A stretch of DNA of 64,000 nucleotides from Hyphococcus sp. Lineage in GTDB: Bacteria > Pseudomonadota > Alphaproteobacteria > Caulobacterales > Parvularculaceae. The position numbers and the translations under genes are program-made. The DNA lies in assembly GCA_021776335.1 (NCBI GenBank), contig JAJFGB010000008.1, forward strand, positions 1 to 64,000, given 5' to 3'. Below, piece after piece: positions 1-64,000 of this stretch (position 1 is the first letter of the stretch; each line of letters starts with the position of its first letter). The notes under the pieces are model-generated. The model saw only the letters and a program-made list of their open reading frames with translations. It did not search any database and had not been told where the DNA came from.

Positions 1-330
1 CCGGTGCCAGAATATAAGCACACAGCGCAGATCACCTATCTTCAGGGTCCTCTGACTGCGAGCTTACGCTGGCGTGCGCTTTCAGGGGTTGATTCCTCTG
101 TGACAGGTCTTTCGGATCTTTCCGATGACATCGGTTTCTTCAACTACATCGATGTCACGACCCAATATGCAGTCAATGAGCATCTTGACCTGACCGTTGG
201 TGTCAAAAACATCACCGGCAAGGACGTGCCGCTGCTTGGCTCGACCGTTAACGAGCAGGCCAACACCTGGCCGGCGACCTACACACCATTTGGTCGTCAG
301 CTGTTCTTCGGCGCATCGCTCCGCTTCTAG
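1..330 (+). CDS. TonB-dependent receptor, C-terminal fragment (cut by window edge)
   Basis: Open reading frame running in from the left edge; only the last 109 residues are present. The segment alternates polar and hydrophobic residues as in outer-membrane beta strands, contains a typical last-strands pattern (LDLTVGVKNITGKDVPLLG, then a Phe-rich end) and stops with the terminal aromatic residue (SLRF) that outer-membrane barrels use for BAM-dependent insertion. The asparagine-rich 'VKNITG' turn is usual in TonB receptor C-termini of this group. Substrate cannot be judged from this piece. A strong intrinsic terminator follows 25 bases after the stop codon, so it is the last gene of its transcript. 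Confidence 0.85.
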   Translation, partial: PVPEYKHTAQITYLQGPLTASLRWRALSGVDSSVTGLSDLSDDIGFFNYIDVTTQYAVNEHLDLTVGVKNITGKDVPLLGSTVNEQANTWPATYTPFGRQLFFGASLRF

Positions 331-354
331 GCGATTAACCGATACGACTATTGG

Positions 355-386
355 AAACGGCGGGCCTCGGCCCGCCGTTTTCTTTT
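355..386 (+). terminator. Rho-independent terminator after TonB receptor
   Basis: Twelve-base perfect inverted repeat (aaacggcgggcc / ggcccgccgttt) with a minimal loop, followed by a T-rich tract (ttttctttt). It lies directly after the TonB receptor stop codon. A near-twin, with the same GC-rich stem and ttttctttt tail, follows the second TonB receptor at 47.48 kb. Confidence 0.9.
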
Positions 387-480
387 GCGCGTTTGTGATA
401 AAAAGGCTTTTGCGAAATGGATAATAGGCTAGCCACATGGCAGTAGTTCTTATCGGTTGGGAACGCTCAGCTGCTCACAT

Positions 481-1887
481 TCATCTTGGGATCGGAATGA
501 CCAATTCCTCGGTTGGCATTTCGCCTTCCGACAGAAAGCGCGCCTCAATGTTGGCCAGTTCTGCGCCTATTTTGCTAGATACAGATCGGCCGAGATCATG
601 GGTTGCATTTTTTACAACGAGTATTTGAGCATTTGACCCTTCAAATGCGCGCCGCACATTTTCAACATTGGCGCGCGCATCAAGATCGCCCTGAATAACA
701 AGTATTGGCGTTGGAATGTGCACAGGCTTGCGAAAATCGACGCCGACATCGCCATGCGTCAGTGAATCGCAAATGTCAGGAAACGGAACATGAGCGCCTC
801 TGCCCAACAGGCTATTGTCGAGCTCCGTCTTAAACTGCACCATGTGCGATTCACTGGCGCCATTTGCACAATCTAACGCCAGCTCGGACAAATTAAGGGG
901 AATTCCGCCACGAAACCATTGAGCAGCGATTCCGCCAACAAAATTAAAGTCGCCCTGGCTCATGCCCTGGAATAATGCTGGAAACGAGAAAATCGCTTGC
1001 GTTTGACGCAAGGCCAGCGCGGTTACGATTTCGAGATCAAATCGCCCAAGAACTAAAGACGCCTCTCCCAGGTCGATTTGGGCGGGCGATGTATCGAGGT
1101 CATCCAGAACCGTTGCAATCATGCTGGTAAGATCTGCGCCGTCCCAGTCCTGGCCTACGCCAAGCCGATCGCCAATGCGGAGAACGAATTCATCGATTGT
1201 ACTCGGCAAAACAAATGTATGACCGGGCGCAAGCATTTGGGTGAGAACGGCTCGATTTACATTGTCGCCATGTATTCGGATGTACTGATAGGCCACGGTC
1301 GCGCCAAAGCTGCCGCCTGTGATATTAATTTTTGTGTATCCGAGCGCACGGCGGATCGCATCGATATCTTCGACCATTTCTAAGGTGGTGTAGCCGCGAA
1401 GATTGGTCCCGGCGTCGCGATAATTGGATGCGCAGCTTTCGACTGATGAATGCAGGAGAGAATATGTCGCCTTCGCCGATAAAGGCTGATCAAGAGGCGG
1501 TATAGCGGGTTCGCAGTTGAGCGCTGGTCGCGACGCACCGATCCCGCGCTGTTCCACAATCACCACGTCGCCGGAATGAAGGAGCTGGGCATTGGCTGCG
1601 CGTGCCTCTGACAGATCGGGATAGTCCGTTATTGACTCGCCCGGCCCACCCAAAATGACAAAAGTTGGTATCCCTGGGTTTGGGCTCTGGAATCGGACAT
1701 AGGCGACTTCAATAGTACGGCTCTCGATCGCCCCGCGCACTTCGGGGACGCGTATATAGGAAGTTTCGTCATTTTCCGCTTGTTGCTCCCGGGACTGGGC
1801 GCTGACACAACTGGATGCGAACAACAACGCAGAAAAGAAAATTGGAGCACAGCGTTTGTGCGCTCCCCTATGCGTAATTTTGAACAT
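481..1887 (-). CDS. Secreted alpha/beta hydrolase, S33 (proline iminopeptidase/TAP-like)
   Basis: 468 residues beginning with a signal peptide (hydrophobic stretch about residues 14-28, then SAQS; a Cys at about 27 could make it a lipoprotein). The family signs are the oxyanion-hole strand 'LGGPGES', the 'EQRGIGAS' loop, the nucleophile elbow GGSFG (Ser at about 193), and a C-terminal 'GDLDARAN' Asp and 'ATHDLG' His, which complete a Ser-Asp-His triad. Such proteins are exported peptidases or esterases that cleave N-terminal residues or small esters. The ATG is preceded by GAGGGA at good spacing. The gene is co-oriented with and 143 bp downstream of the membrane-anchored regulator, so it may be a target or partner of it. 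Substrate unknown. Confidence 0.8.
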   Translation of the reverse strand: MFKITHRGAHKRCAPIFFSALLFASSCVSAQSREQQAENDETSYIRVPEVRGAIESRTIEVAYVRFQSPNPGIPTFVILGGPGESITDYPDLSEARAANAQLLHSGDVVIVEQRGIGASRPALNCEPAIPPLDQPLSAKATYSLLHSSVESCASNYRDAGTNLRGYTTLEMVEDIDAIRRALGYTKINITGGSFGATVAYQYIRIHGDNVNRAVLTQMLAPGHTFVLPSTIDEFVLRIGDRLGVGQDWDGADLTSMIATVLDDLDTSPAQIDLGEASLVLGRFDLEIVTALALRQTQAIFSFPALFQGMSQGDFNFVGGIAAQWFRGGIPLNLSELALDCANGASESHMVQFKTELDNSLLGRGAHVPFPDICDSLTHGDVGVDFRKPVHIPTPILVIQGDLDARANVENVRRAFEGSNAQILVVKNATHDLGRSVSSKIGAELANIEARFLSEGEMPTEELVIPIPR

Positions 1888-2030
1888 GGCTATCCCTCAA
1901 ATTGACAGTTTTCTTCGGACACGCTGGCCAAAAGCCCGCGCAATTCGCAGAGGTCTGTCTGCTTTCGGAATAAAAGACCTGAAAAAAGCCTGAAATCGCC
2001 GCTGAAATTTCCTGACAGGGCGTTGCTTTG

Positions 2031-4223
2031 TCAGGTCGCGCCGCGATCACTGGAGATAAACAGCGCAAACATCGAAAATGGCGGCAGTTCCATCCCTGCC
2101 TGTGCGGCGTCATTGCGAAAAGACGTCAATGCGTTTTCGTCGATACGCGTCCATGTCTCACCAGACGCCTCCCGCGCGCCTTCCATCAACTGAATAGCCA
2201 AGTTGGTCTCGCCGTTCTCATAGGCCATTCGTGCGCGCAGTCTGTTACTAATTGGACTAATCTGAGGCAGCAGGCGTTCGGCCTTGTTCAGCAGATCGAT
2301 GGCCTCTTCAGTTGATCCAAGCATCATTTTCGCGCGTGCCGCGCCAATAAGGGCGCCGGCCTGCCCAGGGCGGTAATGTAAAGCTCTGAATTTTCTCTCC
2401 GCCTGTTCAAATGCCGCCAGCGCATCACGGTTGCGATTTGTTTCCAAGAGTGCTGCGCCTAAATGTAATCGCGGCGCGGCGCTGTCGAAAACGATGCCCA
2501 GCGAGTCGTAGATTTCTATGGCGGCATCAAAGTCCTCAATGGCGAATTCGATTTCACGACGCTTTGCCGTTGTTTCTGTGTCTAATGCTATCGTCATGTG
2601 GGCGAGCCCGCGATAGAAGGTCGCGCGCGCTTCGTCTCGGCGAGCGCCCAAATTTTTGGCCGCAATTCGCACTTCCTCTACTGCGTTGAGCGCTTCTTGC
2701 CCGCTCATCTCTCGAATATACTGAGAGCTAAGTTCGAATTGAGTGTCGATAACGCCGATTCGGTTTCCGATGGATCGGTATACACGAAGTGACTCTAACA
2801 GTGCGGCTTTTCGTTCTCCCATGGAAAATGCCGGATTTGCGCCAAATGCCCGTTTGGCGGCAGCGAAGTTGCGTTGGTCTCCAAGTTGTTCAAACAAAAT
2901 CGCAGCTTGCTCAAGGCGTTCGCGATTCGATTGCTCAGTTATGATTGGATTTACGGTCGTAGCGATTGAAAGCAATGCCGCCGCGTGGCTAGGAAGCTCA
3001 CTTTGTACCGCGAGGAGGTTTGAGGCTGCGGACCTTGCAGCGAGGTAGTCTCCAGTATGCCCTTTGTCGGTGTAGACCAATGCAAGGCTATTCAAGATAC
3101 CGGCTTGGGCGACTATGTCGCCGTCCGCTTCATAATGTGATTTTGCATTTGTTAAGGCGCGTTCAGCATTGTGAACATCGCCCTTTCTGTGTGCGATGCG
3201 TCCGGAAATTTCAGCAGCAAAGCCATAGATGCGTTGACCCAGCCCAGGGACCTCTTCTCCAATAGCAGCAATGAGCATTTCCGCTTCAGGCCATGAACCC
3301 AATTCGTAGTGTGCTGCCGCCAGCACTACCATTGTTTCCTTATTTTCCGGATCAACAAGGAGGGACGCTTCAAGATAGCGTTTTGCGAGATCGCTGTTTC
3401 CTCGCCTGTAGGCGCTGAGGCCTCTGGAAAAATCAAACCCACCTCCATCAATGCTATTTCCGAGGGGCGCATCTCCGGTCGCAACGTCGGCTATGGCAAC
3501 AGCTAGTTCTGTGAGTGTTTTTGATACACCGGCAACAGTGCCCGTTGGACCTTCAAGCCTATAGGCGAACTGAGTGACGCCTTGCGCCTCTGTAAGTGTG
3601 GTTTCGAGCAGCCAAACAGATGACGCCGGGCGTTGGTCTGTATTTAGCTCTACCGCTTGAAAAACCTTCAGCAATAGCAATTCATCGACGAGATGGGTTG
3701 TCAGCCTGCCAGTCACCGCTTCAAATGCGTCAACATTCGTATTATTCAGGACCGGTAGCACTGCGATCGTTGGGGCAGGATTGCCTTCAAAAGAAAACTT
3801 CTCAATCCAGAAATACCCTAATGAGATGAAGGCCAACAGCGCTGTAGCAGCTATTGAGTAAGCAAATTTCTTTCGAACAGTGTTGGGCGAAAGATTCCTT
3901 GCCTCATCACTTAGTGTTGGTGTTGGGCCAATCCAGCGATATCCACGGCCATGCACGGTCTCAATATATCTTGGTTCGCTTGCGGAGTCATCTAAAGCGT
4001 GACGCAATTCACGCACACATTGCATAAGCGTATTATCGCCGACGATTCGATCATTCCAAATCTCGTCAAAAAGCTCGTCTTTGCTAACAATTTTGCCGGG
4101 CTGCTTTAACAAGAAAGACAAAAATGCCGCTGTCTTCGGCCGTATTCGAACTTTCACACCGTCGCGCAGGAGGTCGCCCGATTGGGCGTTGTAGGTAACC
4201 GGTCCGAGGCGTAAATTTGACAT
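2031..4223 (-). CDS. Membrane-anchored winged-helix transcriptional regulator with TPR region (CadC-like)
   Basis: 730 residues. Residues 1-100 form an OmpR/PhoB-type winged-helix DNA-binding domain (RPKTAAFLSFLLKQPGKIVS, recognition helix around 'NTLMQCVRELRHAL', wing 'YIETVHGRGYRW'). One transmembrane helix follows at about 120-141. The rest lies outside the cytoplasm: a small alpha/beta domain ('TIAVLPVLNN') like those in adenylate-cyclase-associated CadC relatives, then a long array of TPR-like helical pairs to the C-terminus. This one-component architecture senses something in the periplasm and binds DNA directly. It sits between the seven-gene lipid-type operon (upstream, same strand, 174 bp gap) and the secreted hydrolase, and could control either. 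No phosphoacceptor domain is present. Confidence 0.85.
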   Translation of the reverse strand: MSNLRLGPVTYNAQSGDLLRDGVKVRIRPKTAAFLSFLLKQPGKIVSKDELFDEIWNDRIVGDNTLMQCVRELRHALDDSASEPRYIETVHGRGYRWIGPTPTLSDEARNLSPNTVRKKFAYSIAATALLAFISLGYFWIEKFSFEGNPAPTIAVLPVLNNTNVDAFEAVTGRLTTHLVDELLLLKVFQAVELNTDQRPASSVWLLETTLTEAQGVTQFAYRLEGPTGTVAGVSKTLTELAVAIADVATGDAPLGNSIDGGGFDFSRGLSAYRRGNSDLAKRYLEASLLVDPENKETMVVLAAAHYELGSWPEAEMLIAAIGEEVPGLGQRIYGFAAEISGRIAHRKGDVHNAERALTNAKSHYEADGDIVAQAGILNSLALVYTDKGHTGDYLAARSAASNLLAVQSELPSHAAALLSIATTVNPIITEQSNRERLEQAAILFEQLGDQRNFAAAKRAFGANPAFSMGERKAALLESLRVYRSIGNRIGVIDTQFELSSQYIREMSGQEALNAVEEVRIAAKNLGARRDEARATFYRGLAHMTIALDTETTAKRREIEFAIEDFDAAIEIYDSLGIVFDSAAPRLHLGAALLETNRNRDALAAFEQAERKFRALHYRPGQAGALIGAARAKMMLGSTEEAIDLLNKAERLLPQISPISNRLRARMAYENGETNLAIQLMEGAREASGETWTRIDENALTSFRNDAAQAGMELPPFSMFALFISSDRGAT

Positions 4224-4397
4224 TATGGGTTGGCGACAATGAAAGGTTCAATAGACTTTGGATCGACGCTCATTCTGTAGCCCATTCAGACGGATTATAG
4301 AACCGTTCAGCCTCTGCACCTATGGGCCGGCGCTTTTGTTCCTTCCAGACCCGGTGATCGCCATGTTCTTTGCAAGCGCCCGCGTGTTGGTGTTTAT

Positions 4398-5849
4398 TCA
4401 GATGCCACGCCTTTTGCTCTTAGCAACTTCAGTTCGGTAAATTGCCTGTAGGCGCGGATAGTCAATCTTCGAGCGATGGCGTTTATCCAGGGGGATTTTT
4501 TTGACCTTCACCACATGCAGATCACCAATTTTGCTGGCGCGCTTTTGCCAGTCGCCGGGCTGTGGTTCGGCGCCCTGTATGATGAGGGCCGGTGGCGCGG
4601 AACCAGGCGTCAGCGCGACCTGTTCAACGCCAGGCCAAAAGCGGGCGGCAACTTCGATTTCAAAGGGGTAGCGCCCACCGGCTGCTGCGCCGAGGCGGCC
4701 ACGCAGCCATAGATTACCATCAACGTCGAGACTGCCGGCGTCGCCTGTGCGATGCCAGATTTCTCCGTCCAGCTTCACCTTGTTTGCGTCATCGCCGCGA
4801 CCATTGAGATAACCCTTATTGACGTGATCGCCAGTGACAACGATCTCCTCGTCAAGGAGAACTAATTTTATCTTGTGCATGGGCTTGCCGGCGAGCAACC
4901 CCTTGCCCGCCATCATGTCAGCCCATTGCGCTTCCGAAATTTCATCCATGCGTTGATGGGCGATGGGTTCTGCTTCGGTTGATCCATATACGGAGGTGAT
5001 TGTCGTTGCCGGCATCTTTTGGCCAAGGCGTTGCAACAGGTCGGGGAATACGGGGCCGCCGCCCGTGAAAATCGCATCAAGGGCGGGTTGAATGGGACCG
5101 GATGCGATGGTTTCACAAATAGAGGGCGGCGCCAGCATGCGGGTTATTCCATGTTGCGTTGTCAGCGTGGCGATACCCTTAGCTGTTGCGAGGTCGTGCC
5201 GTGTCAATTTCCAGTTTGGCAAGACAGAGGTTACACCCTGGCCCAGATTAGCGATCACAAAAACCGGGAACGCCACAAGGTCGCGCTCATCATCCCGCTG
5301 CGGCGCTAGTAACTCGCCGACGCAGGCATTTTGCGCCGCGAGAAATCCGTGGCTCCGGCACAGGCCTTTCGGCTTTCCGGTTGAACCGCTGGTAAAGGAA
5401 ATCAGGGCCGGATGACCGTTGGCGACATCTGTAAGCGGATCAGCACCGTCATCGGCGTTATCAGGCCAGTGAAGAGTTAAGGGGATGCGCCAGAAAGGCG
5501 GCAGCGCATAGCGAAGCAGGCGATAGGGGCCTGTCGCCAAAATCGCTTTTGGTTTGGTCATTGCTATGCCATGGGCAAGGCCGTTCAATCCCATCGCCGG
5601 TTCAGGAAATACAATCGTCGCGCCGATCCGCCAAAGGCCCGCGATCGCTCCGTACAGATTAATGTCGACAGACATCGCGAGAAGCACTCTGTCACCCGGA
5701 CCGATGCCGGCTTTGCGCCAACCTGCGGCCAACCGGGCAGAAAGATCGGCGAGCGCGCCAAATGTGATGGCTTCGCCTGCGCCTGTAATAATCGCCGTCT
5801 TTTCGGGATTTCGTTCTGCCGTTTCGAGAAATGAATGGATCAGGTTCAT
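4398..5849 (-). CDS. AMP-dependent acyl ligase, OleC-like
   Basis: 483-residue ANL-superfamily adenylating enzyme. Visible signs: the Gly/Ser/Thr-rich nucleotide loop SFTSGSTGKPKG at 151-162, the 'YGSTEAEP' adenine motif near 290, 'WHRTGDAG' near 370, and a C-terminal DKRHRSKID segment (455-463) that supplies the catalytic Lys. The 'YGSTEAEPI' form and the 'DKRH.SKI' ending resemble OleC, the beta-lactone synthetase of bacterial olefin synthesis, more than ordinary acyl-CoA synthetases, but OleA, OleB and OleD are not here. It starts 7 bp after the GNAT gene and is the last gene of the seven-gene operon. It probably activates a hydroxy or carboxylic acid made by the pathway; the acid is unknown. 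Confidence 0.8.
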   Translation of the reverse strand: MNLIHSFLETAERNPEKTAIITGAGEAITFGALADLSARLAAGWRKAGIGPGDRVLLAMSVDINLYGAIAGLWRIGATIVFPEPAMGLNGLAHGIAMTKPKAILATGPYRLLRYALPPFWRIPLTLHWPDNADDGADPLTDVANGHPALISFTSGSTGKPKGLCRSHGFLAAQNACVGELLAPQRDDERDLVAFPVFVIANLGQGVTSVLPNWKLTRHDLATAKGIATLTTQHGITRMLAPPSICETIASGPIQPALDAIFTGGGPVFPDLLQRLGQKMPATTITSVYGSTEAEPIAHQRMDEISEAQWADMMAGKGLLAGKPMHKIKLVLLDEEIVVTGDHVNKGYLNGRGDDANKVKLDGEIWHRTGDAGSLDVDGNLWLRGRLGAAAGGRYPFEIEVAARFWPGVEQVALTPGSAPPALIIQGAEPQPGDWQKRASKIGDLHVVKVKKIPLDKRHRSKIDYPRLQAIYRTEVAKSKRRGI

Positions 5850-5856
5850 GACTGGA

Positions 5857-6702
5857 TCAGAGCTTTCGACCCATCAAAGCATAGCGGCGGAATATATTTG
5901 CCGAATGCTGATCGCTTCGCGTGCGGGAAATATTGTCTTGATGCATCAGGGCGTGGATTACTGTTTCAAAGCCCATTTTCAGGGCAAGCCGGTGATAAGT
6001 ATCTGCCAAGAGACGCCCGACGCCGCGCTGTGCGCTTGCATAGGTTTTTAAAATAACGCTGGGGTTGCCCGACGCACACAAATGATCCGGGGTTGCAAAC
6101 AGAAAACCGACAATGGCGCCCTCATCGTCACGGGCGAACAAAACATGTTTGGGGTCGATAAAAGGCAGGAATGGCTCATATAACGCGAGGAACGCTTTCC
6201 GACTGATGGGCTTGTAGAAATTATTCTGACTAAAAGAACTTTTCGACATCGCAAAAAGTTGCTCGATAAGAACAGCAGTGTTCGTTCCGTCCCAGCATGA
6301 TACCGATATGCCGGTAACAGACACCGGCGCCGCCCCTAATGCGTCCTCAAGTTTACCGCGGGCGGAAACATAGTCAGATACTTTATGAAATCCAGCACGC
6401 ATGAATGCTGAAAGATCATGGGGGCTGCTTGTCGGCTCCATAAAAAAGGGCGGCGCGCCGTCGGTCTCGGTAACAAGCCGATAACTGTGCCATGTGTCGC
6501 CATTCATCGGGCCAAGCAGGCCATGAAATCCTTCTTGCTGCAAATCATCTGCGATTTCATTGAGAAGCGCAGCGCCTGCTTCTTCATCTGAAAAACGGAC
6601 ATCCCCGATTGCGGCACAACGCATCCCATCCCAGTCAGGCGCATCGCGGAAAATTGTCACGCTGCTATCGCCGCGTGCACAGGCCTCTGTGTTGGTACTC
6701 AC
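5857..6702 (-). CDS. GNAT-family N-acyltransferase
   Basis: 281 residues. The N-terminal half carries 'GFHGLLGPMNGDTWHSYRLV' (broken by me into a recognisable block at about 56-75) and 'PPFFMEP', typical of a two-lobed GNAT subgroup. The C-terminal half has the GNAT core: beta strand 'AIVGFLFATPD', then 'YASAQRGVGRLLAD', which matches the acyl-CoA pyrophosphate-binding R/Q-x-x-G-x-G/A loop (here QRGVGR). It ends 'FRRYALMGRKL'. It is translationally coupled to the kinase-like gene upstream by a GTGA overlap. In this operon a plausible role is acylation of an amino group, perhaps the one delivered by the DUF3419 enzyme; that is inference. Confidence 0.7.
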   Translation of the reverse strand: MSTNTEACARGDSSVTIFRDAPDWDGMRCAAIGDVRFSDEEAGAALLNEIADDLQQEGFHGLLGPMNGDTWHSYRLVTETDGAPPFFMEPTSSPHDLSAFMRAGFHKVSDYVSARGKLEDALGAAPVSVTGISVSCWDGTNTAVLIEQLFAMSKSSFSQNNFYKPISRKAFLALYEPFLPFIDPKHVLFARDDEGAIVGFLFATPDHLCASGNPSVILKTYASAQRGVGRLLADTYHRLALKMGFETVIHALMHQDNISRTRSDQHSANIFRRYALMGRKL

Positions 6703-8009
6703 GCGACTACACCCTTTAAAATAAATGCAACTGCCGGAACAGTGAACGCCAGAGCAAACACTTTGCCAACGCGGCGGCGGTCAAACCAGCCCGGCGCCAT
6801 CACAATAAACGACAGGATCAGTCCAAAGGACAATATTAGCGGCGGATATGCCGGATGCCACCAAGCCGCAAACTCCATATTGAGAGAGGCCGCCCAAAGG
6901 TAAATGGCGCCAGCGGCCATGGCGGGAATGATTACAGCAAAGCGGTATTTTCCTGGCAGCGCCAATCCCGCAAAAGCTATTGCAGCGCCTGCAAATGTCA
7001 GGTTGTAAAGGTCGATGGCTATAAGACCTGAGAGTTCACCTGTGGCCAGCCAGAACAATGCAGTGAATGCGGCGGCGGCAAGTAACTCAAGGTCCGGGTG
7101 TTGGCTCTCAGAGGGGCGTATGCGGCGGGCGATCATGTGAGCGATAATCGCCAGGCAGGGTAGAAGGTGATTGCGCGGTTCCGCCGTCACCATGAACATC
7201 ACAAATAACAAGACAGAATAAGCCTGAGCCGTGTGCCGGTCATATTTCAGCATCGGCATGAGTGCAATCATGGTCGATATGACAACAACAAAGAGTATCG
7301 CGGCATACAGGAGGTCGAGCGGCGGCGAACCGATATGCGTAGCGAGAAAAAAATGAATCGCGACGGGCACAAAGAGATTGTCGAGCCCTTTCCACGACAC
7401 CGCCTCTACAAGTGCGCCAAATGCGGCAATCATGAAACCTAGAATAACTACATTCGACCTTGCGGTGTCGGTCATCAGCAACAGAACGATCATGGCGATT
7501 AGCCAGGTTATCAAAAAGAATGCGGCAACGCCTTCTGCGCTTTTGGCGCCATCTTCGACTGCGAACATTCGGCGCCCATAGTTTGTGCCGATCATCGCAG
7601 ACGCGGTATCGGAAAGCGCAATGACCAACATCGGCAAAACATATAGTACGGGCTCGCCTTGCGAACGAAAGAACACAAATGCTGTTGCGATGGAGAGGCA
7701 GATTTCCCCATAAGACTTGCGGCTCACGGAGTGCAAGACGGAACTCATCTTCGAGCGCGCAAACGCTGGCGTCCGTAAAGCCGTCATCACCACAATTGAG
7801 AGCGCCGAAAGAATGAGTACAGGACCAGCATTTGAAAATAACCAGGGAAAGGTCAGCGCTGTCAGGCCGGTTGCTACGTGAACACTCTTGCGTTGAAGCT
7901 CTGCCGATAACCCCCATCGTGGCGCGACAACGCGGACGCCGACCATCAGCCCCAATAACGCCGCCACGATTGCAGCGATCCATGCGGCATCCAGGATTGT
8001 TATGCTCAC
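6699..8009 (-). CDS. Phytol/dolichol kinase-like integral membrane protein
   Basis: 436 residues with about 11-13 predicted membrane helices. The first half matches the CTP-dependent polyprenol kinase/cytidylyltransferase family (SEC59, VTE5, FOLK): LQRKSVH at 38-44, SDTASAMIG (Asp134) and GAKSAEG (155-160) correspond to the conserved RK-x-x-H, D-x-x-A/G and K-S-x-E-G motifs that bind the nucleotide. Such enzymes phosphorylate phytol, farnesol or dolichol. The second half (about 240-436) adds several more helices not present in the short plant-type kinases, and I do not recognise it. It starts with GTG overlapping the DUF3419 stop by four bases. A lipid alcohol is the likely substrate in view of the adjoining UbiA gene. 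Confidence 0.75.
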   Translation of the reverse strand: MSITILDAAWIAAIVAALLGLMVGVRVVAPRWGLSAELQRKSVHVATGLTALTFPWLFSNAGPVLILSALSIVVMTALRTPAFARSKMSSVLHSVSRKSYGEICLSIATAFVFFRSQGEPVLYVLPMLVIALSDTASAMIGTNYGRRMFAVEDGAKSAEGVAAFFLITWLIAMIVLLLMTDTARSNVVILGFMIAAFGALVEAVSWKGLDNLFVPVAIHFFLATHIGSPPLDLLYAAILFVVVISTMIALMPMLKYDRHTAQAYSVLLFVMFMVTAEPRNHLLPCLAIIAHMIARRIRPSESQHPDLELLAAAAFTALFWLATGELSGLIAIDLYNLTFAGAAIAFAGLALPGKYRFAVIIPAMAAGAIYLWAASLNMEFAAWWHPAYPPLILSFGLILSFIVMAPGWFDRRRVGKVFALAFTVPAVAFILKGVVA

Positions 8010-9103
8010 AGCACTTCTTCCACGATGAAATCGGAGTAGAAAAAGGCCTTATCCATTGATTTGCCGCGTGCTTCTATATCCGTCAGTGTCCGGATACCCT
8101 TTGACCAGCGCTCGGGGACACGGCGCGGCGCCATCATATTCCAGTAAACGAGCCGGCACCCTGGATTGGCCGCTTTAAGAAGGGAGCCATAGACGGTCTC
8201 GAAGGTTGCGGCGTCCATATATTCGAAAATGTCGGAGAGATTGTATCCATCAGCGCGCTCACCGGTCTCGACGAACTGCTCCAGCGCGCCGCAGCGTAAA
8301 TCGAGCCTGTCCAGGCGTTGCCGGATTGTGTCGTAATGTTCCTCGCGCCATGCAAGAGGCAGGGCGACGCCGTGGCATCCTTTCAAAATCCAGTGGAGAT
8401 ACGGATTCTCCGATGGGTCGAGATCAATTGCTGCGTGAATGAGGCGCCGTGAAACATGTTCGGCGAGACTGCCTTCAACATAAGCAAAAAAGGAGGGGTC
8501 GCGCCCCAGCCTGCCCATAACGAAATTTGAAAAGAAAAAACCGAGGAGCAGTCGCCAACGCCAGTTGTTCCACCGTTCGTCGAAGAATGTCTGACGGTCC
8601 GCCTGTGGGCGCGCATTGAACACATCATCAAGGGTTTTACGGTTATGGGCCAGTGGCAATAACCAGGTGCGAAAAGTCCGGAAATATGTCTCGAACTTGC
8701 CGATGCCGCCAATGCCATATTGCGCTACGGATTCGCGGCGACTGGCCCAAAAAGCCTGATCCGCATCCTCCAACACCGACGCCGCGCGGGCCAGCAATTC
8801 GCCCCGTCGTGATGAGGGTCGTGATCCGGTCAATTCCAAAAACTCAACATGAGATAGTTTCCGGTAAGCCTCGATCCGCAGACGCAAACAAGAAATCTGT
8901 GCGGGCGACAAATCTAACGCCACCACCCGGTCGGGATCTAACAGGAGCATCGCCAGCGCATTGTCTCCACCGGAACAAATAGAGACAAATGTCGCGCCGG
9001 GCTTTGAGGGAAGGGCGTCGACCAGGACATCGGCATCCTCCCACAATTGCGCGTAGCGGATCAGCTCAAATTGCGCCTTTCCGGCGATTTGGGCGTCAGC
9101 CAT
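8006..9103 (-). CDS. DUF3419 family protein, BtaA-like 3-amino-3-carboxypropyl transferase
   Basis: 365 residues. The start 'YAQLWED' (17-23) and the SAM-binding strand-loop SICSGGDNAL (41-50), followed by 'VVALDLSPAQ', are signatures of the DUF3419 family. The characterised member, BtaA, moves the 3-amino-3-carboxypropyl group of S-adenosylmethionine to the hydroxyl of diacylglycerol, giving the homoserine head group of betaine lipids. The length suits a stand-alone BtaA. The N-methylating partner BtaB is absent from the window, so the product may stay a primary amine. Its ATG overlaps the end of the dikinase gene by eight bases (ATGGCTGA). The acceptor in this operon is unknown and could be a prenyl alcohol or other lipid. 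Confidence 0.8.
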   Translation of the reverse strand: MADAQIAGKAQFELIRYAQLWEDADVLVDALPSKPGATFVSICSGGDNALAMLLLDPDRVVALDLSPAQISCLRLRIEAYRKLSHVEFLELTGSRPSSRRGELLARAASVLEDADQAFWASRRESVAQYGIGGIGKFETYFRTFRTWLLPLAHNRKTLDDVFNARPQADRQTFFDERWNNWRWRLLLGFFFSNFVMGRLGRDPSFFAYVEGSLAEHVSRRLIHAAIDLDPSENPYLHWILKGCHGVALPLAWREEHYDTIRQRLDRLDLRCGALEQFVETGERADGYNLSDIFEYMDAATFETVYGSLLKAANPGCRLVYWNMMAPRRVPERWSKGIRTLTDIEARGKSMDKAFFYSDFIVEEVL

Positions 9104-11573
9104 CTGTTTTTCTCACTTTGCCCGTTGCGCCATCAACCTCGATTGTTTCGCCATCGACAATCCATTTCATCGCGCTTTTAAGACCAACTACGCAAGGAAT
9201 ACCCAGTTCGCGTGCAACGATCGCCGAATGCGACAGCAAACTGCCACGCTCAACCACGATCGCCGAGGCATTTGAAAATACTGCAATCCAGCCCGGATCG
9301 GTGTGACGCGCGACCAGTATTTCACCGGGCTTGATGCCTTGCGTGCGCGGATCGCTTATCAGCCTGGCGGCACTCTTTACGCAACCGGCGCTGCACCCCG
9401 TACCGCTACGCTCGCGCTCGTTGTTATCCGCCGGCGTTTCTTGCGGTGTTGCCGTGTGGAGACCGGAAATGGCCGCGCCCTTTACAATAATCCGTTCTTC
9501 GGGGTCCGGACGCGCCACAGATGCGGTTGTTTCAGCCTTTCTCAATGCGACAATCCCGGACAAGCCGTTGCTAACAGCAAAACCTTCGATGGCGCCGAGA
9601 ACCTCCTGAACGGTCAGGTAGAAAATATCGTCGGGGTCATCGAGCAAACCATGGGCGTGAAACTGGCGTCCGACCGCGCGAAATAGATGTCGCGCTCGCC
9701 CAAAAATTCGTGTCCGTTCAAACCGAAGGTTTTCGCGATCGCGGACCCGTCGCCGGGCCCAGCCAACAAGCAAACGCGCTAACCATCGCTTGACGGGTTT
9801 TGTCGCGAAGAGTGCGCCAAGGCTGTCGGTATTTTTTTGTTCATCCGCGGCATGTGTGTTCTGTGCGGCGGGAATTTTTCTTGTCGCCGAAGCGATCGCC
9901 ATATAAAGCGGCGCGGGATCACGTTCAAGCGGAATGCTTTCGAGTTTGAGCTCCTCTGTGCACCGGTCGCCAAATTTTTCTATATAAGCCGCAACCGCTT
10001 TTTCAAGCTCCGGCGAGCGGGCAATCAAATCGCCATCGCCGCGTTCGAGGGTTGCTGTTAGTTCTGCGTCCTGTCCGGCCATTGCGCCCATAGCGCGAAT
10101 TCGCTTTGCCGGTTCAGCGGAAATGATATCGCCTTGACCGATCATAATATCGTTGTGCGCGGCAAGCCCTTCATCGCCAGCCCATTTTTCGAGCAATTTT
10201 CGCGACGCGCCAAAAGCTATCATACACAAAAAGTCGTTGACCAGCGGTGCGTCCCAACGATCAAGCAGGTCCGCTTCTATACGTCTGTACTCTGCAGCAA
10301 GAGAGGTTAGCGGCATCGTATCAAGCTCTGTAGCGGGTTGGGCCAGTGCAAGATTAAGCCGCTTGTAGAAATCCCCCACGGTCAAGCGCAACCGCAGCGC
10401 TTCAAAGCCCAGCTTCAATCCAACGCCTGCAATTTTTAGCCATTCAACGGCGAGGGCGACCCCCTTTGGCGGTTCGCCGGCGATATCATCTGCAATTTCC
10501 TGCGGAAGTGCAGAGCTGACACCCATCATCGTTTCCATATAGGCGCGGTTCAGCGAAAAACCTGGCAACAGCGCCAGCGCGCGGTACCAATTGATCAGAT
10601 TATAATAAACGCGCCCATCAAGGCGTGCGAGCATATTGTCGAAGACATCCGCATGCGCCCTTATTGAAGCATCGCTCACGCCGACGAGACTGACAAAGCG
10701 GCGATAGACCCGGGAATAGGCATATTGGGCGAAGCTGTAGGTAAGAGGCGATACAATGCCGGGATAACTCTCAATGATATTAGAGTTGTCAAAGACAATC
10801 ACGCCGTCGTCACTTAAAGGCGAAGGTCTCAGCGCAGTGGTAATTGGCCGGGTTTGCAACAGAAAGAGTTTGGAGCCTTCAAAGGCCCACTCAATGTCCT
10901 GTGGGGCGCCGCAAAAATCTGCAACCTTGGCAATCAACTGATGCAAGGCTGCAATATCTTCCGACGACAGCACGCCTGTGTCTGGCCCGCGCAGGCGTGC
11001 GCCGCTTGCCCGACCGAGTATGTATGTCTCACCGTCTTCTTCTCCGCCAACAAGCCGGTCGCCAAGGCCGCTGATTGCCGAGATCACGAAGCGATCCTGC
11101 AATCCACTGACGGGGTCGGCGCTGAACGCAACGCCAGCACATCGTGCGTCGATCATTTGTTGCACAATGACCGCAGGCGCGCTGCTGTCGCCATCAATGC
11201 CGCGACTTTCGCGATAAGAATTGACGGCAGCGTTCGCGCCTGAGCGCCAAACCTGCAAACAGGCGTCCGGAATATCTTTCGCGCTGACGTTAAGCACGGA
11301 GAGAAACTGACCGGCATGAGAATTTGCTGCGCCATCTTCTTCAATGGCCGATGACCGTGCCGCGTATGGACCGGGCCCAAGCTGTTCGAGCGATGCTATC
11401 AGTTCAGCATGCGCGGTCGCTTGTAAGCCGTCATTTGAAAAAGCGGCTGTGCTTAAAACAAAGAAGGGCGGAACATCAAAGCCGTGTTCGGCGGACCTTG
11501 CGAGCGCGGCGCCTTTGCCGCCGAGTTGATCGACCCCCGCCTTGTCGCGGAGCTTAAAGATGAGCTGCGTCAC
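9096..11573 (-). CDS. PEP/pyruvate-binding dikinase-like protein, rifampicin phosphotransferase architecture
   Basis: 825 residues from a GTG that shares its G with the UbiA stop codon (TAGTG). Residues 1-300 form the PPDK-type ATP-grasp domain ('LGGKGAALARSAEHGF' at the N-terminus, 'AARSSAIEEDGAANSHAGQ', 'DIEWAFEGSKLFLLQTRPI'). A helical middle region about 310-700 follows. The end is a swivelling phosphohistidine domain with GSLLSHSAIVAREL (His782) and 'GIPCVVG'. It stops there: the PEP/pyruvate TIM barrel of true PEP synthase is missing. This is the layout of rifampicin phosphotransferase and related ATP-dependent dikinases, which phosphorylate a hydroxyl with release of AMP and phosphate. 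The operon suggests a lipid or isoprenoid alcohol as acceptor, not pyruvate. Confidence 0.8.
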   Translation of the reverse strand: MTQLIFKLRDKAGVDQLGGKGAALARSAEHGFDVPPFFVLSTAAFSNDGLQATAHAELIASLEQLGPGPYAARSSAIEEDGAANSHAGQFLSVLNVSAKDIPDACLQVWRSGANAAVNSYRESRGIDGDSSAPAVIVQQMIDARCAGVAFSADPVSGLQDRFVISAISGLGDRLVGGEEDGETYILGRASGARLRGPDTGVLSSEDIAALHQLIAKVADFCGAPQDIEWAFEGSKLFLLQTRPITTALRPSPLSDDGVIVFDNSNIIESYPGIVSPLTYSFAQYAYSRVYRRFVSLVGVSDASIRAHADVFDNMLARLDGRVYYNLINWYRALALLPGFSLNRAYMETMMGVSSALPQEIADDIAGEPPKGVALAVEWLKIAGVGLKLGFEALRLRLTVGDFYKRLNLALAQPATELDTMPLTSLAAEYRRIEADLLDRWDAPLVNDFLCMIAFGASRKLLEKWAGDEGLAAHNDIMIGQGDIISAEPAKRIRAMGAMAGQDAELTATLERGDGDLIARSPELEKAVAAYIEKFGDRCTEELKLESIPLERDPAPLYMAIASATRKIPAAQNTHAADEQKNTDSLGALFATKPVKRWLARLLVGWARRRVRDRENLRFERTRIFGRARHLFRAVGRQFHAHGLLDDPDDIFYLTVQEVLGAIEGFAVSNGLSGIVALRKAETTASVARPDPEERIIVKGAAISGLHTATPQETPADNNERERSGTGCSAGCVKSAARLISDPRTQGIKPGEILVARHTDPGWIAVFSNASAIVVERGSLLSHSAIVARELGIPCVVGLKSAMKWIVDGETIEVDGATGKVRKTDG

Positions 11574-12526
11574 TATGTTGAGCCTCGCGAAATAAGGGGC
11601 GCAAACCCCGCAAGGCTGTAACATGCGAGCACCCAAAGACCGGCAAATGTGTCAATACGCTTTTGCGCTTTCGGCGTTGGCGATTGTCGGTAAGACCAGG
11701 CGGCCCATAACGCGGCGCCAAGCGGCGCCAGCCCGGCCAGCGCGATGATACCAGCTGCGCCAACGGCAACGCCAACGCCGCACAACAATCCATAGGCGAC
11801 GAAGATGATGGTTGCCCAAGCTTCTGCTCCGCGTGCGGGGCCGAGCAGTCCGGAATATGTTTCAACGCCATTACGTTCATTTTCCGGCGCCCACAGTTTT
11901 CGTCCGATTTCCAGAACGCAACCGTTTACAAAGCTCAAAAAGAGAAACAACCAGAGACCAGGAGGCGGGTGTGCGCCATGAGGCAACCATTCTGAGGCGG
12001 TGATGAAAAGGTCGATCAGCGGCATGATCGCCATATGTGAGACGAGATATGCCAATGGACGCGCCTTGATCCATTTCGGTACAAAGAATTCCATCGTCAT
12101 CAAGCCCAGCCACACCCAAACCAACAGGAGCGGCAACACGAGCGCCGTTGACAGAACCGATACGGCGGAAAGTGCGATGATGCCGCCGATAATCCCAATG
12201 CTGATTATCAAGCGTAAGCTGACCAGGCCGCTTGGGATGGGGCGCTCGGGCCGATAGAGGCGGTCGTCATCCAGGTCTTTATACTCGTCACATGCGCGCA
12301 TCTGGAAGAAAATGACCAGGGTCGCGAACCAGGCGACAAAAAACGTCATTACGCCGGGTAACGAACGGTCGCCGAGATGGGCGGAGACAGAGATGCTGGC
12401 GGCGGAAAAAACGCCGAGCAGTAATGTTGTCTTGAAAATAGGGAAACGATCCGCCTGATAGATCCACAATTTCTTCCAAAGCGGCTGGTCGGCTGCCGGA
12501 TGGCGCGGCAATGCGTTTGTCGACAT
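11573..12526 (-). CDS. UbiA-family prenyltransferase
   Basis: 317 residues from an ATG overlapping the HMG-CoA reductase stop (TAATG); an upstream in-frame start would run 81 bases into that gene and is unlikely. Seven to nine membrane helices. The first Asp-rich motif is 'RACDEYKDLDDD' (77-88), followed by 'YRPERPIPSG', and the second is the charged loop 'APENERNGVETYSG' (213-226). Both bind Mg2+-diphosphate of the prenyl donor. The second loop lacks the usual DxxxD, with Glu residues instead, which marks a subgroup apart from UbiA and MenA. The enzyme should attach a polyprenyl chain to a membrane-bound acceptor. It lies between HMG-CoA reductase and the dikinase in the operon. Confidence 0.85.
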   Translation of the reverse strand: MSTNALPRHPAADQPLWKKLWIYQADRFPIFKTTLLLGVFSAASISVSAHLGDRSLPGVMTFFVAWFATLVIFFQMRACDEYKDLDDDRLYRPERPIPSGLVSLRLIISIGIIGGIIALSAVSVLSTALVLPLLLVWVWLGLMTMEFFVPKWIKARPLAYLVSHMAIMPLIDLFITASEWLPHGAHPPPGLWLFLFLSFVNGCVLEIGRKLWAPENERNGVETYSGLLGPARGAEAWATIIFVAYGLLCGVGVAVGAAGIIALAGLAPLGAALWAAWSYRQSPTPKAQKRIDTFAGLWVLACYSLAGFAPLISRGST

Positions 12527-13806
12527 TACCGATCTCGCGCTAATTTTTTGTGGGCGCGCGTAAAGCGCCCAGATGCGATAGCGCCGATGATCGAAACTTC
12601 GCCGCATAAACAGATCGCCGCAGCTACTTCGGCAAGCGCAGCCGCTTTGTTTTCTCCCTTCAATCCCATGATGCGCAATCCAGCAGATTGACCAGGGAGG
12701 CTTGTGCCGCCACCCACCGTACCAACCAATATGTTGGGCAGCGTGACTGAAAAGAATAGGCCGTCATCGCGGCGTTCCATGCGCGTAAAGCCGACCGCAG
12801 ATTCCGACACGCAGGCGGCGTCTTGACCCGTTGCGATATAAAGTGCGGCCAGCGCGTTCGAGTAATGCGCCTGTGCGCCGAGTTGACCGGAAAGAATAGC
12901 GCCGAGATTGGCAATTCTTCCATAGGCCAGCATTTTTTCCGGCTCAACGTGTAATCTACGGGCGATGAGTTCATTTGGAATAGTGACGCTTGCGGTTACC
13001 CGGCGACCACGCCCTGTAAGCAGGCCAAGATAGGAAGCCTTTTTGTCGCCGGAAAAATTTGCCTCAATAAACCAGTGTAATGGTTTTACCGGGCAGCTTT
13101 CTTCTATGGCGGCGCAGATGGCTTCGGTTGCGACGGTCACCATATTTTGACCCGAGGCGTCACCGGTGGTGTATCGGCACATCAAGAATACCGTATCGCT
13201 GTCCAATACAGGTTCTATTGAAATCAGTTTGCCGTAACGGGTGGTCGCTTCGGAAGCGGTCTTCAGGGCCGCGCTGTTTTCCGCAATCCAGTTGATAAAA
13301 AGACCGGCCTCATGAATGCCGGCGAAGATAAAGGCGGGTGTGCGCAGCAACCCTTCCGACACCATTGCCGCGCTGATGCCGCCTGATTTGCTGCATACAT
13401 CGGCGCCCCGACCATATGAGGCGACGAGGGCTGCTTCTGTAGTCGCAAGCGGTACAAAAAAATCACCATTGGCGTGAACGCCATTCACCCGCATCGGGCC
13501 AACAACGCCAACGGGAACCCTCACGGCGCCAATCAGGTTCTCGATATTTTTGCTGTAGATTTCTGGTTTCAGGCTACCCGCAGATCCCGTTAGCTCGGCT
13601 TCGTCCTCAGCGGTTGCGTCTGATGTTTCGCGCAACCGCTGCCAGATTCGCGCTATCGAATCGGCGCTTGCTTTGTGGCGTGGGCGAATTTGTGTACTTG
13701 CTTCACCGAGGCCGCCAGTTCTTAGTCGTTCGCCGAGATCGACTTGCCCCGACTTTGTCCGCAACAATTTGAGCATGCGCAGGACGTTCGATGGCACGAT
13801 TTGCAT
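12526..13806 (-). CDS. Hydroxymethylglutaryl-CoA reductase, class I-like
   Basis: 426 residues; ATG preceded by GGGGA, preferred over a GTG four codons upstream. All key residues are visible: ENLIGAVRVPVGVVGP (89-104) for substrate binding, Glu124 in ATTE, the DASGQNM cofactor loop (216-222), Lys255/256 in GDKKAS, Asp329 in GQDAA, GTVGGGT (362-368) and His419 near the C-terminus. Together they form the Glu-Lys-Asp-His set of class I reductases. The N-terminal membrane anchor of eukaryotic forms is absent. The enzyme reduces HMG-CoA to mevalonate with NAD(P)H. No mevalonate kinase, decarboxylase or HMG-CoA synthase gene is in the window. It is the first gene of a seven-gene operon and sets its theme as isoprenoid or branched-chain lipid synthesis. 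Confidence 0.92.
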   Translation of the reverse strand: MQIVPSNVLRMLKLLRTKSGQVDLGERLRTGGLGEASTQIRPRHKASADSIARIWQRLRETSDATAEDEAELTGSAGSLKPEIYSKNIENLIGAVRVPVGVVGPMRVNGVHANGDFFVPLATTEAALVASYGRGADVCSKSGGISAAMVSEGLLRTPAFIFAGIHEAGLFINWIAENSAALKTASEATTRYGKLISIEPVLDSDTVFLMCRYTTGDASGQNMVTVATEAICAAIEESCPVKPLHWFIEANFSGDKKASYLGLLTGRGRRVTASVTIPNELIARRLHVEPEKMLAYGRIANLGAILSGQLGAQAHYSNALAALYIATGQDAACVSESAVGFTRMERRDDGLFFSVTLPNILVGTVGGGTSLPGQSAGLRIMGLKGENKAAALAEVAAAICLCGEVSIIGAIASGRFTRAHKKLARDR

Positions 13807-14139
13807 GAAGTTCCCCACTGTGCCGGCGCCGCAGATCTATCCAGCGAAGGGATTTCTGCGGCAGATAAATTCATGAATACGAAACTGAGCCTTCTAAGTA
13901 CCTAACCTATTGTGATTTGATCGATAGAAAACAAGGGTCGATGCGCTCCGCAGCGAAGCCTCATTACGCAGGGTTGGCGGGTTGCCGCCAAGCTGTTGAG
14001 TTCTGGTTGTAAAATTGGCCCTACTGTCGGCGCGCGCCGCACGGACAGCGATGCTTGCCACGCAGGTTTATGGAATTGAAGGCGGGAATTTCGGCGTGCC
14101 GGCCATACTCCGGCCGCCGTCACGGCCATACCGTAAAAA
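13807..14139 (-). promoter_or_regulatory. Leader/promoter region of the HMG-CoA reductase operon
   Basis: A 333-base stretch without a convincing gene, lying upstream of the seven-gene operon and downstream of the DUF11 protein, both read leftwards. It holds a small hairpin (TTGGCGG, loop GTTG, CCGCCAA; 13974-13991). The 75-residue reading frame inside it has no recognisable features. I cannot fix a -35/-10 pair. Confidence 0.4.
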
Positions 14140-14610
14140 CTATTTTAAAACAGCGCGGTAGGAAACTTCGCGGGTTTCGTTGGCAGGCATTGCTGCGACG
14201 AGTGACCATTTGATATGAGTGATCTCATTGCTTTTTGCCGGGCGATCCTCACCGTCCTCCGAGACCGTCAACCGGCCGCGGGCCACATAGGTCTGCCCGC
14301 CATCAGCAGAAAAAGTAATTTTGGCAGTTTGGCCGCCGACTGAGCCCTCTACGTAACTCACCTCAGATGGCACGGGCATTACCAGGATGACGGCTTCTGC
14401 TGGTGCATCACCATCATTTGAGAACCGAAGCGAATAAATTACTTCCTCACCAGGGGTAACTTTTTCAGCCTTTATCCGTTCAGTAGTTTCATTGCCGTTG
14501 TTGTCACGCGTGACGATTTCTTTTTCGACAATTTGCTCTGCCACAATTGCAGCAAACACTGGTGTGGCGCTGGCGCTGAAACACAGCGAAATCAGGAGAA
14601 GTCGGAGCAT
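14140..14610 (-). CDS. Small secreted DUF11-like protein
   Basis: 156 residues with a clear signal peptide (MLRLLLISLCFSASATPVFA). The mature part is a single DUF11-type beta-sandwich: 'KVTPGEEVIYSLRFSNDGDAPAEAVILVMPVP' in pieces at about 50-80, and a final 'ETREVSYRAVLK'. DUF11 domains are Ig-like modules repeated in bacterial surface proteins. A strong RBS (GAGGGGA) precedes the ATG. It is divergent from two plus-strand genes that encode larger secreted proteins with the same fold, which makes a three-gene surface module likely. No catalytic residues are evident. Confidence 0.75.
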   Translation of the reverse strand: MLRLLLISLCFSASATPVFAAIVAEQIVEKEIVTRDNNGNETTERIKAEKVTPGEEVIYSLRFSNDGDAPAEAVILVMPVPSEVSYVEGSVGGQTAKITFSADGGQTYVARGRLTVSEDGEDRPAKSNEITHIKWSLVAAMPANETREVSYRAVLK

Positions 14611-14882
14611 TGATTTATCCCCTCAAGGCTAATGCTGATTATCAATTATAGCATTTCTGGTAAACATCCTGTTAACGATGCTCGCTCGAAATTTGCAACC
14701 GGAAGTGCGTAACGCGTTCATTTTGCTGCCTATGGTGGTTTTTTAATTTAAAAGTAAGGTTAATAATCAGTATGCATCTTATAATAAGGCGTATAAAAAC
14801 TATTGCCAATCGATAAAATTTTGGGGTTTGTTTACGTAAGCATGCCATTTTGATCCCCTCTATAGGTGTAGGGGAAGTACAC
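14611..14882. promoter_or_regulatory. Divergent promoter region between DUF11 genes
   Basis: AT-rich 272-base region between the leftward small DUF11 gene and the rightward 374-residue secreted protein. Its centre, 14735-14800, is markedly richer in A/T than the surroundings, with 'tttttaatttaaaagtaagg' in its core, and must carry both promoters. No operator is identified with confidence. Confidence 0.5.
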
Positions 14883-16007
14883 ATGATTACAAAAGCAAAC
14901 CGCTTACGCTTGGCGGTTATTGCGACGAGTGCGGTGTTTGCCGGTCTCGTTTCAAGCGTAGCACATGCTGCCGGCACCAGCGCCGGTACATCTGTGTCAA
15001 ACACATTTACGCTGGATTACGACATCTCCTCGGTTGCGCAAACCCAAATCACACCGGGTGCGCCAACGACTTTCACTGTTGATAGGAATGTTGATCTCAC
15101 CGTGACCAGTCAGGGCAATGTCAATGTTGCGCCGGCTGCGACTGGAGAGGAACTGGTCTTTGGCGTTCGCAATGACGGCAATGACAACCAAGCCTATTCG
15201 TTTGCGCTTGAAGATCTTGGCGGCGATAATTTCGACGCCACGTCTGTTGCACTCCGCTACTATGTGGATGCGGGCGCTGATGGCATCTTTACAGCAGGTG
15301 TCGACGATGCTGGCGCCGGTACGGCTTACACTGCCGGTTCGGGGGCTGCTTCGACGGACCTCGCGCCAGATGCAACGCTCTGGATTGTCCTTTCGGGCGA
15401 TATTCCGGGGGCGGCCACCGACGGGCAAGCTGACGGCCATATCCTTCTTGCCGATACGCTCAATCCAGTAGCTTCACTGGATGCGGCCTATTCGGCGACG
15501 GCGGGTACTCAAGCCACGGCCGCAGCGGGCGCTAACAATCTCAATGGAGAGGCGCAAAACGTCCTTGCAGACGGTACCGGCACCGCGGCGGCTGACGCAG
15601 CCAATGACGGGGCACATTCTGCGACAGCAAGCTTTGTTGTCGTTACGGCAAGCCTGTCAGCGTCGAAAACTGTTTCTGTTATCGCCACAGACGCGAGTGC
15701 GATTACTTGTGCGACAGATGCGGCGCTCGCTGGCAATCAATATGCGGTCCCTGGGGCGTGTATTGAGTATGTCATATCAGTGACCAACGCTGTGGGCGCT
15801 TCGGCGACAGCAACTGATATCGCTGTCTCTGACACATTGCCCGATGAGGTCGCTTTTGTCGGCGTCACGCAGTCGAGCTTTACGGTGGCAGGCACACTGA
15901 CATCACCGGGCGGCGGCTGCACGACGTCCTGTGTTGTGTCGCTCTCGACCGCAAGTCTTGCGCCGAATACGACAGGAACGGTGACTATCCGAGCGACCGT
16001 CAGATAA
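14883..16007 (+). CDS. Secreted DUF11-domain protein
   Basis: 374 residues from the ATG that follows GGGGAA; the longer frame adds 11 residues without a better start. Signal peptide to about residue 30 (FAGLVSSVAHA/AGTSAG). The body is low-complexity, rich in Ala, Thr, Gly and Asp, with beta-sandwich repeats. The last ~110 residues are a recognisable DUF11 domain: 'ASKTVSVIA', 'PGACIEYVISVTN', 'ATDIAVSDTLPDEVAFVGV', and the closing 'LAPNTTGTVTIRATVR'. Two Cys pairs (about 268/287 and 348/352) may form disulphides. It is followed by a strong hairpin and then the 1687-residue gene, so the two are probably co-transcribed. It may be an exported adhesin-like or matrix component; the role is unproven. 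Confidence 0.75.
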   Translation: MITKANRLRLAVIATSAVFAGLVSSVAHAAGTSAGTSVSNTFTLDYDISSVAQTQITPGAPTTFTVDRNVDLTVTSQGNVNVAPAATGEELVFGVRNDGNDNQAYSFALEDLGGDNFDATSVALRYYVDAGADGIFTAGVDDAGAGTAYTAGSGAASTDLAPDATLWIVLSGDIPGAATDGQADGHILLADTLNPVASLDAAYSATAGTQATAAAGANNLNGEAQNVLADGTGTAAADAANDGAHSATASFVVVTASLSASKTVSVIATDASAITCATDAALAGNQYAVPGACIEYVISVTNAVGASATATDIAVSDTLPDEVAFVGVTQSSFTVAGTLTSPGGGCTTSCVVSLSTASLAPNTTGTVTIRATVR

Positions 16008-16036
16008 CGGCCGTTCTGCTTTCCTGACGCCTTTGG

Positions 16037-16067
16037 GCCGCCGTGCTGATGAAATCAGCACGGCGGC
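16037..16067 (+). terminator. Strong hairpin between two DUF11 genes (attenuator or partial terminator)
   Basis: Fourteen-base perfect inverted repeat (gccgccgtgctgat / atcagcacggcggc) with a three-base loop, 30 bases after the stop of the 374-residue gene. It is followed by gcttccacac, with no U-tract, so it may protect the upstream mRNA or only weaken readthrough into the large gene. Confidence 0.65.
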
Positions 16068-16118
16068 GCTTCCACACTAAAGAGGCGTCTTTGTAAGAGC
16101 TCAGAAGGGCTCAGTTGC

Positions 16119-19100
16119 GTGAAAAAAACAGTTTGGATATCGGGGTTTTGGGCATTTTTTGCCGTTATTGCGGCCTTTTCGGCTGCAATTTTTCCCGCAC
16201 GATCCGCCGCAGCAGAGCTTGGCGCAACCGTCACCAACATCGCTCAAATCTCGTTTCAACCTAATGGTGTTACGGTCACATCTGTGACGCCGCCCGCGAG
16301 TTTTGTCATCGAAGCGCAGCGAACGCCGTCAACGATCGCGTTTTTCCGATATTCGCCGACGTCTCCGGACGGTATTGCTGTTCAGATCAACGGCACGGAC
16401 TTCGTTTCATCAACGGATTTAAGTGGTAATCCTGTTTTTACAACGAAGAGCGCACCGATTTCGGTCGGCGCAGCATCGCTTGATTTTTCAGCTCCAGTTA
16501 CGCTCGCCAGCGCCGAAAATTACTTTACCGGTGAGCCAATCTTTGTTCAGGTAATTGACGCTGGGCAAAACGGCGACCCAACGCTCGTTGAGACAATCAT
16601 TGCGACAATCGTTTCGCAGGCCGGCGATCAAGTGACGCTGCAGTTTTATGAAAGCGGTGTAGATACCGGGGAGTTTTTTGCATTCATTGAGTCGACTCGT
16701 AACTCCACGCCGATCGATGACGCGCTCCTCACAATTGTTCAGGGAGACAACCTGACGGCGACCTATCAGGATCCGTTCGACGCGAGCGAAATTTCCACAG
16801 ACACAGCGGGTGTTGACCCATTTGGCCTTTTGTTTGACAGCGCCACCGGAGCGTTGATCGACGGCGCTGAAGTGACCATCGTTGACGCGGCAACCGGTCA
16901 ACCTGCGCAGGTCTTTGGTGTTGACGGCATTTCGAGTTATCCCTCAACGATCATTTCGGGCGGTGTCGTCACTGACGCCAGTGGGTTTATTTACGCATTG
17001 ACGCCGGGTGAATTTGTTTTCCCGATCATGCTCCCCGGCGTCTATCGGTTGGTTGTTAATCCGCCCGGCGCCTACCAGGCGCCGTCAGTTGCCACAGCGG
17101 CTGATGTCGCCAGCCTGCCGAATGGTCCTTTCACGATTATTGGGGCTTCATATCTTGCGCCATTTACGCTCGACGGAACGGTCGACATAAATTTTGACGT
17201 GCCGCTGGATCTCAACGCCGAGCTTGTTGTGACAAAAGAAGCTTCAGCGAATAAGGCCGCGGTCGGCGATTTTATCCGGTATGAAATATCCACTGAAAAT
17301 ATCGGCGCTGGTCCGGCGCTTCTAGCATTGCGGGACTTGCTCCCAGAAGGGTTTCGTTATCAACGAGGTTCGGCACGGCGCGATGGCGTTCTTATTGGTG
17401 ATCCGTCGATTGATGCAGGCGGTGAGGCGCTGACATTTGCGGGCGGCATCATTCAAGCTGGCGAGACGATCCGGGTCACTTATGTTGCAGAAATCGCATC
17501 CGCCGCCAAAACTGGATACGCAATCAACCGCGCATTTGTTGTCGATGGTCGAGGCCAGGCGATCTCGAATACAGGGCAGGCGGCTGTCTTCATTCAGGAA
17601 GATCTTTTACGCAGCAATTTAACGATCGTCGGCCGTGTTGCGGCGAATGCGTGTACGCCTGAAGATGCCTGGCCGCGTGCCATCGTTGATGGCGAGGGCG
17701 TCGCCAATATTCGGCTATATATGGAAACCGGCGCCTATGTGGTGACCGATGAAGAAGGCCTTTTTCATTTTGAAGATGTCGATGCGCGGACCCATGTCGT
17801 GCAAATTGATACTGCGTCGCTGCCTGAAGGATACACGCCAGTCATATGTGAAGCTAATACGCGCTTTGCCGGCAGCGCGATTTCACAATTTGTAGACGCT
17901 CAGGGCGGCTCCGTTTGGCAAGCAAATTTCTACCTTCAGAAATCTGCCGATACGCAGGAAAATCCGGCGGAGACCGACGCCACCGAAACGACTTTTAACG
18001 ACGCCACTGAATATGAGGCCTTCGACAAGACCTGGTTAAATCGCCAGGACCCAACGAACGCCTGGGCTTACCCGGCGGAAGGGCGAACACCCTCCACACG
18101 GTCCGTTAGTCTGGGCATCAAGCATGATGCAAGAATGCGTGTTGAGCTTCAGCTAAATGGGGCAAAAGTTCCAGCTGAAAACTACGCTGGCCGGGATACC
18201 AGCCTGACTGGTCAAGTCGCGATCACGCGGTGGCGCGGAGTAGATCTCGTCGACGGCGAAAACAATTTCACCGCTATTATGCGTGACGCAGATGGCAAAG
18301 AAGTCGAGCGGCTGCCGCGCCGTGTCACATTTGTATCAAAAGCGGTGCGCGCAGTTCTTGCGCCTTCGCTTTCACATCTCGTGGCGGATGGGCGAAATCC
18401 TTCAATGATAGCGGTGCGCGTCACTGATGCGGCCGGCCGGCCGGTTCACGCGGGGCGAAGGATCGAAGTTGAAATCGACCCGCCCTATCGCGCACGCGAC
18501 TTTTCACAGATCGAAAACCGTCTGCCAATAACGAACGCGCTTACAGCCAAAACGATTGTCTCTGCGGGGCCAGATGGCGTCCTCAAAATCGAACTCGAAC
18601 CAACGCTGCAAACCGGTAAGGCCCGTATTTCGGTTGTTCTCGACGGCGGCCGGCGAGAAGAATTCTCTGTTTATCTCAAACCGGCGCCGCGCGACTGGAT
18701 TGTGGTTGGTTTGGCCGAAGGGGTTGCATCCCACGAAAGAACAAATCCGGGCGCTGGGCCACAACAGGCAGGGCGTGACCTGCTGAGCGACGGCCGCGTC
18801 GCTGTTTTTGCAAAAGGAACCATTAAAGGCGATTGGCTGGTCACAGCTGCGGGCGATACATCGAAACGGCGCGGAAACGAAGATAACGAGCTTTTCGATG
18901 TGATCGATCCCGATGCGCGCTATCCGCTTTATGGTGATCGGTCAAACATGCAATTCGAAGCGCAAAGCCGGTATCCAATCTATCTAAAGGCGGAAAAAGG
19001 CGCATTCCAAACGCAGTTTGGTGACTACGATACTGGGCTTAGCGATTCAACGCTCGGCAAATACACGCGCCGACTTTCAGGCTTGCAGACAGTTTATGAA

Positions 19101-21182
19101 GGGCAGCGTTTCAGGTTTTCCGGTTTCGCAGCAGAAACCAATCAGGATTTCATGCGCGATGAGATCGCCGCGGATGGAACATCCGGCCCGTTCAATTTGA
19201 ATGCTGCGCCGCTTGTACGTAATTCGGAAAAAATTATAGTTGAAAGCCGCAATCGCTTTCGTCCCGACGAGGTTTTGTCGACAATTTCGCTGGCGCGTTA
19301 TGTTGATTATGACATAGATTTCGAGACCGGAGAGTTGTTGCTCCGTTTGCCGATCGCCGCAGCCAGTGACGACAAAAGTTACAATGTTTTGGTCGTCGAA
19401 TATGAAACTTCTGCGCCGGTAGAACGAAACATTGTAGCAGGTGGACGCGCGGCGGTTGTTTTTGCGGATGGTCGGGCGGAAGCGGGCATCACCTATATTC
19501 ATGAAGAAGGCCGTCCTGACGCAATCGACAGCCAGAGCGACCTAGGCGCTGTTGATCTGAAGTTTAATCTTTCGGAAAAGACAAAATTCCAGGTCGAGTA
19601 TGGCGCGTCTCGCCGTGAAACCGCGTTCGGCCCCGAAGATGGTGACGCATTTTTGGCAAGAGTAGAACATTTCAGCGAAACCGTGAGGGCGCGGGCTTAT
19701 TTCGATCAGGCTGATTCAGAATTTGGCCTCAATCAGCAAAGCTCCGGTGTATCGGGCGTGCGCCGTTTTGGCGGTGAGGTTAGCGTTCGTATTGATGCTT
19801 TTCACGATGAGGAAAATGGTCGGCGCGGGGAGCGCTTTGTCGATGCACTTGCTTACCGGGAAGAAAACCTTGTTTCCGGCGCGCGCCGATCCGTTATGGA
19901 AGTTGCGCTGCGGCAGGAAAGTGATTCTACTTCCGGGTCGGTCGGTTTGCGGCGCGTTGTTGAGACGACATCGACCAATGAAAAACGGGAATCAGTCCTG
20001 GCAACCAGCGAAATTCGCCATAATTTTGAAGATGTTGGCTTAACGCTGAGCGCGTCACGCGATCAGCCTATTGCTGGGCAGGACGCATCGAACTTTTTTC
20101 CAAAGCGCACGACCGTAGGGTTGGAGCAGAGACTTTTTGAAAGCGTAACCCTCAGCGTCAGTCACGAGGTGTCAGAAAATGACCAGGCAACGAGCGCCAA
20201 TACGATTGTGGGGGTCTCGGCGGAGCCATGGACGGGCGCGCGCATTAGCGCGGCAGCGGACAAAATTACACAAGATTCCGGCCAACGTGTCGGCGCTACT
20301 TTCGGCGTTGATCAGCAGCTGCGTATTGATGATAAATGGTCGGCGTCCTTTGGCGTCACACGCCGCGAAGAGCTTGATAGCAGCGGCTCGGTGAGTCTGA
20401 TTGATGATATTGTCCCCGATACGCCTTTGTCGCCGCTCGAAAACAATGAAAATTATACGTCTGCCTATATCGGGGCAGGGTATCGCAGCGATTTGACAGC
20501 AGGGTCAGCCCGGCTTGAGATGCGCAAATCAACACTTGGGAATCGTTATACCGGCGTTATCGGCGCCGCTCGGGAAGTCAGCGAAGAACTGTCCTTTGCG
20601 GGCGCCGCGCGATTGCAGTCAAACGAAAATGCGATTCGCCCCGATGAACGCTCATTTGATGCGCGCCTGGGCGTTGCCTGGCGCCCTCGCGGTGATGGCT
20701 TAATCGCCTTTAACCGTTTCGATATCAAACAGAATATTGTTGATGGTGAATTCAACAGCTGGAAGGCCGTCAATAATCTCGCGCTCAGTAAGATGCTCAG
20801 TGAGCGGTTTCAGGCAACGCTCAATCACGGCTTTAAATATGCGGAGCTTAACGCAGATGGAGTTTCTCATGGCGGCGTGACGCAGCTGGTCGGGTTGGAA
20901 ATGCGGTATGATCTGACAGATAAGTTCGATGTCGGGTTCCGCGGTTCCATGCTCTATTCTCACAATTCGAATACAATTGACTATGCTTACGGCCCATCGG
21001 TTGGCTTCACGCCCGCTGAGAATGTTTGGATCAGCTTCGGCTGGAATATTACAGGCTTTGTTGATGATGATTTTACGGCCGCGGAGTTCACACGGGATGG
21101 CCCGTTTGTACAATTGCGCATCAAGTTCGATCAAAATACAGCAAAGGGTCTTCTCGATTCTATTTCTCCAGGAAATCGCTAA
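16119..21182 (+). CDS. Very large DUF11/carboxypeptidase-regulatory surface protein with C-terminal outer-membrane barrel-like region
   Basis: 1687 residues from a GTG start. Signal peptide about 1-30. Regions in order: an N-terminal beta domain with 'LGATVTNIAQISF' (30-60); more sandwich repeats to about 360; a DUF11 domain about 370-475 ('VTKEASANKAAVGDFIRYEI', 'LPEGFRYQRGSARRDG'); a carboxypeptidase-regulatory-like fold about 500-590 ('ETGAYVVTDEEGLFHFEDV'); an invasin/Big-1-like domain about 745-850; then from about 850 to the end a long series of amphipathic strands with many 'RFSGFAAE', 'VGLRRVVE'-type hairpins, ending in 'FVQLRIKFDQ'. The last part resembles an outer-membrane beta barrel. 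It is likely an anchored exporter or scaffold for the smaller DUF11 proteins; that role is inference. Confidence 0.7.
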   Translation: MKKTVWISGFWAFFAVIAAFSAAIFPARSAAAELGATVTNIAQISFQPNGVTVTSVTPPASFVIEAQRTPSTIAFFRYSPTSPDGIAVQINGTDFVSSTDLSGNPVFTTKSAPISVGAASLDFSAPVTLASAENYFTGEPIFVQVIDAGQNGDPTLVETIIATIVSQAGDQVTLQFYESGVDTGEFFAFIESTRNSTPIDDALLTIVQGDNLTATYQDPFDASEISTDTAGVDPFGLLFDSATGALIDGAEVTIVDAATGQPAQVFGVDGISSYPSTIISGGVVTDASGFIYALTPGEFVFPIMLPGVYRLVVNPPGAYQAPSVATAADVASLPNGPFTIIGASYLAPFTLDGTVDINFDVPLDLNAELVVTKEASANKAAVGDFIRYEISTENIGAGPALLALRDLLPEGFRYQRGSARRDGVLIGDPSIDAGGEALTFAGGIIQAGETIRVTYVAEIASAAKTGYAINRAFVVDGRGQAISNTGQAAVFIQEDLLRSNLTIVGRVAANACTPEDAWPRAIVDGEGVANIRLYMETGAYVVTDEEGLFHFEDVDARTHVVQIDTASLPEGYTPVICEANTRFAGSAISQFVDAQGGSVWQANFYLQKSADTQENPAETDATETTFNDATEYEAFDKTWLNRQDPTNAWAYPAEGRTPSTRSVSLGIKHDARMRVELQLNGAKVPAENYAGRDTSLTGQVAITRWRGVDLVDGENNFTAIMRDADGKEVERLPRRVTFVSKAVRAVLAPSLSHLVADGRNPSMIAVRVTDAAGRPVHAGRRIEVEIDPPYRARDFSQIENRLPITNALTAKTIVSAGPDGVLKIELEPTLQTGKARISVVLDGGRREEFSVYLKPAPRDWIVVGLAEGVASHERTNPGAGPQQAGRDLLSDGRVAVFAKGTIKGDWLVTAAGDTSKRRGNEDNELFDVIDPDARYPLYGDRSNMQFEAQSRYPIYLKAEKGAFQTQFGDYDTGLSDSTLGKYTRRLSGLQTVYEGQRFRFSGFAAETNQDFMRDEIAADGTSGPFNLNAAPLVRNSEKIIVESRNRFRPDEVLSTISLARYVDYDIDFETGELLLRLPIAAASDDKSYNVLVVEYETSAPVERNIVAGGRAAVVFADGRAEAGITYIHEEGRPDAIDSQSDLGAVDLKFNLSEKTKFQVEYGASRRETAFGPEDGDAFLARVEHFSETVRARAYFDQADSEFGLNQQSSGVSGVRRFGGEVSVRIDAFHDEENGRRGERFVDALAYREENLVSGARRSVMEVALRQESDSTSGSVGLRRVVETTSTNEKRESVLATSEIRHNFEDVGLTLSASRDQPIAGQDASNFFPKRTTVGLEQRLFESVTLSVSHEVSENDQATSANTIVGVSAEPWTGARISAAADKITQDSGQRVGATFGVDQQLRIDDKWSASFGVTRREELDSSGSVSLIDDIVPDTPLSPLENNENYTSAYIGAGYRSDLTAGSARLEMRKSTLGNRYTGVIGAAREVSEELSFAGAARLQSNENAIRPDERSFDARLGVAWRPRGDGLIAFNRFDIKQNIVDGEFNSWKAVNNLALSKMLSERFQATLNHGFKYAELNADGVSHGGVTQLVGLEMRYDLTDKFDVGFRGSMLYSHNSNTIDYAYGPSVGFTPAENVWISFGWNITGFVDDDFTAAEFTRDGPFVQLRIKFDQNTAKGLLDSISPGNR

Positions 21183-21313
21183 GCCCGGCCCTGGAGGCAT
21201 TGCTGGGATACTGGCTGAGCATCGGCTGAATGTTGCGGCCCTCAAAATAATTGATGAGAAAATAGCGCGATGAACGCTTTGAAAGTCAGCCCTTGTTGAC
21301 GTAAACCATCCCG

Positions 21314-24142
21314 ATGATCGAATATCTTAAAAATACGGGCGGCCTGAGGGCGCGCACGCTGACTGATGCCTGCCGGCGTTTCAAGGAAGATGCGACCGAA
21401 AACCCGCTATTGAACCCGGTGCGGCGGCTTGCATCCGACCTGTTTCGTGCGTTGGAGGCGGAAACGCTTTCAATTGAAGATTTGGCTTTTGTTGTCCGCG
21501 AGGTGAGCGAAGCATCCTTTGAGGAAAGAGCTGCAGCATTTCATCAAAGGCGCGATGTCGGGGCTAGAGACCCGGCAAGTCTGACTAGGCAGCTGGAAAC
21601 GGCGAAGGATTTTGACGGGTTTCGCAATATCACCGAAAATGCGCGCGCTGGCGTAGTTTTCACCGCTCACCCGACATTCGCGCTCGGGACTGAAAAACGA
21701 CGCCTGATCGCCAGCTATCCCGGTTCGAAAAACGAACCCGCGCTCAACAAATGGCGCGAAGCGTTATCGACCCATCCTGATACAAAACCCGGCGACATTA
21801 CACTGCGCTATGAGCATGGTGAGGCGCGCAATGTTATCGAAAATGCGCAAAACGCGATTCGCACGTTGAATGAGAAAATCCTTTCTGTTGCAGAAAAGCG
21901 CTTTCCCGATCAATGGGCGCTGCTGGATCCGAACCCGGTAAGCCTGGCGACTTGGGTTGGATATGACCTTGATGGAAGGACCGATATTCATTGGGGAGAA
22001 ACCATTCGGATCAGGCTGGAAGAAAAAGCGGCGCAGCTGCGGCGTTACATGGCCGCTTTAGATGACATTTTATCGACAGAATCTGACTCAGAACTAACTG
22101 TCCTGCGGGATGAACTAAAGGCAGCGGCCATGTTTGCCGCGCAGCAAACCGCAGCATTTGGCGTGGATCTCAACGATCCTGACCTGGTTGTGCAAGCGGC
22201 AAATCTTTTGACGGGATCGCATCCCGGACGAATTGTCAGTCTTGGACAAGCGATAGAAACGCTGAACCGCTGCATCAAAGCGACATCAGCGCCGGACAGG
22301 CGACGGGCCCTAATGCTGCTGCGCGCCGAAATGCGATCTTGCGGCCTGGGCGTTGCGCGCATTCATCTTCGTGTCAATGCAGCGCAGGTTCGTTCTGCAT
22401 TGCGCGCTGACTTAGGACTTGATCCTGACGGCGGGTTCATGGGGCGATCAGCTCTTGAGGTTGCGGCCAAAAAAGCCACTGAAACCCAAAAGCGGGCGGT
22501 AAATTTTGGCTCGGTATTTCTAGAAAAAATGACCGCGCGCCGACAATTTATGTTATGCGCACAAATCTTAAAACACATTGATGCTGACACCCCAATTCGG
22601 TTTTTGATTGCGGAATGCGAAGCGCCGGCGACGGTGATGGGCGCAGTCTATCTCGCGCGGCTTTACGGCGTAGACGACAAGATTGACATTTCTCCACTCT
22701 TTGAAACGGCACAAGCGATTGAAAGCGGCGGCCGGTTTATCGAGCGGCTTTTAAAAGAGCAGGAATATCGAGATTACGTCGTAAAACGCGGGCGGGTGTC
22801 GATTCAAATTGGCTTTTCCGATTCCGGACGGTTTATGGGGCAATGCGCAGCGGCGCTTGCTATCGAACGATTGCAGGTTCTTTTTGCAAGAGCGTTATCC
22901 ACTGCAAATCTTTCCGGCGTTGAAGCGCTGATCTTTAACACCCATGGCGAATCCATGGGACGCGGCGCCCATGCTGGAAATTATTCTGAACGTCTCAATC
23001 ATCTTGTAACGCCCTGGGTCAAAAGCCGCTTTGCGAAGGAAAAACTCGCGCTCAATACGGAGTGTAGTTTTCAGGGCGGCGAGGGGTTTTTGCATTTCCA
23101 GACAGCTGCCCTTTCAACTGAGACAGTTGGCATGCTGTGGACAGACGCTTCCCAAACGCCAATGCCGGATACAGCGGATCAGTTTTATGCGGACATCAAT
23201 TTTTCCTGGGATTTTTACAGAAACCTGAAATCCTGGCAGGAAACGCTCTTCGACCTTGAAGAATATCATCGGGTGTTAACCACCCTGTCCAACGGATTGT
23301 TGTTCAAGACCGGCTCGCGGGAAGTCAAGCGCCAGAAAAGTGATGCGGGCCGCCCTGATCTCAGCACAATACGTGCTATTCCGCACAACGCGCTGCTCCA
23401 GCAATTGGCGATTCCAGTCAATGTCTCTGGTGGTATCGGCATGGCCGCAGGGCGCGAGGGCGAACGCCTAGTTGAACATATCGCTGGCTCACCGCGAATG
23501 CGAGAATTAATGTCGCTAGCTTCATCTGCAAGAAATCGAACCGACATTCTCGTATTGCGCGCCTATGCCGGTTTTTACGCGCCTTCCTATTGGTCGAATC
23601 TTGCTTCCATGGAAAAGCCGGCGAAGGCAGAATCTTATGATGCTGTGCAGCAGGCATTGGGCGGTGGTGATACCGCGATGGCGTTTCAGCGACTGGCAGA
23701 TTTTCTGGCGCGGGATTTGCGGCTTTTTGATGCGGTCAGTGCTGGCGGAGATGGCCATGATCCAAAACACTCTGAATTGGCGGCGGATCGGTTGGGTGTG
23801 CTGCATGCTATTCGCCAGGCGTTCATCGCGCATGCAATTTCATTGGTCGCGTCTGCGCCCTCTTTCTCCCGACGGCACGATATCGACCATGGTGAACTGG
23901 TTGATCTGGCGCTCAACATGAAGCTGCAAGAAGCGACCGAATATCTGGAAAGCATCTTTCCTGCGCAAAGTCGCATGGGCAAAGTCTTTGCCGATCTAGA
24001 GGAAAAAACTGACAGCGCCGGGTTGCCCGGCGGGGCCTATCCAGAAGTTCACGCCAACATCATTGAGCCGCTTAATTCGATTTGCGGGGAGTTTCGCAAT
24101 ATCAGCCTGGCGATTTCTAATCACTATGGCGCATACGGGTAA
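21314..24142 (+). CDS. Divergent phosphoenolpyruvate carboxylase-family protein
   Basis: 942 residues, close to the usual PEPC length (870-970). Landmarks: 'VVFTAHPTF' (His119) corresponds to the catalytic TAHPTE loop, 'SIQIGFSDSGRFMG' near 500 to the conserved GYSDSGKDAG, and 'NTHGESMGRGAHAG' near 542 to the FHGRGGxVGRGG loop. The family fold is clear, but the Glu of TAHPTE is Phe, the first Arg of the GRGG loop is missing and the canonical C-terminal NTG is replaced (ends NHYGAYG). Normal PEPC converts PEP and bicarbonate to oxaloacetate. Here activity may be altered or lost. It stands alone on the plus strand, convergent with the thymidine kinase operon. Confidence 0.75.
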   Translation: MIEYLKNTGGLRARTLTDACRRFKEDATENPLLNPVRRLASDLFRALEAETLSIEDLAFVVREVSEASFEERAAAFHQRRDVGARDPASLTRQLETAKDFDGFRNITENARAGVVFTAHPTFALGTEKRRLIASYPGSKNEPALNKWREALSTHPDTKPGDITLRYEHGEARNVIENAQNAIRTLNEKILSVAEKRFPDQWALLDPNPVSLATWVGYDLDGRTDIHWGETIRIRLEEKAAQLRRYMAALDDILSTESDSELTVLRDELKAAAMFAAQQTAAFGVDLNDPDLVVQAANLLTGSHPGRIVSLGQAIETLNRCIKATSAPDRRRALMLLRAEMRSCGLGVARIHLRVNAAQVRSALRADLGLDPDGGFMGRSALEVAAKKATETQKRAVNFGSVFLEKMTARRQFMLCAQILKHIDADTPIRFLIAECEAPATVMGAVYLARLYGVDDKIDISPLFETAQAIESGGRFIERLLKEQEYRDYVVKRGRVSIQIGFSDSGRFMGQCAAALAIERLQVLFARALSTANLSGVEALIFNTHGESMGRGAHAGNYSERLNHLVTPWVKSRFAKEKLALNTECSFQGGEGFLHFQTAALSTETVGMLWTDASQTPMPDTADQFYADINFSWDFYRNLKSWQETLFDLEEYHRVLTTLSNGLLFKTGSREVKRQKSDAGRPDLSTIRAIPHNALLQQLAIPVNVSGGIGMAAGREGERLVEHIAGSPRMRELMSLASSARNRTDILVLRAYAGFYAPSYWSNLASMEKPAKAESYDAVQQALGGGDTAMAFQRLADFLARDLRLFDAVSAGGDGHDPKHSELAADRLGVLHAIRQAFIAHAISLVASAPSFSRRHDIDHGELVDLALNMKLQEATEYLESIFPAQSRMGKVFADLEEKTDSAGLPGGAYPEVHANIIEPLNSICGEFRNISLAISNHYGAYG

Positions 24143-24159
24143 GTCGGTTTTCTAGCGGT

Positions 24160-24753
24160 TTATTTTTTGTGCTTTTCGCCATCGAAAGCTTCGTAAAAGT
24201 GCTTTCTGCAGAGTGGCGTATAGCGTTCATTGCCGCCGATTTCTATTTTTTCGCCGCTTGATATTGCATTGCCGTCCTGGTCGATGCGTAAATTCATCGT
24301 CGCCTTTCGGCCGCAGCGGCAGATTGTTTTTAATTCTCGTATTTCATCAGCAATAGCTAAAAGCCTTGCGCTTCCTTCAAACAGGCGCCCGCGAAAATCT
24401 GTGCGCAACCCGTAACAAACAACAGGAATATTGAGGTCGTCAACAATTGTTGCGAGCTGCATGACTTGTGTTTCGTTTAAGAATTGAGCTTCATCGAGAA
24501 ATACACAGGCGATGGATTTTGATGCGCACTCGGTTGTTACGGCTTGAAGAAGGTCAGTTTTCGCTGAAAACAAAAACACATCTTTGCGCAGCCCTATGCG
24601 CGATGCAATGACGCCAGACGCATCGCGGTTGTCGATTTCTGCTGTGAATTCGATCGTACTCATACCGCGTTCATGATAATTGAAGCTGGCTTGCAGGAGC
24701 ATTGTCGACTTGCCTGCATTCATCGCTGCATAATTGAAGTGAAGTTTCGCCAT
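24160..24753 (-). CDS. tdk: Thymidine kinase, type II
   Basis: 197 residues, normal for bacterial TK1-like enzymes. P-loop 'YAAMNAGKST' at about 8-17, catalytic 'FLDEAQFL' (Glu near 92), 'YGLRTDFRGRLFEGSARLL' lasso-side region, and zinc-binding Cys residues in 'ICRCG' and 'PLCRKH'. It phosphorylates thymidine with ATP in the salvage of dTMP. It follows dapF by two bases and is the last gene of an aconitase-dapF-tdk unit. Confidence 0.95.
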   Translation of the reverse strand: MAKLHFNYAAMNAGKSTMLLQASFNYHERGMSTIEFTAEIDNRDASGVIASRIGLRKDVFLFSAKTDLLQAVTTECASKSIACVFLDEAQFLNETQVMQLATIVDDLNIPVVCYGLRTDFRGRLFEGSARLLAIADEIRELKTICRCGRKATMNLRIDQDGNAISSGEKIEIGGNERYTPLCRKHFYEAFDGEKHKK

Positions 24754-24755
24754 CG

Positions 24756-25607
24756 TTAGAAACCTTCGCTCAACACACCATCATTTTCAAATTCGTAGGG
24801 TCCGGCCATCACGATATTATTATCATCGCGCCACTCAATCGCGAGATCGCCGCCATCGAGTGTCACGGTGGCTTTGCGGGCTGTAAGCCGGCGACGGTTT
24901 GCGGACACGAGCGCTGCACAGGCGGCTGATCCGCAGGCTCTGGTGATGCCGACGCCGCGTTCCCATACACGTAATCTAATAGCGTTTTTGCTGGTCACCT
25001 GGGCGACCGAAACATTCGCGCGCTGGGGGAACAAGGGGTGGTTTTCTACCAGCGGTCCGAAACGGTCCAGCGCTTGAGCTTCGGCGTCGTCAACAAAGAA
25101 AACACAATGGGGATTACCGACATTGACTGCTGATGGTCCCCACAAGACAGGATTGTCGATCGGCCCCAGTTTAATGTCGATAAACCGCGTGTCATCCATC
25201 TGTTCAGCGAGCGGAATATCTCGCCAACGTAGTTTGGGCTCGCCCATATCGACAGCAATGCGACTGGCGCCGACGCGCCATGCCTTGAGGAGGCCAGCGC
25301 CGGTCGTAAAATCGATGCTGTCGGTCTCAGCTTCGTCCATCAACAGAGAGCCGACACATCGCGCTGCATTTCCACAGGCGTTTACTTCGGATCCATCAGC
25401 ATTCCAGACTCCCATAAAGACACCGTCGACGCCTTTGCGGGATTCGATTGAAATAATCTGATCGCATCCCGGACCGGTTTTTGGGTCCGCAATGAGCCGC
25501 GCCGATTCTTCGGAGATTTTTGCGCCTGTTTCACGGGTGTCGAGAATGACGAATTCATTCCCGAGGCCGTTCATTTTTCGATAGGCGTGATTTGCAAGAC
25601 CTGTCAT
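24756..25607 (-). CDS. dapF: Diaminopimelate epimerase
   Basis: 283 residues. 'KMNGLGNEFVILD' at the N-terminus, first catalytic Cys in 'EVNACGNAARC' (about 75) and second in 'GITRACGSAACAA' (about 219) are diagnostic. The usual ACGTGA is ACGSAA here, a conservative change. It converts LL- to meso-diaminopimelate for lysine and peptidoglycan. It lies 47 bases after acnA and directly before tdk; no metabolic link to either is known, so co-transcription is likely by position. Confidence 0.95.
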   Translation of the reverse strand: MTGLANHAYRKMNGLGNEFVILDTRETGAKISEESARLIADPKTGPGCDQIISIESRKGVDGVFMGVWNADGSEVNACGNAARCVGSLLMDEAETDSIDFTTGAGLLKAWRVGASRIAVDMGEPKLRWRDIPLAEQMDDTRFIDIKLGPIDNPVLWGPSAVNVGNPHCVFFVDDAEAQALDRFGPLVENHPLFPQRANVSVAQVTSKNAIRLRVWERGVGITRACGSAACAALVSANRRRLTARKATVTLDGGDLAIEWRDDNNIVMAGPYEFENDGVLSEGF

Positions 25608-25654
25608 GTCACTCGTGTGAATGGATTTCCGTTTGTGTACAGCTGCGCGGCAAT

Positions 25655-28327
25655 CTAAGCCGCGAGCTGCCGAAGGACATAATGCAGAATGCCGCCATGG
25701 CGGTAATAATCGAGCTCATCCGCAGTATCGATCCGAACCAAAACCTCAATGTCTTTTGTGTCGCCATTGGGAAACTTGATAGTGGCCGTAGTCTTCGACC
25801 GTGGTGTAATTTCGGTGACGTTGTGAACAGTGACTTCTTCATCGCCGGAGATGCCGAGCGAGGTCCAGCTGTCGCTTTCGGCAAATTGCAACGGCAACAC
25901 GCCCATGCCGATCAGGTTTGATCGGTGAATACGCTCAAAGCTTTGTGCGATAACGGCTCTAACGCCAAGCAGAATTGTACCCTTTGCCGCCCAGTCACGC
26001 GAAGACCCGGTGCCATATTGCTCGCCCGCCATGACTACGAGTGATTTGCCTGCGTCCTTATATTTCATCGCTGCATCGTAGATCGGCATGATCGCGCCGC
26101 CCGGACCTTTGGTAACCCCGCCTTCGGTGCCGGGCGCCATTTGGTTTTTAATGCGAATATTGGCAAATGTGCCGCGCATCATGACGTCGTGATTGCCACG
26201 CCGCGAGCCGTAGGAGTTGAACTCTGCAACAGGCACTTGATGTGACTTCAAATATTCCCCGGCCGGGCTGTCACTTTTGATGGCGCCGGCAGGTGAGATG
26301 TGATCGGTCGTAATCGAGCCGCCAAAAAGCGCGAGGATGCCCGCGTTGTTTATGGGTTCGACGGGTTTGGGTTCGCGGGTCATGCCCTCGAAATAGGGCG
26401 GGTTCGCCACATATGTTGATGGTGGCCAGGCATAGGTTTGGCCATCGCCGGAGTCGATTGATTGCCATCTCTCGTCACCCTTAAAGACATCCGCGTAGCG
26501 CTCCGCGAACATCTGCGCGGTCACATGAGCGCGGACAACTTCTGCAATGTCATGGTTCGATGGCCAGATATCTTTGAGGAACACATCCTCTCCATTTGCG
26601 TCTTGGCCGAGGGGATCAGTCGTAAGATTGATATTCATCGATCCCGCAAGCGCATAGGCGACAACGAGCGGGGGCGATGCGAGATAGTTGGCGCGGACAT
26701 CCTGCGAGACGCGGCCTTCAAAATTACGGTTCCCGGAAAGCACTGATGCGACCGCGAGGTCGTGCTCATTGACCGCGGCGCCGATCGCCTCCGGCAGAGG
26801 GCCTGAATTGCCGATGCATGTCGTGCAACCATAACCTACAAGATTAAATCCCAGAGCGTCGAGATCCTCACTAAGACCGGCTTTATCGAGATAGTCGGTG
26901 ACGACCTGGCTGCCCGGCGCCAGCGATGTTTTGACCCACGGTTTTACGGTAAGACCGCGCGCGCGCGCATTGCGCGCCACGAGGCCGGCCGCAACAAGCA
27001 CGGACGGGTTTGAAGTGTTTGTGCATGACGTGATTGCCGCAATGGTTACATCGCCATGGCCGAGATCAAATGTCTCGCCTTTCACCGGCACACGTTTTCC
27101 TGCTTCGCTGCCTTTGCCATATTCCTTGTCGAGCGAAGCGGCGAAACCCTGAGGCGCATTTTTAAGGTCGATCCGATCTTGCGGGCGTTTCGGTCCGGCA
27201 AGCGACGGCGTTATCGCTGACAGATCCAGATCAAGCGTGTCAGTGAATACGGGGTCCGGCGTTCCCTCGTCACGCCACATGCCTTGTGTTTTTGCATAGG
27301 CTTCGACCAGAGCGATCCGGTCATCTGGCCGGCCGGTTGCTTTCAGATAACGCAGGGTTTCGCTGTCGATTGGGAAAAAGCCACAGGTAGCGCCATATTC
27401 AGGCGCCATGTTTGAGATTGTTGCCTGGTCTTCGAGTGTTAGGTGGTCGAGGCCGGGACCATAAAACTCAACGAATTTTCCAACGACGCCTTTTTTGCGC
27501 AACATTTCAACGATGGTCAGGACAAGGTCCGTTGCCGTTGCGCCCTCCGGAAGTTTGCCCGTCAATTTGAAGCCGATCACTTCAGGGATGAGCATGGATA
27601 TGGGTTGGCCGAGCATGGCGGCCTCAGCTTCAATGCCGCCGACACCCCAGCCGAGAACCGATAAACCGTTGACCATTGTTGTGTGGCTGTCTGTGCCAAC
27701 AAGCGTATCCGGATAGGCATAGGTTTCGCCGTTCGATTCTGCGGTCCAGACTGTCTGCGCCAGATATTCGAGATTCACCTGATGGCAGATGCCGGTGCCG
27801 GGCGGCACCACGCGGAAATTATCGAAGGCGCCTTTACCCCATTTCAGAAATTTGTAGCGCTCGCCATTGCGCTCATATTCACGGTCGACGTTTTTCTTAA
27901 ACGCGTCGGGTCCGCCAAAATAATCAACCATCACGGAGTGATCGATAACGAGATCCACTGGCGCCAGCGGGTTGATTTTTTCAGGGTCTTCGCCGAGCGC
28001 TTTCATGGCGTCGCGCATGGCGGCGAGATCGACGACGGCGGGAACGCCGGTGAAATCCTGCATCAGAACGCGCGCCGGACGGTAAGCGATCTCGCGTGTG
28101 GATCGGCCATCCTTCAACCAATCAACGAAAGCCTTAATATCATCGATTGTGACAGACCGGTCATCTTCAAACCTCAACAGGTTTTCCAGGAGGACCTTTA
28201 GGGAAAAAGGAAGCCGCGAAATGTCGCCGATCTGGTTTTCGGCCTCGGCAAGGCTGTAATACGCATAAGTCTTGCCGCTCACGGCGAGCGTTTTTTTGGT
28301 TTTTAGCGAATCGCGTCCGGGTATCAT
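25655..28327 (-). CDS. acnA: Aconitate hydratase A
   Basis: 890 residues, the standard AcnA length. The ATG one codon inside the longest frame has GGAGA at proper spacing; the longer frame would start with TTG. Iron-sulphur ligand Cys residues are in 'SCTNTSNP' (about 440) and '[13 protein letters not shown]' (about 505). '[11 protein letters not shown]' and the C-terminal '[15 protein letters not shown]' swivelling-domain motif with active-site Arg and Ser are present. It isomerises citrate to isocitrate in the TCA and glyoxylate cycles. Malate synthase lies 0.7 kb upstream on the same strand, separated by a plus-strand gene. Confidence 0.97.
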
Positions 28328-28492
28328 CAATTCTCTCCGGTTGGATCAAAATTCAAGAAATTCCGGGCCGTTATGGCCCATGGAAAGGCCCGGCGCAATT
28401 CACCCTTTCGCCATCGTCTTGACTGATTTAGAACCATGATTGACCGGGGACTTTCAATCCCGGACTAACCGTCTCACAGGAGCGCCAAATCG

Positions 28493-29017
28493 ATGTTTCG
28501 TTCGCCGCTGTCTTTTGCCGCCGCCATTATCGCCGCCGCCTTTGCCGGGATTGCCGTCATGGGGGCAGCGTCTGCCGCTGAACCGCAAGCCGTTGCGACC
28601 TATAAGGATTGGAGCGTCTTTGTCCGCGATGCCGATGGCGACAAAATTTGCTTTGCTGCGACTGAGGCCAAGGACAAATCGCCTAAATCGGTCAATCACG
28701 GCGATATCTTTTTCCTTGTCTCCAGCTGGAAATCTCGTGCGGCGACGAATCAGCCGAGCCTGATGACTGGCTATGCGCTGAACGCTGCGCCAGAGCCAAC
28801 ATTGCGCGTTGGGTCGGACAAATGGGACATGTACGTTTCAGAAAACGAGGCCTTTATTGAATTGACGTCTGAAGAGGAGCGTTTGATTCGCGCGATGCGC
28901 CGTGGCGCCGACATGCGCATCAGCGCTGTGTCGCAACGTGGAACGGCGACAAGTTATATTATTTCTCTTCGCGGTATCTCCGCAGCGCTCGATCGCGTCT
29001 CTTCTGAGTGTAAATAA
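28493..29017 (+). CDS. Invasion-associated locus B (IalB) family secreted protein
   Basis: 174 residues. Signal peptide about 1-33 (ending GAASA/AEPQ), then the family pattern 'TYKDWSVFVRDADGDKICFAATE' in parts at about 40-62, 'MTGYALN', 'DAFIELT'-like 'EAFIELTSEEERLIRAM', and 'RGTATSYIISLRGISAALDR' near the end. Two Cys remain (about 57 and 173), likely a disulphide. IalB was first described in Bartonella, but the family is widespread in free-living alphaproteobacteria and its biochemical role is unknown. RBS caggag is well placed. It lies alone between two minus-strand metabolic genes. Confidence 0.85.
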   Translation: MFRSPLSFAAAIIAAAFAGIAVMGAASAAEPQAVATYKDWSVFVRDADGDKICFAATEAKDKSPKSVNHGDIFFLVSSWKSRAATNQPSLMTGYALNAAPEPTLRVGSDKWDMYVSENEAFIELTSEEERLIRAMRRGADMRISAVSQRGTATSYIISLRGISAALDRVSSECK

Positions 29018-29020
29018 CCA

Positions 29021-30616
29021 CTAGATTTGCCGATAAGCATCCAGCGTCAGGAAGGTGTCGAATTTTTCGGACACACAGAGTGCATCGAGTAGTTGCAGTG
29101 CCTCATCGAAATGACCGGACTGCCAGCGGGTGTCGCCAAGTTCTGACTTCACAATTTCAACTTCTTCCGAAGTGACCTTTCGGAAATAATCCGCCGTCAT
29201 GTTCTGGCCGTTTGACAACGTCGCGCCATGTTTGATCCATTGCCAGATTGAGGCTCTGGAAATTTCCGCAGTGGCCGCGTCCTCCATTAGCCCGTAGATC
29301 GCCACGGCGCCGAGACCGCCAAGCCAGGCCTCAATATACTGTAGCGCAACGCGAATATTATTCCTCAAACCTTCATCTGTGAACGGACCTATAGGCGTTT
29401 CCAACAAATGCTCGGCCAGTATTGGGCCGTCATTGTCGCGAGTGATTTCGATCTGGTTGGTTTTGCCGGTGCGGAAGGCGTCTGAATAAACCTTGTTGAC
29501 AACTTCTGCGAGGGCTGGATGGGCGACCCATGAGCCGTCATGGCCATTGTCAGCCTCGCGCTGTTTGTCGATGCGCACTTTTTCCTTATTTGCCGCGTCC
29601 TCATCAGGTGTTTTGGCCGGCAGAAAGGCCGACATGCCGCCCATGGCCAGGGCGCTGCGGCGGTGGCAGGTTTTGATTAAGAGCCGCGAATATGCGTCGA
29701 GGAACGGTTTATCCATACCCACGGCGTGACGGTCTGGCAGCATACGGTCAGGGTGATTTTTCAAGGTTTTGATGTAGCTAAAAATATAATCCCATCGTCC
29801 GCAATTAAGGGCTGCGGCGTGATCTTTCAATTCAAAGAGAAACTCATCCATCTCGAAAACAGCAGGCAGTGTTTCGATCAACATTGTCGCTTTGATTGTG
29901 CCTACAGAAACGCCAACATGCGTTTGCGCGCGGACGAAAACTTCGTTCCACCATCGCGCTTCTTCATAACGTTCCAGCTTTGGCAAATAGAAGTAAGGGC
30001 CGGAACCGTTTTCACTGAGGCGCTTGTGATTGTGCAGGAAATATAAAGCAAAATCCATCAGGCAACCGGGGATCGGCTTGCCGTTGCGCAACACGTGCTT
30101 CTCATCGAGATGGAGTCCGCGTACACGGGCAATCAGGACGGCCGGGTCATCGTTTAGTTGATATTTTTTACCGGAGTTCGGATCTTCATAGCTGATTGTG
30201 CGGTTGACGGCGTCACGCAGATTTACTTGACCTTCAATGACATTGCGCCAGGTGGGTGAGAGCGCATCCTCGAAGTCGGCCATAAAAACTTTGACGTCTG
30301 CATTCAGCGCATTGATGATCATTTTTCGCTCAACCGGCCCGGTGATTTCGACACGCCGATCCAGAAGATCGGCGGGCAGAGCGGCGACTTCCCAGTCACT
30401 GTCACGCACCGTTTCCGAATCCGATCGAAAATCCGGCAGTGCGCCAGCGTCGATTTTTGCCTGCCAGTCTGCGCGCGCTTTTAGGAGAAAATCCCGGCGG
30501 TCAGCGAATTCATCGACCAATGAGGCAAGAAATGCACAGCTCTTTTCATCAATAATATCAGTATCTTGACTGGAAAGCGGCTCGGCAAATTCCAGTCCGC
30601 CGCGCATGGTTGTCAT
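29021..30616 (-). CDS. aceB: Malate synthase A
   Basis: 531 residues, the usual length of the A isoform. The ATG after AAGGACAGCCAG is preferred over one five codons earlier. 'MADFEDALSPTWRNVIEGQ', 'VRGLHLDEKHV' (catalytic Arg) and 'CGRWDYIFSYIKT' are signature segments; the C-terminal 'HGATLSNGQNMTADYF' region contains the catalytic Asp environment. It condenses glyoxylate with acetyl-CoA to malate, the second step of the glyoxylate shunt. Isocitrate lyase is not in the window. The 150-base gap to gor holds no visible gene. Confidence 0.95.
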   Translation of the reverse strand: MTTMRGGLEFAEPLSSQDTDIIDEKSCAFLASLVDEFADRRDFLLKARADWQAKIDAGALPDFRSDSETVRDSDWEVAALPADLLDRRVEITGPVERKMIINALNADVKVFMADFEDALSPTWRNVIEGQVNLRDAVNRTISYEDPNSGKKYQLNDDPAVLIARVRGLHLDEKHVLRNGKPIPGCLMDFALYFLHNHKRLSENGSGPYFYLPKLERYEEARWWNEVFVRAQTHVGVSVGTIKATMLIETLPAVFEMDEFLFELKDHAAALNCGRWDYIFSYIKTLKNHPDRMLPDRHAVGMDKPFLDAYSRLLIKTCHRRSALAMGGMSAFLPAKTPDEDAANKEKVRIDKQREADNGHDGSWVAHPALAEVVNKVYSDAFRTGKTNQIEITRDNDGPILAEHLLETPIGPFTDEGLRNNIRVALQYIEAWLGGLGAVAIYGLMEDAATAEISRASIWQWIKHGATLSNGQNMTADYFRKVTSEEVEIVKSELGDTRWQSGHFDEALQLLDALCVSEKFDTFLTLDAYRQI

Positions 30617-30780
30617 CTGGCTGTCCTTCATTCATTCAGCGATGGCCACGGTTTATCCCATGCGACTTGTGCGGCGCAACATTACAGTGCAGCGGGGCCG
30701 CTCCGCGGGCTGGCCAGTCTATTGAAGTTGAATAAGCGGCGCCAAGCGTTGAGAGACCGATGCGGGCAATATTTGAAATT

Positions 30781-32154
30781 CTACATTTTCGGCGTGAATT
30801 TTTCACGCATGGTGACGAGTTCTTCAGCGATCGTCGGATGCAACGCCACCGTTTCGTCAAATTGCTTTTTCGTCACGCCGGCTTTGATCGCGATCGCGAG
30901 ACATTGGATCATTTCAGCCGCGCCGTCGCCAACAATATGGCAGCCAAGGACGCGATCCGTATCACCGTCGACGACAAGCTTCATGAGAACGCGTTCTTCT
31001 GAGCCCGAGAGCATGTTTTTCATGGCGCGGAAATTTGTTTTATAGATGTCGATATTTTTAAATTCGTGTCGCGCTTCGTGCTCGGCATAGCCAACTGTGC
31101 CGACCGGCGGTTGGGAGAACACGGCTTTTGGAATGAATGTATAGTCCATTTTCATGGGATTGTTGTTGAAACAGGTTTCAGCAAAAGCAGCGCCTTCGCG
31201 AATTGCAACAGGTGTTAGGGCGACGCGGTCGGTTACATCGCCAACGGCGTAAATGTTCTCGACCGATGATTTTGAATATTCATCGACTTTGACGGCGCCG
31301 CTTTTGTCGAGGTCAACGCCGGCGTTTTCCAGGCCCATACCACCTGTGGCAGGCTTCCGGCCCACCGCCCAAAACACCATATTTGTGTCGATATGCGTGC
31401 CGTTGGTCAGGTGGACGCGCTTGCTGTCATCATTAAGCTGTTCGATATTTTCAAATTTTGTCTGCGTGACAATGCGGATACCCTGGCGTTTCATTTCCGA
31501 GTGAACTTGCACAGAAACATCGGTATCGAAATAGCGTAAAATATCTTCACCGCGATAAACTAGACACACATCGCAACCGAGGCCTTTAAAAATACATGCA
31601 AATTCGATCGCGATATAACCACCGCCCGCGACGACAACATGTTTAGGGAGTTTTTCCAGGTGGAAAGCATCGTTTGACGTAACGCCCAGATCATGACCAG
31701 GAATGGAGCTATCGGTCCACGGCGCACCGCCGGTGGCGACCAGAATTTTTTCTGCGGTGACGTCTCGCCCCTCCGCCTCGAGATGAACAGTGTGCTTATC
31801 CTTCAAGGTCGCGCGGGACTGAAAAATGTCCGCTCCGGCATTTTTGAGGTTTCGTATGTAAATACCATTGAGACGATCGATTTCATCGTCTTTGTTTTCT
31901 ATCAATTTTGTCCAGTCAAAAGAGAGCTCACTTGCGCTCCAGCCATAGCCTTTTGCGTCGTTAAAACCGTGACCATATTCGCTGGCGTAAACCAGAAACT
32001 TTTTCGGCACGCAACCGCGAATGACACAAGTGCCGCCGACACGGTATTCTTCAGCGACACCGACTTTAGCACCGTAATTTGCTGCAAGACGTGAAGCGCG
32101 CACGCCGCCAGAGCCGGCGCCGATGGTAAAAAGGTCGTAATCAAATTGCGTCAT
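30781..32154 (-). CDS. gor: Glutathione-disulfide reductase
   Basis: 457 residues. FAD-binding 'IGAGSGGVRASRLAA', redox-active disulphide GGTCVIRGCVPKK (Cys 43 and 48), NADPH-binding 'VAGGGYIAIEFACIFKGLG' and C-terminal interface 'HPTIAEELVTM' with catalytic His-Glu are all present. The 'VYRGEDILRYFD' basic segment after the second nucleotide fold favours NADPH. It keeps glutathione reduced in the cytoplasm. It lies 26 bases after a conserved hypothetical gene and is probably in one operon with glmU and rpiA. Confidence 0.95.
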   Translation of the reverse strand: MTQFDYDLFTIGAGSGGVRASRLAANYGAKVGVAEEYRVGGTCVIRGCVPKKFLVYASEYGHGFNDAKGYGWSASELSFDWTKLIENKDDEIDRLNGIYIRNLKNAGADIFQSRATLKDKHTVHLEAEGRDVTAEKILVATGGAPWTDSSIPGHDLGVTSNDAFHLEKLPKHVVVAGGGYIAIEFACIFKGLGCDVCLVYRGEDILRYFDTDVSVQVHSEMKRQGIRIVTQTKFENIEQLNDDSKRVHLTNGTHIDTNMVFWAVGRKPATGGMGLENAGVDLDKSGAVKVDEYSKSSVENIYAVGDVTDRVALTPVAIREGAAFAETCFNNNPMKMDYTFIPKAVFSQPPVGTVGYAEHEARHEFKNIDIYKTNFRAMKNMLSGSEERVLMKLVVDGDTDRVLGCHIVGDGAAEMIQCLAIAIKAGVTKKQFDETVALHPTIAEELVTMREKFTPKM

Positions 32155-32180
32155 AAAATTCTCTTGATTGTTGCGGGGGT

Positions 32181-32696
32181 TTATTTCTCGGGCAAAAACC
32201 CGATACCAGTTTCAAACCGTTTATCGTTAAATTCGAGAACTTCCAGCTGAAATGTGTTCAAAAATTCGCGATATATCGCTTCGAAGGCCGGTTCGAGCTT
32301 GTCGCTGTAGTCCAGCGGCGCCCGGATGCGCGGTTGTTGCGCAACGAATATGTCAAATCCGTTCCCCGTAACTTCGATGGAAAGAGCTGTACGCAGCCAT
32401 AAGGAGCCGGAATCCTCCTGATTTTTGACCGTCAATGCGATGCCGAACTGAACGGGCTCCAACGCGATAACTTCCCGTCGCCGATAGCTGAAAGCCTCCT
32501 CGCCATAATCCTTACGCGGATCAAAGGCGCCCTCTGGCGGTACGGCGGTGACGCAACCGTGGCTGCAGCCGAGATAGTCTGGAAAACCAGCGACGATCGC
32601 TTCGCCGAGCCCCTTACATCGCATTAGGTTTTCAAAAGCTGCGGCGCCGTAGGTTTTGATTGCTTCCTGTAGCTTTTCAAATCGCGATTGCGTCAT
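32181..32696 (-). CDS. Conserved hypothetical protein
   Basis: 171 residues, no signal peptide and no membrane helix. It looks like a compact alpha/beta cytosolic protein; a 'CSHGCVTAVPP' segment with two Cys stands near residue 46 but does not form a known metal motif. I do not recognise the family. Its position, between rpiA (93 bases upstream) and gor (26 bases downstream) on one strand, suggests co-expression with these housekeeping genes. The codon use matches its neighbours. Confidence 0.7.
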   Translation of the reverse strand: MTQSRFEKLQEAIKTYGAAAFENLMRCKGLGEAIVAGFPDYLGCSHGCVTAVPPEGAFDPRKDYGEEAFSYRRREVIALEPVQFGIALTVKNQEDSGSLWLRTALSIEVTGNGFDIFVAQQPRIRAPLDYSDKLEPAFEAIYREFLNTFQLEVLEFNDKRFETGIGFLPEK

Positions 32697-32789
32697 GCAT
32701 TTCGTTCCATGGTGTTTGAGATTGCAGTATCATGTTTACGCCATCGCGGCGCTATGGAAAGTGCAAATCGAGTGATACGGCCCCTGCAT

Positions 32790-33485
32790 TCAACCCCGCT
32801 CGGTCGATATGCCATCCCCGCCGCCATATATGATGAGATCGGTCATGCCGCAAAAGAGACCAGTTTCGATAACGCCGGGAATTTCTACAAGCGATTTGTC
32901 GAGGTTCGCCGGATTATCGATCCGTCCGAGTGCGCAATCAATAATCAGATTGCCGCCATCGGAATTGAAAGCCTCTCCCGCCGCGGCGCGCAACTTTAGC
33001 ACCGGATTTTGGTAGCCATACTCAGTTAAAACTTCCCGCAGCTGACTGACTGTCAACGCCCAGCTGAAAGGCTCTACTTCAACTGGTAACGGAAATGCGC
33101 CAAGCGCAGCAACGCGTTTCGATTTGTCGGCAATAACAATGAATTTTCGCGCGGCGTTGGCGATAATTTTTTCTCTCAACAGGGCGCCGCCGCCGCCCTT
33201 GATCAGGTTTAGGCTTGGGTCTGCCTCATCGGTTCCATCGATGGCAAGATCAATGATTGTCGTTTCATCGGGCGTGATGATTTCGATGCCAACCTGTTCG
33301 GCTTGGCGTCTGGTTACCTCTGAGGTTGGGATACCGCGCAAAGACCAACCTTCACTTATGCGGGCGCCCATGACTTCAACGAAATATTTTGCCGTTGATC
33401 CTGTACCAAGGCCCAGTGTCATGCCGCGCTCTACATGAGTTGCGGCTTCTTCCGCCGCGCGTTTTTTGCCGGCTTCTTTATCCAT
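32790..33485 (-). CDS. rpiA: Ribose-5-phosphate isomerase A
   Basis: 231 residues, standard RpiA length. 'GLGTGSTAKYFVE' (phosphate loop), 'TSEVTRRQAE', 'IDGTDEADPSLNLIKGGGGALLREKI' split across the active site (Asp and Glu) and 'VIADKSKRV' (Lys) are diagnostic. It interconverts ribose-5-phosphate and ribulose-5-phosphate. It starts 9 bases after glmU, so the two are co-transcribed. Confidence 0.97.
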   Translation of the reverse strand: MDKEAGKKRAAEEAATHVERGMTLGLGTGSTAKYFVEVMGARISEGWSLRGIPTSEVTRRQAEQVGIEIITPDETTIIDLAIDGTDEADPSLNLIKGGGGALLREKIIANAARKFIVIADKSKRVAALGAFPLPVEVEPFSWALTVSQLREVLTEYGYQNPVLKLRAAAGEAFNSDGGNLIIDCALGRIDNPANLDKSLVEIPGVIETGLFCGMTDLIIYGGGDGISTERG

Positions 33486-33494
33486 TGGAAAATC

Positions 33495-34841
33495 CTATTT
33501 GCCATCATTTCGGGTTTTGCGTAAGCGAGCGGCCCAGCCTTTGATAACTGCCTGTCGGCTACGGGCAACAGCGAGGTCACCGCTTTCGACATCTTTTGTG
33601 ATGACTGATCCTGAACCGATATAAGCGCCATCGCCAATCGTCACTGGCGCGACAAGCGATGTGTTTGATCCAATGAAAGCGGATTTGCCAATCGTCGTTT
33701 TGTGTTTGGCGTATCCGTCATAATTGCACGTGATGGTTCCGGCGCCGATATTGGCGTCTGCTCCAATCTCTGCATCACCGATATAGGTCAGGTGGCTGAC
33801 TTTTGCGCCATCGCCGATGAAAGCGGCTTTTATTTCGACAAAATTACCGACCTTGGCGTTTGGTTGAAGATCGGCGCCGGGCCTCAATCTCGCAAACGGG
33901 CCGACAGAGGCGCCTTTGGCGATTTGCGCGCCTTCTAAATGCGAAAACGCCATAATATTGACGTTGTCTGCAATAGAAACGCCAGGCCCGATCACGACAT
34001 TAGGGCCGATTGAGACATCCTCGCCAATCTTCGTGTCGTGAGAAAAGTAAACCGTTGACGGATCTGCCAGTGTTGCGCCTTTCTTCATTGCTTCGTGACG
34101 CATGCGTTCCTGAAAAACGGTCTCTGCTTCAGCCAATTCGACCCTCGAATTGACACCCAGGACTTCATCGGCGCGGGCTTCAACGATGGCGCATGGTTTT
34201 CCATCTTGATGGGCCAGCGCGACAATGTCCGTCAGGTAGAATTCGCCTTTGGCGTTATTGTTGTCGATATCTTTCAAGCGCGCCAGAAGGAACGCTGCGT
34301 CAACCGCCATCACGCCAGAATTGCATAGGTTGATTTCGAGTTCAGCGGCAGAAGCGTCTTTTGCTTCGATAATCGCCGTGAGCGCGCCGTTCGCGTTGCG
34401 CATGAGCCGTCCATAGGCGCCGGGATCCGCCGGCGTAAACCCGAGGACGGCGACAGCAGCGCCATTCGCGATTTCCTCAGTCAGATTGCGCAAGGTCTCG
34501 GGTGTCACCAGCGGTGTGTCCGCATAAAGCACCAGCACTGCGCCGGAAAAACCATCAAGCGCCGGTAATGTTTGTTCGACTGCGTGCGCGGTGCCTTTGG
34601 GGGGAGATTGAATCGCAATGGTAATCTTTGGGTCCAGCGATTTGGCAAATTCGCCCACAGCTGGCGCATGATCTCCGATCACGACGGCCATTCGCTCCGG
34701 CGCCAATGCGCGCGCCGCATCCATGACATGGCCGATCATGGCCTTGGCGCCAATCTCATGGAGCACTTTTGGCCGCGCCGATTTCATGCGCGTGCCATGG
34801 CCGGCGGCGAGAATAATTGCAGCGATGCCAGTATTCGTCAT
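33495..34841 (-). CDS. glmU: Bifunctional GlcNAc-1-phosphate uridyltransferase / GlcN-1-phosphate acetyltransferase
   Basis: 448 residues. N-terminal nucleotidyltransferase domain with 'LAAGHGTRMKSARPKVLHE' (residues 12-30), 'YADTPLV' and 'NLCNSGVMAVDA'. From about 230 a left-handed beta-helix of hexapeptide repeats ('IGEDVSIGPNVVIGPGVSI') with the acetyltransferase residues in 'NFVEIKAAFIGDGAKVSHLTYIGD'. It makes UDP-N-acetylglucosamine for peptidoglycan and lipopolysaccharide. First gene of the leftward glmU-rpiA unit, divergent from gph. Confidence 0.97.
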   Translation of the reverse strand: MTNTGIAAIILAAGHGTRMKSARPKVLHEIGAKAMIGHVMDAARALAPERMAVVIGDHAPAVGEFAKSLDPKITIAIQSPPKGTAHAVEQTLPALDGFSGAVLVLYADTPLVTPETLRNLTEEIANGAAVAVLGFTPADPGAYGRLMRNANGALTAIIEAKDASAAELEINLCNSGVMAVDAAFLLARLKDIDNNNAKGEFYLTDIVALAHQDGKPCAIVEARADEVLGVNSRVELAEAETVFQERMRHEAMKKGATLADPSTVYFSHDTKIGEDVSIGPNVVIGPGVSIADNVNIMAFSHLEGAQIAKGASVGPFARLRPGADLQPNAKVGNFVEIKAAFIGDGAKVSHLTYIGDAEIGADANIGAGTITCNYDGYAKHKTTIGKSAFIGSNTSLVAPVTIGDGAYIGSGSVITKDVESGDLAVARSRQAVIKGWAARLRKTRNDGK

Positions 34842-34989
34842 TTTGTGTCCGTCATTCTGGCCCGGTCCTGTCCCTTGCTTTTAACGTGCTCTATCACAGG
34901 CCCGTCGAAGCAGACTATGCAGCGTTGGCGCGATTCGCGCGGTTTTCGCGAACCATTGTAAAAGTTTCCTGTAAGAAGAAGGCGCGATA

Positions 34990-35670
34990 ATGGCGGATGG
35001 GCTGAGCGGGGCGGCGGTTTTATTCGATCTTGACGGTACGCTGGTTGACACCGCTACAGATCTTGCGGCGTCGATGAATCATGCCCTGGCCAGCAAGGGT
35101 CTGATACCGATCCCAGCCGCAGAGGTGCGCAATCTGGTCGGACATGGCGCCCGGCGCATGCTGATGCGCGGTTATCAGGTTGCGGCGGGCCGGGATGCGC
35201 AGGAATCCGAACTTGACGACGCGCTGGCGCTTTTTTTGGAGCACTATGAAGCCAATATTGCAGTTGCGTCCCGTCCGTTTGACGGTGTTGTCGAGATGAT
35301 CGAAGGGTTGCGGGCCGATGGCGCGCTTGTCGCTATTTGCACCAATAAACGTGAGGCAATGGCTGAATTGCTGATTCAATCGCTTGGGTTGTCGCCACTT
35401 TTTGATGTGATTGTTGGCGCTGATACGGCGTCGGCCCCAAAGCCTGATGCTGCGCCAGTTTTGTTATGTCTTAAGCGGACTGCTGCTACGCGCAGCGTCT
35501 TCATTGGTGACAGCGACACAGACATAAAAGCGGCTGGCGCGGCCGGGGTGCCGTGTCTTGTTGCAGATTTCGGTTATGGGCCGCTGACGCTTCAGCGTCA
35601 GGCCTCCGCTGTATTTTCTGACTATAGCGCGGCCAATGAAATGGTCAGGGCCGCGTTGGGCAAGTTTTAG
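34990..35670 (+). CDS. gph: HAD-family phosphatase, phosphoglycolate phosphatase-like
   Basis: 226 residues. HAD motif I 'LFDLDGTLVDTATDLAAS' (catalytic Asp14 and 16), motif II 'ICTNKREA', motif III Lys in 'SAPKPDAAPV', motif IV 'GDSDTDIKAAGAAG'. The cap and the C-terminus fit the Gph group that dephosphorylates 2-phosphoglycolate, though closely related HADs use other small phosphates. It stands divergently to glmU, a neighbourhood seen often for gph in alphaproteobacteria. Confidence 0.85.
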   Translation: MADGLSGAAVLFDLDGTLVDTATDLAASMNHALASKGLIPIPAAEVRNLVGHGARRMLMRGYQVAAGRDAQESELDDALALFLEHYEANIAVASRPFDGVVEMIEGLRADGALVAICTNKREAMAELLIQSLGLSPLFDVIVGADTASAPKPDAAPVLLCLKRTAATRSVFIGDSDTDIKAAGAAGVPCLVADFGYGPLTLQRQASAVFSDYSAANEMVRAALGKF

Positions 35671-35867
35671 CCTGCCTCCGCCACGCAACGTGTTGGCATA
35701 CCATTGACCATATTGCTGCGCACATCTGTCCGCGCTGAACGCATGGTCGATACAAAACCTTCTTCTTTCATTTCTACGTCGACGTCGAAACCGCGTTTGC
35801 GCCAGAAGTCCTGGATTTTCGTCGCCAGACGGCTTGCACCGTCGTCATCGCAAAGATCAGCCATCAA
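35667..35867 (-). CDS. Small conserved-looking hypothetical protein
   Basis: 66 residues, charged and soluble, with balanced composition ('FWRKRGFDVDVEMKEEG', 'MRSARTDVRSNMVNG'). Its stop overlaps the end of gph tail to tail by four bases and no other reading frame covers the region. The sequence looks like a genuine protein. Function unknown; no domain recognised. Two adjacent ATG codons make the exact start uncertain by one residue. Confidence 0.6.
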   Translation of the reverse strand: MMADLCDDDGASRLATKIQDFWRKRGFDVDVEMKEEGFVSTMRSARTDVRSNMVNGMPTRCVAEAG

Positions 35868-36069
35868 TAACCCCGATCCAGTTTAGAGCGTTTCCATCGA
35901 TGCGATAATATAAGATGATCTGATTTTTTCAAGACCTCCGTGCGAAAATATATACTGCACAGTTTACCCAATAATCCCGTTATATTCTCACATTCGAGCA
36001 CGGATAAACAATTATATTGCGCAACGATGGGAAAAAATATAAGAAAAACTAATAATTTTGAGGTGAGTA

Positions 36070-36729
36070 ATGGCCGCTAGTCCGGAAACTGCAATTGCCC
36101 GGTCCATTGGTGAGCGAATCAAACAGGCGCGAAAATCCCATGGGTTGAGCCAGGTGGATCTCGCGCGGCGCGTTGGGGTCAGCCAACCAGCGATCGCCAA
36201 TTGGGAAAGCGGTGTCCATGATCCGCGCCGTCTGATGTTGGCGAAACTGGCGGAAGTACTGGAAGCGCCGCTCGACTGGCTTGCGGCAGGTGATCGCTCG
36301 GTGGTCGAAAGCGACAAGCATGCTGCAGCGGCCTATATTCGCCGCCCGTTGCAGCATGTGCCGGTCATCAGCCTCCGCGCCGCTGCGCTGTTGGCTCAGG
36401 ATATGAGTGCGGATCCTCACGGCATGGCAGAAGATTATATTCCCGTGACGGCTGGTTCGTCGAAGATGTTTGCGGTTTTTTTGAATGATCGCGCCGTCAA
36501 TCTTGCTTTCCTCCCTGATACGCTGGTTGTTATTGATTATTCAGATCGAACACCTGGAGACGGTGATTTTTGCCTCGCCCATATTCGTGAGACACCAACA
36601 TTGCGGCGATGGCGTGCGCATCCGGCACGGTTGGAGCCTTATTCAAGTGACGTCGGGCATGAGACGATTGCGATGACACCGGATATCAGAATTATAGGGT
36701 GCGCGCGTGTGTCGATCCGCATTCACTAG
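36070..36729 (+). CDS. XRE-family regulator with S24/LexA-like C-terminal domain
   Basis: 219 residues. Residues 10-72 form a helix-turn-helix of the Cro/C1 type ('IKQARKSHGLSQVDLARRVGVSQPAIANWESG'-like, recognition helix at 'SQPAIANWE'). The C-terminal 100 residues follow the S24 fold ('MFAVFLNDRAVNLAFLPDTLVVID'), but the Ser of the usual SM-x-P motif is absent, so self-cleavage is unlikely and the domain may act in dimerisation or ligand binding. A very AT-rich 200-base upstream region with strong RBS (GAGGTGAG) precedes it. No prophage genes are nearby, so this looks like a chromosomal regulator of unknown targets. Confidence 0.8.
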   Translation: MAASPETAIARSIGERIKQARKSHGLSQVDLARRVGVSQPAIANWESGVHDPRRLMLAKLAEVLEAPLDWLAAGDRSVVESDKHAAAAYIRRPLQHVPVISLRAAALLAQDMSADPHGMAEDYIPVTAGSSKMFAVFLNDRAVNLAFLPDTLVVIDYSDRTPGDGDFCLAHIRETPTLRRWRAHPARLEPYSSDVGHETIAMTPDIRIIGCARVSIRIH

Positions 36730-36835
36730 GCTGTCGAGTGACACATAGTAATTGCCCAATGATCCAAAACGCATCGCACCCGAAAAGAGTGCGCGGATTT
36801 CAGTAAAGAGCGATACGCAAACACAATACGGGCGA

Positions 36836-39619
36836 TCACGCTACGCTGCGCGAATATTGTTCGATGATCGCCGGCAGCGCGTTATGGGTGTCGCGAAATT
36901 TTTTGCCCGCAAACTTGATCAGTGAAACAAGTTGGGGCATCGGCGCGCTCTTATTAGCGCTCTCTTCAATCGCACTGCATGCTCTGGCTAATTCATCAGC
37001 GCCGACGCTTAAACTCATTGACTTCAATGCGTGGGCTGCTTTTGTGACAGCCGCAGGATCATTCGCTTTTGGGCTCTCAATCAGTTGAATCATCGCATTC
37101 CGGGAGTGTTGTTGAAACAGCGTCAGCGCCCGGCGCGGAAGGTCTGCACCGCTGGTCTGCATCTTCAGCAATTGCTCAAGAACAGATATGTCAAATAGCG
37201 CTGAGGTTTGTGGCGCGTTATCTGTCCGGGATGACGCGTGCGGAGGTGTTGAGGCGCCGTCCAATTGTTCGATCATCGCCGTCGCTGCCGGCCTGGATTG
37301 TCCCGCGCCTGCGTCGAGATGTTTACCGATCTCTTGTGCGAGCGCAGTGATCGTGAATGGCTTCGTCAAATAGCCGTCCATTCCGGCTTCGCGCCACGCT
37401 TTTTCGTCATTCGTGACATGTGCGGACAGGGCGACAATTGGAACACGGTTTCGGCCCTTGCTTTTTTCGAATGCCCGGATGGCTCGTGACGCTTCAAAGC
37501 CGTCCATGAGAGGCATGGAGCAGTCCATCAAGATCACGCCGAACTCATTTTCTTCAGCCTCCAGCAAGGCCTCGCGGCCATTTGTGGCCAGTGTGACGTC
37601 GAGGTTGAGATGAGCGAGCGCCTCTTTGACGACTTCGCGGTTAACCGCGCTGTCATCTGCTGCAAGAATACGTTGCCTGGCGAAGGAGATGATCGGCGGC
37701 GTTTCCTGTTCCGGAAAAACTAATGCTGAACTGTCACGCAACTTGTTATCGCGAATTCGATTGATTAACTCGATGACCTCACGGCGTGACAAAGGCGTCA
37801 CAAGCGCTTCCTCTGCAACGCGCGACTCCAGCAGTTGGTCAAGCGCGGCATTGCCAAGCGCGCAGATGCAAATACGCGCCGCTTTCCAGTCAGCAGGTGT
37901 GCTTTTAAGTGATCGCGAGGCTCGATGATAAAAATCCGGGGAAGCAAATATCATGTCCGCATCGGCAACACCTGCTGCAAATATTTCATTGGGATCTGCG
38001 ATGGTTGTAGAAATCCCGGATTCTTGAAGGTATCGTGCGAGCAGTCTTTGCGTGACAAGACCGTTGACAGCAACGAGCGCTGTTTTCTCTTGGGCGAATT
38101 TAATGACGGGTACAGCAGATTCCACAACCTTGGTGGGAAGACTAAAATAGAATTTTGATCCTTTCCCATCAGTACTCGACACACCAATCGATCCAAGCAT
38201 AGCTTCAGATAGTCGCTTGCAGATTGCGAGGCCGAGGCCTGTTCCACCATATCGGCGCGTGGTGGACTGATCAGCCTGTGAAAATGCTTCAAATATGGTT
38301 GGCAATTTGTCGCCCGGAATTCCAACGCCAGTATCTGCGACGACAAACTTAAGGACGCCGCTGCCGCTGTCTGAAGGAGTATATTTTGCCGAAACCACGA
38401 CGTGACCCTTGTCAGTGAATTTCAGCGCATTGTTGACTAAATTAGATACGATCTGACGAATCCGCATCGGATCCCCCTCGATCACTTCAGGAACATTTGG
38501 CGCCAGATAAGCCGCGAGTTCGAGATCTTTTGACGCTGCTCGTTCCCAAAACAGTCCGACAATATCATCAATAATCTCGGCTGGGCGGACCGGGATTTTT
38601 TCGACTTCCAGACGCCCTGCTTCGATTTTGGAGAAGTCAAGAATGTCGTTGATGATTGCAAGCAAGCTTTGGCCCGATTTGACGATGATATCAGCATAGC
38701 GTTTTTGGCGAAAGGGAAGGTGCGAATTACTGAGCAGGTTGGCCATTCCGATGATGCCGTTCATTGGCGTTCGGATTTCATGGCTCATTGTGGCGATGAA
38801 ATCGGATTTTGCCTTGTCGATGGCTTCAGCCGTTTGCTTTGTTTGCTGAACTTCCAGTGCGCGTTTTTGAACGAGTTTTCTTAATTCCGTTTGATTGGCC
38901 CGGAGTGCGGCATCGCGATTTTGCAATTGATCAAGCAGTTCGTTGAACGTCTCAACAAGACGTTTAGTCTCGTCGTTAGCGGTGCTGGCGGCGCGCATGC
39001 TGAAGTCGCCCGACTCCCGGACCTCGGTCATGGTTTCGGCAAGATTGTGAAGCGGATTTGTGATTGTGCGTTGTATTCTTACGGCAATTAGATTGCCAAT
39101 GCCGCCGGCAAATATTGCAGCGACCAGCACATCGAAGACCACGAGACCAAGTCCTCCCGAGAGCTCTCCCGCTTGAGTGTAAATAGTCAGGGTCGCGATT
39201 TGCTCGCCATCATGCATCACAGGCACTGTCGTCGTTATCGCGCTTGACGTCAGGAATTTGATGAGTGACGGAACGCCATTGTTCTTGCTTGCTTGGCTCC
39301 TGGCTAGCGCACGCCCATTTCCAATTTCGGCCAACAATTCGCCATCCGGGGCGGCAACAGATACAAACTGCACAGAGGGAATATCAACGATTGGTTGTAA
39401 TGCTTGTTCAATTTCCCCGCGGGATTGAGCGGCGACGGGTTCAACGAGTCCAGCACTGTAAACGCTCGCAGACGCGCGCAATTCAGCATATTCATTAGCC
39501 CGATATTGGGCAGTCTCGCGCCACACCGATGACGAAGTGACAATCGTGACGGCGCCCACGACCGCCACGGCAACAAGGACCGTCAACCGATGGTGCAAGG
39601 GCTTGCTGTGCTTTGACAC
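36836..39619 (-). CDS. Hybrid sensor histidine kinase with HAMP, two receiver domains and HPt
   Basis: 927 residues, GTG start. Transmembrane helices at about 14-32 and 150-175 flank a periplasmic sensor; HAMP to about 230; coiled coil; HisKA with His near 278 in '[13 protein letters not shown]'; HATPase_c about 390-505 with 'ADTGVGIP' and '[10 protein letters not shown]'. A first receiver-like region, 520-635, lacks the phosphoacceptor Asp and is degenerate; a complete receiver, about 640-765, has 'AADDS', '[11 protein letters not shown]' and 'LTKPF'. A C-terminal HPt domain has '[14 protein letters not shown]'. This is a BarA/ArcB-like phosphorelay protein whose output regulator is not adjacent. 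It diverges from a second kinase gene. Confidence 0.92.
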
Positions 39620-39782
39620 GGTCGAGGCCTTTGTTCTGTGCGGTTCAGAGCTCGGATCGTGTCAGAAATTGCTTGCCAATTGATTTCCTTAACGCACTGC
39701 AAGCACTTTTTAACGGAATTTCGGGTAAATTGAGGATGTCCGTCGCAACGACACGGCGGATCAAAATCGGGGAGTTAACAGC

Positions 39783-40937
39783 GTGTCTTCAGGTGAGCGC
39801 ATCATTCTGGCCGATGATGACCCGGTTATGCGCGAGCTTGCTTGCGCAAAGCTCCATGAAGCTGGCTATCGTGTTAACGCCGTCGAGGACGGCGCCGCCG
39901 CACTCGCCCTGTTAAAGCGAGACGGCGCGGACCTTGTTATTTCCGATTTGAATATGCCGGAGATGGACGGATTTACGCTTACGAAAAGAATTCGCGACGA
40001 CCATCAAATCTCCGAAACACCGATCATTGTAATTACATCGAGCGACCATGAGGCTGCCGTGGATCGTGCATTTGCGGCTGGCGCTACATCGTTTCTTGCC
40101 AAACCTGTAAACTGGCCGCTTTTCAATCACGCGGTTCGATTCGTATTACGAGCGGCAAATGACAAAAAAGAACTGCGTGAAGCGCGAGACCGGGCTCGGG
40201 CCGGGGAAAAATTCAAAGACAGCCTGATGTCAGTGATGAGCCATGAGCTGCGCACACCGTTGAACGCTATTATCGGCTTTGGTCAGCTCATATCCGAATT
40301 TTTTGAAAAGAAAAATGATAGTCTTTATAGGGATTATTCGGATTATATTGTTGATGGCGGCAGGCGGTTGCTAAATTCGGTTTCTGATATGTTGCTGGCT
40401 TCTGATGCGCGCACCGGGCCAATCAGTCTAAATGAAGCGGATGTGACCGTCGGTGCTTTAATAGACGAGGCATTGTTGGCAGAGAAGCCGGCGATCAACA
40501 GCGCTGGCGCCAAGATTAGTGTAACTGTACAGGATCGGGAACTCGAGTTGTGTTGTGATGGTTCGTTGATATCGCGGGCTTTGGCAAAGCTGATCGACAA
40601 TGCGGTGAAATTTTCGCCCAATGGTGTGGAAATTGTCATCGGCGCAGCGTTGGCCAAAAATGGCGACCTTGCGATATTGGTCAAGGATAACGGGCCCGGC
40701 ATGACTGATAAAGGGCTCAAGATTGCAATGTCGCCATTCTCGCAATCGGACATGTCCGTCCGGCGTTCAAATGAGGGGCTGGGCCTTGGTCTTTTGTTGG
40801 TCCAGGCAATTGCGCAGGCGCATGGCGCTGTTTTCAAACTCGAAAGTGCATCGGGTAAAGGCACACGCGCGTTATTGTTGACGCCTGCATCACGGATTTG
40901 CGGTAAATTCAAAAAAACCGGTAGTCGCGCTGCGTGA
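39783..40937 (+). CDS. Receiver-histidine kinase (REC-HisKA-HATPase)
   Basis: 384 residues, GTG start. An N-terminal receiver (1-125) with 'LADDDP', phosphoacceptor Asp in 'VISDLNMPEMDG' (about 55) and Lys in 'FLAKPV', then HisKA with His about 152 in 'SVMSHELRTPLNA', then HATPase_c with 'DNAVKFSPNG', 'VKDNGPGM' and 'GLGLGLLLVQA'. No membrane segment: cytosolic. It can receive phosphate on its own receiver, perhaps from the HPt of the divergent hybrid kinase, and control its kinase. The two are separated by 163 bases, so shared regulation is likely. No output regulator follows. Confidence 0.9.
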   Translation: MSSGERIILADDDPVMRELACAKLHEAGYRVNAVEDGAAALALLKRDGADLVISDLNMPEMDGFTLTKRIRDDHQISETPIIVITSSDHEAAVDRAFAAGATSFLAKPVNWPLFNHAVRFVLRAANDKKELREARDRARAGEKFKDSLMSVMSHELRTPLNAIIGFGQLISEFFEKKNDSLYRDYSDYIVDGGRRLLNSVSDMLLASDARTGPISLNEADVTVGALIDEALLAEKPAINSAGAKISVTVQDRELELCCDGSLISRALAKLIDNAVKFSPNGVEIVIGAALAKNGDLAILVKDNGPGMTDKGLKIAMSPFSQSDMSVRRSNEGLGLGLLLVQAIAQAHGAVFKLESASGKGTRALLLTPASRICGKFKKTGSRAA

Positions 40938-41064
40938 TGTGAGGCTGGTCGATGATCAGTTTCCGCCGCTTAAAAATTCGCGTGAGTCATTTCGAAACGC
41001 TCATAACCTTTGCGTATATGAAAAAGCGGGCAGGTCAGCCGGAATGCGCAGCAGAGCGCCACAT

Positions 41065-42255
41065 TCAATCCCGACCTTGCGCTTCAATCATGTCTCTCAC
41101 TGTGGCTACGGGCAGGGCGTGATAAGTTCTCTCATGCCCGTCTGCATCGCGATGCGTCGCGCTTTGCGCCATTAACAAAGAATTATAGATCGCCTCTTCC
41201 GTCGCTTCGATAACGGCTTGCGACAATGGCGATAGACCGGCATTGGCAAGTTCAGTGAAACCAGCTTCTCCAACACGTCGGTCTGGCGTGCGCCGCACAT
41301 CGCGATGGGTGGAAAAAGCAATTGCGTAATCTCCGGACCCATTGGTCATTGATGCGCCTGTCCGGGCAAGACCGGCAAACGACCGCCGCGCCAGCCGCGT
41401 GAGATTTCGGTCCGATAATGGCGCATCAGTTGCGATGATGATCATGATGGAACCATCTGCGCGATCGTCGGCGACATAATCATCCAGGTAATACTGGTTG
41501 AGGTTCTCACCGACGGCCACTCCATCCATCTGAAGCACGCCGCCAAAATTGGTCTGCACCAACACGCCGACCGTATAACCGCCGAGCGCATCGGGCAGAT
41601 GTCTGGAGCTGGTGCCGATGCCGCCCTTCCAGCCAAATGCGACGGTGCCTGCCCCGGCCCCAACGCCGCCTTCTTCGACGGGGCCGGCGGCAGCAATATC
41701 AATGGCCTGGACCGCGTGATCAGGCGTAACGACACGCGCCCTGATATCGTTGAGCCGGGCGTCATTGGTTTCACCCACGACCATGTTGATGGAGCGAATA
41801 TCATCAGAATCAGGACGCGCGATTGTCCAGTCGAGAATGCCGTCAGCAGCGCGCGGTACGGACATGGTGTTGGTGAGAAGAATAGGCGATTCAATCTCGC
41901 CCAGCTCTTTTATTTGGGTGCTGCCCATTAGCTTGCCATATCCATTGCCAATCACGACGCCAGCCGGAACCTTATCCGTATAAAGATTGGCGCCATGTGG
42001 CAGGATTGCGGTGACGCCGGTGCGAATCGACGGCGGATCAATGATCGTCACATGCCCGACCAAAACGCCTTCAACGTCGGTAATCGCATTTAAGGGGCCA
42101 GGTTCGAGTACGCCTGGCGCGACGCCTATATCGCGCGCGCGGACCTGTGTCCGTCCAGGTTCCATTTGATCCGGCTCTTGGCCCACGCAGCTCGTTGTCA
42201 CGGCAAGCATGACCGTTGTGCTGGCGATGAAAAGGGCAATATCGCGGTGGACCAT
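41065..42255 (-). CDS. P1 family (DmpA/S58) aminopeptidase, secreted
   Basis: 396 residues with an N-terminal signal sequence (Cys near 23 may be a lipobox). Family signs: 'GPLNAITDVEGVLVGHVT' start of the fold, 'FGWKGGIGTSSRHL', 'YTVGVLVQTNFGG', and the autocleavage site 'ADGSIMIIIATDAPL', where Ser in GS would become the N-terminal nucleophile. DmpA-type enzymes self-cleave into two chains and hydrolyse D-aminoacyl or beta-aminoacyl peptides. RBS GGGAG precedes the ATG. It is convergent with the receiver-kinase gene and 39 bases from the sulfotransferase gene upstream, with which it may be co-transcribed. Confidence 0.85.
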   Translation of the reverse strand: MVHRDIALFIASTTVMLAVTTSCVGQEPDQMEPGRTQVRARDIGVAPGVLEPGPLNAITDVEGVLVGHVTIIDPPSIRTGVTAILPHGANLYTDKVPAGVVIGNGYGKLMGSTQIKELGEIESPILLTNTMSVPRAADGILDWTIARPDSDDIRSINMVVGETNDARLNDIRARVVTPDHAVQAIDIAAAGPVEEGGVGAGAGTVAFGWKGGIGTSSRHLPDALGGYTVGVLVQTNFGGVLQMDGVAVGENLNQYYLDDYVADDRADGSIMIIIATDAPLSDRNLTRLARRSFAGLARTGASMTNGSGDYAIAFSTHRDVRRTPDRRVGEAGFTELANAGLSPLSQAVIEATEEAIYNSLLMAQSATHRDADGHERTYHALPVATVRDMIEAQGRD

Positions 42256-42294
42256 TGATGAACTCCCGATGTCTGGTTGTCTGCGTGGAAAGCG

Positions 42295-44316
42295 CTAGCT
42301 GGCGGTCCCCGTATTCAATGCGCCGGTTTCAAGATCAATATTGGCGGCGATAAGTCCGTTTTTTAATGGCGTAAGATAATCAGCATATCGCAATGCGGCG
42401 CGCTCCGGCGTTTTTCTTATGGGTTGCCGCGCCTGTACGCTGCTAAACGTCGCGATCGGTCTTTGGACGCGATGAAATGAAAGGCACGCGTCATGCCAGT
42501 CGAGGCCGCAATGGGACAGCATGCGGCGGACTTCATTTTCAAAATCGGCGATGAGGTTTTCATATTGAAACAAGGGAAAATCCGATCCGAGTGTTTTTTC
42601 CCAGTGTTCAACGATGCGCGCGTAATCGCCATAAAAGTGCGCAATGTTTTCAAGCCAACAGGAGAACGGCCACTGCTTGTTGAAGGGATGGCGATAAATG
42701 GAAAACCCTGTCTCGATTGGGTTGCGCCTGATGTGAACAATTTTCGCATCCGGAAACAGCGCCCCTATCAACCCCGCGTGACGGAAATTTATCGGCTGCT
42801 TATCAAGCATAAAATTTTCCGCATTGTCCCGTGGGAAATACGAAAAATAAAGATCGCGCCATGCTTGAAGCTGCTCCGCTGACGCATCGTCAATATGCGT
42901 TGCGCCGGATTGATGCGCCCAATCGAGCACTCTCTTGTAAACCTCCGGCAAGCTCGACAATTCGCCGATGCTGAAAATATCAGGGTGCGCTGTTAGAATG
43001 CTTTCTGTGAGCGTAGTGCCGGATCTTGGCGTGCCGACAATGAAGATTGGCGTGTATGGGCCGGGATCCAGACGCCCCGCTTCGGCGCGGCGATGAAAGA
43101 ACGAAATAATCTGGTCGGTTTCTTGGGTGTATCCGAGCCGGTCAAAACCGCCGCCGGTGGCGGTCGCATTGTGATCGCCAATTTCATTGCCGCGGCTCAA
43201 TGCTGAGAATGCATCATCAATATCGCCCCGGCAGTCATATATTTTTGCGAGTGAAAGCAAGAGTTCATAGAGTTGTTGCGGCGGCATGGATGTATCTGCC
43301 GATAACGCTTTCATAGCAGTGAGATGTTCATCGTTCATTTTGCCGCGCCGCAATGTGCAGAGCTGCGTCAGGGCAGGTGAAAATTCCGGGTCGGCGGCGA
43401 TCACTTTTTCGCAAAGCTGTTCAGACGATTGAAGATCGCCGGTGAAGTATTTCAAACGGCTTAAGGCAAAAAGGCCGGCTGCCGATTTCGGATCAATACT
43501 CAACGCCTTATCGATTGCGACACCGGCTTTGTCGTATCTTTGGGCGGCAGTGCAGTAGCGGCCATAGGCGAATAATGTCTCTGCGGAGGTGGGATCAAGT
43601 TCAGCGACCACCTCATAGATGTTGCAAGCTTCACTTGTGTAGCCGAGATCAAAAAGCAAATTGGCCAATGTTGATAACGATCTTTGATCGGCTGATTTGA
43701 GGGTCTTCCATCGATGCGCGAATTGGCCGATCGCTTTTCCGTCGCGCTCAGCCGCTGCAATGCGGATTCCAAGCTCCAGGCCATCGACATCCATCGGTGA
43801 CGCGCCAAGCACTGCGTGCAGGGCGCGCTTTGCTTCTTCGATATTGTTCATGAGCAACATTGCGCGCCCGTAACCGGCAAGGGCGCTGACATTTTGCGGA
43901 TCCAGCGCGATTGCATGTCCGTAGGCCGCTGCCGCTTTTTTCGCGTCATCGCGTTTGAGTTCGATGGCGCCCAGCTGTGTTGACAGATCGCTGGAGCGCG
44001 GCCTGGCATTGACCGCTGCACGAATATGATCGGCCGCCAAATCGAACCGGCGATCTTTTTCCAGAATCGCTGCGAGATTAAGCCGGAAGATCGGCTCTGC
44101 CGGGTCGACTGCAATTGCTTGTTCGATCAGCCGGATGGCGCTCTCCCGGTCATTTTCCTGCTCATGAACGAGGCCGAGCAAGTGCAATGCTTCCGGGTTG
44201 TCGCGCGATAACGCCAGCGCACTCAGGTAATTTTGACGTGCGTTGGATAGATCGCCAGTTTGTTGAGCCGCGAGACCCTTGTCTATTAGCGCGTTAACGG
44301 CTGTCGATTGCGACAT
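42295..44316 (-). CDS. TPR-repeat sulfotransferase family protein
   Basis: 673 residues. Residues 1-390 are about ten tetratricopeptide repeats ('NPEALHLLGLVHEQENDRESA'-type). The remainder is a sulfotransferase domain: PAPS 5'-phosphate loop 'IFIVGTPRSGTTLTESIL' (about 425-442), and the 3'-phosphate 'IHIRRNPIETGFSIY' region (about 540). It could sulphate a glycan, lipid or protein Tyr. No signal peptide. Divergent from the TonB receptor across a 483-base regulatory region; this pairing is frequent in sphingomonads and hyphomonads and suggests functional linkage, such as handling of a sulphated or extracellular ligand. Confidence 0.85.
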   Translation of the reverse strand: MSQSTAVNALIDKGLAAQQTGDLSNARQNYLSALALSRDNPEALHLLGLVHEQENDRESAIRLIEQAIAVDPAEPIFRLNLAAILEKDRRFDLAADHIRAAVNARPRSSDLSTQLGAIELKRDDAKKAAAAYGHAIALDPQNVSALAGYGRAMLLMNNIEEAKRALHAVLGASPMDVDGLELGIRIAAAERDGKAIGQFAHRWKTLKSADQRSLSTLANLLFDLGYTSEACNIYEVVAELDPTSAETLFAYGRYCTAAQRYDKAGVAIDKALSIDPKSAAGLFALSRLKYFTGDLQSSEQLCEKVIAADPEFSPALTQLCTLRRGKMNDEHLTAMKALSADTSMPPQQLYELLLSLAKIYDCRGDIDDAFSALSRGNEIGDHNATATGGGFDRLGYTQETDQIISFFHRRAEAGRLDPGPYTPIFIVGTPRSGTTLTESILTAHPDIFSIGELSSLPEVYKRVLDWAHQSGATHIDDASAEQLQAWRDLYFSYFPRDNAENFMLDKQPINFRHAGLIGALFPDAKIVHIRRNPIETGFSIYRHPFNKQWPFSCWLENIAHFYGDYARIVEHWEKTLGSDFPLFQYENLIADFENEVRRMLSHCGLDWHDACLSFHRVQRPIATFSSVQARQPIRKTPERAALRYADYLTPLKNGLIAANIDLETGALNTGTAS

Positions 44317-44470
44317 GGAAACTGACTCATCGGTAGCAATTCGTCACTGCCATATCCCGGTAACGATGAATACAAAACAGGTTGGGGGCGAATTATGAGA
44401 AGAACCTGTGCGCCAGCGAAACCGGCGGTAGGCTTTGTCTCATGTGTGTCTGATTGTGCAAAGCTGCGGC

Positions 44471-44521
44471 CGAATTGGCGCCAGAGCTGACCCCTCACTT
44501 TGTCCAGCTGGCGCGAATTCG
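44471..44521. repeat. Inverted repeat in the sulfotransferase-TonB receptor intergenic region
   Basis: Fourteen-base arms (44471-44484 and 44508-44521) match in 13 of 14 positions (cgaattggcgccag versus the complement of ctggcgcgaattcg), separated by 23 bases. It lies in a 483-base region (44317-44799) without a convincing gene, which must hold the two divergent promoters. It may be an operator or an mRNA leader hairpin. Confidence 0.5.
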
Positions 44522-44799
44522 ATGTATATGTGCGATTCGAGCCGAATTAATCCCACTTTAAGAGTTTTGATTAACCTTGTCTCAGGTCAAAGAGCGATTT
44601 GCTGCAGTGCAGCGTGGCCTTAATCGGGCGCCCGTCCGGTTGTTGTAATTTTGTAACGGTTTTCGTTTTGCAGCAGCGAAGAGGTCATTGCCGACTGGAC
44701 GTCAAATCATCCGCAGGCACAATAGAAAAATTGGCCATTGCCTTAAAAAAATTGGTCTACCGAGGCCCCGCAGGGAGGGGCAAAAAAGGGATTTCAGGA

Positions 44800-47448
44800 A
44801 TGAACAGAAAGAAATCAAGCGCTACGCTTTCGAAAATTTTGCTCGCTGGCGCTGCCGTAGGCGCGCTGACAAGCGGCGCCGCGCTGGCGCAATCTGACGT
44901 CATTATCGTCACGGCGACAAAGCGGCCGCAAACGCTGCAGGAAGTGCCGATTGCGGTTAGTGTTGTTGACGCTGACACGATCGCCAAATCCAACGTTCGG
45001 GACCTTATTGATATACAGACAAGCGTTCCGTCCTTGCGCGTGACCCAGCTGCAGAATTCGTCGCAAACCAACTTCACGATTCGCGGCTTTGGCAACGGCG
45101 CCAACAATCCCGGCATTGAAAGCTCGGTTGGTGTGTTCATCGACGGTGTTTACCGGTCACGTTCTGCCGCAGCGATCCTCGATCTGCCCACCCTGGAACG
45201 TGTTGAAATTCTGCGCGGCCCGCAGTCGACCTTGTTCGGCAAGAACGTGTCCGCGGGCGCGATCAGCATTACAACCAAGGCGCCACAATTTGATTGGGGC
45301 GGCAGCGTTGAAGCGACGTATGGCAATTTCGACCAGATCAATTTCAAAGGATCTCTAACGGGGCCGATCAGTGACACATTGGCGTTCCGAGTTTCCGGCA
45401 GCACCAATAATCGCGACGGTTATTACACAAATATTGTCGATGGTAGTGACCAGAACGAACGTGATCGCTGGGCAGTGCGCGCGCAATTACTGTGGGAGCC
45501 GTCTGATGTATTGTCGTTCCGCTTAATCGGCGATTATAACAAACTCGACGAAAACTGCTGTGGCGCCATTCAGGTCGTTAATGGGCCGGCGACGCAGTTA
45601 ATCGGGGCTCCGGCGCCGTTTGGCCTCGGCGCTCCAATTAGCCCTGCCGGCGATCCGTTCGCCCGCCAGGTAGCGCTCGATACCACCACATTCAACACGC
45701 TTGTGGGCAAGGGAATTTCGCTCCAGGGCGACTGGGATCTCGGCAATATGGCGGTGACCTCAATCACTTCCTATCGCGAGCAATCAGATGATACCGATAC
45801 TGACGTGGATTTCAGCGGCGCTGATTTGGCGACAAATCCTCAGGACCGCAATTATGAAACCTTCACTCAGGAACTTCGGCTGGCATCCGTCGGCGACAAT
45901 CGTTTTGACTGGCTGATTGGCGGCTACTATTTCGACGAAAGCGTAACGTTTCAGCGCGATGTAATCTTCGGCTCTGAAATCCGCCAGTATGCTGATTTAT
46001 TGGCGATGGGCCTGGGCACGTCGCTATTGGCGGCTGAGGGCGCATCACAAGTCGCGGCGGCTCTAACGACTGGTCCGACCGCTGTTTTCCCGACTTTGGG
46101 GCCGTTGTCACCTGTCGCGTTCGGCGGCAGCTTTGTGCCAGGCAGCGGTGTTACCGGCGCGTATACGCTGGATGACACATCCTTTTCGTTGTTTGGCCAG
46201 TTTGATTATGACATTACTGACCGCCTGACGATTTCCGGCGGCATCGCTTATCTCGACGACAGCAAGACGGCGACGGGCCTCAGTAATCTGACAGAAGGAC
46301 TTTCGGGCTTTGACAATGCCGCTGGTGGAGAGGCATTTGTCGCAGCAACACTATTAGGCGGCGCTATTCCCGGCGCTTTCGGCGGACCACTTGTATTCGA
46401 CCCTGCCAATCCAGTTCCTTATCTTACCGCCGTTGGTACTTGGGCTGCTGTCGATTTCGCTACTTTCGACCCAGCTAGAAATGCGGCATTGGCTACCGCG
46501 CAAGGCGGTATCGCTGCCGGCCTTATTGCAAATCCGCTTGCCGGAATTGACGCTCTGCAATTCTTCCAGCCGCAGGTGAATTTCCCTAATGGTGCGGATC
46601 CGCTCGATAATGGCAAGCTGGACGGCGATAAAATCACCTACACGGCGCGTCTCGCTTATGACGTGACGGATAACCTCAATGCCTATTTCACCTACTCAAC
46701 GGGCTGGAAAGCTGGCGCCTTTAACTTGTCTTCGGATTCCCGTGCGCCAGATCCAATAACCGGGTTTGGTCGGACAGCAGCGCCTGAAGAAGTGCGGCTT
46801 TTCGAACTTGGCTTCAAAGCCAGCTTCGATGGCGGCTTTATCAATATCGCGCTGTTTGATCAGGAAATTGAAGGCTTCCAGTCAAACGTCTTTAACGGCA
46901 CTGGGTTTGATCTCGCGAATGCTGGTAAGCAATCCAGCCGCGGCTTTGAAGTCGATTCGTCTTATTCGCCGATTGATCCGTTGAACTTTACCTTTGGGAT
47001 CACCTATCTCGATCCGCAATATGATTCCTTTACGATGGCGGGTTGTACGCCGTTCGATGTTGTCAATTGCGGCATGGGCGAAGCTTTCCGCGATCTCTCC
47101 GGAACACGAGTGCCGGGCGTTCATGAAATCAGCCTCTCCACATCGGCCACCTGGACCCATGATTTCAACGATACGATGAGCGGCTTTGCGCGTGTTGAAT
47201 ATATTCATGAGTCGGATGTGCCGCTGATTGAGAATATTCCCGCAAGCATTACCCGTTCGGTCAATCTGATGAATGTCAGTGTTGGTCTTGAAACGGAAAG
47301 CGGTTTTGAAATCATCGGTTGGGCGCGAAACGTCACCAATGATGAATACTTCCTGCAAGGCTTCCCGACCGTCGTACAGGCGGGCAGTGTTTCCGCCTAT
47401 ACAAATGCGCCGCGCACCTATGGTGTGACGGTTCGCAAAACTTTCTAA
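44800..47448 (+). CDS. TonB-dependent outer-membrane receptor
   Basis: 882 residues from the ATG after CAGGA; the longest frame begins 67 codons earlier but has no signal peptide there. Signal peptide 1-28 (GALTSGAALA/QSD). TonB box-like 'VIIVTATKRPQT', plug domain about 35-150 ('VPIAVSVVDAD', 'FTIRGFGNG', 'VFIDGVYRSR', 'VEILRGPQSTLFGKN'), then a 22-strand barrel ending in 'TYGVTVRKTF' with the terminal Phe. It imports a large substrate in a TonB-dependent way; substrate cannot be read from the sequence. A long insertion with Ala/Gly-rich loops stands at about 380-600. An intrinsic terminator follows. Confidence 0.93.
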   Translation: MNRKKSSATLSKILLAGAAVGALTSGAALAQSDVIIVTATKRPQTLQEVPIAVSVVDADTIAKSNVRDLIDIQTSVPSLRVTQLQNSSQTNFTIRGFGNGANNPGIESSVGVFIDGVYRSRSAAAILDLPTLERVEILRGPQSTLFGKNVSAGAISITTKAPQFDWGGSVEATYGNFDQINFKGSLTGPISDTLAFRVSGSTNNRDGYYTNIVDGSDQNERDRWAVRAQLLWEPSDVLSFRLIGDYNKLDENCCGAIQVVNGPATQLIGAPAPFGLGAPISPAGDPFARQVALDTTTFNTLVGKGISLQGDWDLGNMAVTSITSYREQSDDTDTDVDFSGADLATNPQDRNYETFTQELRLASVGDNRFDWLIGGYYFDESVTFQRDVIFGSEIRQYADLLAMGLGTSLLAAEGASQVAAALTTGPTAVFPTLGPLSPVAFGGSFVPGSGVTGAYTLDDTSFSLFGQFDYDITDRLTISGGIAYLDDSKTATGLSNLTEGLSGFDNAAGGEAFVAATLLGGAIPGAFGGPLVFDPANPVPYLTAVGTWAAVDFATFDPARNAALATAQGGIAAGLIANPLAGIDALQFFQPQVNFPNGADPLDNGKLDGDKITYTARLAYDVTDNLNAYFTYSTGWKAGAFNLSSDSRAPDPITGFGRTAAPEEVRLFELGFKASFDGGFINIALFDQEIEGFQSNVFNGTGFDLANAGKQSSRGFEVDSSYSPIDPLNFTFGITYLDPQYDSFTMAGCTPFDVVNCGMGEAFRDLSGTRVPGVHEISLSTSATWTHDFNDTMSGFARVEYIHESDVPLIENIPASITRSVNLMNVSVGLETESGFEIIGWARNVTNDEYFLQGFPTVVQAGSVSAYTNAPRTYGVTVRKTF

Positions 47449-47477
47449 CGCCGGACGCGTCAGAGGGGACTTTTGGG

Positions 47478-47510
47478 AACGGGCGGCCTTTGGGCCGCCC
47501 GTTTTCTTTT
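47478..47510 (+). terminator. Rho-independent terminator after TonB receptor
   Basis: Inverted repeat aacgggcggcc / ggccgcccgtt with a short loop and a T-rich tail (ttttctttt), 30 bases after the receptor stop. It is similar in stem and tail to the terminator after the first TonB receptor. Confidence 0.9.
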
Positions 47511-47630
47511 GGGGGTGAAGAAACCGGACGCGCACAAAGGTCAGTCGATAAAATTGCATCTTTTCGCTTCATGCGATGTCAAATTGTTTTGCTCAAATTT
47601 GAACAATCGGGATTAGACAAGGGATGGGCG

Positions 47631-48023
47631 ATGGGATTCGGCAAACAACAAGCCGCACCACGGATTAGCGTTGACCGTTTGGCGGCGGTGACAGGCTGCT
47701 CGGCAGCGCCCGCCGCTGCGATCAGCGCGCCGGTGACGGCTCAGGCGAGGCGTGAGAGTGTTGAGCCTGACCTTTCGAAGATGCGTAAAAACCGGATTGA
47801 AGAAACGCCGGAAGAGCGAAAAAAACGCCTTGCAGCAAAAACAGTAAATTTCGGCATTACATTCCTTGCCCGGATTATTATTATCGGCGCCGCCGGGTAT
47901 ATCGGCTATCTGGCTTACGAGTCGACCGGCATATTCCCACGCAATATTGGTGTGGGCATCACTATTGTGCTCGCCGATTTCGGCCGTGTTTTGTTGAAGG
48001 CAATGGAGCCGGGGTCGAAATAG
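47631..48023 (+). CDS. Small single-pass or two-helix membrane protein, hypothetical
   Basis: 130 residues from the ATG that follows AAGGGATGGGCG; the longest frame overlaps the terminator and is unlikely. The N-terminal 40 residues are Ala-rich, then a charged region ('EETPEERKKRLAAKTVNF'), then a hydrophobic segment at about 80-102 ('FLARIIIIGAAGYIGYLAY'), then a second hydrophobic stretch near the end ('GVGITIVLADFGRVLL'). No known domain. Followed by the 45-base palindromic repeat. Confidence 0.6.
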   Translation: MGFGKQQAAPRISVDRLAAVTGCSAAPAAAISAPVTAQARRESVEPDLSKMRKNRIEETPEERKKRLAAKTVNFGITFLARIIIIGAAGYIGYLAYESTGIFPRNIGVGITIVLADFGRVLLKAMEPGSK

Positions 48024-48030
48024 GATGGAA

Positions 48031-48075
48031 GCGTGATCAGAAAAAGTGGATTCCGGTTTTTCGGTTCGATCACGC
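48031..48075. repeat. 45-bp intergenic palindromic repeat (alphaproteobacterial REP-like type)
   Basis: Arms gcgtgatc (48031-48038) and gatcacgc (48068-48075) with inner complementary parts agaaaaa and gtttttc around a central gtggattccg. The pattern resembles a family of intergenic palindromes (GTGATC..GAAAAGTGG..CCGGTTTTTC..GATCACGC) that I know to be scattered through alphaproteobacterial genomes. Only one copy is in this window. Confidence 0.6.
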
Positions 48076-48137
48076 GAGCAAAAAGAATTCAGAGCGGGGC
48101 GTAATTCTGACAAAAATGATCCTGCGTCGGGGGCGGC

Positions 48138-48677
48138 ATGAAGATCACCCAAAATACGCCTGACCGGTTCGTTGTGGTTGAGCGACCATGGTTTCTCGCA
48201 GCGATATTTATGCTGTTCACAGCCGCCGTTATCTACGGCCTTGTCACGGACTGGACTGGAATGGAATTGGCCGAGCGCGCGCTGCTGATTGGCTTTGCGA
48301 TAGTGTTACCGCTGGGCGCGCATCATTTTATCCATTGGGTCAGTGCTGAGTTTGATCGAACGACCGGACGCGTTGACATTTTCCGGCGCGGTTTTCTGCG
48401 TGACCAACATCGCACCTATTCCCTGCGCTATTTAAAACGCGCGCTGGTCGAAGAGTACAACAATGAGGGTGTGACCTACCGCGCGGTCCTGGTGTTTGAC
48501 GAGGCGATGCTCGCCGAGATGGACCCGTCGCGGCGAGAGCAGCTCGAAAGGCGCAAAGCTCAGGGATTTCGCCAGGCCGCAGCCAATGAGGCGCCGCTCA
48601 CAGCCTATTCTTCTTCAACGTCGGATGTGAAAAGCACCGCAAAGGCACTCAATGAGTGGCTTGGGGCGCCGGCATGA
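48138..48677 (+). CDS. Two-helix membrane protein, hypothetical
   Basis: 179 residues. Two membrane segments at about 19-38 ('FLAAIFMLFTAAVIYGLV') and 48-66 ('ALLIGFAIVLPLGAHHFIHW'), then a soluble domain of about 110 residues with 'AEFDRTTGRVDIFRRGFLRD', which looks like the PH-like fold seen in small membrane proteins of this type. No catalytic motif. Preceded by GGGGGCGGC. The last 30 residues are Ser/Ala-rich. Confidence 0.65.
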   Translation: MKITQNTPDRFVVVERPWFLAAIFMLFTAAVIYGLVTDWTGMELAERALLIGFAIVLPLGAHHFIHWVSAEFDRTTGRVDIFRRGFLRDQHRTYSLRYLKRALVEEYNNEGVTYRAVLVFDEAMLAEMDPSRREQLERRKAQGFRQAAANEAPLTAYSSSTSDVKSTAKALNEWLGAPA

Positions 48678-48827
48678 GGGGGCAGGGACGGCGCGCCTTG
48701 CAGCGCAGGGCCTCACCAAAATCTCCCCCCTTTGTGACTGAGGGGGTTAGCGCCCGACCCTTGAACGCGCACCAAGACGCCTTATTTCCGCCTTATCGCC
48801 GCGGACCAATGACTGAGGGAGAGCAAA

Positions 48828-48968
48828 ATGGGCGCTGTTGAAATTACATTGATGAGTTTTATCGCCCTGATGACCGGGCTGGCGGGCTCGTGCATTGTCA
48901 GCTTTGTCCTCAAGCGATTGAGCATGTCGTCGGCGCGGCGCGGCCTCGACATTACCGGGTCGGAATAA
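48828..48968 (+). CDS. 46-residue single-pass membrane protein
   Basis: Short frame MGAVEITLMSFIALMTG..., with one hydrophobic helix (about 8-28) followed by a basic tail ('LKRLSMSSARRGLD'). It has a strong RBS (GAGGGA) eight bases upstream and no competing gene. Small anchors of this kind are often missed by annotation. No homology is claimed. Confidence 0.5.
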   Translation: MGAVEITLMSFIALMTGLAGSCIVSFVLKRLSMSSARRGLDITGSE

Positions 48969-48982
48969 GCGCCGGCGCCGGG

Positions 48983-49357
48983 CTATTTCTGTGCAAGCCT
49001 GCCTTGCCAGAAGATGAGCAGCGGCAACAGGAGCTCAAGCGCCATGGCGCCGAGCATGCTTTCAGGCGGCGCCCCCACCATTATATAGGAATAGACCCGC
49101 GCCAGGCCGCCCAGAAACAGGGCCCCGATCAGGATACGGAATAATATTGTGTGCCGTTCGATGTTGGGGATCATCCACCAGATGATGAATGCAAGGCCAA
49201 GATACCAGGCGGACTGAAACCGGAACTGGCTGTCGAGGGCTGGCGTGACATCTTCGGCGGCGATGAATCGCGCCGCGCCATAGACCAGATTCATCGCGCC
49301 GTAATAGAGCGGAATGAGGCTCATTGCAGCGGCGACGATTTGTAATCCGAGCTTCAT
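48983..49357 (-). CDS. DUF4345-family membrane protein
   Basis: 124 residues from the ATG with AGGAG seven bases upstream (a nine-residue longer frame exists). Four hydrophobic helices. 'YYGAMNLVYG', 'LDSQFRFQSAWYLGLAFIIWWMIPNI' in part and 'ALFLGGLARVYSYIMVG' are typical of DUF4345, small four-helix inner-membrane proteins of unknown role. Convergent with the small plus-strand membrane protein. Confidence 0.75.
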   Translation of the reverse strand: MKLGLQIVAAAMSLIPLYYGAMNLVYGAARFIAAEDVTPALDSQFRFQSAWYLGLAFIIWWMIPNIERHTILFRILIGALFLGGLARVYSYIMVGAPPESMLGAMALELLLPLLIFWQGRLAQK

Positions 49358-49476
49358 ATCGGGCTCCTTTCGGGAATACCGCATATCCTTTCAGAATAGC
49401 TGTGGCGCTGTCAGTGACAAGCATGTCCGCGGCGTATAAGAACGGCCCATCGAAACGCCAAAAACAGGAGGTCATC

Positions 49477-49745
49477 ATGAAAAAATTTAAGTCTCACGGA
49501 AATCTCCCCTGCTTTCGAGGACTATCTGGGACCGCGAACCCAGATCATGTCAAAGCGGCGTAAGGGCTTTCCTTCGGAAACCAATGTCAAACGCGGTTAT
49601 CGCACCATCAAGGGCGGCGAGATTGAGCTGAGCGAAAAACTCGGTCGCAATGATCCGTGTCCCTGCGGATCACGGAGGCGCTTTCAAGAAGTGTTGCCTG
49701 AAATCCGGCAATTATGACGGCGCAAATCGTGGAGAGTATTTTTAG
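49477..49745 (+). pseudogene. SEC-C-motif small protein, broken by two single-base insertions
   Basis: A strong RBS (CAGGAGG) precedes ATG at 49477, but the run of six A after it puts the protein out of frame; removing one A gives [17 protein letters not shown]. The second frame (49481-49682) then reads through '[21 protein letters not shown]' and '[14 protein letters not shown]', and an extra T in a TTT run at 49682-49684 shifts it again; the third frame gives '[20 protein letters not shown]' and stops at 49745. The combined product would have the SEC-C zinc signature CPCGSxxxFKKCC in an 88-residue protein. Either a real pseudogene or two homopolymer errors. Confidence 0.7.
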
Positions 49746-49763
49746 GTAGTAATGCGCAAATTC

Positions 49764-49792
49764 GATCGGCCGCATATCATTTGCGGCCGATC
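49764..49792 (-). terminator. Hairpin downstream of nrdA
   Basis: Eleven-base inverted repeat gatcggccgca / tgcggccgatc with a seven-base loop, between the SEC-C remnant and the nrdA stop codon at 49801. There is no long U-tract on either strand, so it may be a weak bidirectional terminator. Confidence 0.55.
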
Positions 49793-49800
49793 ATGTTGCT

Positions 49801-51741
49801 TCACTGACAAGCCAAACACTCGTCATAATCGGTCGGCGCCGCTGCCTGCATCATTTCATCAACGCCGCTGGCGGTGCTTGCCTCGGCATTTGCCTTGGCG
49901 TCAGCGTCATTGGCGGCTTTTGTGCCATTGGCAAAGCCGGCGCGCTGCACTGATTTTGAGCGGCAATAATAAAGCGATTTGACGCCCTTTTCCCATGCCG
50001 TCCAATGCAGCATGTGAAGATCCCATTTATCCACATCGCCCGGAATGAAGACATTTACCGACTGGCCCTGACAGATATACGGCGAGCGATCAGCGGCGAG
50101 GTCGATGACCCAGCGCTGGTCGATTTCGAACGCGGTTTTAAAGACGTCTTTTTCATCGTCATTCAGGGCGTCAAGATGCAGGACTGAGCCTTCATGCTCA
50201 AGGATCGACGTCCAGACTTCGTCCGTGTCCTGCCCTTTTTCGGCGAGGATTTTTTGTAAGGCCACATTCTTCACTGTAAACGAGCCCGAAAGCGTCTTGT
50301 GGGTGAAGACGTTGGCGGGGATTGGCTCGATGCAGGGGCTCGCGCCGCCGCATATGATCGAAATTGAGGCCGTCGGCGCGATCGCCATTTTATGGCTGAA
50401 GCGTTGCTTGATGCCGGCGTCGACAGCATCGGGACAGGCGCCGCGCTCTTCGGCAAGCGTCACCGAGGCGGCGTCTGCGCCCATGCGGATATGCTTGAAC
50501 AATCGCGTGTTCCAGGATTTCGCCATGGCGCTTTCGAAAGGAATGTTCAATTGCTGCAAGAAGGAGTGAAAGCCCATGAGGCCAAGCCCGACGGAGCGTT
50601 CGCGCATTGCTGAATAAACTGCTTTCGCCATTGCGGGCGGCGCGCGGTCGATAAAATCCTGCAACACATTGTCGAGGAAGCGCATGATGTCTTCAACGAA
50701 TTGCGGCTCGTCTTTCCACTCGAAATATTTTTCTGCATTGATCGAAGAAAGACAGCAGACGGCGGTGCGATCATTGTCGAGATGATCCTTGCCGGTGTGC
50801 AGCATGATCTCCGAGCACAAATTCGACGTTGAAACTTTGAGACCAAGATCGCGCTGGTGCTTAGCCATCTGGCGGTTCACCGTATCCGTGAACAGGAGAT
50901 ACGGCTCGCCCGTCTGCAGGCGTATCTCGAGAATCTTCTGCCACAGTTTGCGGGCGCTCACTTTGCGTAATACTTCGTCTGATTTCGGAGATCTGAGGCC
51001 GAACTCTTCATCAGCCGCGACCGCTTCCATAAACTCGTCGGTAATGTTGATCCCGTGGTGAAGATTGAGGCTCTTCCGGTTGAAATCACCCGACGGTTTG
51101 CGGATTTCAAGGAATTCTTCGATTTCCGGGTGGTGGACGTCGAGATAACAGGCCGCCGAGCCGCGTCGTAAGCTGCCCTGGCTGATTGCGAGGGTGAGGG
51201 AATCCATCACGCGGATGAACGGAATGATGCCGGAGGTGGCGCCAGCATCTTTCACCTTTTCGCCGATCGACCGGACACCGCCCCAATAAGTGCCGATGCC
51301 GCCGCCATTGGAGGCCAGTGCGACATTTTCATTCCAGGTGCTGACAATGCCGTCGAGCGAATCACCGACACCGTTCAAGAAGCACGAGATTGGCAGGCCG
51401 CGATCGGCGCCGCCATTGGAAAGAACCGGTGTCGCCGGCATGAACCACAGCTTTGAGATATAGTCATAGATGCGCTGGGCGTGGTCGGCATTGTCGCCAT
51501 AGGTGCGGGCGACGCGCGCGAACATGTCCTGGAAGTCTTCGCCCGGAAGGAGGTAGCGATCCTCCATGGTCTTTTTGCCAAAGTCGGTGAGAAGGGCGTC
51601 GCGGGATTTGTCGAGTTCGATATCGCGAACGACCTTCAGTTCGGGCTTTTTCGAATCCGGGTGTTGCGGGGGCGGCGCCGGTGTCTCCTCGGCCGTTAGT
51701 TCAGCGTTTTCCATCTCTTTAGCAGCTTCAAACAGCGACAT
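49801..51741 (-). CDS. nrdA: Ribonucleoside-diphosphate reductase, class I alpha subunit
   Basis: 646 residues. Active-site Cys residues in 'PISCFLNGV' (about 128), 'TSNLCSEI' (about 330) and 'AVCCLSS', radical-transfer Tyr pair in 'SLYYCRS' near the C-terminus, and the C-terminal redox pair 'ECLACQ' are present. An N-terminal ATP-cone is not evident: the first 50 residues are Pro/Ala/Glu-rich linker, so allosteric activity control by a cone is unlikely. It reduces ribonucleotides to deoxyribonucleotides. nrdB, which it needs, is not in the window. A candidate NrdR box pair lies 130 bases upstream. Confidence 0.95.
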   Translation of the reverse strand: MSLFEAAKEMENAELTAEETPAPPPQHPDSKKPELKVVRDIELDKSRDALLTDFGKKTMEDRYLLPGEDFQDMFARVARTYGDNADHAQRIYDYISKLWFMPATPVLSNGGADRGLPISCFLNGVGDSLDGIVSTWNENVALASNGGGIGTYWGGVRSIGEKVKDAGATSGIIPFIRVMDSLTLAISQGSLRRGSAACYLDVHHPEIEEFLEIRKPSGDFNRKSLNLHHGINITDEFMEAVAADEEFGLRSPKSDEVLRKVSARKLWQKILEIRLQTGEPYLLFTDTVNRQMAKHQRDLGLKVSTSNLCSEIMLHTGKDHLDNDRTAVCCLSSINAEKYFEWKDEPQFVEDIMRFLDNVLQDFIDRAPPAMAKAVYSAMRERSVGLGLMGFHSFLQQLNIPFESAMAKSWNTRLFKHIRMGADAASVTLAEERGACPDAVDAGIKQRFSHKMAIAPTASISIICGGASPCIEPIPANVFTHKTLSGSFTVKNVALQKILAEKGQDTDEVWTSILEHEGSVLHLDALNDDEKDVFKTAFEIDQRWVIDLAADRSPYICQGQSVNVFIPGDVDKWDLHMLHWTAWEKGVKSLYYCRSKSVQRAGFANGTKAANDADAKANAEASTASGVDEMMQAAAPTDYDECLACQ

Positions 51742-51871
51742 GCTTCCCCGTCCCTTTGCCTGTTTCGCCCCCTACAGCGGAGCGCAAAAATCCCTCGGCC
51801 GGATTGCCCTAAAGGGGCCGCATCCGACGCGGCTTTATTGTTCTTTTGTGAATCACCGACATCCTCTGCCG

Positions 51872-51919
51872 GCACAAGATATAGTGATAGACCTCATGAC
51901 TAACGTCAATATGAAGTTG
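51872..51919 (-). promoter_or_regulatory. Candidate NrdR box pair upstream of nrdA
   Basis: On the nrdA strand the 16-mer at 51872-51887 reads TCACTATATCTTGTGC and matches the NrdR consensus ACACTATATATTGTGT at 13 positions. A weaker copy sharing ACT..ATATTG lies at 51904-51919, exactly 32 bases away, which fits the three-helical-turn spacing of tandem NrdR boxes. Only the first box is convincing alone. Confidence 0.5.
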
Positions 51920-51983
51920 GTCCATGGGCAAAAGTTTTTCGTTAACGAGGCCTTAATGGGGCGCAATCTGTGCGCCTCAAAAA

Positions 51984-53399
51984 TTAATCACCGGAAGGTT
52001 TTTTAAAGCTCAAACGGCCTCGTTTCGATCCCGGTTTGCGGTCTTCGCCTGCGGTAAATTTTTTCGCAAAAGCGTCCGTTCGCCATTCCTTCGGTGCGGT
52101 TGTAAAGCCGGCATCAATAAACTTTATAGATGAATCAGGATGACGCCACGGGAAAATATCAGCGTCATCAACGGAGTAGCTGGCGTTGTTATCTTCGAAC
52201 TGATTCGCGCGATGTTCACGTCGCGATGCGCCGGCGCCCTTACCGCCAACCCGGGCGCGGAAAACATCAACCGCATCCTCAATCCGCCTTACAACATCAG
52301 CCGGTCTTGGCGCCTCACGCGCCGTAAAGCCGCCACGCAGGGCGTCGAGGGCTTCTTCGCGCGCTTTTGCAGCGGCGCCTGCAGCAATAAATCCGCCAAA
52401 AATAGACAGCAGCAATCCGACGGAAACATAAAGCACGCCGCCAATCAGAATGAGGCTTAACGCCTCGGGATATTGCGCGATCGCCGGTGGGACGATGGGT
52501 TCTGTTGGTACGGATTTGGGGACATATTTTGCGTAGATATAGGCGGCCCCAAAGAAACCACCGAAAATCGCGCCGACCGCAAATACCGGCAGGGGCGCGG
52601 GATTTTCTCTTCTTCCTGACAGAAAGCCTCTGAACAGGCGCATTGCATGCTCGCCGCCGCCAGTCAGAAATCCGATATGGCGAAAATAGGCGCACGCCTC
52701 AAGCGCCGTCAGATGCGCCCGCGACAGGTCTATGACTGCGTCGGCCGGGTTATCGCGCCGGTCCATCGCCGTGCGAAAGCCTGTCAGCGCTTCGTCAAAC
52801 TCGCGGGAAGTATCTGCGATGGCGATGCCCAGTTGTTCTGCTTCGCCTCTGACTTTTCGGTTGTCGCCATTGCCGAAAAGATTGACGAGGGCGACGATGC
52901 CAAATGCGACGCCGAGACCGGTCGCGGCAATTGTGAAGAAGGTCCGTGACAGAACAAAGGCGTCCGCCGCCGGCATGCCGATAGAAAGCGCCGCTGCGTC
53001 GCCGCGCAGGCCATTATAATATAGCCATGCCGCGGCAGCGAGCCAGATCAGACCAATCATCACGCGCAACGCCTGTACGCTCAAGGTGATCTCCGCATCG
53101 GCGCGGTCACCCATGCGCGCGATCAAGGATTTCTTTTGTTCCCGTAATTCATCGGTGCGCCGCACCATGGCGCGCGCCGATTCTTCCAGCAGCACGCTCA
53201 ACGCCAGACCGCGCCCGCCGTCATCCGCAGGCCCTTCCATATCCGGAAACAAAACCTTCGTGGGATCGGGCGGCGCAAAAGAAGGCGCTGGCGTATATGC
53301 GGATGCTGGCGCCGGTCGCCCCGAAAGCTTCGCCCATGCGGCGCCAGCACGGGTACGCAAATCGCCAGCAAGGCTTTTGATCTGATTGATCCGCGTCAT
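51984..53399 (-). CDS. Four-helix membrane protein, hypothetical
   Basis: 471 residues. A Pro/Ala-rich N-terminal linker, then hydrophobic helices at about 113-130, 149-172, 267-290 and 317-345. Between helices 2 and 3 is a cytosolic-type segment with 'EFDEALTGFRTAMDRRDNPADAV'. A charged C-terminal 90 residues ('GEDRKPGSKRGRLSFKKP') follow. No known domain recognised. Composition and codon use match the neighbours. It lies alone, upstream of nrdA. Confidence 0.65.
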   Translation of the reverse strand: MTRINQIKSLAGDLRTRAGAAWAKLSGRPAPASAYTPAPSFAPPDPTKVLFPDMEGPADDGGRGLALSVLLEESARAMVRRTDELREQKKSLIARMGDRADAEITLSVQALRVMIGLIWLAAAAWLYYNGLRGDAAALSIGMPAADAFVLSRTFFTIAATGLGVAFGIVALVNLFGNGDNRKVRGEAEQLGIAIADTSREFDEALTGFRTAMDRRDNPADAVIDLSRAHLTALEACAYFRHIGFLTGGGEHAMRLFRGFLSGRRENPAPLPVFAVGAIFGGFFGAAYIYAKYVPKSVPTEPIVPPAIAQYPEALSLILIGGVLYVSVGLLLSIFGGFIAAGAAAKAREEALDALRGGFTAREAPRPADVVRRIEDAVDVFRARVGGKGAGASRREHRANQFEDNNASYSVDDADIFPWRHPDSSIKFIDAGFTTAPKEWRTDAFAKKFTAGEDRKPGSKRGRLSFKKPSGD

Positions 53400-53526
53400 C
53401 CCACTTTTCCCCGAAGCCCCAAAACCGCTCGCGACGACGGCAGTCTAGGACAAATAGGCGGTGAGGGTAATCCTTACCAGGTGGGGAATGGCGCGAGAAT
53501 CTGAGGAATATGCCGGGCTTTGTCAT

Positions 53527-53555
53527 ATATAGGGCCGGCCGCGCTCGGCCTATAT
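53527..53555. repeat. Palindromic hairpin in intergenic region
   Basis: atatagg(g)ccg and cggcctatat form an almost perfect stem with one bulged G around an eight-base loop. It sits in the 288-base gap between two divergent membrane-protein genes, where no gene is visible, and may be an operator for either. Confidence 0.45.
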
Positions 53556-53687
53556 CCGTCTCAGGGCCCAAAGCAGGGTCAGCACAAGCCGCCCCCGTTG
53601 ACCGATCCGCCGCTCAAATGTGCTGCGCGCGGGAACTGACGAAAGCGCCGCCAGCCTGTAGCGTCAAAAGCAACAAGGAGGGCGCTC

Positions 53688-54344
53688 ATGTTCATTGGCC
53701 ATTACGGACCTGCGGCGGGCGTTGCCGGAAAACGCGTCAAGCTGTGGCATGGCTTTGTCGCGGTGCAATTCCTCGATATTTTATGGGCGCCTTTTGTGCT
53801 TCTCGGGATCGAAAAAGTCCGCATCGTCGAGAACTTCACCGCATCCAATCATTTTGATCTCTATCATATGCCGTATACGCATAGTCTCGTGATGGCGGTG
53901 TTTTGGAGCCTTGTGGCCGGCTTCTTCTATCAGGCGCTTCGAAAATCGGCGGGGCTGACCGGTGCGACGATCATTGCGGGTCTGGTATTTTCTCATTGGA
54001 TTTTCGATTTCATTACCCACAAGCCGGATCTTGAACTTTGGTTCGGCGGCCCAAAGGTTGGCCTTGGCCTTTGGGACAATCGGACTGTTGCGGTGGGGTC
54101 AGAGTTTTTGCTGCTGATTGCCGGGCTGGGGGCTTACCTCATGGGTACGGTCGCCAAAGGCGTATCCGGCCGGATCGCCCCCGCAGTTCTGTTTATCTTG
54201 CTGGCCGCGGCGCAAATCTACGGCAATTTCGGTCCGCCGCCGCCAGACGCCGCCATGGCGGCGCAATCGGCCATCATTGCTTACGCTCTATTTGCAGCAC
54301 TGGCGGGCTGGGTTGATGCGACACGTTCAATAAAGAACACGTGA
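53688..54344 (+). CDS. Multi-pass membrane protein, metal-dependent hydrolase-like (YdjM/DUF457 type)
   Basis: 218 residues with about six helices. 'HYGPAAGVAG' at the start, 'PYTHSLVMAVFW' and 'FSHWIFDFITHKPDL' carry conserved His and Asp residues in membrane-border positions, as in the LexA-regulated YdjM family of predicted membrane-bound metal-dependent hydrolases. The C-terminus is hydrophobic. An excellent RBS (AAGGAGG) precedes the ATG. No operon partner; the thioesterase gene follows by 35-100 bases depending on its start. Confidence 0.65.
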   Translation: MFIGHYGPAAGVAGKRVKLWHGFVAVQFLDILWAPFVLLGIEKVRIVENFTASNHFDLYHMPYTHSLVMAVFWSLVAGFFYQALRKSAGLTGATIIAGLVFSHWIFDFITHKPDLELWFGGPKVGLGLWDNRTVAVGSEFLLLIAGLGAYLMGTVAKGVSGRIAPAVLFILLAAAQIYGNFGPPPPDAAMAAQSAIIAYALFAALAGWVDATRSIKNT

Positions 54345-54441
54345 CGCCTTACAGCTGCATCAGCAAAGCTGCTGCACATTGCCCTTGCAATCGAAATCAA
54401 GCATGCCGATTTTTGCCGGCGCAGCAGCAAAGACATCACCC

Positions 54442-55233
54442 ATGCCCAATTCATTTTCTGACCTGATCGGCGGCGCGCAGTTTACCGAAGAGAGATTGTC
54501 GCTTGTCATCACCGAAGACTGGATGCAGGGACGCACGACTTATGGCGGGCTTACGGCCGCGCTGTGCCTTGAAACCGCTTCTCGCACGTTTCCTGATCTG
54601 CCACCGCTGCGCTCTGCGATGGTGTCGTTTATCGGTCCGGCAGGCGGCGCTGTTAAAGGGCAGGCCAAAATCCTGCGCCAGGGGAAATCCGTTACTTTTG
54701 TCGAGGCGGATCTGATTGCAGAAAAGGGACTTGCGACGCGGGCAATATTTGCTTTTGGCGGTGACCGTCAATCACGCTTCAACAAAACATTTACACCGTC
54801 GCCACCGACAATTCCGAACCCTGAGGATTGTGAAATCTATATTCCGGATGGTTTCGGACCGGTCTTTCTGCAACATTTCGATCGGCTCCTCGCAAAGGGC
54901 GGCCGCCCGATGTCGGGCTCATCGGAGCATGATCATTTTATATGGGCGCGTCATCGGGACAAAGGCGCGACCGGCGTCGCGTCTTTTCTGGCGCTTGCCG
55001 ACATGCCGCCGCCGGCGGTGATGCCAATGTTCAGCGAGCCCGCGCCAATCAGCTCCATGACCTGGCAGGTGAATTTTCTCAGCGACAGCCCGGAGACGCG
55101 CGAAGGCTGGTACCTCCTCCAGTCACGCGCTGAATACGCAACTGGGGGATATTCAAGTCAGGATATGCTGGTCTGGAATCGCAGCGGTGATCTTGTGCTC
55201 ACTGGACGTCAGAGTGTCGCGATCTTTACTTGA
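54442..55233 (+). CDS. Acyl-CoA thioesterase-like, double hotdog
   Basis: 263 residues from the ATG that begins MPNSFSDLIGG; longer starts (to 54379, TTG) lack a better ribosome site. The fold is two hotdog halves: 'VITEDWMQGRTTYGGLTAALCLETA' in parts (first helix), 'SVTFVEADLIAEKGLATRAIFAFG', then 'TWQVNFLSDSPETREGWYLLQSRAEYATGGYSSQDMLVW' in parts of the second half. The family comprises TesB-like and related acyl-CoA thioesterases that release free fatty acids. Convergent with the bufferin operon, overlapping the DoxX gene by 8 bases. Confidence 0.75.
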   Translation: MPNSFSDLIGGAQFTEERLSLVITEDWMQGRTTYGGLTAALCLETASRTFPDLPPLRSAMVSFIGPAGGAVKGQAKILRQGKSVTFVEADLIAEKGLATRAIFAFGGDRQSRFNKTFTPSPPTIPNPEDCEIYIPDGFGPVFLQHFDRLLAKGGRPMSGSSEHDHFIWARHRDKGATGVASFLALADMPPPAVMPMFSEPAPISSMTWQVNFLSDSPETREGWYLLQSRAEYATGGYSSQDMLVWNRSGDLVLTGRQSVAIFT

Positions 55234-55711
55234 TGAATTTCTTTCCAAGCACCGCGTCGAGGGAAAAGGCGCCGGGCCCGCGCGCCAGGACCAATAAAAG
55301 CGGCGCCGTCCAGAGAAGATGTGTCGACCAGTTACCGTTGGGCCTTAAGAGTTCTTCGGGGAACACATAAAACTGGATGAAGGCAGTCATTAGCAAAAGG
55401 CCGAGCGCCCCGGCGCGGCTCATCAATCCGAATACCAACATCAGCGGCAGGAAAAATTCGCCAATCGCTGCAAGATGCGTCATCGTCGGCGCGATGGGCG
55501 CCGGAATGCCGTAGATGTTTTCAAAGAGATAATATTTCTTTTCGGCGACAGCGAAAAAATTCCATTTGACGCCAAGAATTTCACCGCCTTCAAGTTTGCT
55601 CTGCCCTGACCGCCAGAAATCAATGGCGCCGGCAAAGCGCGCAAAAAGTGCAATCACGGCGTAGGGAATCGCTTCGCCCATTCGGGCAAAACTCTGGTAG
55701 AGTTGCGTCAT
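55226..55711 (-). CDS. DoxX-family membrane protein of bufferin operon (BufD-like)
   Basis: 161 residues from an ATG that overlaps the stop of the DUF2063 gene by four bases (ATGA). Four hydrophobic helices: 'IPYAVIALFARFAGAIDFWRSGQ', 'MTHLAAIGEFFLPLMLVFGLMSRAGALGLLLM' in pieces, and 'WSTHLLWTAPLLLVLARGPGAFSLD', with the Gly and Glu of DoxX. Members of this family commonly end bufferin operons and are presumed to serve electron transfer or export. Downstream gene is convergent. Confidence 0.85.
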   Translation of the reverse strand: MTQLYQSFARMGEAIPYAVIALFARFAGAIDFWRSGQSKLEGGEILGVKWNFFAVAEKKYYLFENIYGIPAPIAPTMTHLAAIGEFFLPLMLVFGLMSRAGALGLLLMTAFIQFYVFPEELLRPNGNWSTHLLWTAPLLLVLARGPGAFSLDAVLGKKFIK

Positions 55712-56499
55712 CGCAATGGCCCCTTGTTTTGTCCGGCGGTAACGCCGGTGATGATGTTCCACTGGAACAATTGTTCGAAAAAATCTTGTGGGTTGAATTG
55801 TGGATCGGCGTTTGAACCGGCCGTTAATGCCTCGGCAATAGCGGCGCCCTGATGGAGAGCGGCGATAGCGGCATATGGCCCAGGGGCCAGTGTCTGCACC
55901 GTGACTTCCCGAGAGGGGCGGGCGACAAGCACATTTTCATCGCCCGATACGCTGAGTTTTTCTTGCTCAGAATTTGACTGGTGATGACGCCAGATCGACG
56001 CGACGGGCCATGGCGATGAGAGAAGGCGCAAGGAGGGGTGAAGCGTTGTCGTCAGCGTTTCGAAATCATCGCCAGCGGCGGCGATCACTTCTGTAGCGGC
56101 CATGGGCGCAGCGTCGCTGGCGTGATAAGCCTCAAGCCAGGCGATCTCCAATCGCGCGACATCTGCGAGATACGGATAATCGCGCGCCGGTTCGAAATCT
56201 TCCAGAAATACCGGTAATGCACCGCCATAATGCGCAATGAGCGGTGAGCTCGGCGGGTGTTCGTGAAAATATTCATGGGCAAGATAGCTAAAAAACGCCT
56301 CGCCGACCAAATTTTTGACGACGGGAAACTTCTCGCCCAGGGCGCGCGACAGACTGCTGCGGACATTGTTTCGATAGACGGAAAATCCAGCGTCGGTTTG
56401 TTTATCCCCGCCGGTGAAAATTGACGGCGCAGAATTGAGCTCCTTTTGCGACAGGGCTTGCGCAAAAGCGTCAAAGAAATTCTGATCAGAGGCTGACAT
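55708..56499 (-). CDS. bufC: DUF2063 partner protein of MNIO enzyme (BufC-like)
   Basis: 263 residues. The N-terminal 'FDAFAQALS' and 'RNNVRSSLSRALGEKFPVVKNLVGEAFF', then 'LAHEYFHEHPPSSPLIAHYGGALPVFLEDF' in pieces, are the DUF2063 signature. Such proteins bind the precursor leader and deliver it to the DUF692 enzyme. Its start overlaps the DUF692 stop by 14 bases. Confidence 0.9.
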   Translation of the reverse strand: MSASDQNFFDAFAQALSQKELNSAPSIFTGGDKQTDAGFSVYRNNVRSSLSRALGEKFPVVKNLVGEAFFSYLAHEYFHEHPPSSPLIAHYGGALPVFLEDFEPARDYPYLADVARLEIAWLEAYHASDAAPMAATEVIAAAGDDFETLTTTLHPSLRLLSSPWPVASIWRHHQSNSEQEKLSVSGDENVLVARPSREVTVQTLAPGPYAAIAALHQGAAIAEALTAGSNADPQFNPQDFFEQLFQWNIITGVTAGQNKGPLR

Positions 56500-57406
56500 G
56501 AGCGGCCTCGCTTTTTTGTGCGGCGTCGTTGATCGCCTCGGTCATCCAGCGCGCAGCTTTTGTCGCTTCAGCACATAATTCTACGAAGGGCGGTACATTG
56601 GTGTCCCATTCAACCAGCGTTGGCCGAGCGCCGGCGTGTGTAACAAAGCGGCGATACAGGGCGCCGACTTCCTCAATCACCGGCGAGCCGTGATCGTCAA
56701 TGCGCAACCGGACGCCGCTTGCGTCATCCACGGCGTGACCGGCGAGGTGTATTTCCGCGACATGCGCCGCATCGATCTCATCAAGATAGGTATGCGCGTC
56801 AAAGCCGAGATTTGAGGCGCTGACGAAGATATTGTTGATATCGAGGAGTAAACCGCATCCTGTTTTGTGCGCCAGCGCGTTGAGAAAAGCGGGCTCGCTC
56901 TGGTCTTCCGGCATAACCAGATATTGCGACGGATTTTCGACTAAGATTTGCCGGCCGAGCGCTTCCTGCGTTTCATCCACATGATCGCATATGCGCGCAA
57001 AGGATTCTGCCGTTAGCGGCGGCGCAATGAGGTCGTTATAAAAGACCCCGTCATGGGCGCACCAGGCGAGGTGTTCAGACACAAGCACAGGGTCGAAGCG
57101 GTCGACGACCATGCGCAGGCGTTTTAAGTGATCTTGATCAAGAGGGGCCGCGCCGCCAAGAGACAGGCATACGCCGTGAACGGATAAAGGGAAGTTTTCT
57201 CTAATCGCCGAAAGCCATGCATGGGGCGGGCCGCCGGCGCCCATAAAATTTTCCGCATGGACTTCAAAAAAAGAAACTGGGTGCAAAAAGGCGCCCGCTC
57301 GTTCTCTCGCGTCCCTGGGGGAAAGGACGTCGCGATAATGAGCGGGCTTTAGTCCGACCCCGACGCTTTGCGAAGAAACCGGACATTTATGCTGGCCTGA
57401 CGTCAA
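56486..57406 (-). CDS. bufB: DUF692 multinuclear non-heme iron-dependent oxidase (BufB-like)
   Basis: 306 residues. Metal ligands and surroundings recognisable: 'FFEVHAENFMG', 'SVHGVCLSLGG', 'VSEHLAW', 'ILVENPSQYL', 'LLLDINNIFVSA', 'IHLAGHAV', 'VEWDTN' (His, Asp, Glu). DUF692 (MNIO) enzymes modify Cys residues of ribosomal peptides. The start appears to be TTG, 14 bases after the precursor gene stop. With the DUF2282 precursor upstream and DUF2063 downstream it fits the bufferin set, in which Cys become thiooxazole rings for copper binding. Confidence 0.92.
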   Translation of the reverse strand: MTSGQHKCPVSSQSVGVGLKPAHYRDVLSPRDARERAGAFLHPVSFFEVHAENFMGAGGPPHAWLSAIRENFPLSVHGVCLSLGGAAPLDQDHLKRLRMVVDRFDPVLVSEHLAWCAHDGVFYNDLIAPPLTAESFARICDHVDETQEALGRQILVENPSQYLVMPEDQSEPAFLNALAHKTGCGLLLDINNIFVSASNLGFDAHTYLDEIDAAHVAEIHLAGHAVDDASGVRLRIDDHGSPVIEEVGALYRRFVTHAGARPTLVEWDTNVPPFVELCAEATKAARWMTEAINDAAQKSEAAHVSL

Positions 57407-57420
57407 GCTGTGATATCTGC

Positions 57421-57717
57421 TCAGGCTTCGGGAAGGTCGCGGTCAAGCTCTTCGAGGCTTCCGGCGCGGCCGTCCGGCAGGTCAATGCTATCGCAGGTGC
57501 CAGCTGGAACCAGCGTCCAGGCATTACCCTGGTAATCAACGGTCGATGTACCCTCGCAAGACGTACCTGGACCGGCGGCGCAGTCATTTTCACCGGCAAG
57601 CGATACGCCGAAACATTTATCCATTTTTGCAGCGTTGGCAGGAACCGCTGTTGTCAGCGCGGCGGCGGCTGTAAGTGCGCCGGCGATGGCCGCATTCGTC
57701 CAGATCGATTTTGTCAT
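57421..57717 (-). CDS. bufA: Bufferin precursor, DUF2282 (BufA1-like)
   Basis: 98 residues with an unusual Sec signal (hydrophobic part about 8-29, ending VPANA/AKMD). The mature part has four Cys at about 35, 46, 54 and 74 in the order C-x10-C-x7-C-x19-C ('MDKCFGV', 'ENDCAAG', 'TSCEGT', 'GTCDSID'), the pattern of BufA1-type precursors. It would be exported after modification by the DUF692 enzyme. RBS GGAGTG. First gene of the four-gene operon; the promoter must lie in 57718-57885. Confidence 0.9.
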
Positions 57718-57885
57718 ATAAAGGCACTCCTCGTCATTTGGTTTAGCAGTTTCGTTGCTAGGCTTGATAATGTATTGAAACTAACGAAGCCGACCGAGGC
57801 CGCAATTCAAAGATCATCACGACGAGGTGATGTTACAGCGAATTTACACCGATTGGGGAATCGGCGCGGCTAGCAGATTAGGCCG

Positions 57886-59697
57886 TCAAAGGGTTTCGCG
57901 TTTCATTTCGAGATTGAGCCACTCATCTTCGGCATCGGACAAGCGGGTCTCGAATTCGGTAAGTGAATTGGCAGTCTTGCCGAATTCAACCGCATCACGC
58001 TCAAAAAACGAAGGATCAGCAAGCGCCGTCTTTAGCGCCGCAATGTCTTTTTGAAGCTTTTCGATTTCTCCCGGGAGGTTTTCGAGAGCGTATTTTTCTT
58101 TGTAAGAAAGCTTTTGTTTTGCAGGCGCCTTTTTTTGAAAGGGCGGCATCTCTTTTGGCGTGTTCAGTTTCGTTTTTGTCCGGTTTTTTTCAAGTCCCGG
58201 CGCGCTGCCGCGTTGCATGACCATGTCGTCATAACCACCCGCATAGCGCTGCCAGTGGCCGGGTTTTTCAGGATCAGTTGTGATCACGCTGGTTACAATG
58301 TGATCGAGAAAACTACGGTCATGGCTGACCAGCAACAACGTGCCATCATAAGAAGCAAGAAGATCTTCAAGCAGGTCCAGGGTTTCCAGATCGAGATCAT
58401 TGGTCGGTTCGTCCAGGACCAGCAAGTTAGAAGGTTTGGCGAGCGCGGCGGCGAGCGCCAGGCGGCCGCGCTCACCGCCGGAGAGCGCGCTAACGGGCAT
58501 GCGCCATTGCTCCGGCGCAAAAAGAAAATCCTGTAGATAACTGGCAACATGACGTTTGGCGCCATTGATGGTTACCCAGTCGCCACGGCGATCGGCAACC
58601 GCGTCGGCCAGGCGCATATCAGGCGTTAAGCTGGCGCGGCGTTGGTCAAGGGAAATAATTTCGAGATTGGTTCCAAGCGCAATCGACCCTTCATCCGGGG
58701 CAAGCTCACCGATCAGCATATTGATGAGCGTTGTTTTGCCTGCGCCATTGGGGCCGACAAATCCGACACGTTCGCCGCGCGCTATTTTTACTGAGAAATC
58801 ATCGATGATCTTTTCTGCGCCAAAAGATTTGGATATCTGATCTGCCACGACGACGCGTTTGCCCGATGTTTCGCCTTCCGAAACCGAAAATTTCACTTTT
58901 CCTTGCGGTCGTCGCGCCTCGCGCAGGTTTTTGCGCATAGAACTCAGTTCAGCGACACGTCGCATGTTTCGCTTGCGGCGCGCGGTCACGCCATAGCGCA
59001 TCCAATGTTCTTCGGCGACGATTTTTCTTCCGAGTTTGTGCTGGGCGATTTCTTCTTCTTCCAAGAACTTGTCGCGCCAGGCTTCGTAACCGGCAAAACC
59101 TTCATCGAGTGCGTGTGTTTTGCCGCGATCGATCCAAACTGTTTGGGTTGTCACCTTTTCAAGAAAGCGGCGGTCATGACTGATCACGACAAGTGCTGAT
59201 CTTGCCGCAATAAGTTTTGATTCAAGCCATGCGATAATTGGTAGATCGAGATGGTTTGTCGGTTCATCGAGCAGGAGGATATCTGGCGCCGCCACGAGCG
59301 TTTGGGCAAGCGCCGCGCGCCGCAATTCGCCGCCAGACAGCTCGGCAGGCCCGGCGCTTTCACGCAGACCGAGTTCTTCCATCAGTATGAGCGCCGGATG
59401 CTGGTCATCTCCAGGCTGCAGCCCCGCTCGGACATAATCGCCGATCGTTTCATAGCCGGTCGCATCTGGTTCCTGAGCGAGATATTTGACCGTTGCGTCT
59501 GGATGAACAAAGCGCACACACTCATCGGGCTCGACCTGGCCGGCGGCGATTTTCAGCAAAGTCGACTTGCCCGAGCCATTACGGCCGACAAGGGCGATCC
59601 TGGCGCCGGGCGCGACAGCGAGATCGGCGCCTTCAAAAAGAGGCGCGCCGCCAAAAGTGAGCGTGACGCCTGAAAGAGAAAGAAGCAAAGCAGCCAT
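57886..59697 (-). CDS. ABC-F family ATPase (Uup-like)
   Basis: 603 residues. Two nucleotide-binding domains: Walker A 'GRNGSGKST' and signature 'LSGGELRRAALAQ' with 'LLLDEPTNHLD' in the first; 'GPNGAGKTT', 'LSGGERGRLALAA' and 'LVLDEPTNDLD' in the second. The interdomain linker is short and very basic ('RRKRNMRRVAELSSMRKNLREARRPQ'), and the C-terminus is a coiled coil from about 530. No transmembrane part, so a ribosome-associated ABC-F protein, closest to Uup by the coiled coil. It stands just upstream of the bufferin operon, with a 168-base gap. Confidence 0.92.
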   Translation of the reverse strand: MAALLLSLSGVTLTFGGAPLFEGADLAVAPGARIALVGRNGSGKSTLLKIAAGQVEPDECVRFVHPDATVKYLAQEPDATGYETIGDYVRAGLQPGDDQHPALILMEELGLRESAGPAELSGGELRRAALAQTLVAAPDILLLDEPTNHLDLPIIAWLESKLIAARSALVVISHDRRFLEKVTTQTVWIDRGKTHALDEGFAGYEAWRDKFLEEEEIAQHKLGRKIVAEEHWMRYGVTARRKRNMRRVAELSSMRKNLREARRPQGKVKFSVSEGETSGKRVVVADQISKSFGAEKIIDDFSVKIARGERVGFVGPNGAGKTTLINMLIGELAPDEGSIALGTNLEIISLDQRRASLTPDMRLADAVADRRGDWVTINGAKRHVASYLQDFLFAPEQWRMPVSALSGGERGRLALAAALAKPSNLLVLDEPTNDLDLETLDLLEDLLASYDGTLLLVSHDRSFLDHIVTSVITTDPEKPGHWQRYAGGYDDMVMQRGSAPGLEKNRTKTKLNTPKEMPPFQKKAPAKQKLSYKEKYALENLPGEIEKLQKDIAALKTALADPSFFERDAVEFGKTANSLTEFETRLSDAEDEWLNLEMKRETL

Positions 59698-59874
59698 GAG
59701 GCCGACTTACCCCCAATAGTGTATTTCCGGCAACAGAGATTATGCGCTGCGATGCTTTCCCAACAGAGCGTTACATGTCGGGCGATGAATTTGTGGGCGT
59801 TGGCGCACCGCGCTATCTGGGCCTCAAAGCAGCGAACGACAAATGAGGGCAGTTTCGAAACGTCGCGGGCCGCG

Positions 59875-60816
59875 TCAGGAATGCTCGCCGAGAAAGGCGG
59901 CGATATCTTCGTGTGCATGCTTGGCTTCGATGAGCGACCAGTGCATGTGAAAAAGATGAAACATGCCGTCAAAAATGCGCAGGGAAACCGGTACGCCGCG
60001 CCGTCGGGCGTTCTCCGAAAGCCGCGCAGCATCGCCAAGGCAAACTTCGCGCGTACCCGAGTGGATCAGAAAAGGCGGTAAACCTTCAAAATCACCATAG
60101 ATCGGTGATATGCGCGGGTCTTTCAGGTCCATACCGGGTGCATAATATCCAAAGAGTTGACGGATCTCTTTTCCGCCCTGAGATTTTATCAGCGGGTCAA
60201 TGCCATCGACTGTGATATGAGTATCACTGGCGCCGGCCCCGTCGAGTGCAGGCGAAATAAATACAGCGCCAGCCGGCAGGTCCAGATTTTCGCGCCGCCA
60301 ACGCATCAGGTTCGACAGAACGATGGTTGCACCGGCAGAGTCGCCGAACATGAATATGCGTCTGTTTTCATTTTCGGCCAGCAGGGCGCGATAAACCGCA
60401 TCAACCTGATCGAGAGCTGTTGGAAAATACGCTTCCGGCAAGAGCGAGTAATCAACGCCAATGGCCTCAATGCCGCTTAATTCGCATGTGGGCAATATCA
60501 TCGACGCGTTGACGCGCGGCGAGCCCGCCACAAACCCCCCGCCATGCACGTATAATATGATATCATGGTCGGGGCGCGTCGATTTCGTTTCGTAATGTAC
60601 GCATGGGACGCCCGAGATTTCGAGGTCGGAAAGACGATACTCGAAATCGATTTCCTTCAGCGCTTTCAGCCAGGCTTCATGGGCGAAATGTCGGGCAATG
60701 CCCCGGGTGAGTGGATTGCGCCAGGAATCGAGTGTCGGGTAGCTGCGGAGCGCCGACAGGCGTTTTTTTGCATTATCGCTGATCGCTTCTCCCGACCGCT
60801 TTGCGAGTAATGACAT
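59875..60816 (-). CDS. Alpha/beta hydrolase, hormone-sensitive-lipase family esterase
   Basis: 313 residues from the ATG preceded by AAAGGGCG; a longer frame adds 38 residues with no support. 'LYVHGGGFVAGSPRV' (oxyanion HGGG), nucleophile elbow 'FGDSAGATIVLSNLM', and a C-terminal 'FLIHSGTREVCLGDA' Asp/Glu region plus 'GMFHLFHMHW' His make the triad. HSL-type enzymes hydrolyse short acyl esters. Divergent from nothing; it follows the polyamine genes on the same strand. Confidence 0.85.
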   Translation of the reverse strand: MSLLAKRSGEAISDNAKKRLSALRSYPTLDSWRNPLTRGIARHFAHEAWLKALKEIDFEYRLSDLEISGVPCVHYETKSTRPDHDIILYVHGGGFVAGSPRVNASMILPTCELSGIEAIGVDYSLLPEAYFPTALDQVDAVYRALLAENENRRIFMFGDSAGATIVLSNLMRWRRENLDLPAGAVFISPALDGAGASDTHITVDGIDPLIKSQGGKEIRQLFGYYAPGMDLKDPRISPIYGDFEGLPPFLIHSGTREVCLGDAARLSENARRRGVPVSLRIFDGMFHLFHMHWSLIEAKHAHEDIAAFLGEHS

Positions 60817-61029
60817 AAGGCGCCCTTTGAACTGACCATCGGCGTCACGCACTGCGCCAGCTGGAAAATGCAAGATGAGCGGATGTGAAAAACATCTGGT
60901 TAATACGCTATGGTTAATTGATGTAAACAAAGGGGTTCCGGCGCTTTGCCGGTCATCGAATCTGCCCTGGCGCCGGTACTACAATGTATTACCAAAACTG
61001 AAACTTTCCGGGCCGGGCATGAAGCCCGC

Positions 61030-62085
61030 CTAGCTTGCAAACAGCTTCGCCCAGTTGCGCTTCGGACGGTTTTTCCAGGCCCCACGATGATAGGCGTCAG
61101 AGGCAATTAATGGCGCCACGGTAGTGGCTTCGGCAAAGACCATTTGCTCCTGCATCACATCAACTTTGCCCCAGGAGCAAGCTTCTTTCAGGGTCGAGGA
61201 CGAACAGGCGCCGTCCCTGACATCAGCAACAGTGATCTGCACGGCATATTTGTGCATTTCCACATCATCATGACCAAGAATTTCCGCACATACGACGGTG
61301 TCCTGGACGAAATTTTTGGGGACGCCGCCGCCGATCATGAAAAGACCTGAGGCGCCGCCGGTGATTTTGATGTCCGTCACTTCGCGAAAGTCAGCGACGC
61401 TGTCGATCGACAGATATGGTTTGCCTGCCTTGATGCGCTCCACCTGATGCTTAACCAGTCCGAAGCCAGCAGATGAATCTGTAAAAGCCGGGCAAAAAAT
61501 AGGCACGCCTGTTTTATAGGCTTCCTCGATCAAGGATCCTGCCTTTTTTGCGTTACCAGCGGCGAGCCATGCGCCCATCGCGTGGATAAACGCCCGGGAC
61601 GATATCGGTCCATCCGGGAGGCTCTCCGCAATTTCATAAATCGCATTGTCGCAAGCCTGTAGCTCTTCCTCATCGATATAGGTGTCGTAAATCCGGTCGA
61701 TATAAAGATCGCGCAGGATGCGATCATCGGGGATGTCGCGGGCCTGATAGTGTTTAAATCCGAGTGCTTCAAAGAAATCCATGTCGACGATTGAAGCGCC
61801 CGTTGCGACAATGGCGTCTGTCATATTATGGCGCACCATATCGCGCCAAACATGCATGCATCCCCCCGCTGACGTCGATCCTGCAAGGGTCAGGAAAAGC
61901 GTGCAGTTCGGGTCTTCAAGCGCCATATTGAGAATGCGCGCTGCGCGCGCGGCGTCGCGTGACGTAAACGACATTTTCTCCCAGGCATCGATCACCGGTC
62001 GCGCGTCAAATTCTGTTATATCAAAATGCTCAACCGGGCTGGCCAGCAAGTCGGCTTTGCGGGTGTCATTAGAATTTGCTGTCAT
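61030..62085 (-). CDS. Deoxyhypusine synthase family protein
   Basis: 351 residues. 'LTLAGSTSAGGC' and 'DAIVATGASIVDMDFFEALG' form the NAD-binding start; 'IFCPAFTDSSAG' and 'MIGGGVPKNFVQD' are strongly conserved in the family; 'CSWGKV' near 310 aligns with the catalytic-Lys segment (SWGKI) of eukaryotic enzyme. Eukaryotic DHS uses spermidine to modify eIF5A; bacteria lack eIF5A and bacterial homologues are believed to transfer the aminobutyl group to small amines, for instance making homospermidine. The decarboxylase gene upstream supports such a polyamine role. Confidence 0.9.
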   Translation of the reverse strand: MTANSNDTRKADLLASPVEHFDITEFDARPVIDAWEKMSFTSRDAARAARILNMALEDPNCTLFLTLAGSTSAGGCMHVWRDMVRHNMTDAIVATGASIVDMDFFEALGFKHYQARDIPDDRILRDLYIDRIYDTYIDEEELQACDNAIYEIAESLPDGPISSRAFIHAMGAWLAAGNAKKAGSLIEEAYKTGVPIFCPAFTDSSAGFGLVKHQVERIKAGKPYLSIDSVADFREVTDIKITGGASGLFMIGGGVPKNFVQDTVVCAEILGHDDVEMHKYAVQITVADVRDGACSSSTLKEACSWGKVDVMQEQMVFAEATTVAPLIASDAYHRGAWKNRPKRNWAKLFAS

Positions 62086-62176
62086 TTTCGCTGGTCCTTT
62101 TCCATCGCCGCTGCCGTCAAGTTATGCAGGCGCTGAGTTGTTTATTGCGCAGGGGACGGCGCCGGCATGGCCGCGT

Positions 62177-63430
62177 CTATTGTTCCTGGGTGACGATGGT
62201 ATCGTTTGCAGGCTGTGATGATGCGCCGTAGACAGACATCATTGGCGCATCGCAGAGCACAGCTTCTATATAGTCGCCGAAGCCATTAAACCGGGTCGTG
62301 AGCGCGGCGCCATAAGCGCCGGTCATACCAAACTCTATATAATCGCCTTCGCTGATATCAGCAGGCAGCAGAAATGGTCCTTCCATAGCGTCAATGGAAT
62401 CGCAGGTCGGACCATAAAGTTTAAAGGGCGTAAGTGGCCGTTGCGGTCTTTCTGCGGAATGTACCAATGTTGCTGGAAAGACGAGGCCATTATGAGCAGC
62501 GTCATAGAGCGCGCCATAGGCGCCGTCATTGATGTGGAGCACATTGCCTTTACGCAATTCCACACGAACAATATGGCTGCCGGCTTCTGCACACAGCGCG
62601 CGGCCGGGCTCGCACCAAAGATCAGCATTTTCCAAAACCGGCATGTCGTCAAAGGCGGCTTTGATTTCCGCCACATAGAGTTCCAGCGGCGGCGGCGTCA
62701 GACCGGGATACCGACATGGAAACCCGCCGCCGATATCGACAATATCGACCGTTACGCCAGCCTGCCGGATCAGGTCGCTGACAACAGTCATCGCAATACG
62801 CCAAGCCTCGGGCCGCATGCATTGTGAACCCACATGGAAAGAAACGCCCAGCTCATGCGCGACGCCGCGCGCTTCGCGCAGCAGCATCACGGCTTCTGCG
62901 CCCTGTGCGCCGAATTTTCCCTCCAGCTTGTGCGCAGCGTAGTCCGACGACACGGCGAGGCGCGCAATAATATGAAGGTCTTGAGCGCCGTTTGTTTCGC
63001 CAACCAGCTTCGTCAATTCCTCGAGTGAATCGACCGCAAAAATCCTGACGCCATAGTCGAAATAAGCGCGGCGGATCGCCGAACGCGCCTTAACCGGATG
63101 CATAAAGGCGAGGGTTGCATCCGGGAACCTGTCCGACACGAGTTCGATTTCCGGCATGGAGGCGACATCGAACCAGCGCACGCCGGCTCTATAAACCGCA
63201 TCCAGGATCAGCGGATGCGGATTGGCTTTGATCGCGTAAAGAACGTCGCCTGGAAAGTTGCGCACAAACCAATCCGCAGCTTTTGTCGCTACGTGCGGCC
63301 GTATGCAATGAACGGGTAAGTCCGGCTCGGACCCTAGGACCAGCGCAAGCGCTGAGCTGTGCCTTTCCATCTCATGGAACCTCGCAAAAGCTGCTTCAAC
63401 CAAAGCGCCAATCTTGCGGAGAGGTCCCAT
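62177..63430 (-). CDS. Type III PLP-dependent ornithine/lysine decarboxylase
   Basis: 417 residues from an ATG at 63430; a further 32 residues are possible and the start is uncertain. PLP-Lys in 'YAIKANPHP' (about 68), 'FHVGSQC' His, 'VDIGGGFPCRYPG' phosphate loop, 'CEPGRALC', and active-site Cys in 'GPTCDSID' are all present: alanine-racemase-fold decarboxylase with ornithine (or lysine) as probable substrate. It makes putrescine (or cadaverine). It is followed by the DHS-family gene 91 bases downstream; together they form a polyamine module. A usg gene lies divergently upstream. Confidence 0.9.
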   Translation of the reverse strand: MGPLRKIGALVEAAFARFHEMERHSSALALVLGSEPDLPVHCIRPHVATKAADWFVRNFPGDVLYAIKANPHPLILDAVYRAGVRWFDVASMPEIELVSDRFPDATLAFMHPVKARSAIRRAYFDYGVRIFAVDSLEELTKLVGETNGAQDLHIIARLAVSSDYAAHKLEGKFGAQGAEAVMLLREARGVAHELGVSFHVGSQCMRPEAWRIAMTVVSDLIRQAGVTVDIVDIGGGFPCRYPGLTPPPLELYVAEIKAAFDDMPVLENADLWCEPGRALCAEAGSHIVRVELRKGNVLHINDGAYGALYDAAHNGLVFPATLVHSAERPQRPLTPFKLYGPTCDSIDAMEGPFLLPADISEGDYIEFGMTGAYGAALTTRFNGFGDYIEAVLCDAPMMSVYGASSQPANDTIVTQEQ

Positions 63431-63653
63431 GGGATTGGCGAAGCGCCCCAATAAGAAAGAGGCGCGTCCTTGTAAAGATAAAAAACCGCCGGACTTTGCG
63501 CATGTGTCGGCGGCGATTGGCAGCACTCTGACCGATTGGGTGCCAACTTATTGATATAAAATGAAAAAACCCACCAAAACACGCTTTTCACGGGCCGCCT
63601 TTTGGCAACAATTATCGGGTCAAATTGGGGTGAAGATCACGAGGAGAAAGCTG

Positions 63654-63923
63654 ATGGACATTGATCCGGGATTTACAGCGCAAATGGACGGGTATCGCCT
63701 GGCGACGGCCGAGATCCTTTATCATCTGCCGGACCATCCTGCGCTTCTCCAGAGCTATGTCTGGCAGGAGTATGATCTGGCGCCGGTCTATCCGGAGCTG
63801 CAGAAATTTCTCGAATTCTGGAGCCGTGACCTGGAGGGGCCGATCCACTCTGTGCGTGTTGCCGGGCGGCGGTTGATTGGCGCCGTCGAACTTCGATCTA
63901 TAAGCGCCTTCGGCCTGAACTAG
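63654..63923 (+). CDS. usg: Usg family protein
   Basis: 89 residues from an ATG preceded by GAGGAGAAA; longer frame starts are poor. 'GYRLATAEILYHLPDHPALLQSYVWQEYDLAPVYPELQKFL' (in parts) and 'GPIHSVRV' match the small Usg proteins found across alphaproteobacteria, named from a trp-operon neighbour. Molecular role unknown. The rest of the window (63924-64000) holds no visible feature. Confidence 0.85.
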   Translation: MDIDPGFTAQMDGYRLATAEILYHLPDHPALLQSYVWQEYDLAPVYPELQKFLEFWSRDLEGPIHSVRVAGRRLIGAVELRSISAFGLN

Positions 63924-64000
63924 CCGCCGGCACGCGCTGGTCAAGGCGGCGGTGATCCGGGATTATTGATCCACTTTTCGCAGACCTATCCCTGAACAAT

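What the first reader, a model, noticed from the sequence alone, without database searches (positions are those of the whole stretch)
4398..13806. Seven-gene translationally coupled operon combining HMG-CoA reductase, UbiA, an RPH-like dikinase, DUF3419, a phytol-kinase-like protein, GNAT and an OleC-like ligase
Six consecutive gene junctions overlap or nearly touch (TAATG, TAGTG, ATGGCTGA, two GTGA overlaps, then 7 bp), so the genes are made together. The set does not match any pathway I know: it has a mevalonate-forming enzyme, a prenyl transferase, two different alcohol-phosphorylating enzymes, an aminocarboxypropyl transferase, an acyltransferase and an adenylating enzyme. A coherent reading is assembly of a new membrane lipid: a prenylated or polyol core is phosphorylated, receives a homoserine-like head group, is acylated on its amine, and a carboxylic acid is activated. 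The order of steps is speculation; the co-occurrence is fact.
Basis: partly seen in the sequence, partly recalled or inferred. Interest (0 to 1): 0.9.

Follow-up and report, generated by a model that had tools for sequence, protein, structure and literature searches.

The report
Conserved seven-gene orphan-mevalonate operon
Many marine and soil alphaproteobacteria, and some Halomonas, carry the same tightly packed set of seven genes, which looks like the recipe for an undescribed prenylated, amino-acid-bearing molecule whose mevalonate part is made by bacteria that do not otherwise seem to use mevalonate.

Summary
The operon is real and is a system. All seven genes and six junctions are as described. 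A genome scan with a three-sequence DUF3419 profile found 330 relatives and kept 80 loci: 73 have the same seven genes in the same order and strand, and the other 7 are cut by contig ends. In the family of a Ruegeria genome, 17 of 295 genomes have it. Control loci with other DUF3419 (28) or other HMG-CoA reductase genes (7) show none of the partners.

New fact: each of 16 operon-bearing genomes tested has one HMG-CoA reductase, the operon's. HMG-CoA synthase is absent (0 of 16), no mevalonate kinase passes its cut-off (0 of 16), and 14 of 16 carry the MEP enzyme DXR. Mevalonate is therefore probably a building block, not an isoprenoid precursor.

Best reading: an RPH-like kinase and UbiA make a phosphorylated prenyl core, the DUF3419 enzyme adds an aminocarboxypropyl group, and mevalonate is activated by the ligase and passed to the amine by a tandem GNAT. 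The chemistry is inferred. The kinase-UbiA pair recurs beside an AfsA-like gene in Streptomyces clavuligerus, so a hormone-like small lipid is a live alternative. Ten full-text searches showed no description of it.

The parts
12526..13806 (-). HMG-CoA reductase, class I-like, 426 aa; the only HMGR found in the genome
   Evidence: PF00368 E 7.6e-107; one match in the whole genome; catalytic E124, K255/K256, D329, H419 invariant in 72 of 72 aligned rows, aligned to human 1dq8 and archaeal 6hr7
11573..12526 (-). UbiA-family prenyltransferase, 317 aa; altered second acidic motif
   Evidence: PF01040 E 7e-14; nearest solved relative DGGGP synthase 6m31 over the first half; D80, E81, D84, D88, E206, R209, E217 in 75 of 75 rows
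9096..11573 (-). RPH-like dikinase (ATP-grasp, own middle domain, C-terminal phosphohistidine domain), 825 aa with GTG start; residue numbers in this report count from its fourth residue
   Evidence: PPDK_N and PEP-utilizers; RPH 5fbs E 2.9e-88 with unaligned middle domain; RPH catalytic residues conserved
8006..9103 (-). DUF3419 protein, BtaA-like, expected aminocarboxypropyl transferase, 365 aa
   Evidence: PF11899 E 3e-55; separate from 26 other DUF3419 proteins of the class in a tree with 23 operon rows
6699..8009 (-). polytopic membrane protein, 436 aa, with a phytol/dolichol-kinase-like motif in its N-terminal half (recalled, unconfirmed)
   Evidence: D134, G141, K156, E159, G160, E202, D210, N211 invariant in 72 of 72 rows; model pLDDT 87.1, nearly all helical; no family or PDB match that names it
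5857..6702 (-). tandem-GNAT acyltransferase, 281 aa
   Evidence: AlphaFold2 model pLDDT 89.3; Foldseek hits to tandem GNATs, e.g. 5kf1 E 1.9e-12, 7q3a TM 0.64, mycothiol synthase; weak Acetyltransf_1, E 0.038
4398..5849 (-). adenylate-forming acyl ligase, 483 aa
   Evidence: PF00501 E 5e-39; K161, E292, D370 and C-terminal K461 in 78 of 78 rows

Best explanation
A dedicated, horizontally moving biosynthetic operon for one prenylated, aminocarboxypropyl-bearing lipid-like metabolite in which mevalonate is a structural part. Proposed working: HMGR turns HMG-CoA into mevalonate. The RPH-like kinase (with the membrane protein as a possible second, lipid-alcohol kinase) phosphorylates the alcohol that UbiA uses as donor or acceptor, giving a prenyl core. 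The DUF3419 enzyme moves the 3-amino-3-carboxypropyl group of SAM onto that core. The ligase activates mevalonate (or a derivative) and the tandem GNAT puts it on the new amine, as SidI and SidF do with (anhydro)mevalonate in fungal siderophores. Shown: the operon, its conservation, the orphan status of HMGR in 16 genomes, conserved catalytic residues. Inferred: every substrate, the order of steps, the product and its use. The confidence is for a dedicated pathway with mevalonate as a pendant part; the N-acyl position alone is about 0.3.
For: Same order in 73 of 80 kept loci, 7 cut by contig ends. Gene families co-vary, pairwise distance r 0.83-0.93 over 65 rows, though shared host ancestry alone also gives correlation. 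No partner at 28 of 28 other DUF3419 loci (about 1.5 kb or less each side) and 7 of 7 other HMGR loci (19-20 kb). HMGS 0 of 16, mevalonate kinase over cut-off 0 of 16, DXR 14 of 16, HMGR one each in 16 of 16. HMG-CoA lyase, a sign that HMG-CoA is handled, 13 of 16 over cut-off. Catalytic residues invariant in HMGR (72 of 72) and ligase (78 of 78); kinase K17, R70, R610, E611 in 77 of 77 and H779 in 75 of 77. GNAT fold. G241 keeps kinase, DUF3419, UbiA and GNAT and has PF02666 next to them, a hint that these four are the core and that the amine-bearing side chain can be processed in another way. Precedent for mevalonate to acyl-CoA-ligase-family enzyme to transacylase: PMC3709128 (abstract and passages).
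Against: Three of 16 genomes have no HMG-CoA lyase over cut-off, so their HMG-CoA source is unclear. The HMGR scores below the NCBIfam equivalog cut-off (312.5 against 441.8 bits), so its substrate may differ. The second UbiA metal motif is not canonical (form recalled). No hydratase like SidH is among the seven genes. The membrane protein's kinase role rests on a recalled motif. Nothing shows that the ligase uses mevalonate rather than a fatty acid; its best NCBIfam model is a fatty-acid CoA ligase family, below that model's cut-off (223.8 against 478). Two of 77 kinase rows lack the phosphohistidine (one R, one gap).
Confidence: 0.5

Rival explanations
1. Mevalonate is the core, not the acyl group: UbiA joins a prenyl chain to a (phospho)mevalonate hydroxyl, as DGGGP synthase does with a glycerol phosphate ether; the DUF3419 enzyme adds the head group and ligase plus GNAT attach a fatty acid. 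An ether lipid with mevalonate in place of glycerol.
For: The only solved relative of the UbiA profile below E 0.008 is DGGGP synthase (E 3.7e-7). Orphan HMGR. The ligase's best NCBIfam model is a fatty-acid CoA ligase family, below its cut-off.
Against: The alignment to DGGGP synthase covers only the first half and the first acidic motif. G241 has kinase, DUF3419 and UbiA without HMGR on its 14.9-kb contig; the rest of that genome was not searched for HMGR.
Confidence: 0.2
2. The product is a diffusible hormone-like small molecule rather than a bulk membrane lipid; the kinase-UbiA pair is a module shared with AfsA-type clusters of actinomycetes. This concerns the use of the product and does not exclude the best reading.
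For: Streptomyces clavuligerus megaplasmid: AfsA-like, ICMT-like and kinase genes and a gene annotated 'hypothetical' that matches the UbiA profile, in a row, the last two overlapping by 4 nt. That kinase matches the operon's kinase profile through the middle domain (E 2.5e-130 in a 5-sequence search), its UbiA at 4.8e-15. S. durmitorensis has AfsA, ICMT, nitroreductase, kinase, P450. P450 genes lie in the fetched stretch of 23 of 81 loci and a sulfotransferase in 16 of 81. Patchy spread, 17 of 295 in one family.
Against: No regulator or receptor gene stood out among the 45 flanking-ORF clusters printed. The S. durmitorensis stretch of 17 kb has no match to the UbiA profile. Kinases of this superfamily serve many pathways, among them clusters of prodigiosin type.
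Confidence: 0.3
3. HMGR simply boosts isoprenoid supply: an unrecognised mevalonate route, with the operon's kinases doing the phosphorylations, feeds prenyl diphosphate to UbiA.
For: HMGR and UbiA are adjacent; the operon has one or two kinase candidates.
Against: HMG-CoA synthase in 0 of 16 and mevalonate kinase over cut-off in 0 of 16 genomes, no decarboxylase among the seven genes, and DXR in 14 of 16. A 2026 review leaves open, for Streptomyces, whether a lone HmgR beside the MEP pathway contributes to isoprenoids (PMC13001223, passages).
Confidence: 0.08
4. A variant of betaine-lipid (DGTS) synthesis: DUF3419 acts as BtaA on diacylglycerol and the other genes decorate the head group.
For: PF11899 match; BtaA-type enzymes are recalled to move the aminocarboxypropyl group to diacylglycerol.
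Against: 23 operon DUF3419 rows group together (support 95; with G241, 99) apart from 26 other DUF3419 of the class, in a quick tree with long branches and six short rows; prenyl and mevalonate enzymes have no known role in DGTS (recalled).
Confidence: 0.05

Closest known systems
Fungal mevalonyl-CoA ligase / anhydromevalonyl transacylase pair (SidI, SidF; PMC3709128)
   Same: Mevalonate diverted from isoprenoid use, activated by an acyl-CoA-ligase-family enzyme and passed to an amine by a transacylase
   Different: Bacterial; no SidH-like hydratase among the seven genes; coupled to UbiA, RPH-like kinase and DUF3419; homology to SidI and SidF was not tested
Rifampin phosphotransferase (RPH; PMC4844700, PDB 5fbs)
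   Same: ATP-grasp plus C-terminal phosphohistidine swivel domain; equivalents of Lys22, Arg117, Arg666, Glu667, His825 conserved; Thr136 is Ser or Thr
   Different: Middle drug-binding domain does not align; gene context is biosynthetic
BtaA, DUF3419 (DGTS betaine-lipid synthesis)
   Same: Family PF11899, expected SAM-dependent aminocarboxypropyl transfer (recalled)
   Different: 24-36% identical to the other class members found besides G241, separate group in the tree, different neighbours
DGGGP synthase (UbiA family, PDB 6m31)
   Same: First acidic motif and RP..P.G signature; best solved match
   Different: Second half does not align; second motif E..RK...P..E..GV.TYS
Mevalonate pathway
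   Same: HMGR with conserved catalytic residues
   Different: No HMG-CoA synthase and no mevalonate kinase over cut-off in 16 genomes tested
AfsA-type cluster of Streptomyces clavuligerus (L159)
   Same: Kinase-UbiA pair, the kinase homologous through its middle domain
   Different: AfsA-like and ICMT-like genes in place of HMGR, DUF3419, GNAT, ligase

Membership tests
Mevalonate pathway for isoprenoids | HMG-CoA reductase with catalytic Glu, Lys, Asp, His | tested here: met
   72 of 72 rows; which residues are catalytic is recalled
Mevalonate pathway for isoprenoids | HMG-CoA synthase and mevalonate kinase in the genome | tested here: not met
   PF08540 0 of 16; TIGR00549 0 of 16 over cut-off, 2 of 16 weak
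Rifampin phosphotransferase-type dikinase | ATP-grasp and C-terminal phosphohistidine domains with Lys22, Arg117, Arg666, Glu667, His825 equivalents | tested here: met
   K17, R70, R610, E611 77 of 77; H779 75 of 77; residue pairing counted by hand from the printed alignment
Rifampin phosphotransferase-type dikinase | Rifampin-binding middle domain; RPH curated cut-off | tested here: not met
   Profile positions 247-507 unaligned; NF041857 202.9 against 999 bits
PEP synthase | Curated PEP synthase cut-off | tested here: not met
   TIGR01418 181.1 against 739.75 bits
BtaA betaine-lipid enzyme | DUF3419 domain | tested here: met
   PF11899 188.4 bits, cut-off 28.2
BtaA betaine-lipid enzyme | Diacylglycerol as acceptor | not testable with these tools
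   Needs an assay
UbiA prenyltransferases | UbiA domain over cut-off | tested here: met
   PF01040 52.2 bits, cut-off 34.2; the G241 member is below it, 26.3
UbiA prenyltransferases | Two canonical Asp-rich motifs | tested here: inconclusive
   First motif DExKDxxxD in 75 of 75; second motif replaced by E..RK...P..E; canonical form recalled
OleC beta-lactone synthetase | Curated OleC cut-offs | tested here: not met
   NF045785 97.5 against 850; NF045786 88.1 against 900
Adenylate-forming ligases | P-loop and C-terminal catalytic Lys | tested here: met
   PF00501; K161 and K461 78 of 78
Phytol/dolichol kinase | Match to a kinase family or fold | tested here: inconclusive
   No such family among the hits of 24 members in Pfam and NCBIfam; no PDB fold match; no similarity to the CTP_transf_1 protein of the genome; the motif is recalled only
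GNAT acyltransferases | GNAT fold | tested here: met
   217 PDB matches at E <= 0.001; the 50 listed are mostly GNATs, many of them tandem
Fungal mevalonyl module SidI/SidF | Mevalonate as ligase and transacylase substrate | not testable with these tools
   Needs assays; sequence homology not tested

The most novel reading that the evidence does not exclude
A new class of bacterial lipid or lipid hormone in which mevalonate, made by an orphan reductase in MEP-pathway bacteria, is a structural building block joined to a prenylated aminocarboxypropyl (homoserine-ether) core, assembled by a kinase-UbiA module that an actinomycete uses in an AfsA-type cluster.
Probability: 0.4. Interest if true: 0.9.

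Novelty: categorically new. Interest (0 to 1): 0.8.

Why it matters
Mevalonate is taught as an isoprenoid precursor; here bacteria that make isoprenoids by another route keep one mevalonate-forming enzyme inside a fixed seven-gene operon. If the product contains mevalonate, that is a new kind of natural product or membrane lipid in marine genera such as Ruegeria, Roseovarius, Yoonia and Sulfitobacter. It would also give functions to a membrane protein and a tandem GNAT that Pfam and NCBIfam do not name, and a reason for orphan HMGR genes. Cultured hosts (for example Roseovarius nubinhibens ISM, Ruegeria halocynthiae) make it directly testable.

Tried and rejected
Rejected: chance neighbourhood; canonical mevalonate pathway; OleC or PEP-synthase membership; sulfotransferase and P450 as core members (16 and 23 of 81 loci; not in the window). 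Led nowhere: literature searches for the gene set; viral contigs; a search of 398 genomes of the phylum with the UbiA profile found only the window's own; order of G241 (2 genomes); the membrane protein against the CTP_transf_1 protein; the promoter/terminator scan was uninformative. Partial or dropped: the genome scan found 330 relatives but kept 80, so 250 were not examined; rows with incomplete genes were left out of alignments (71 to 81 of 81 loci kept per family); the 28 control DUF3419 loci are those with DNA among 32 matches other than the window and G241; the DUF3419 tree used 23 operon rows of my choice, lost 2 of 28 control rows and has 6 short rows; the 16 genomes for pathway tests were chosen by me among operon holders. 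In one search three G241 stretches were given in the wrong frame or limits and found nothing; two were corrected, the third (13697-14845 of L042) was not scanned again.


Full report
Observation. The junctions are TAATG, TAGTG, ATGGCTGA, GTGA, GTGA and a 7-bp gap, read from the printed sequence. Pfam names five of the seven; the membrane protein and the GNAT have no Pfam match at E <= 0.001.

Conservation. A tblastn search of plasmids with the DUF3419 protein found 12 records, one of them close: 59.7% identical, on a Roseinatronobacter sp. S2 plasmid, where UbiA, kinase, DUF3419, membrane protein, GNAT and ligase genes follow in the same order. The HMGR gene is there too, across the start of the circular record. 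A scan of genome contigs with a three-sequence profile found 330 relatives and kept 80. Seventy of these 80 give one clean hit per gene in the order HMGR-UbiA-kinase-DUF3419-membrane protein-GNAT-ligase, three more show the same order with one or more genes split in two hits, and the other seven are cut by contig ends. In the 64 loci that pass a length filter for all seven genes, all 384 junctions have an in-frame start within -20 to +16 nt of the previous stop and 341 overlap, with the nearest start chosen. In a separate sampling of the family of a Ruegeria genome, 17 of 295 genomes have the DUF3419 clade at E <= 1e-60. Of these 17, three are loci already held and 14 were fetched: 12 have the full order and two are cut by contig ends; seven of the 14 repeat loci of the first scan.

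Controls. At 28 other DUF3419 loci of the class, read about 1.5 kb or less to each side, and at seven other HMGR loci read over 19-20 kb, no partner gene is found at E <= 0.001. Pairwise distances of the seven families correlate at 0.83-0.93 over 65 rows; common descent of the hosts gives correlation as well, so this is support, not proof. In the concatenated tree (FastTree) two Halomonas loci sit beside Chelativorans inside the Hyphomicrobiales rows with full support, and Yoonia species fall in separate branches. The window's own relatives seem to lack the operon: 7 of 59 other genomes have an HMGR at E <= 1e-20, all only 36-40% identical and without partners in the stretches read. Together with the plasmid copy this points to horizontal movement (inference).

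Orphan reductase. Sixteen operon-bearing genomes, chosen by me, were tested whole. HMG-CoA synthase: 0 of 16. Mevalonate kinase: 0 of 16 over the cut-off, 2 of 16 weak. DXR of the MEP pathway: 14 of 16. HMGR: exactly one in each of 16, the operon's, since all 15 loci behind the other genomes hold the full operon. HMG-CoA lyase: 13 of 16 over the cut-off. So the reductase is not part of a recognisable mevalonate pathway. Its four catalytic residues are invariant in 72 of 72 rows, but it scores below the NCBIfam equivalog cut-off (312.5 against 441.8 bits). The likely HMG-CoA source is leucine breakdown (established knowledge, not tested), unclear for the three genomes without lyase.

Kinase. 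The best solved relative is rifampin phosphotransferase (5fbs, E 2.9e-88); the ATP-grasp and swivel domains align and the middle does not. The residues that the RPH paper tests or discusses (Lys22, Arg117, Arg666, Glu667, His825; PMC4844700, passages) pair with K17, R70, R610, E611 (77 of 77) and H779 (75 of 77; one R, one gap); Thr136 pairs with Thr or Ser. Numbers count from the fourth residue of the 825-aa protein. An RPH-like phosphotransfer to an unknown acceptor is thus well supported. A relative of RPH phosphorylates hydroxyphenylethanones (PMC12167813, abstract).

A related pair in Streptomyces. S. clavuligerus megaplasmids carry AfsA-like, ICMT-like and kinase genes and a 'hypothetical' gene that matches the UbiA profile, in a row, the last two overlapping by 4 nt. 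This kinase aligns with the operon's kinase profile through the middle domain (E 2.5e-130 in a search of five sequences) and the UbiA at 4.8e-15. S. durmitorensis has AfsA, ICMT, nitroreductase, kinase and P450 genes but no match to the UbiA profile in the 17 kb read. More distant kinases of the plasmid collection lie in clusters of prodigiosin type, one of them with a gene annotated PigD, so the superfamily is broad.

A reduced relative. Genome G241 has kinase, DUF3419 (46% identical), UbiA, GNAT and a phosphatidylserine-decarboxylase-family gene (PF02666, E 1.6e-47) in a row, without a match to HMGR, membrane protein or ligase on the 14.9-kb contig. It is one genome. Reading: the four shared genes are the core; the amino acid-type side chain added by DUF3419 is decarboxylated in G241 and acylated in the seven-gene form (inference).

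Other parts. The GNAT model (pLDDT 89.3) matches tandem GNATs. The membrane protein (pLDDT 87.1) has no match in Pfam or NCBIfam that names it and none in the PDB at E <= 0.001; its invariant D, K-S-x-E-G and E...DN...P residues resemble phytol and dolichol kinases as I recall them. P450 genes lie within the fetched stretch of 23 of 81 loci and a sulfotransferase in 16 of 81, each of the 16 together with a P450; the window has neither. An ABC-transporter ATPase cluster appears in 24 of 81 loci on both strands and was not pursued.

Mechanism. I propose that the kinase and UbiA make a phosphorylated prenyl core, DUF3419 adds the aminocarboxypropyl group, and mevalonate is activated by the ligase and joined to the amine by the GNAT. 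The precedent is fungal: SidI makes mevalonyl-CoA and SidF transfers the anhydromevalonyl group (PMC3709128, abstract and passages). My estimates: one dedicated pathway 0.97; mevalonate as building block 0.7; N-acyl position 0.3. Rivals are given separately.

Literature. Ten full-text searches of open-access papers gave no description of this gene set in the listings; only four papers hold the word DUF3419 (listing). Most subscription papers are outside the library, so the claim of novelty is limited to that.

Noticed in passing
L003-L009, L043-L049 (e.g. L045 9423-10664): A second, unrelated HMGR (36-40% identical) in 7 of 59 relatives of the window's genome, without the operon's partners; in L045 its neighbours look like SpoVR-type genes (recalled).
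   Followed up: partly
L159 5529-10906: Streptomyces clavuligerus megaplasmid: AfsA-like, ICMT-like, kinase, UbiA-like genes in tight order; perhaps a prenylated relative of butyrolactone hormones.
   Followed up: partly
L161, L162, L163: Clusters of prodigiosin type on plasmids of Methylocystis, Thioclava and Pseudoalteromonas; in Thioclava beside an acyl-homoserine-lactone synthase gene.
   Followed up: no
L064 2678-5165, L071 2978-5361 and 14 similar loci: Sulfotransferase-P450 gene pair near the operon in 16 of 81 loci, a likely tailoring cassette.
   Followed up: partly
window 2031-4223: Regulator with OmpR-type DNA-binding domain fused to TPRs just downstream of the operon, same strand.
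   Followed up: no
window 14140-24142: Run of secreted-looking proteins beside the operon, some very large; read by eye from the ORF list, no family search done.
   Followed up: no
genomes G790 and G796 (Devosia nitrariae, Taklimakanibacter): No PF02670 DXR match; perhaps the alternative enzyme DXR type II, subject of PMC3847144 (search listing only).
   Followed up: no
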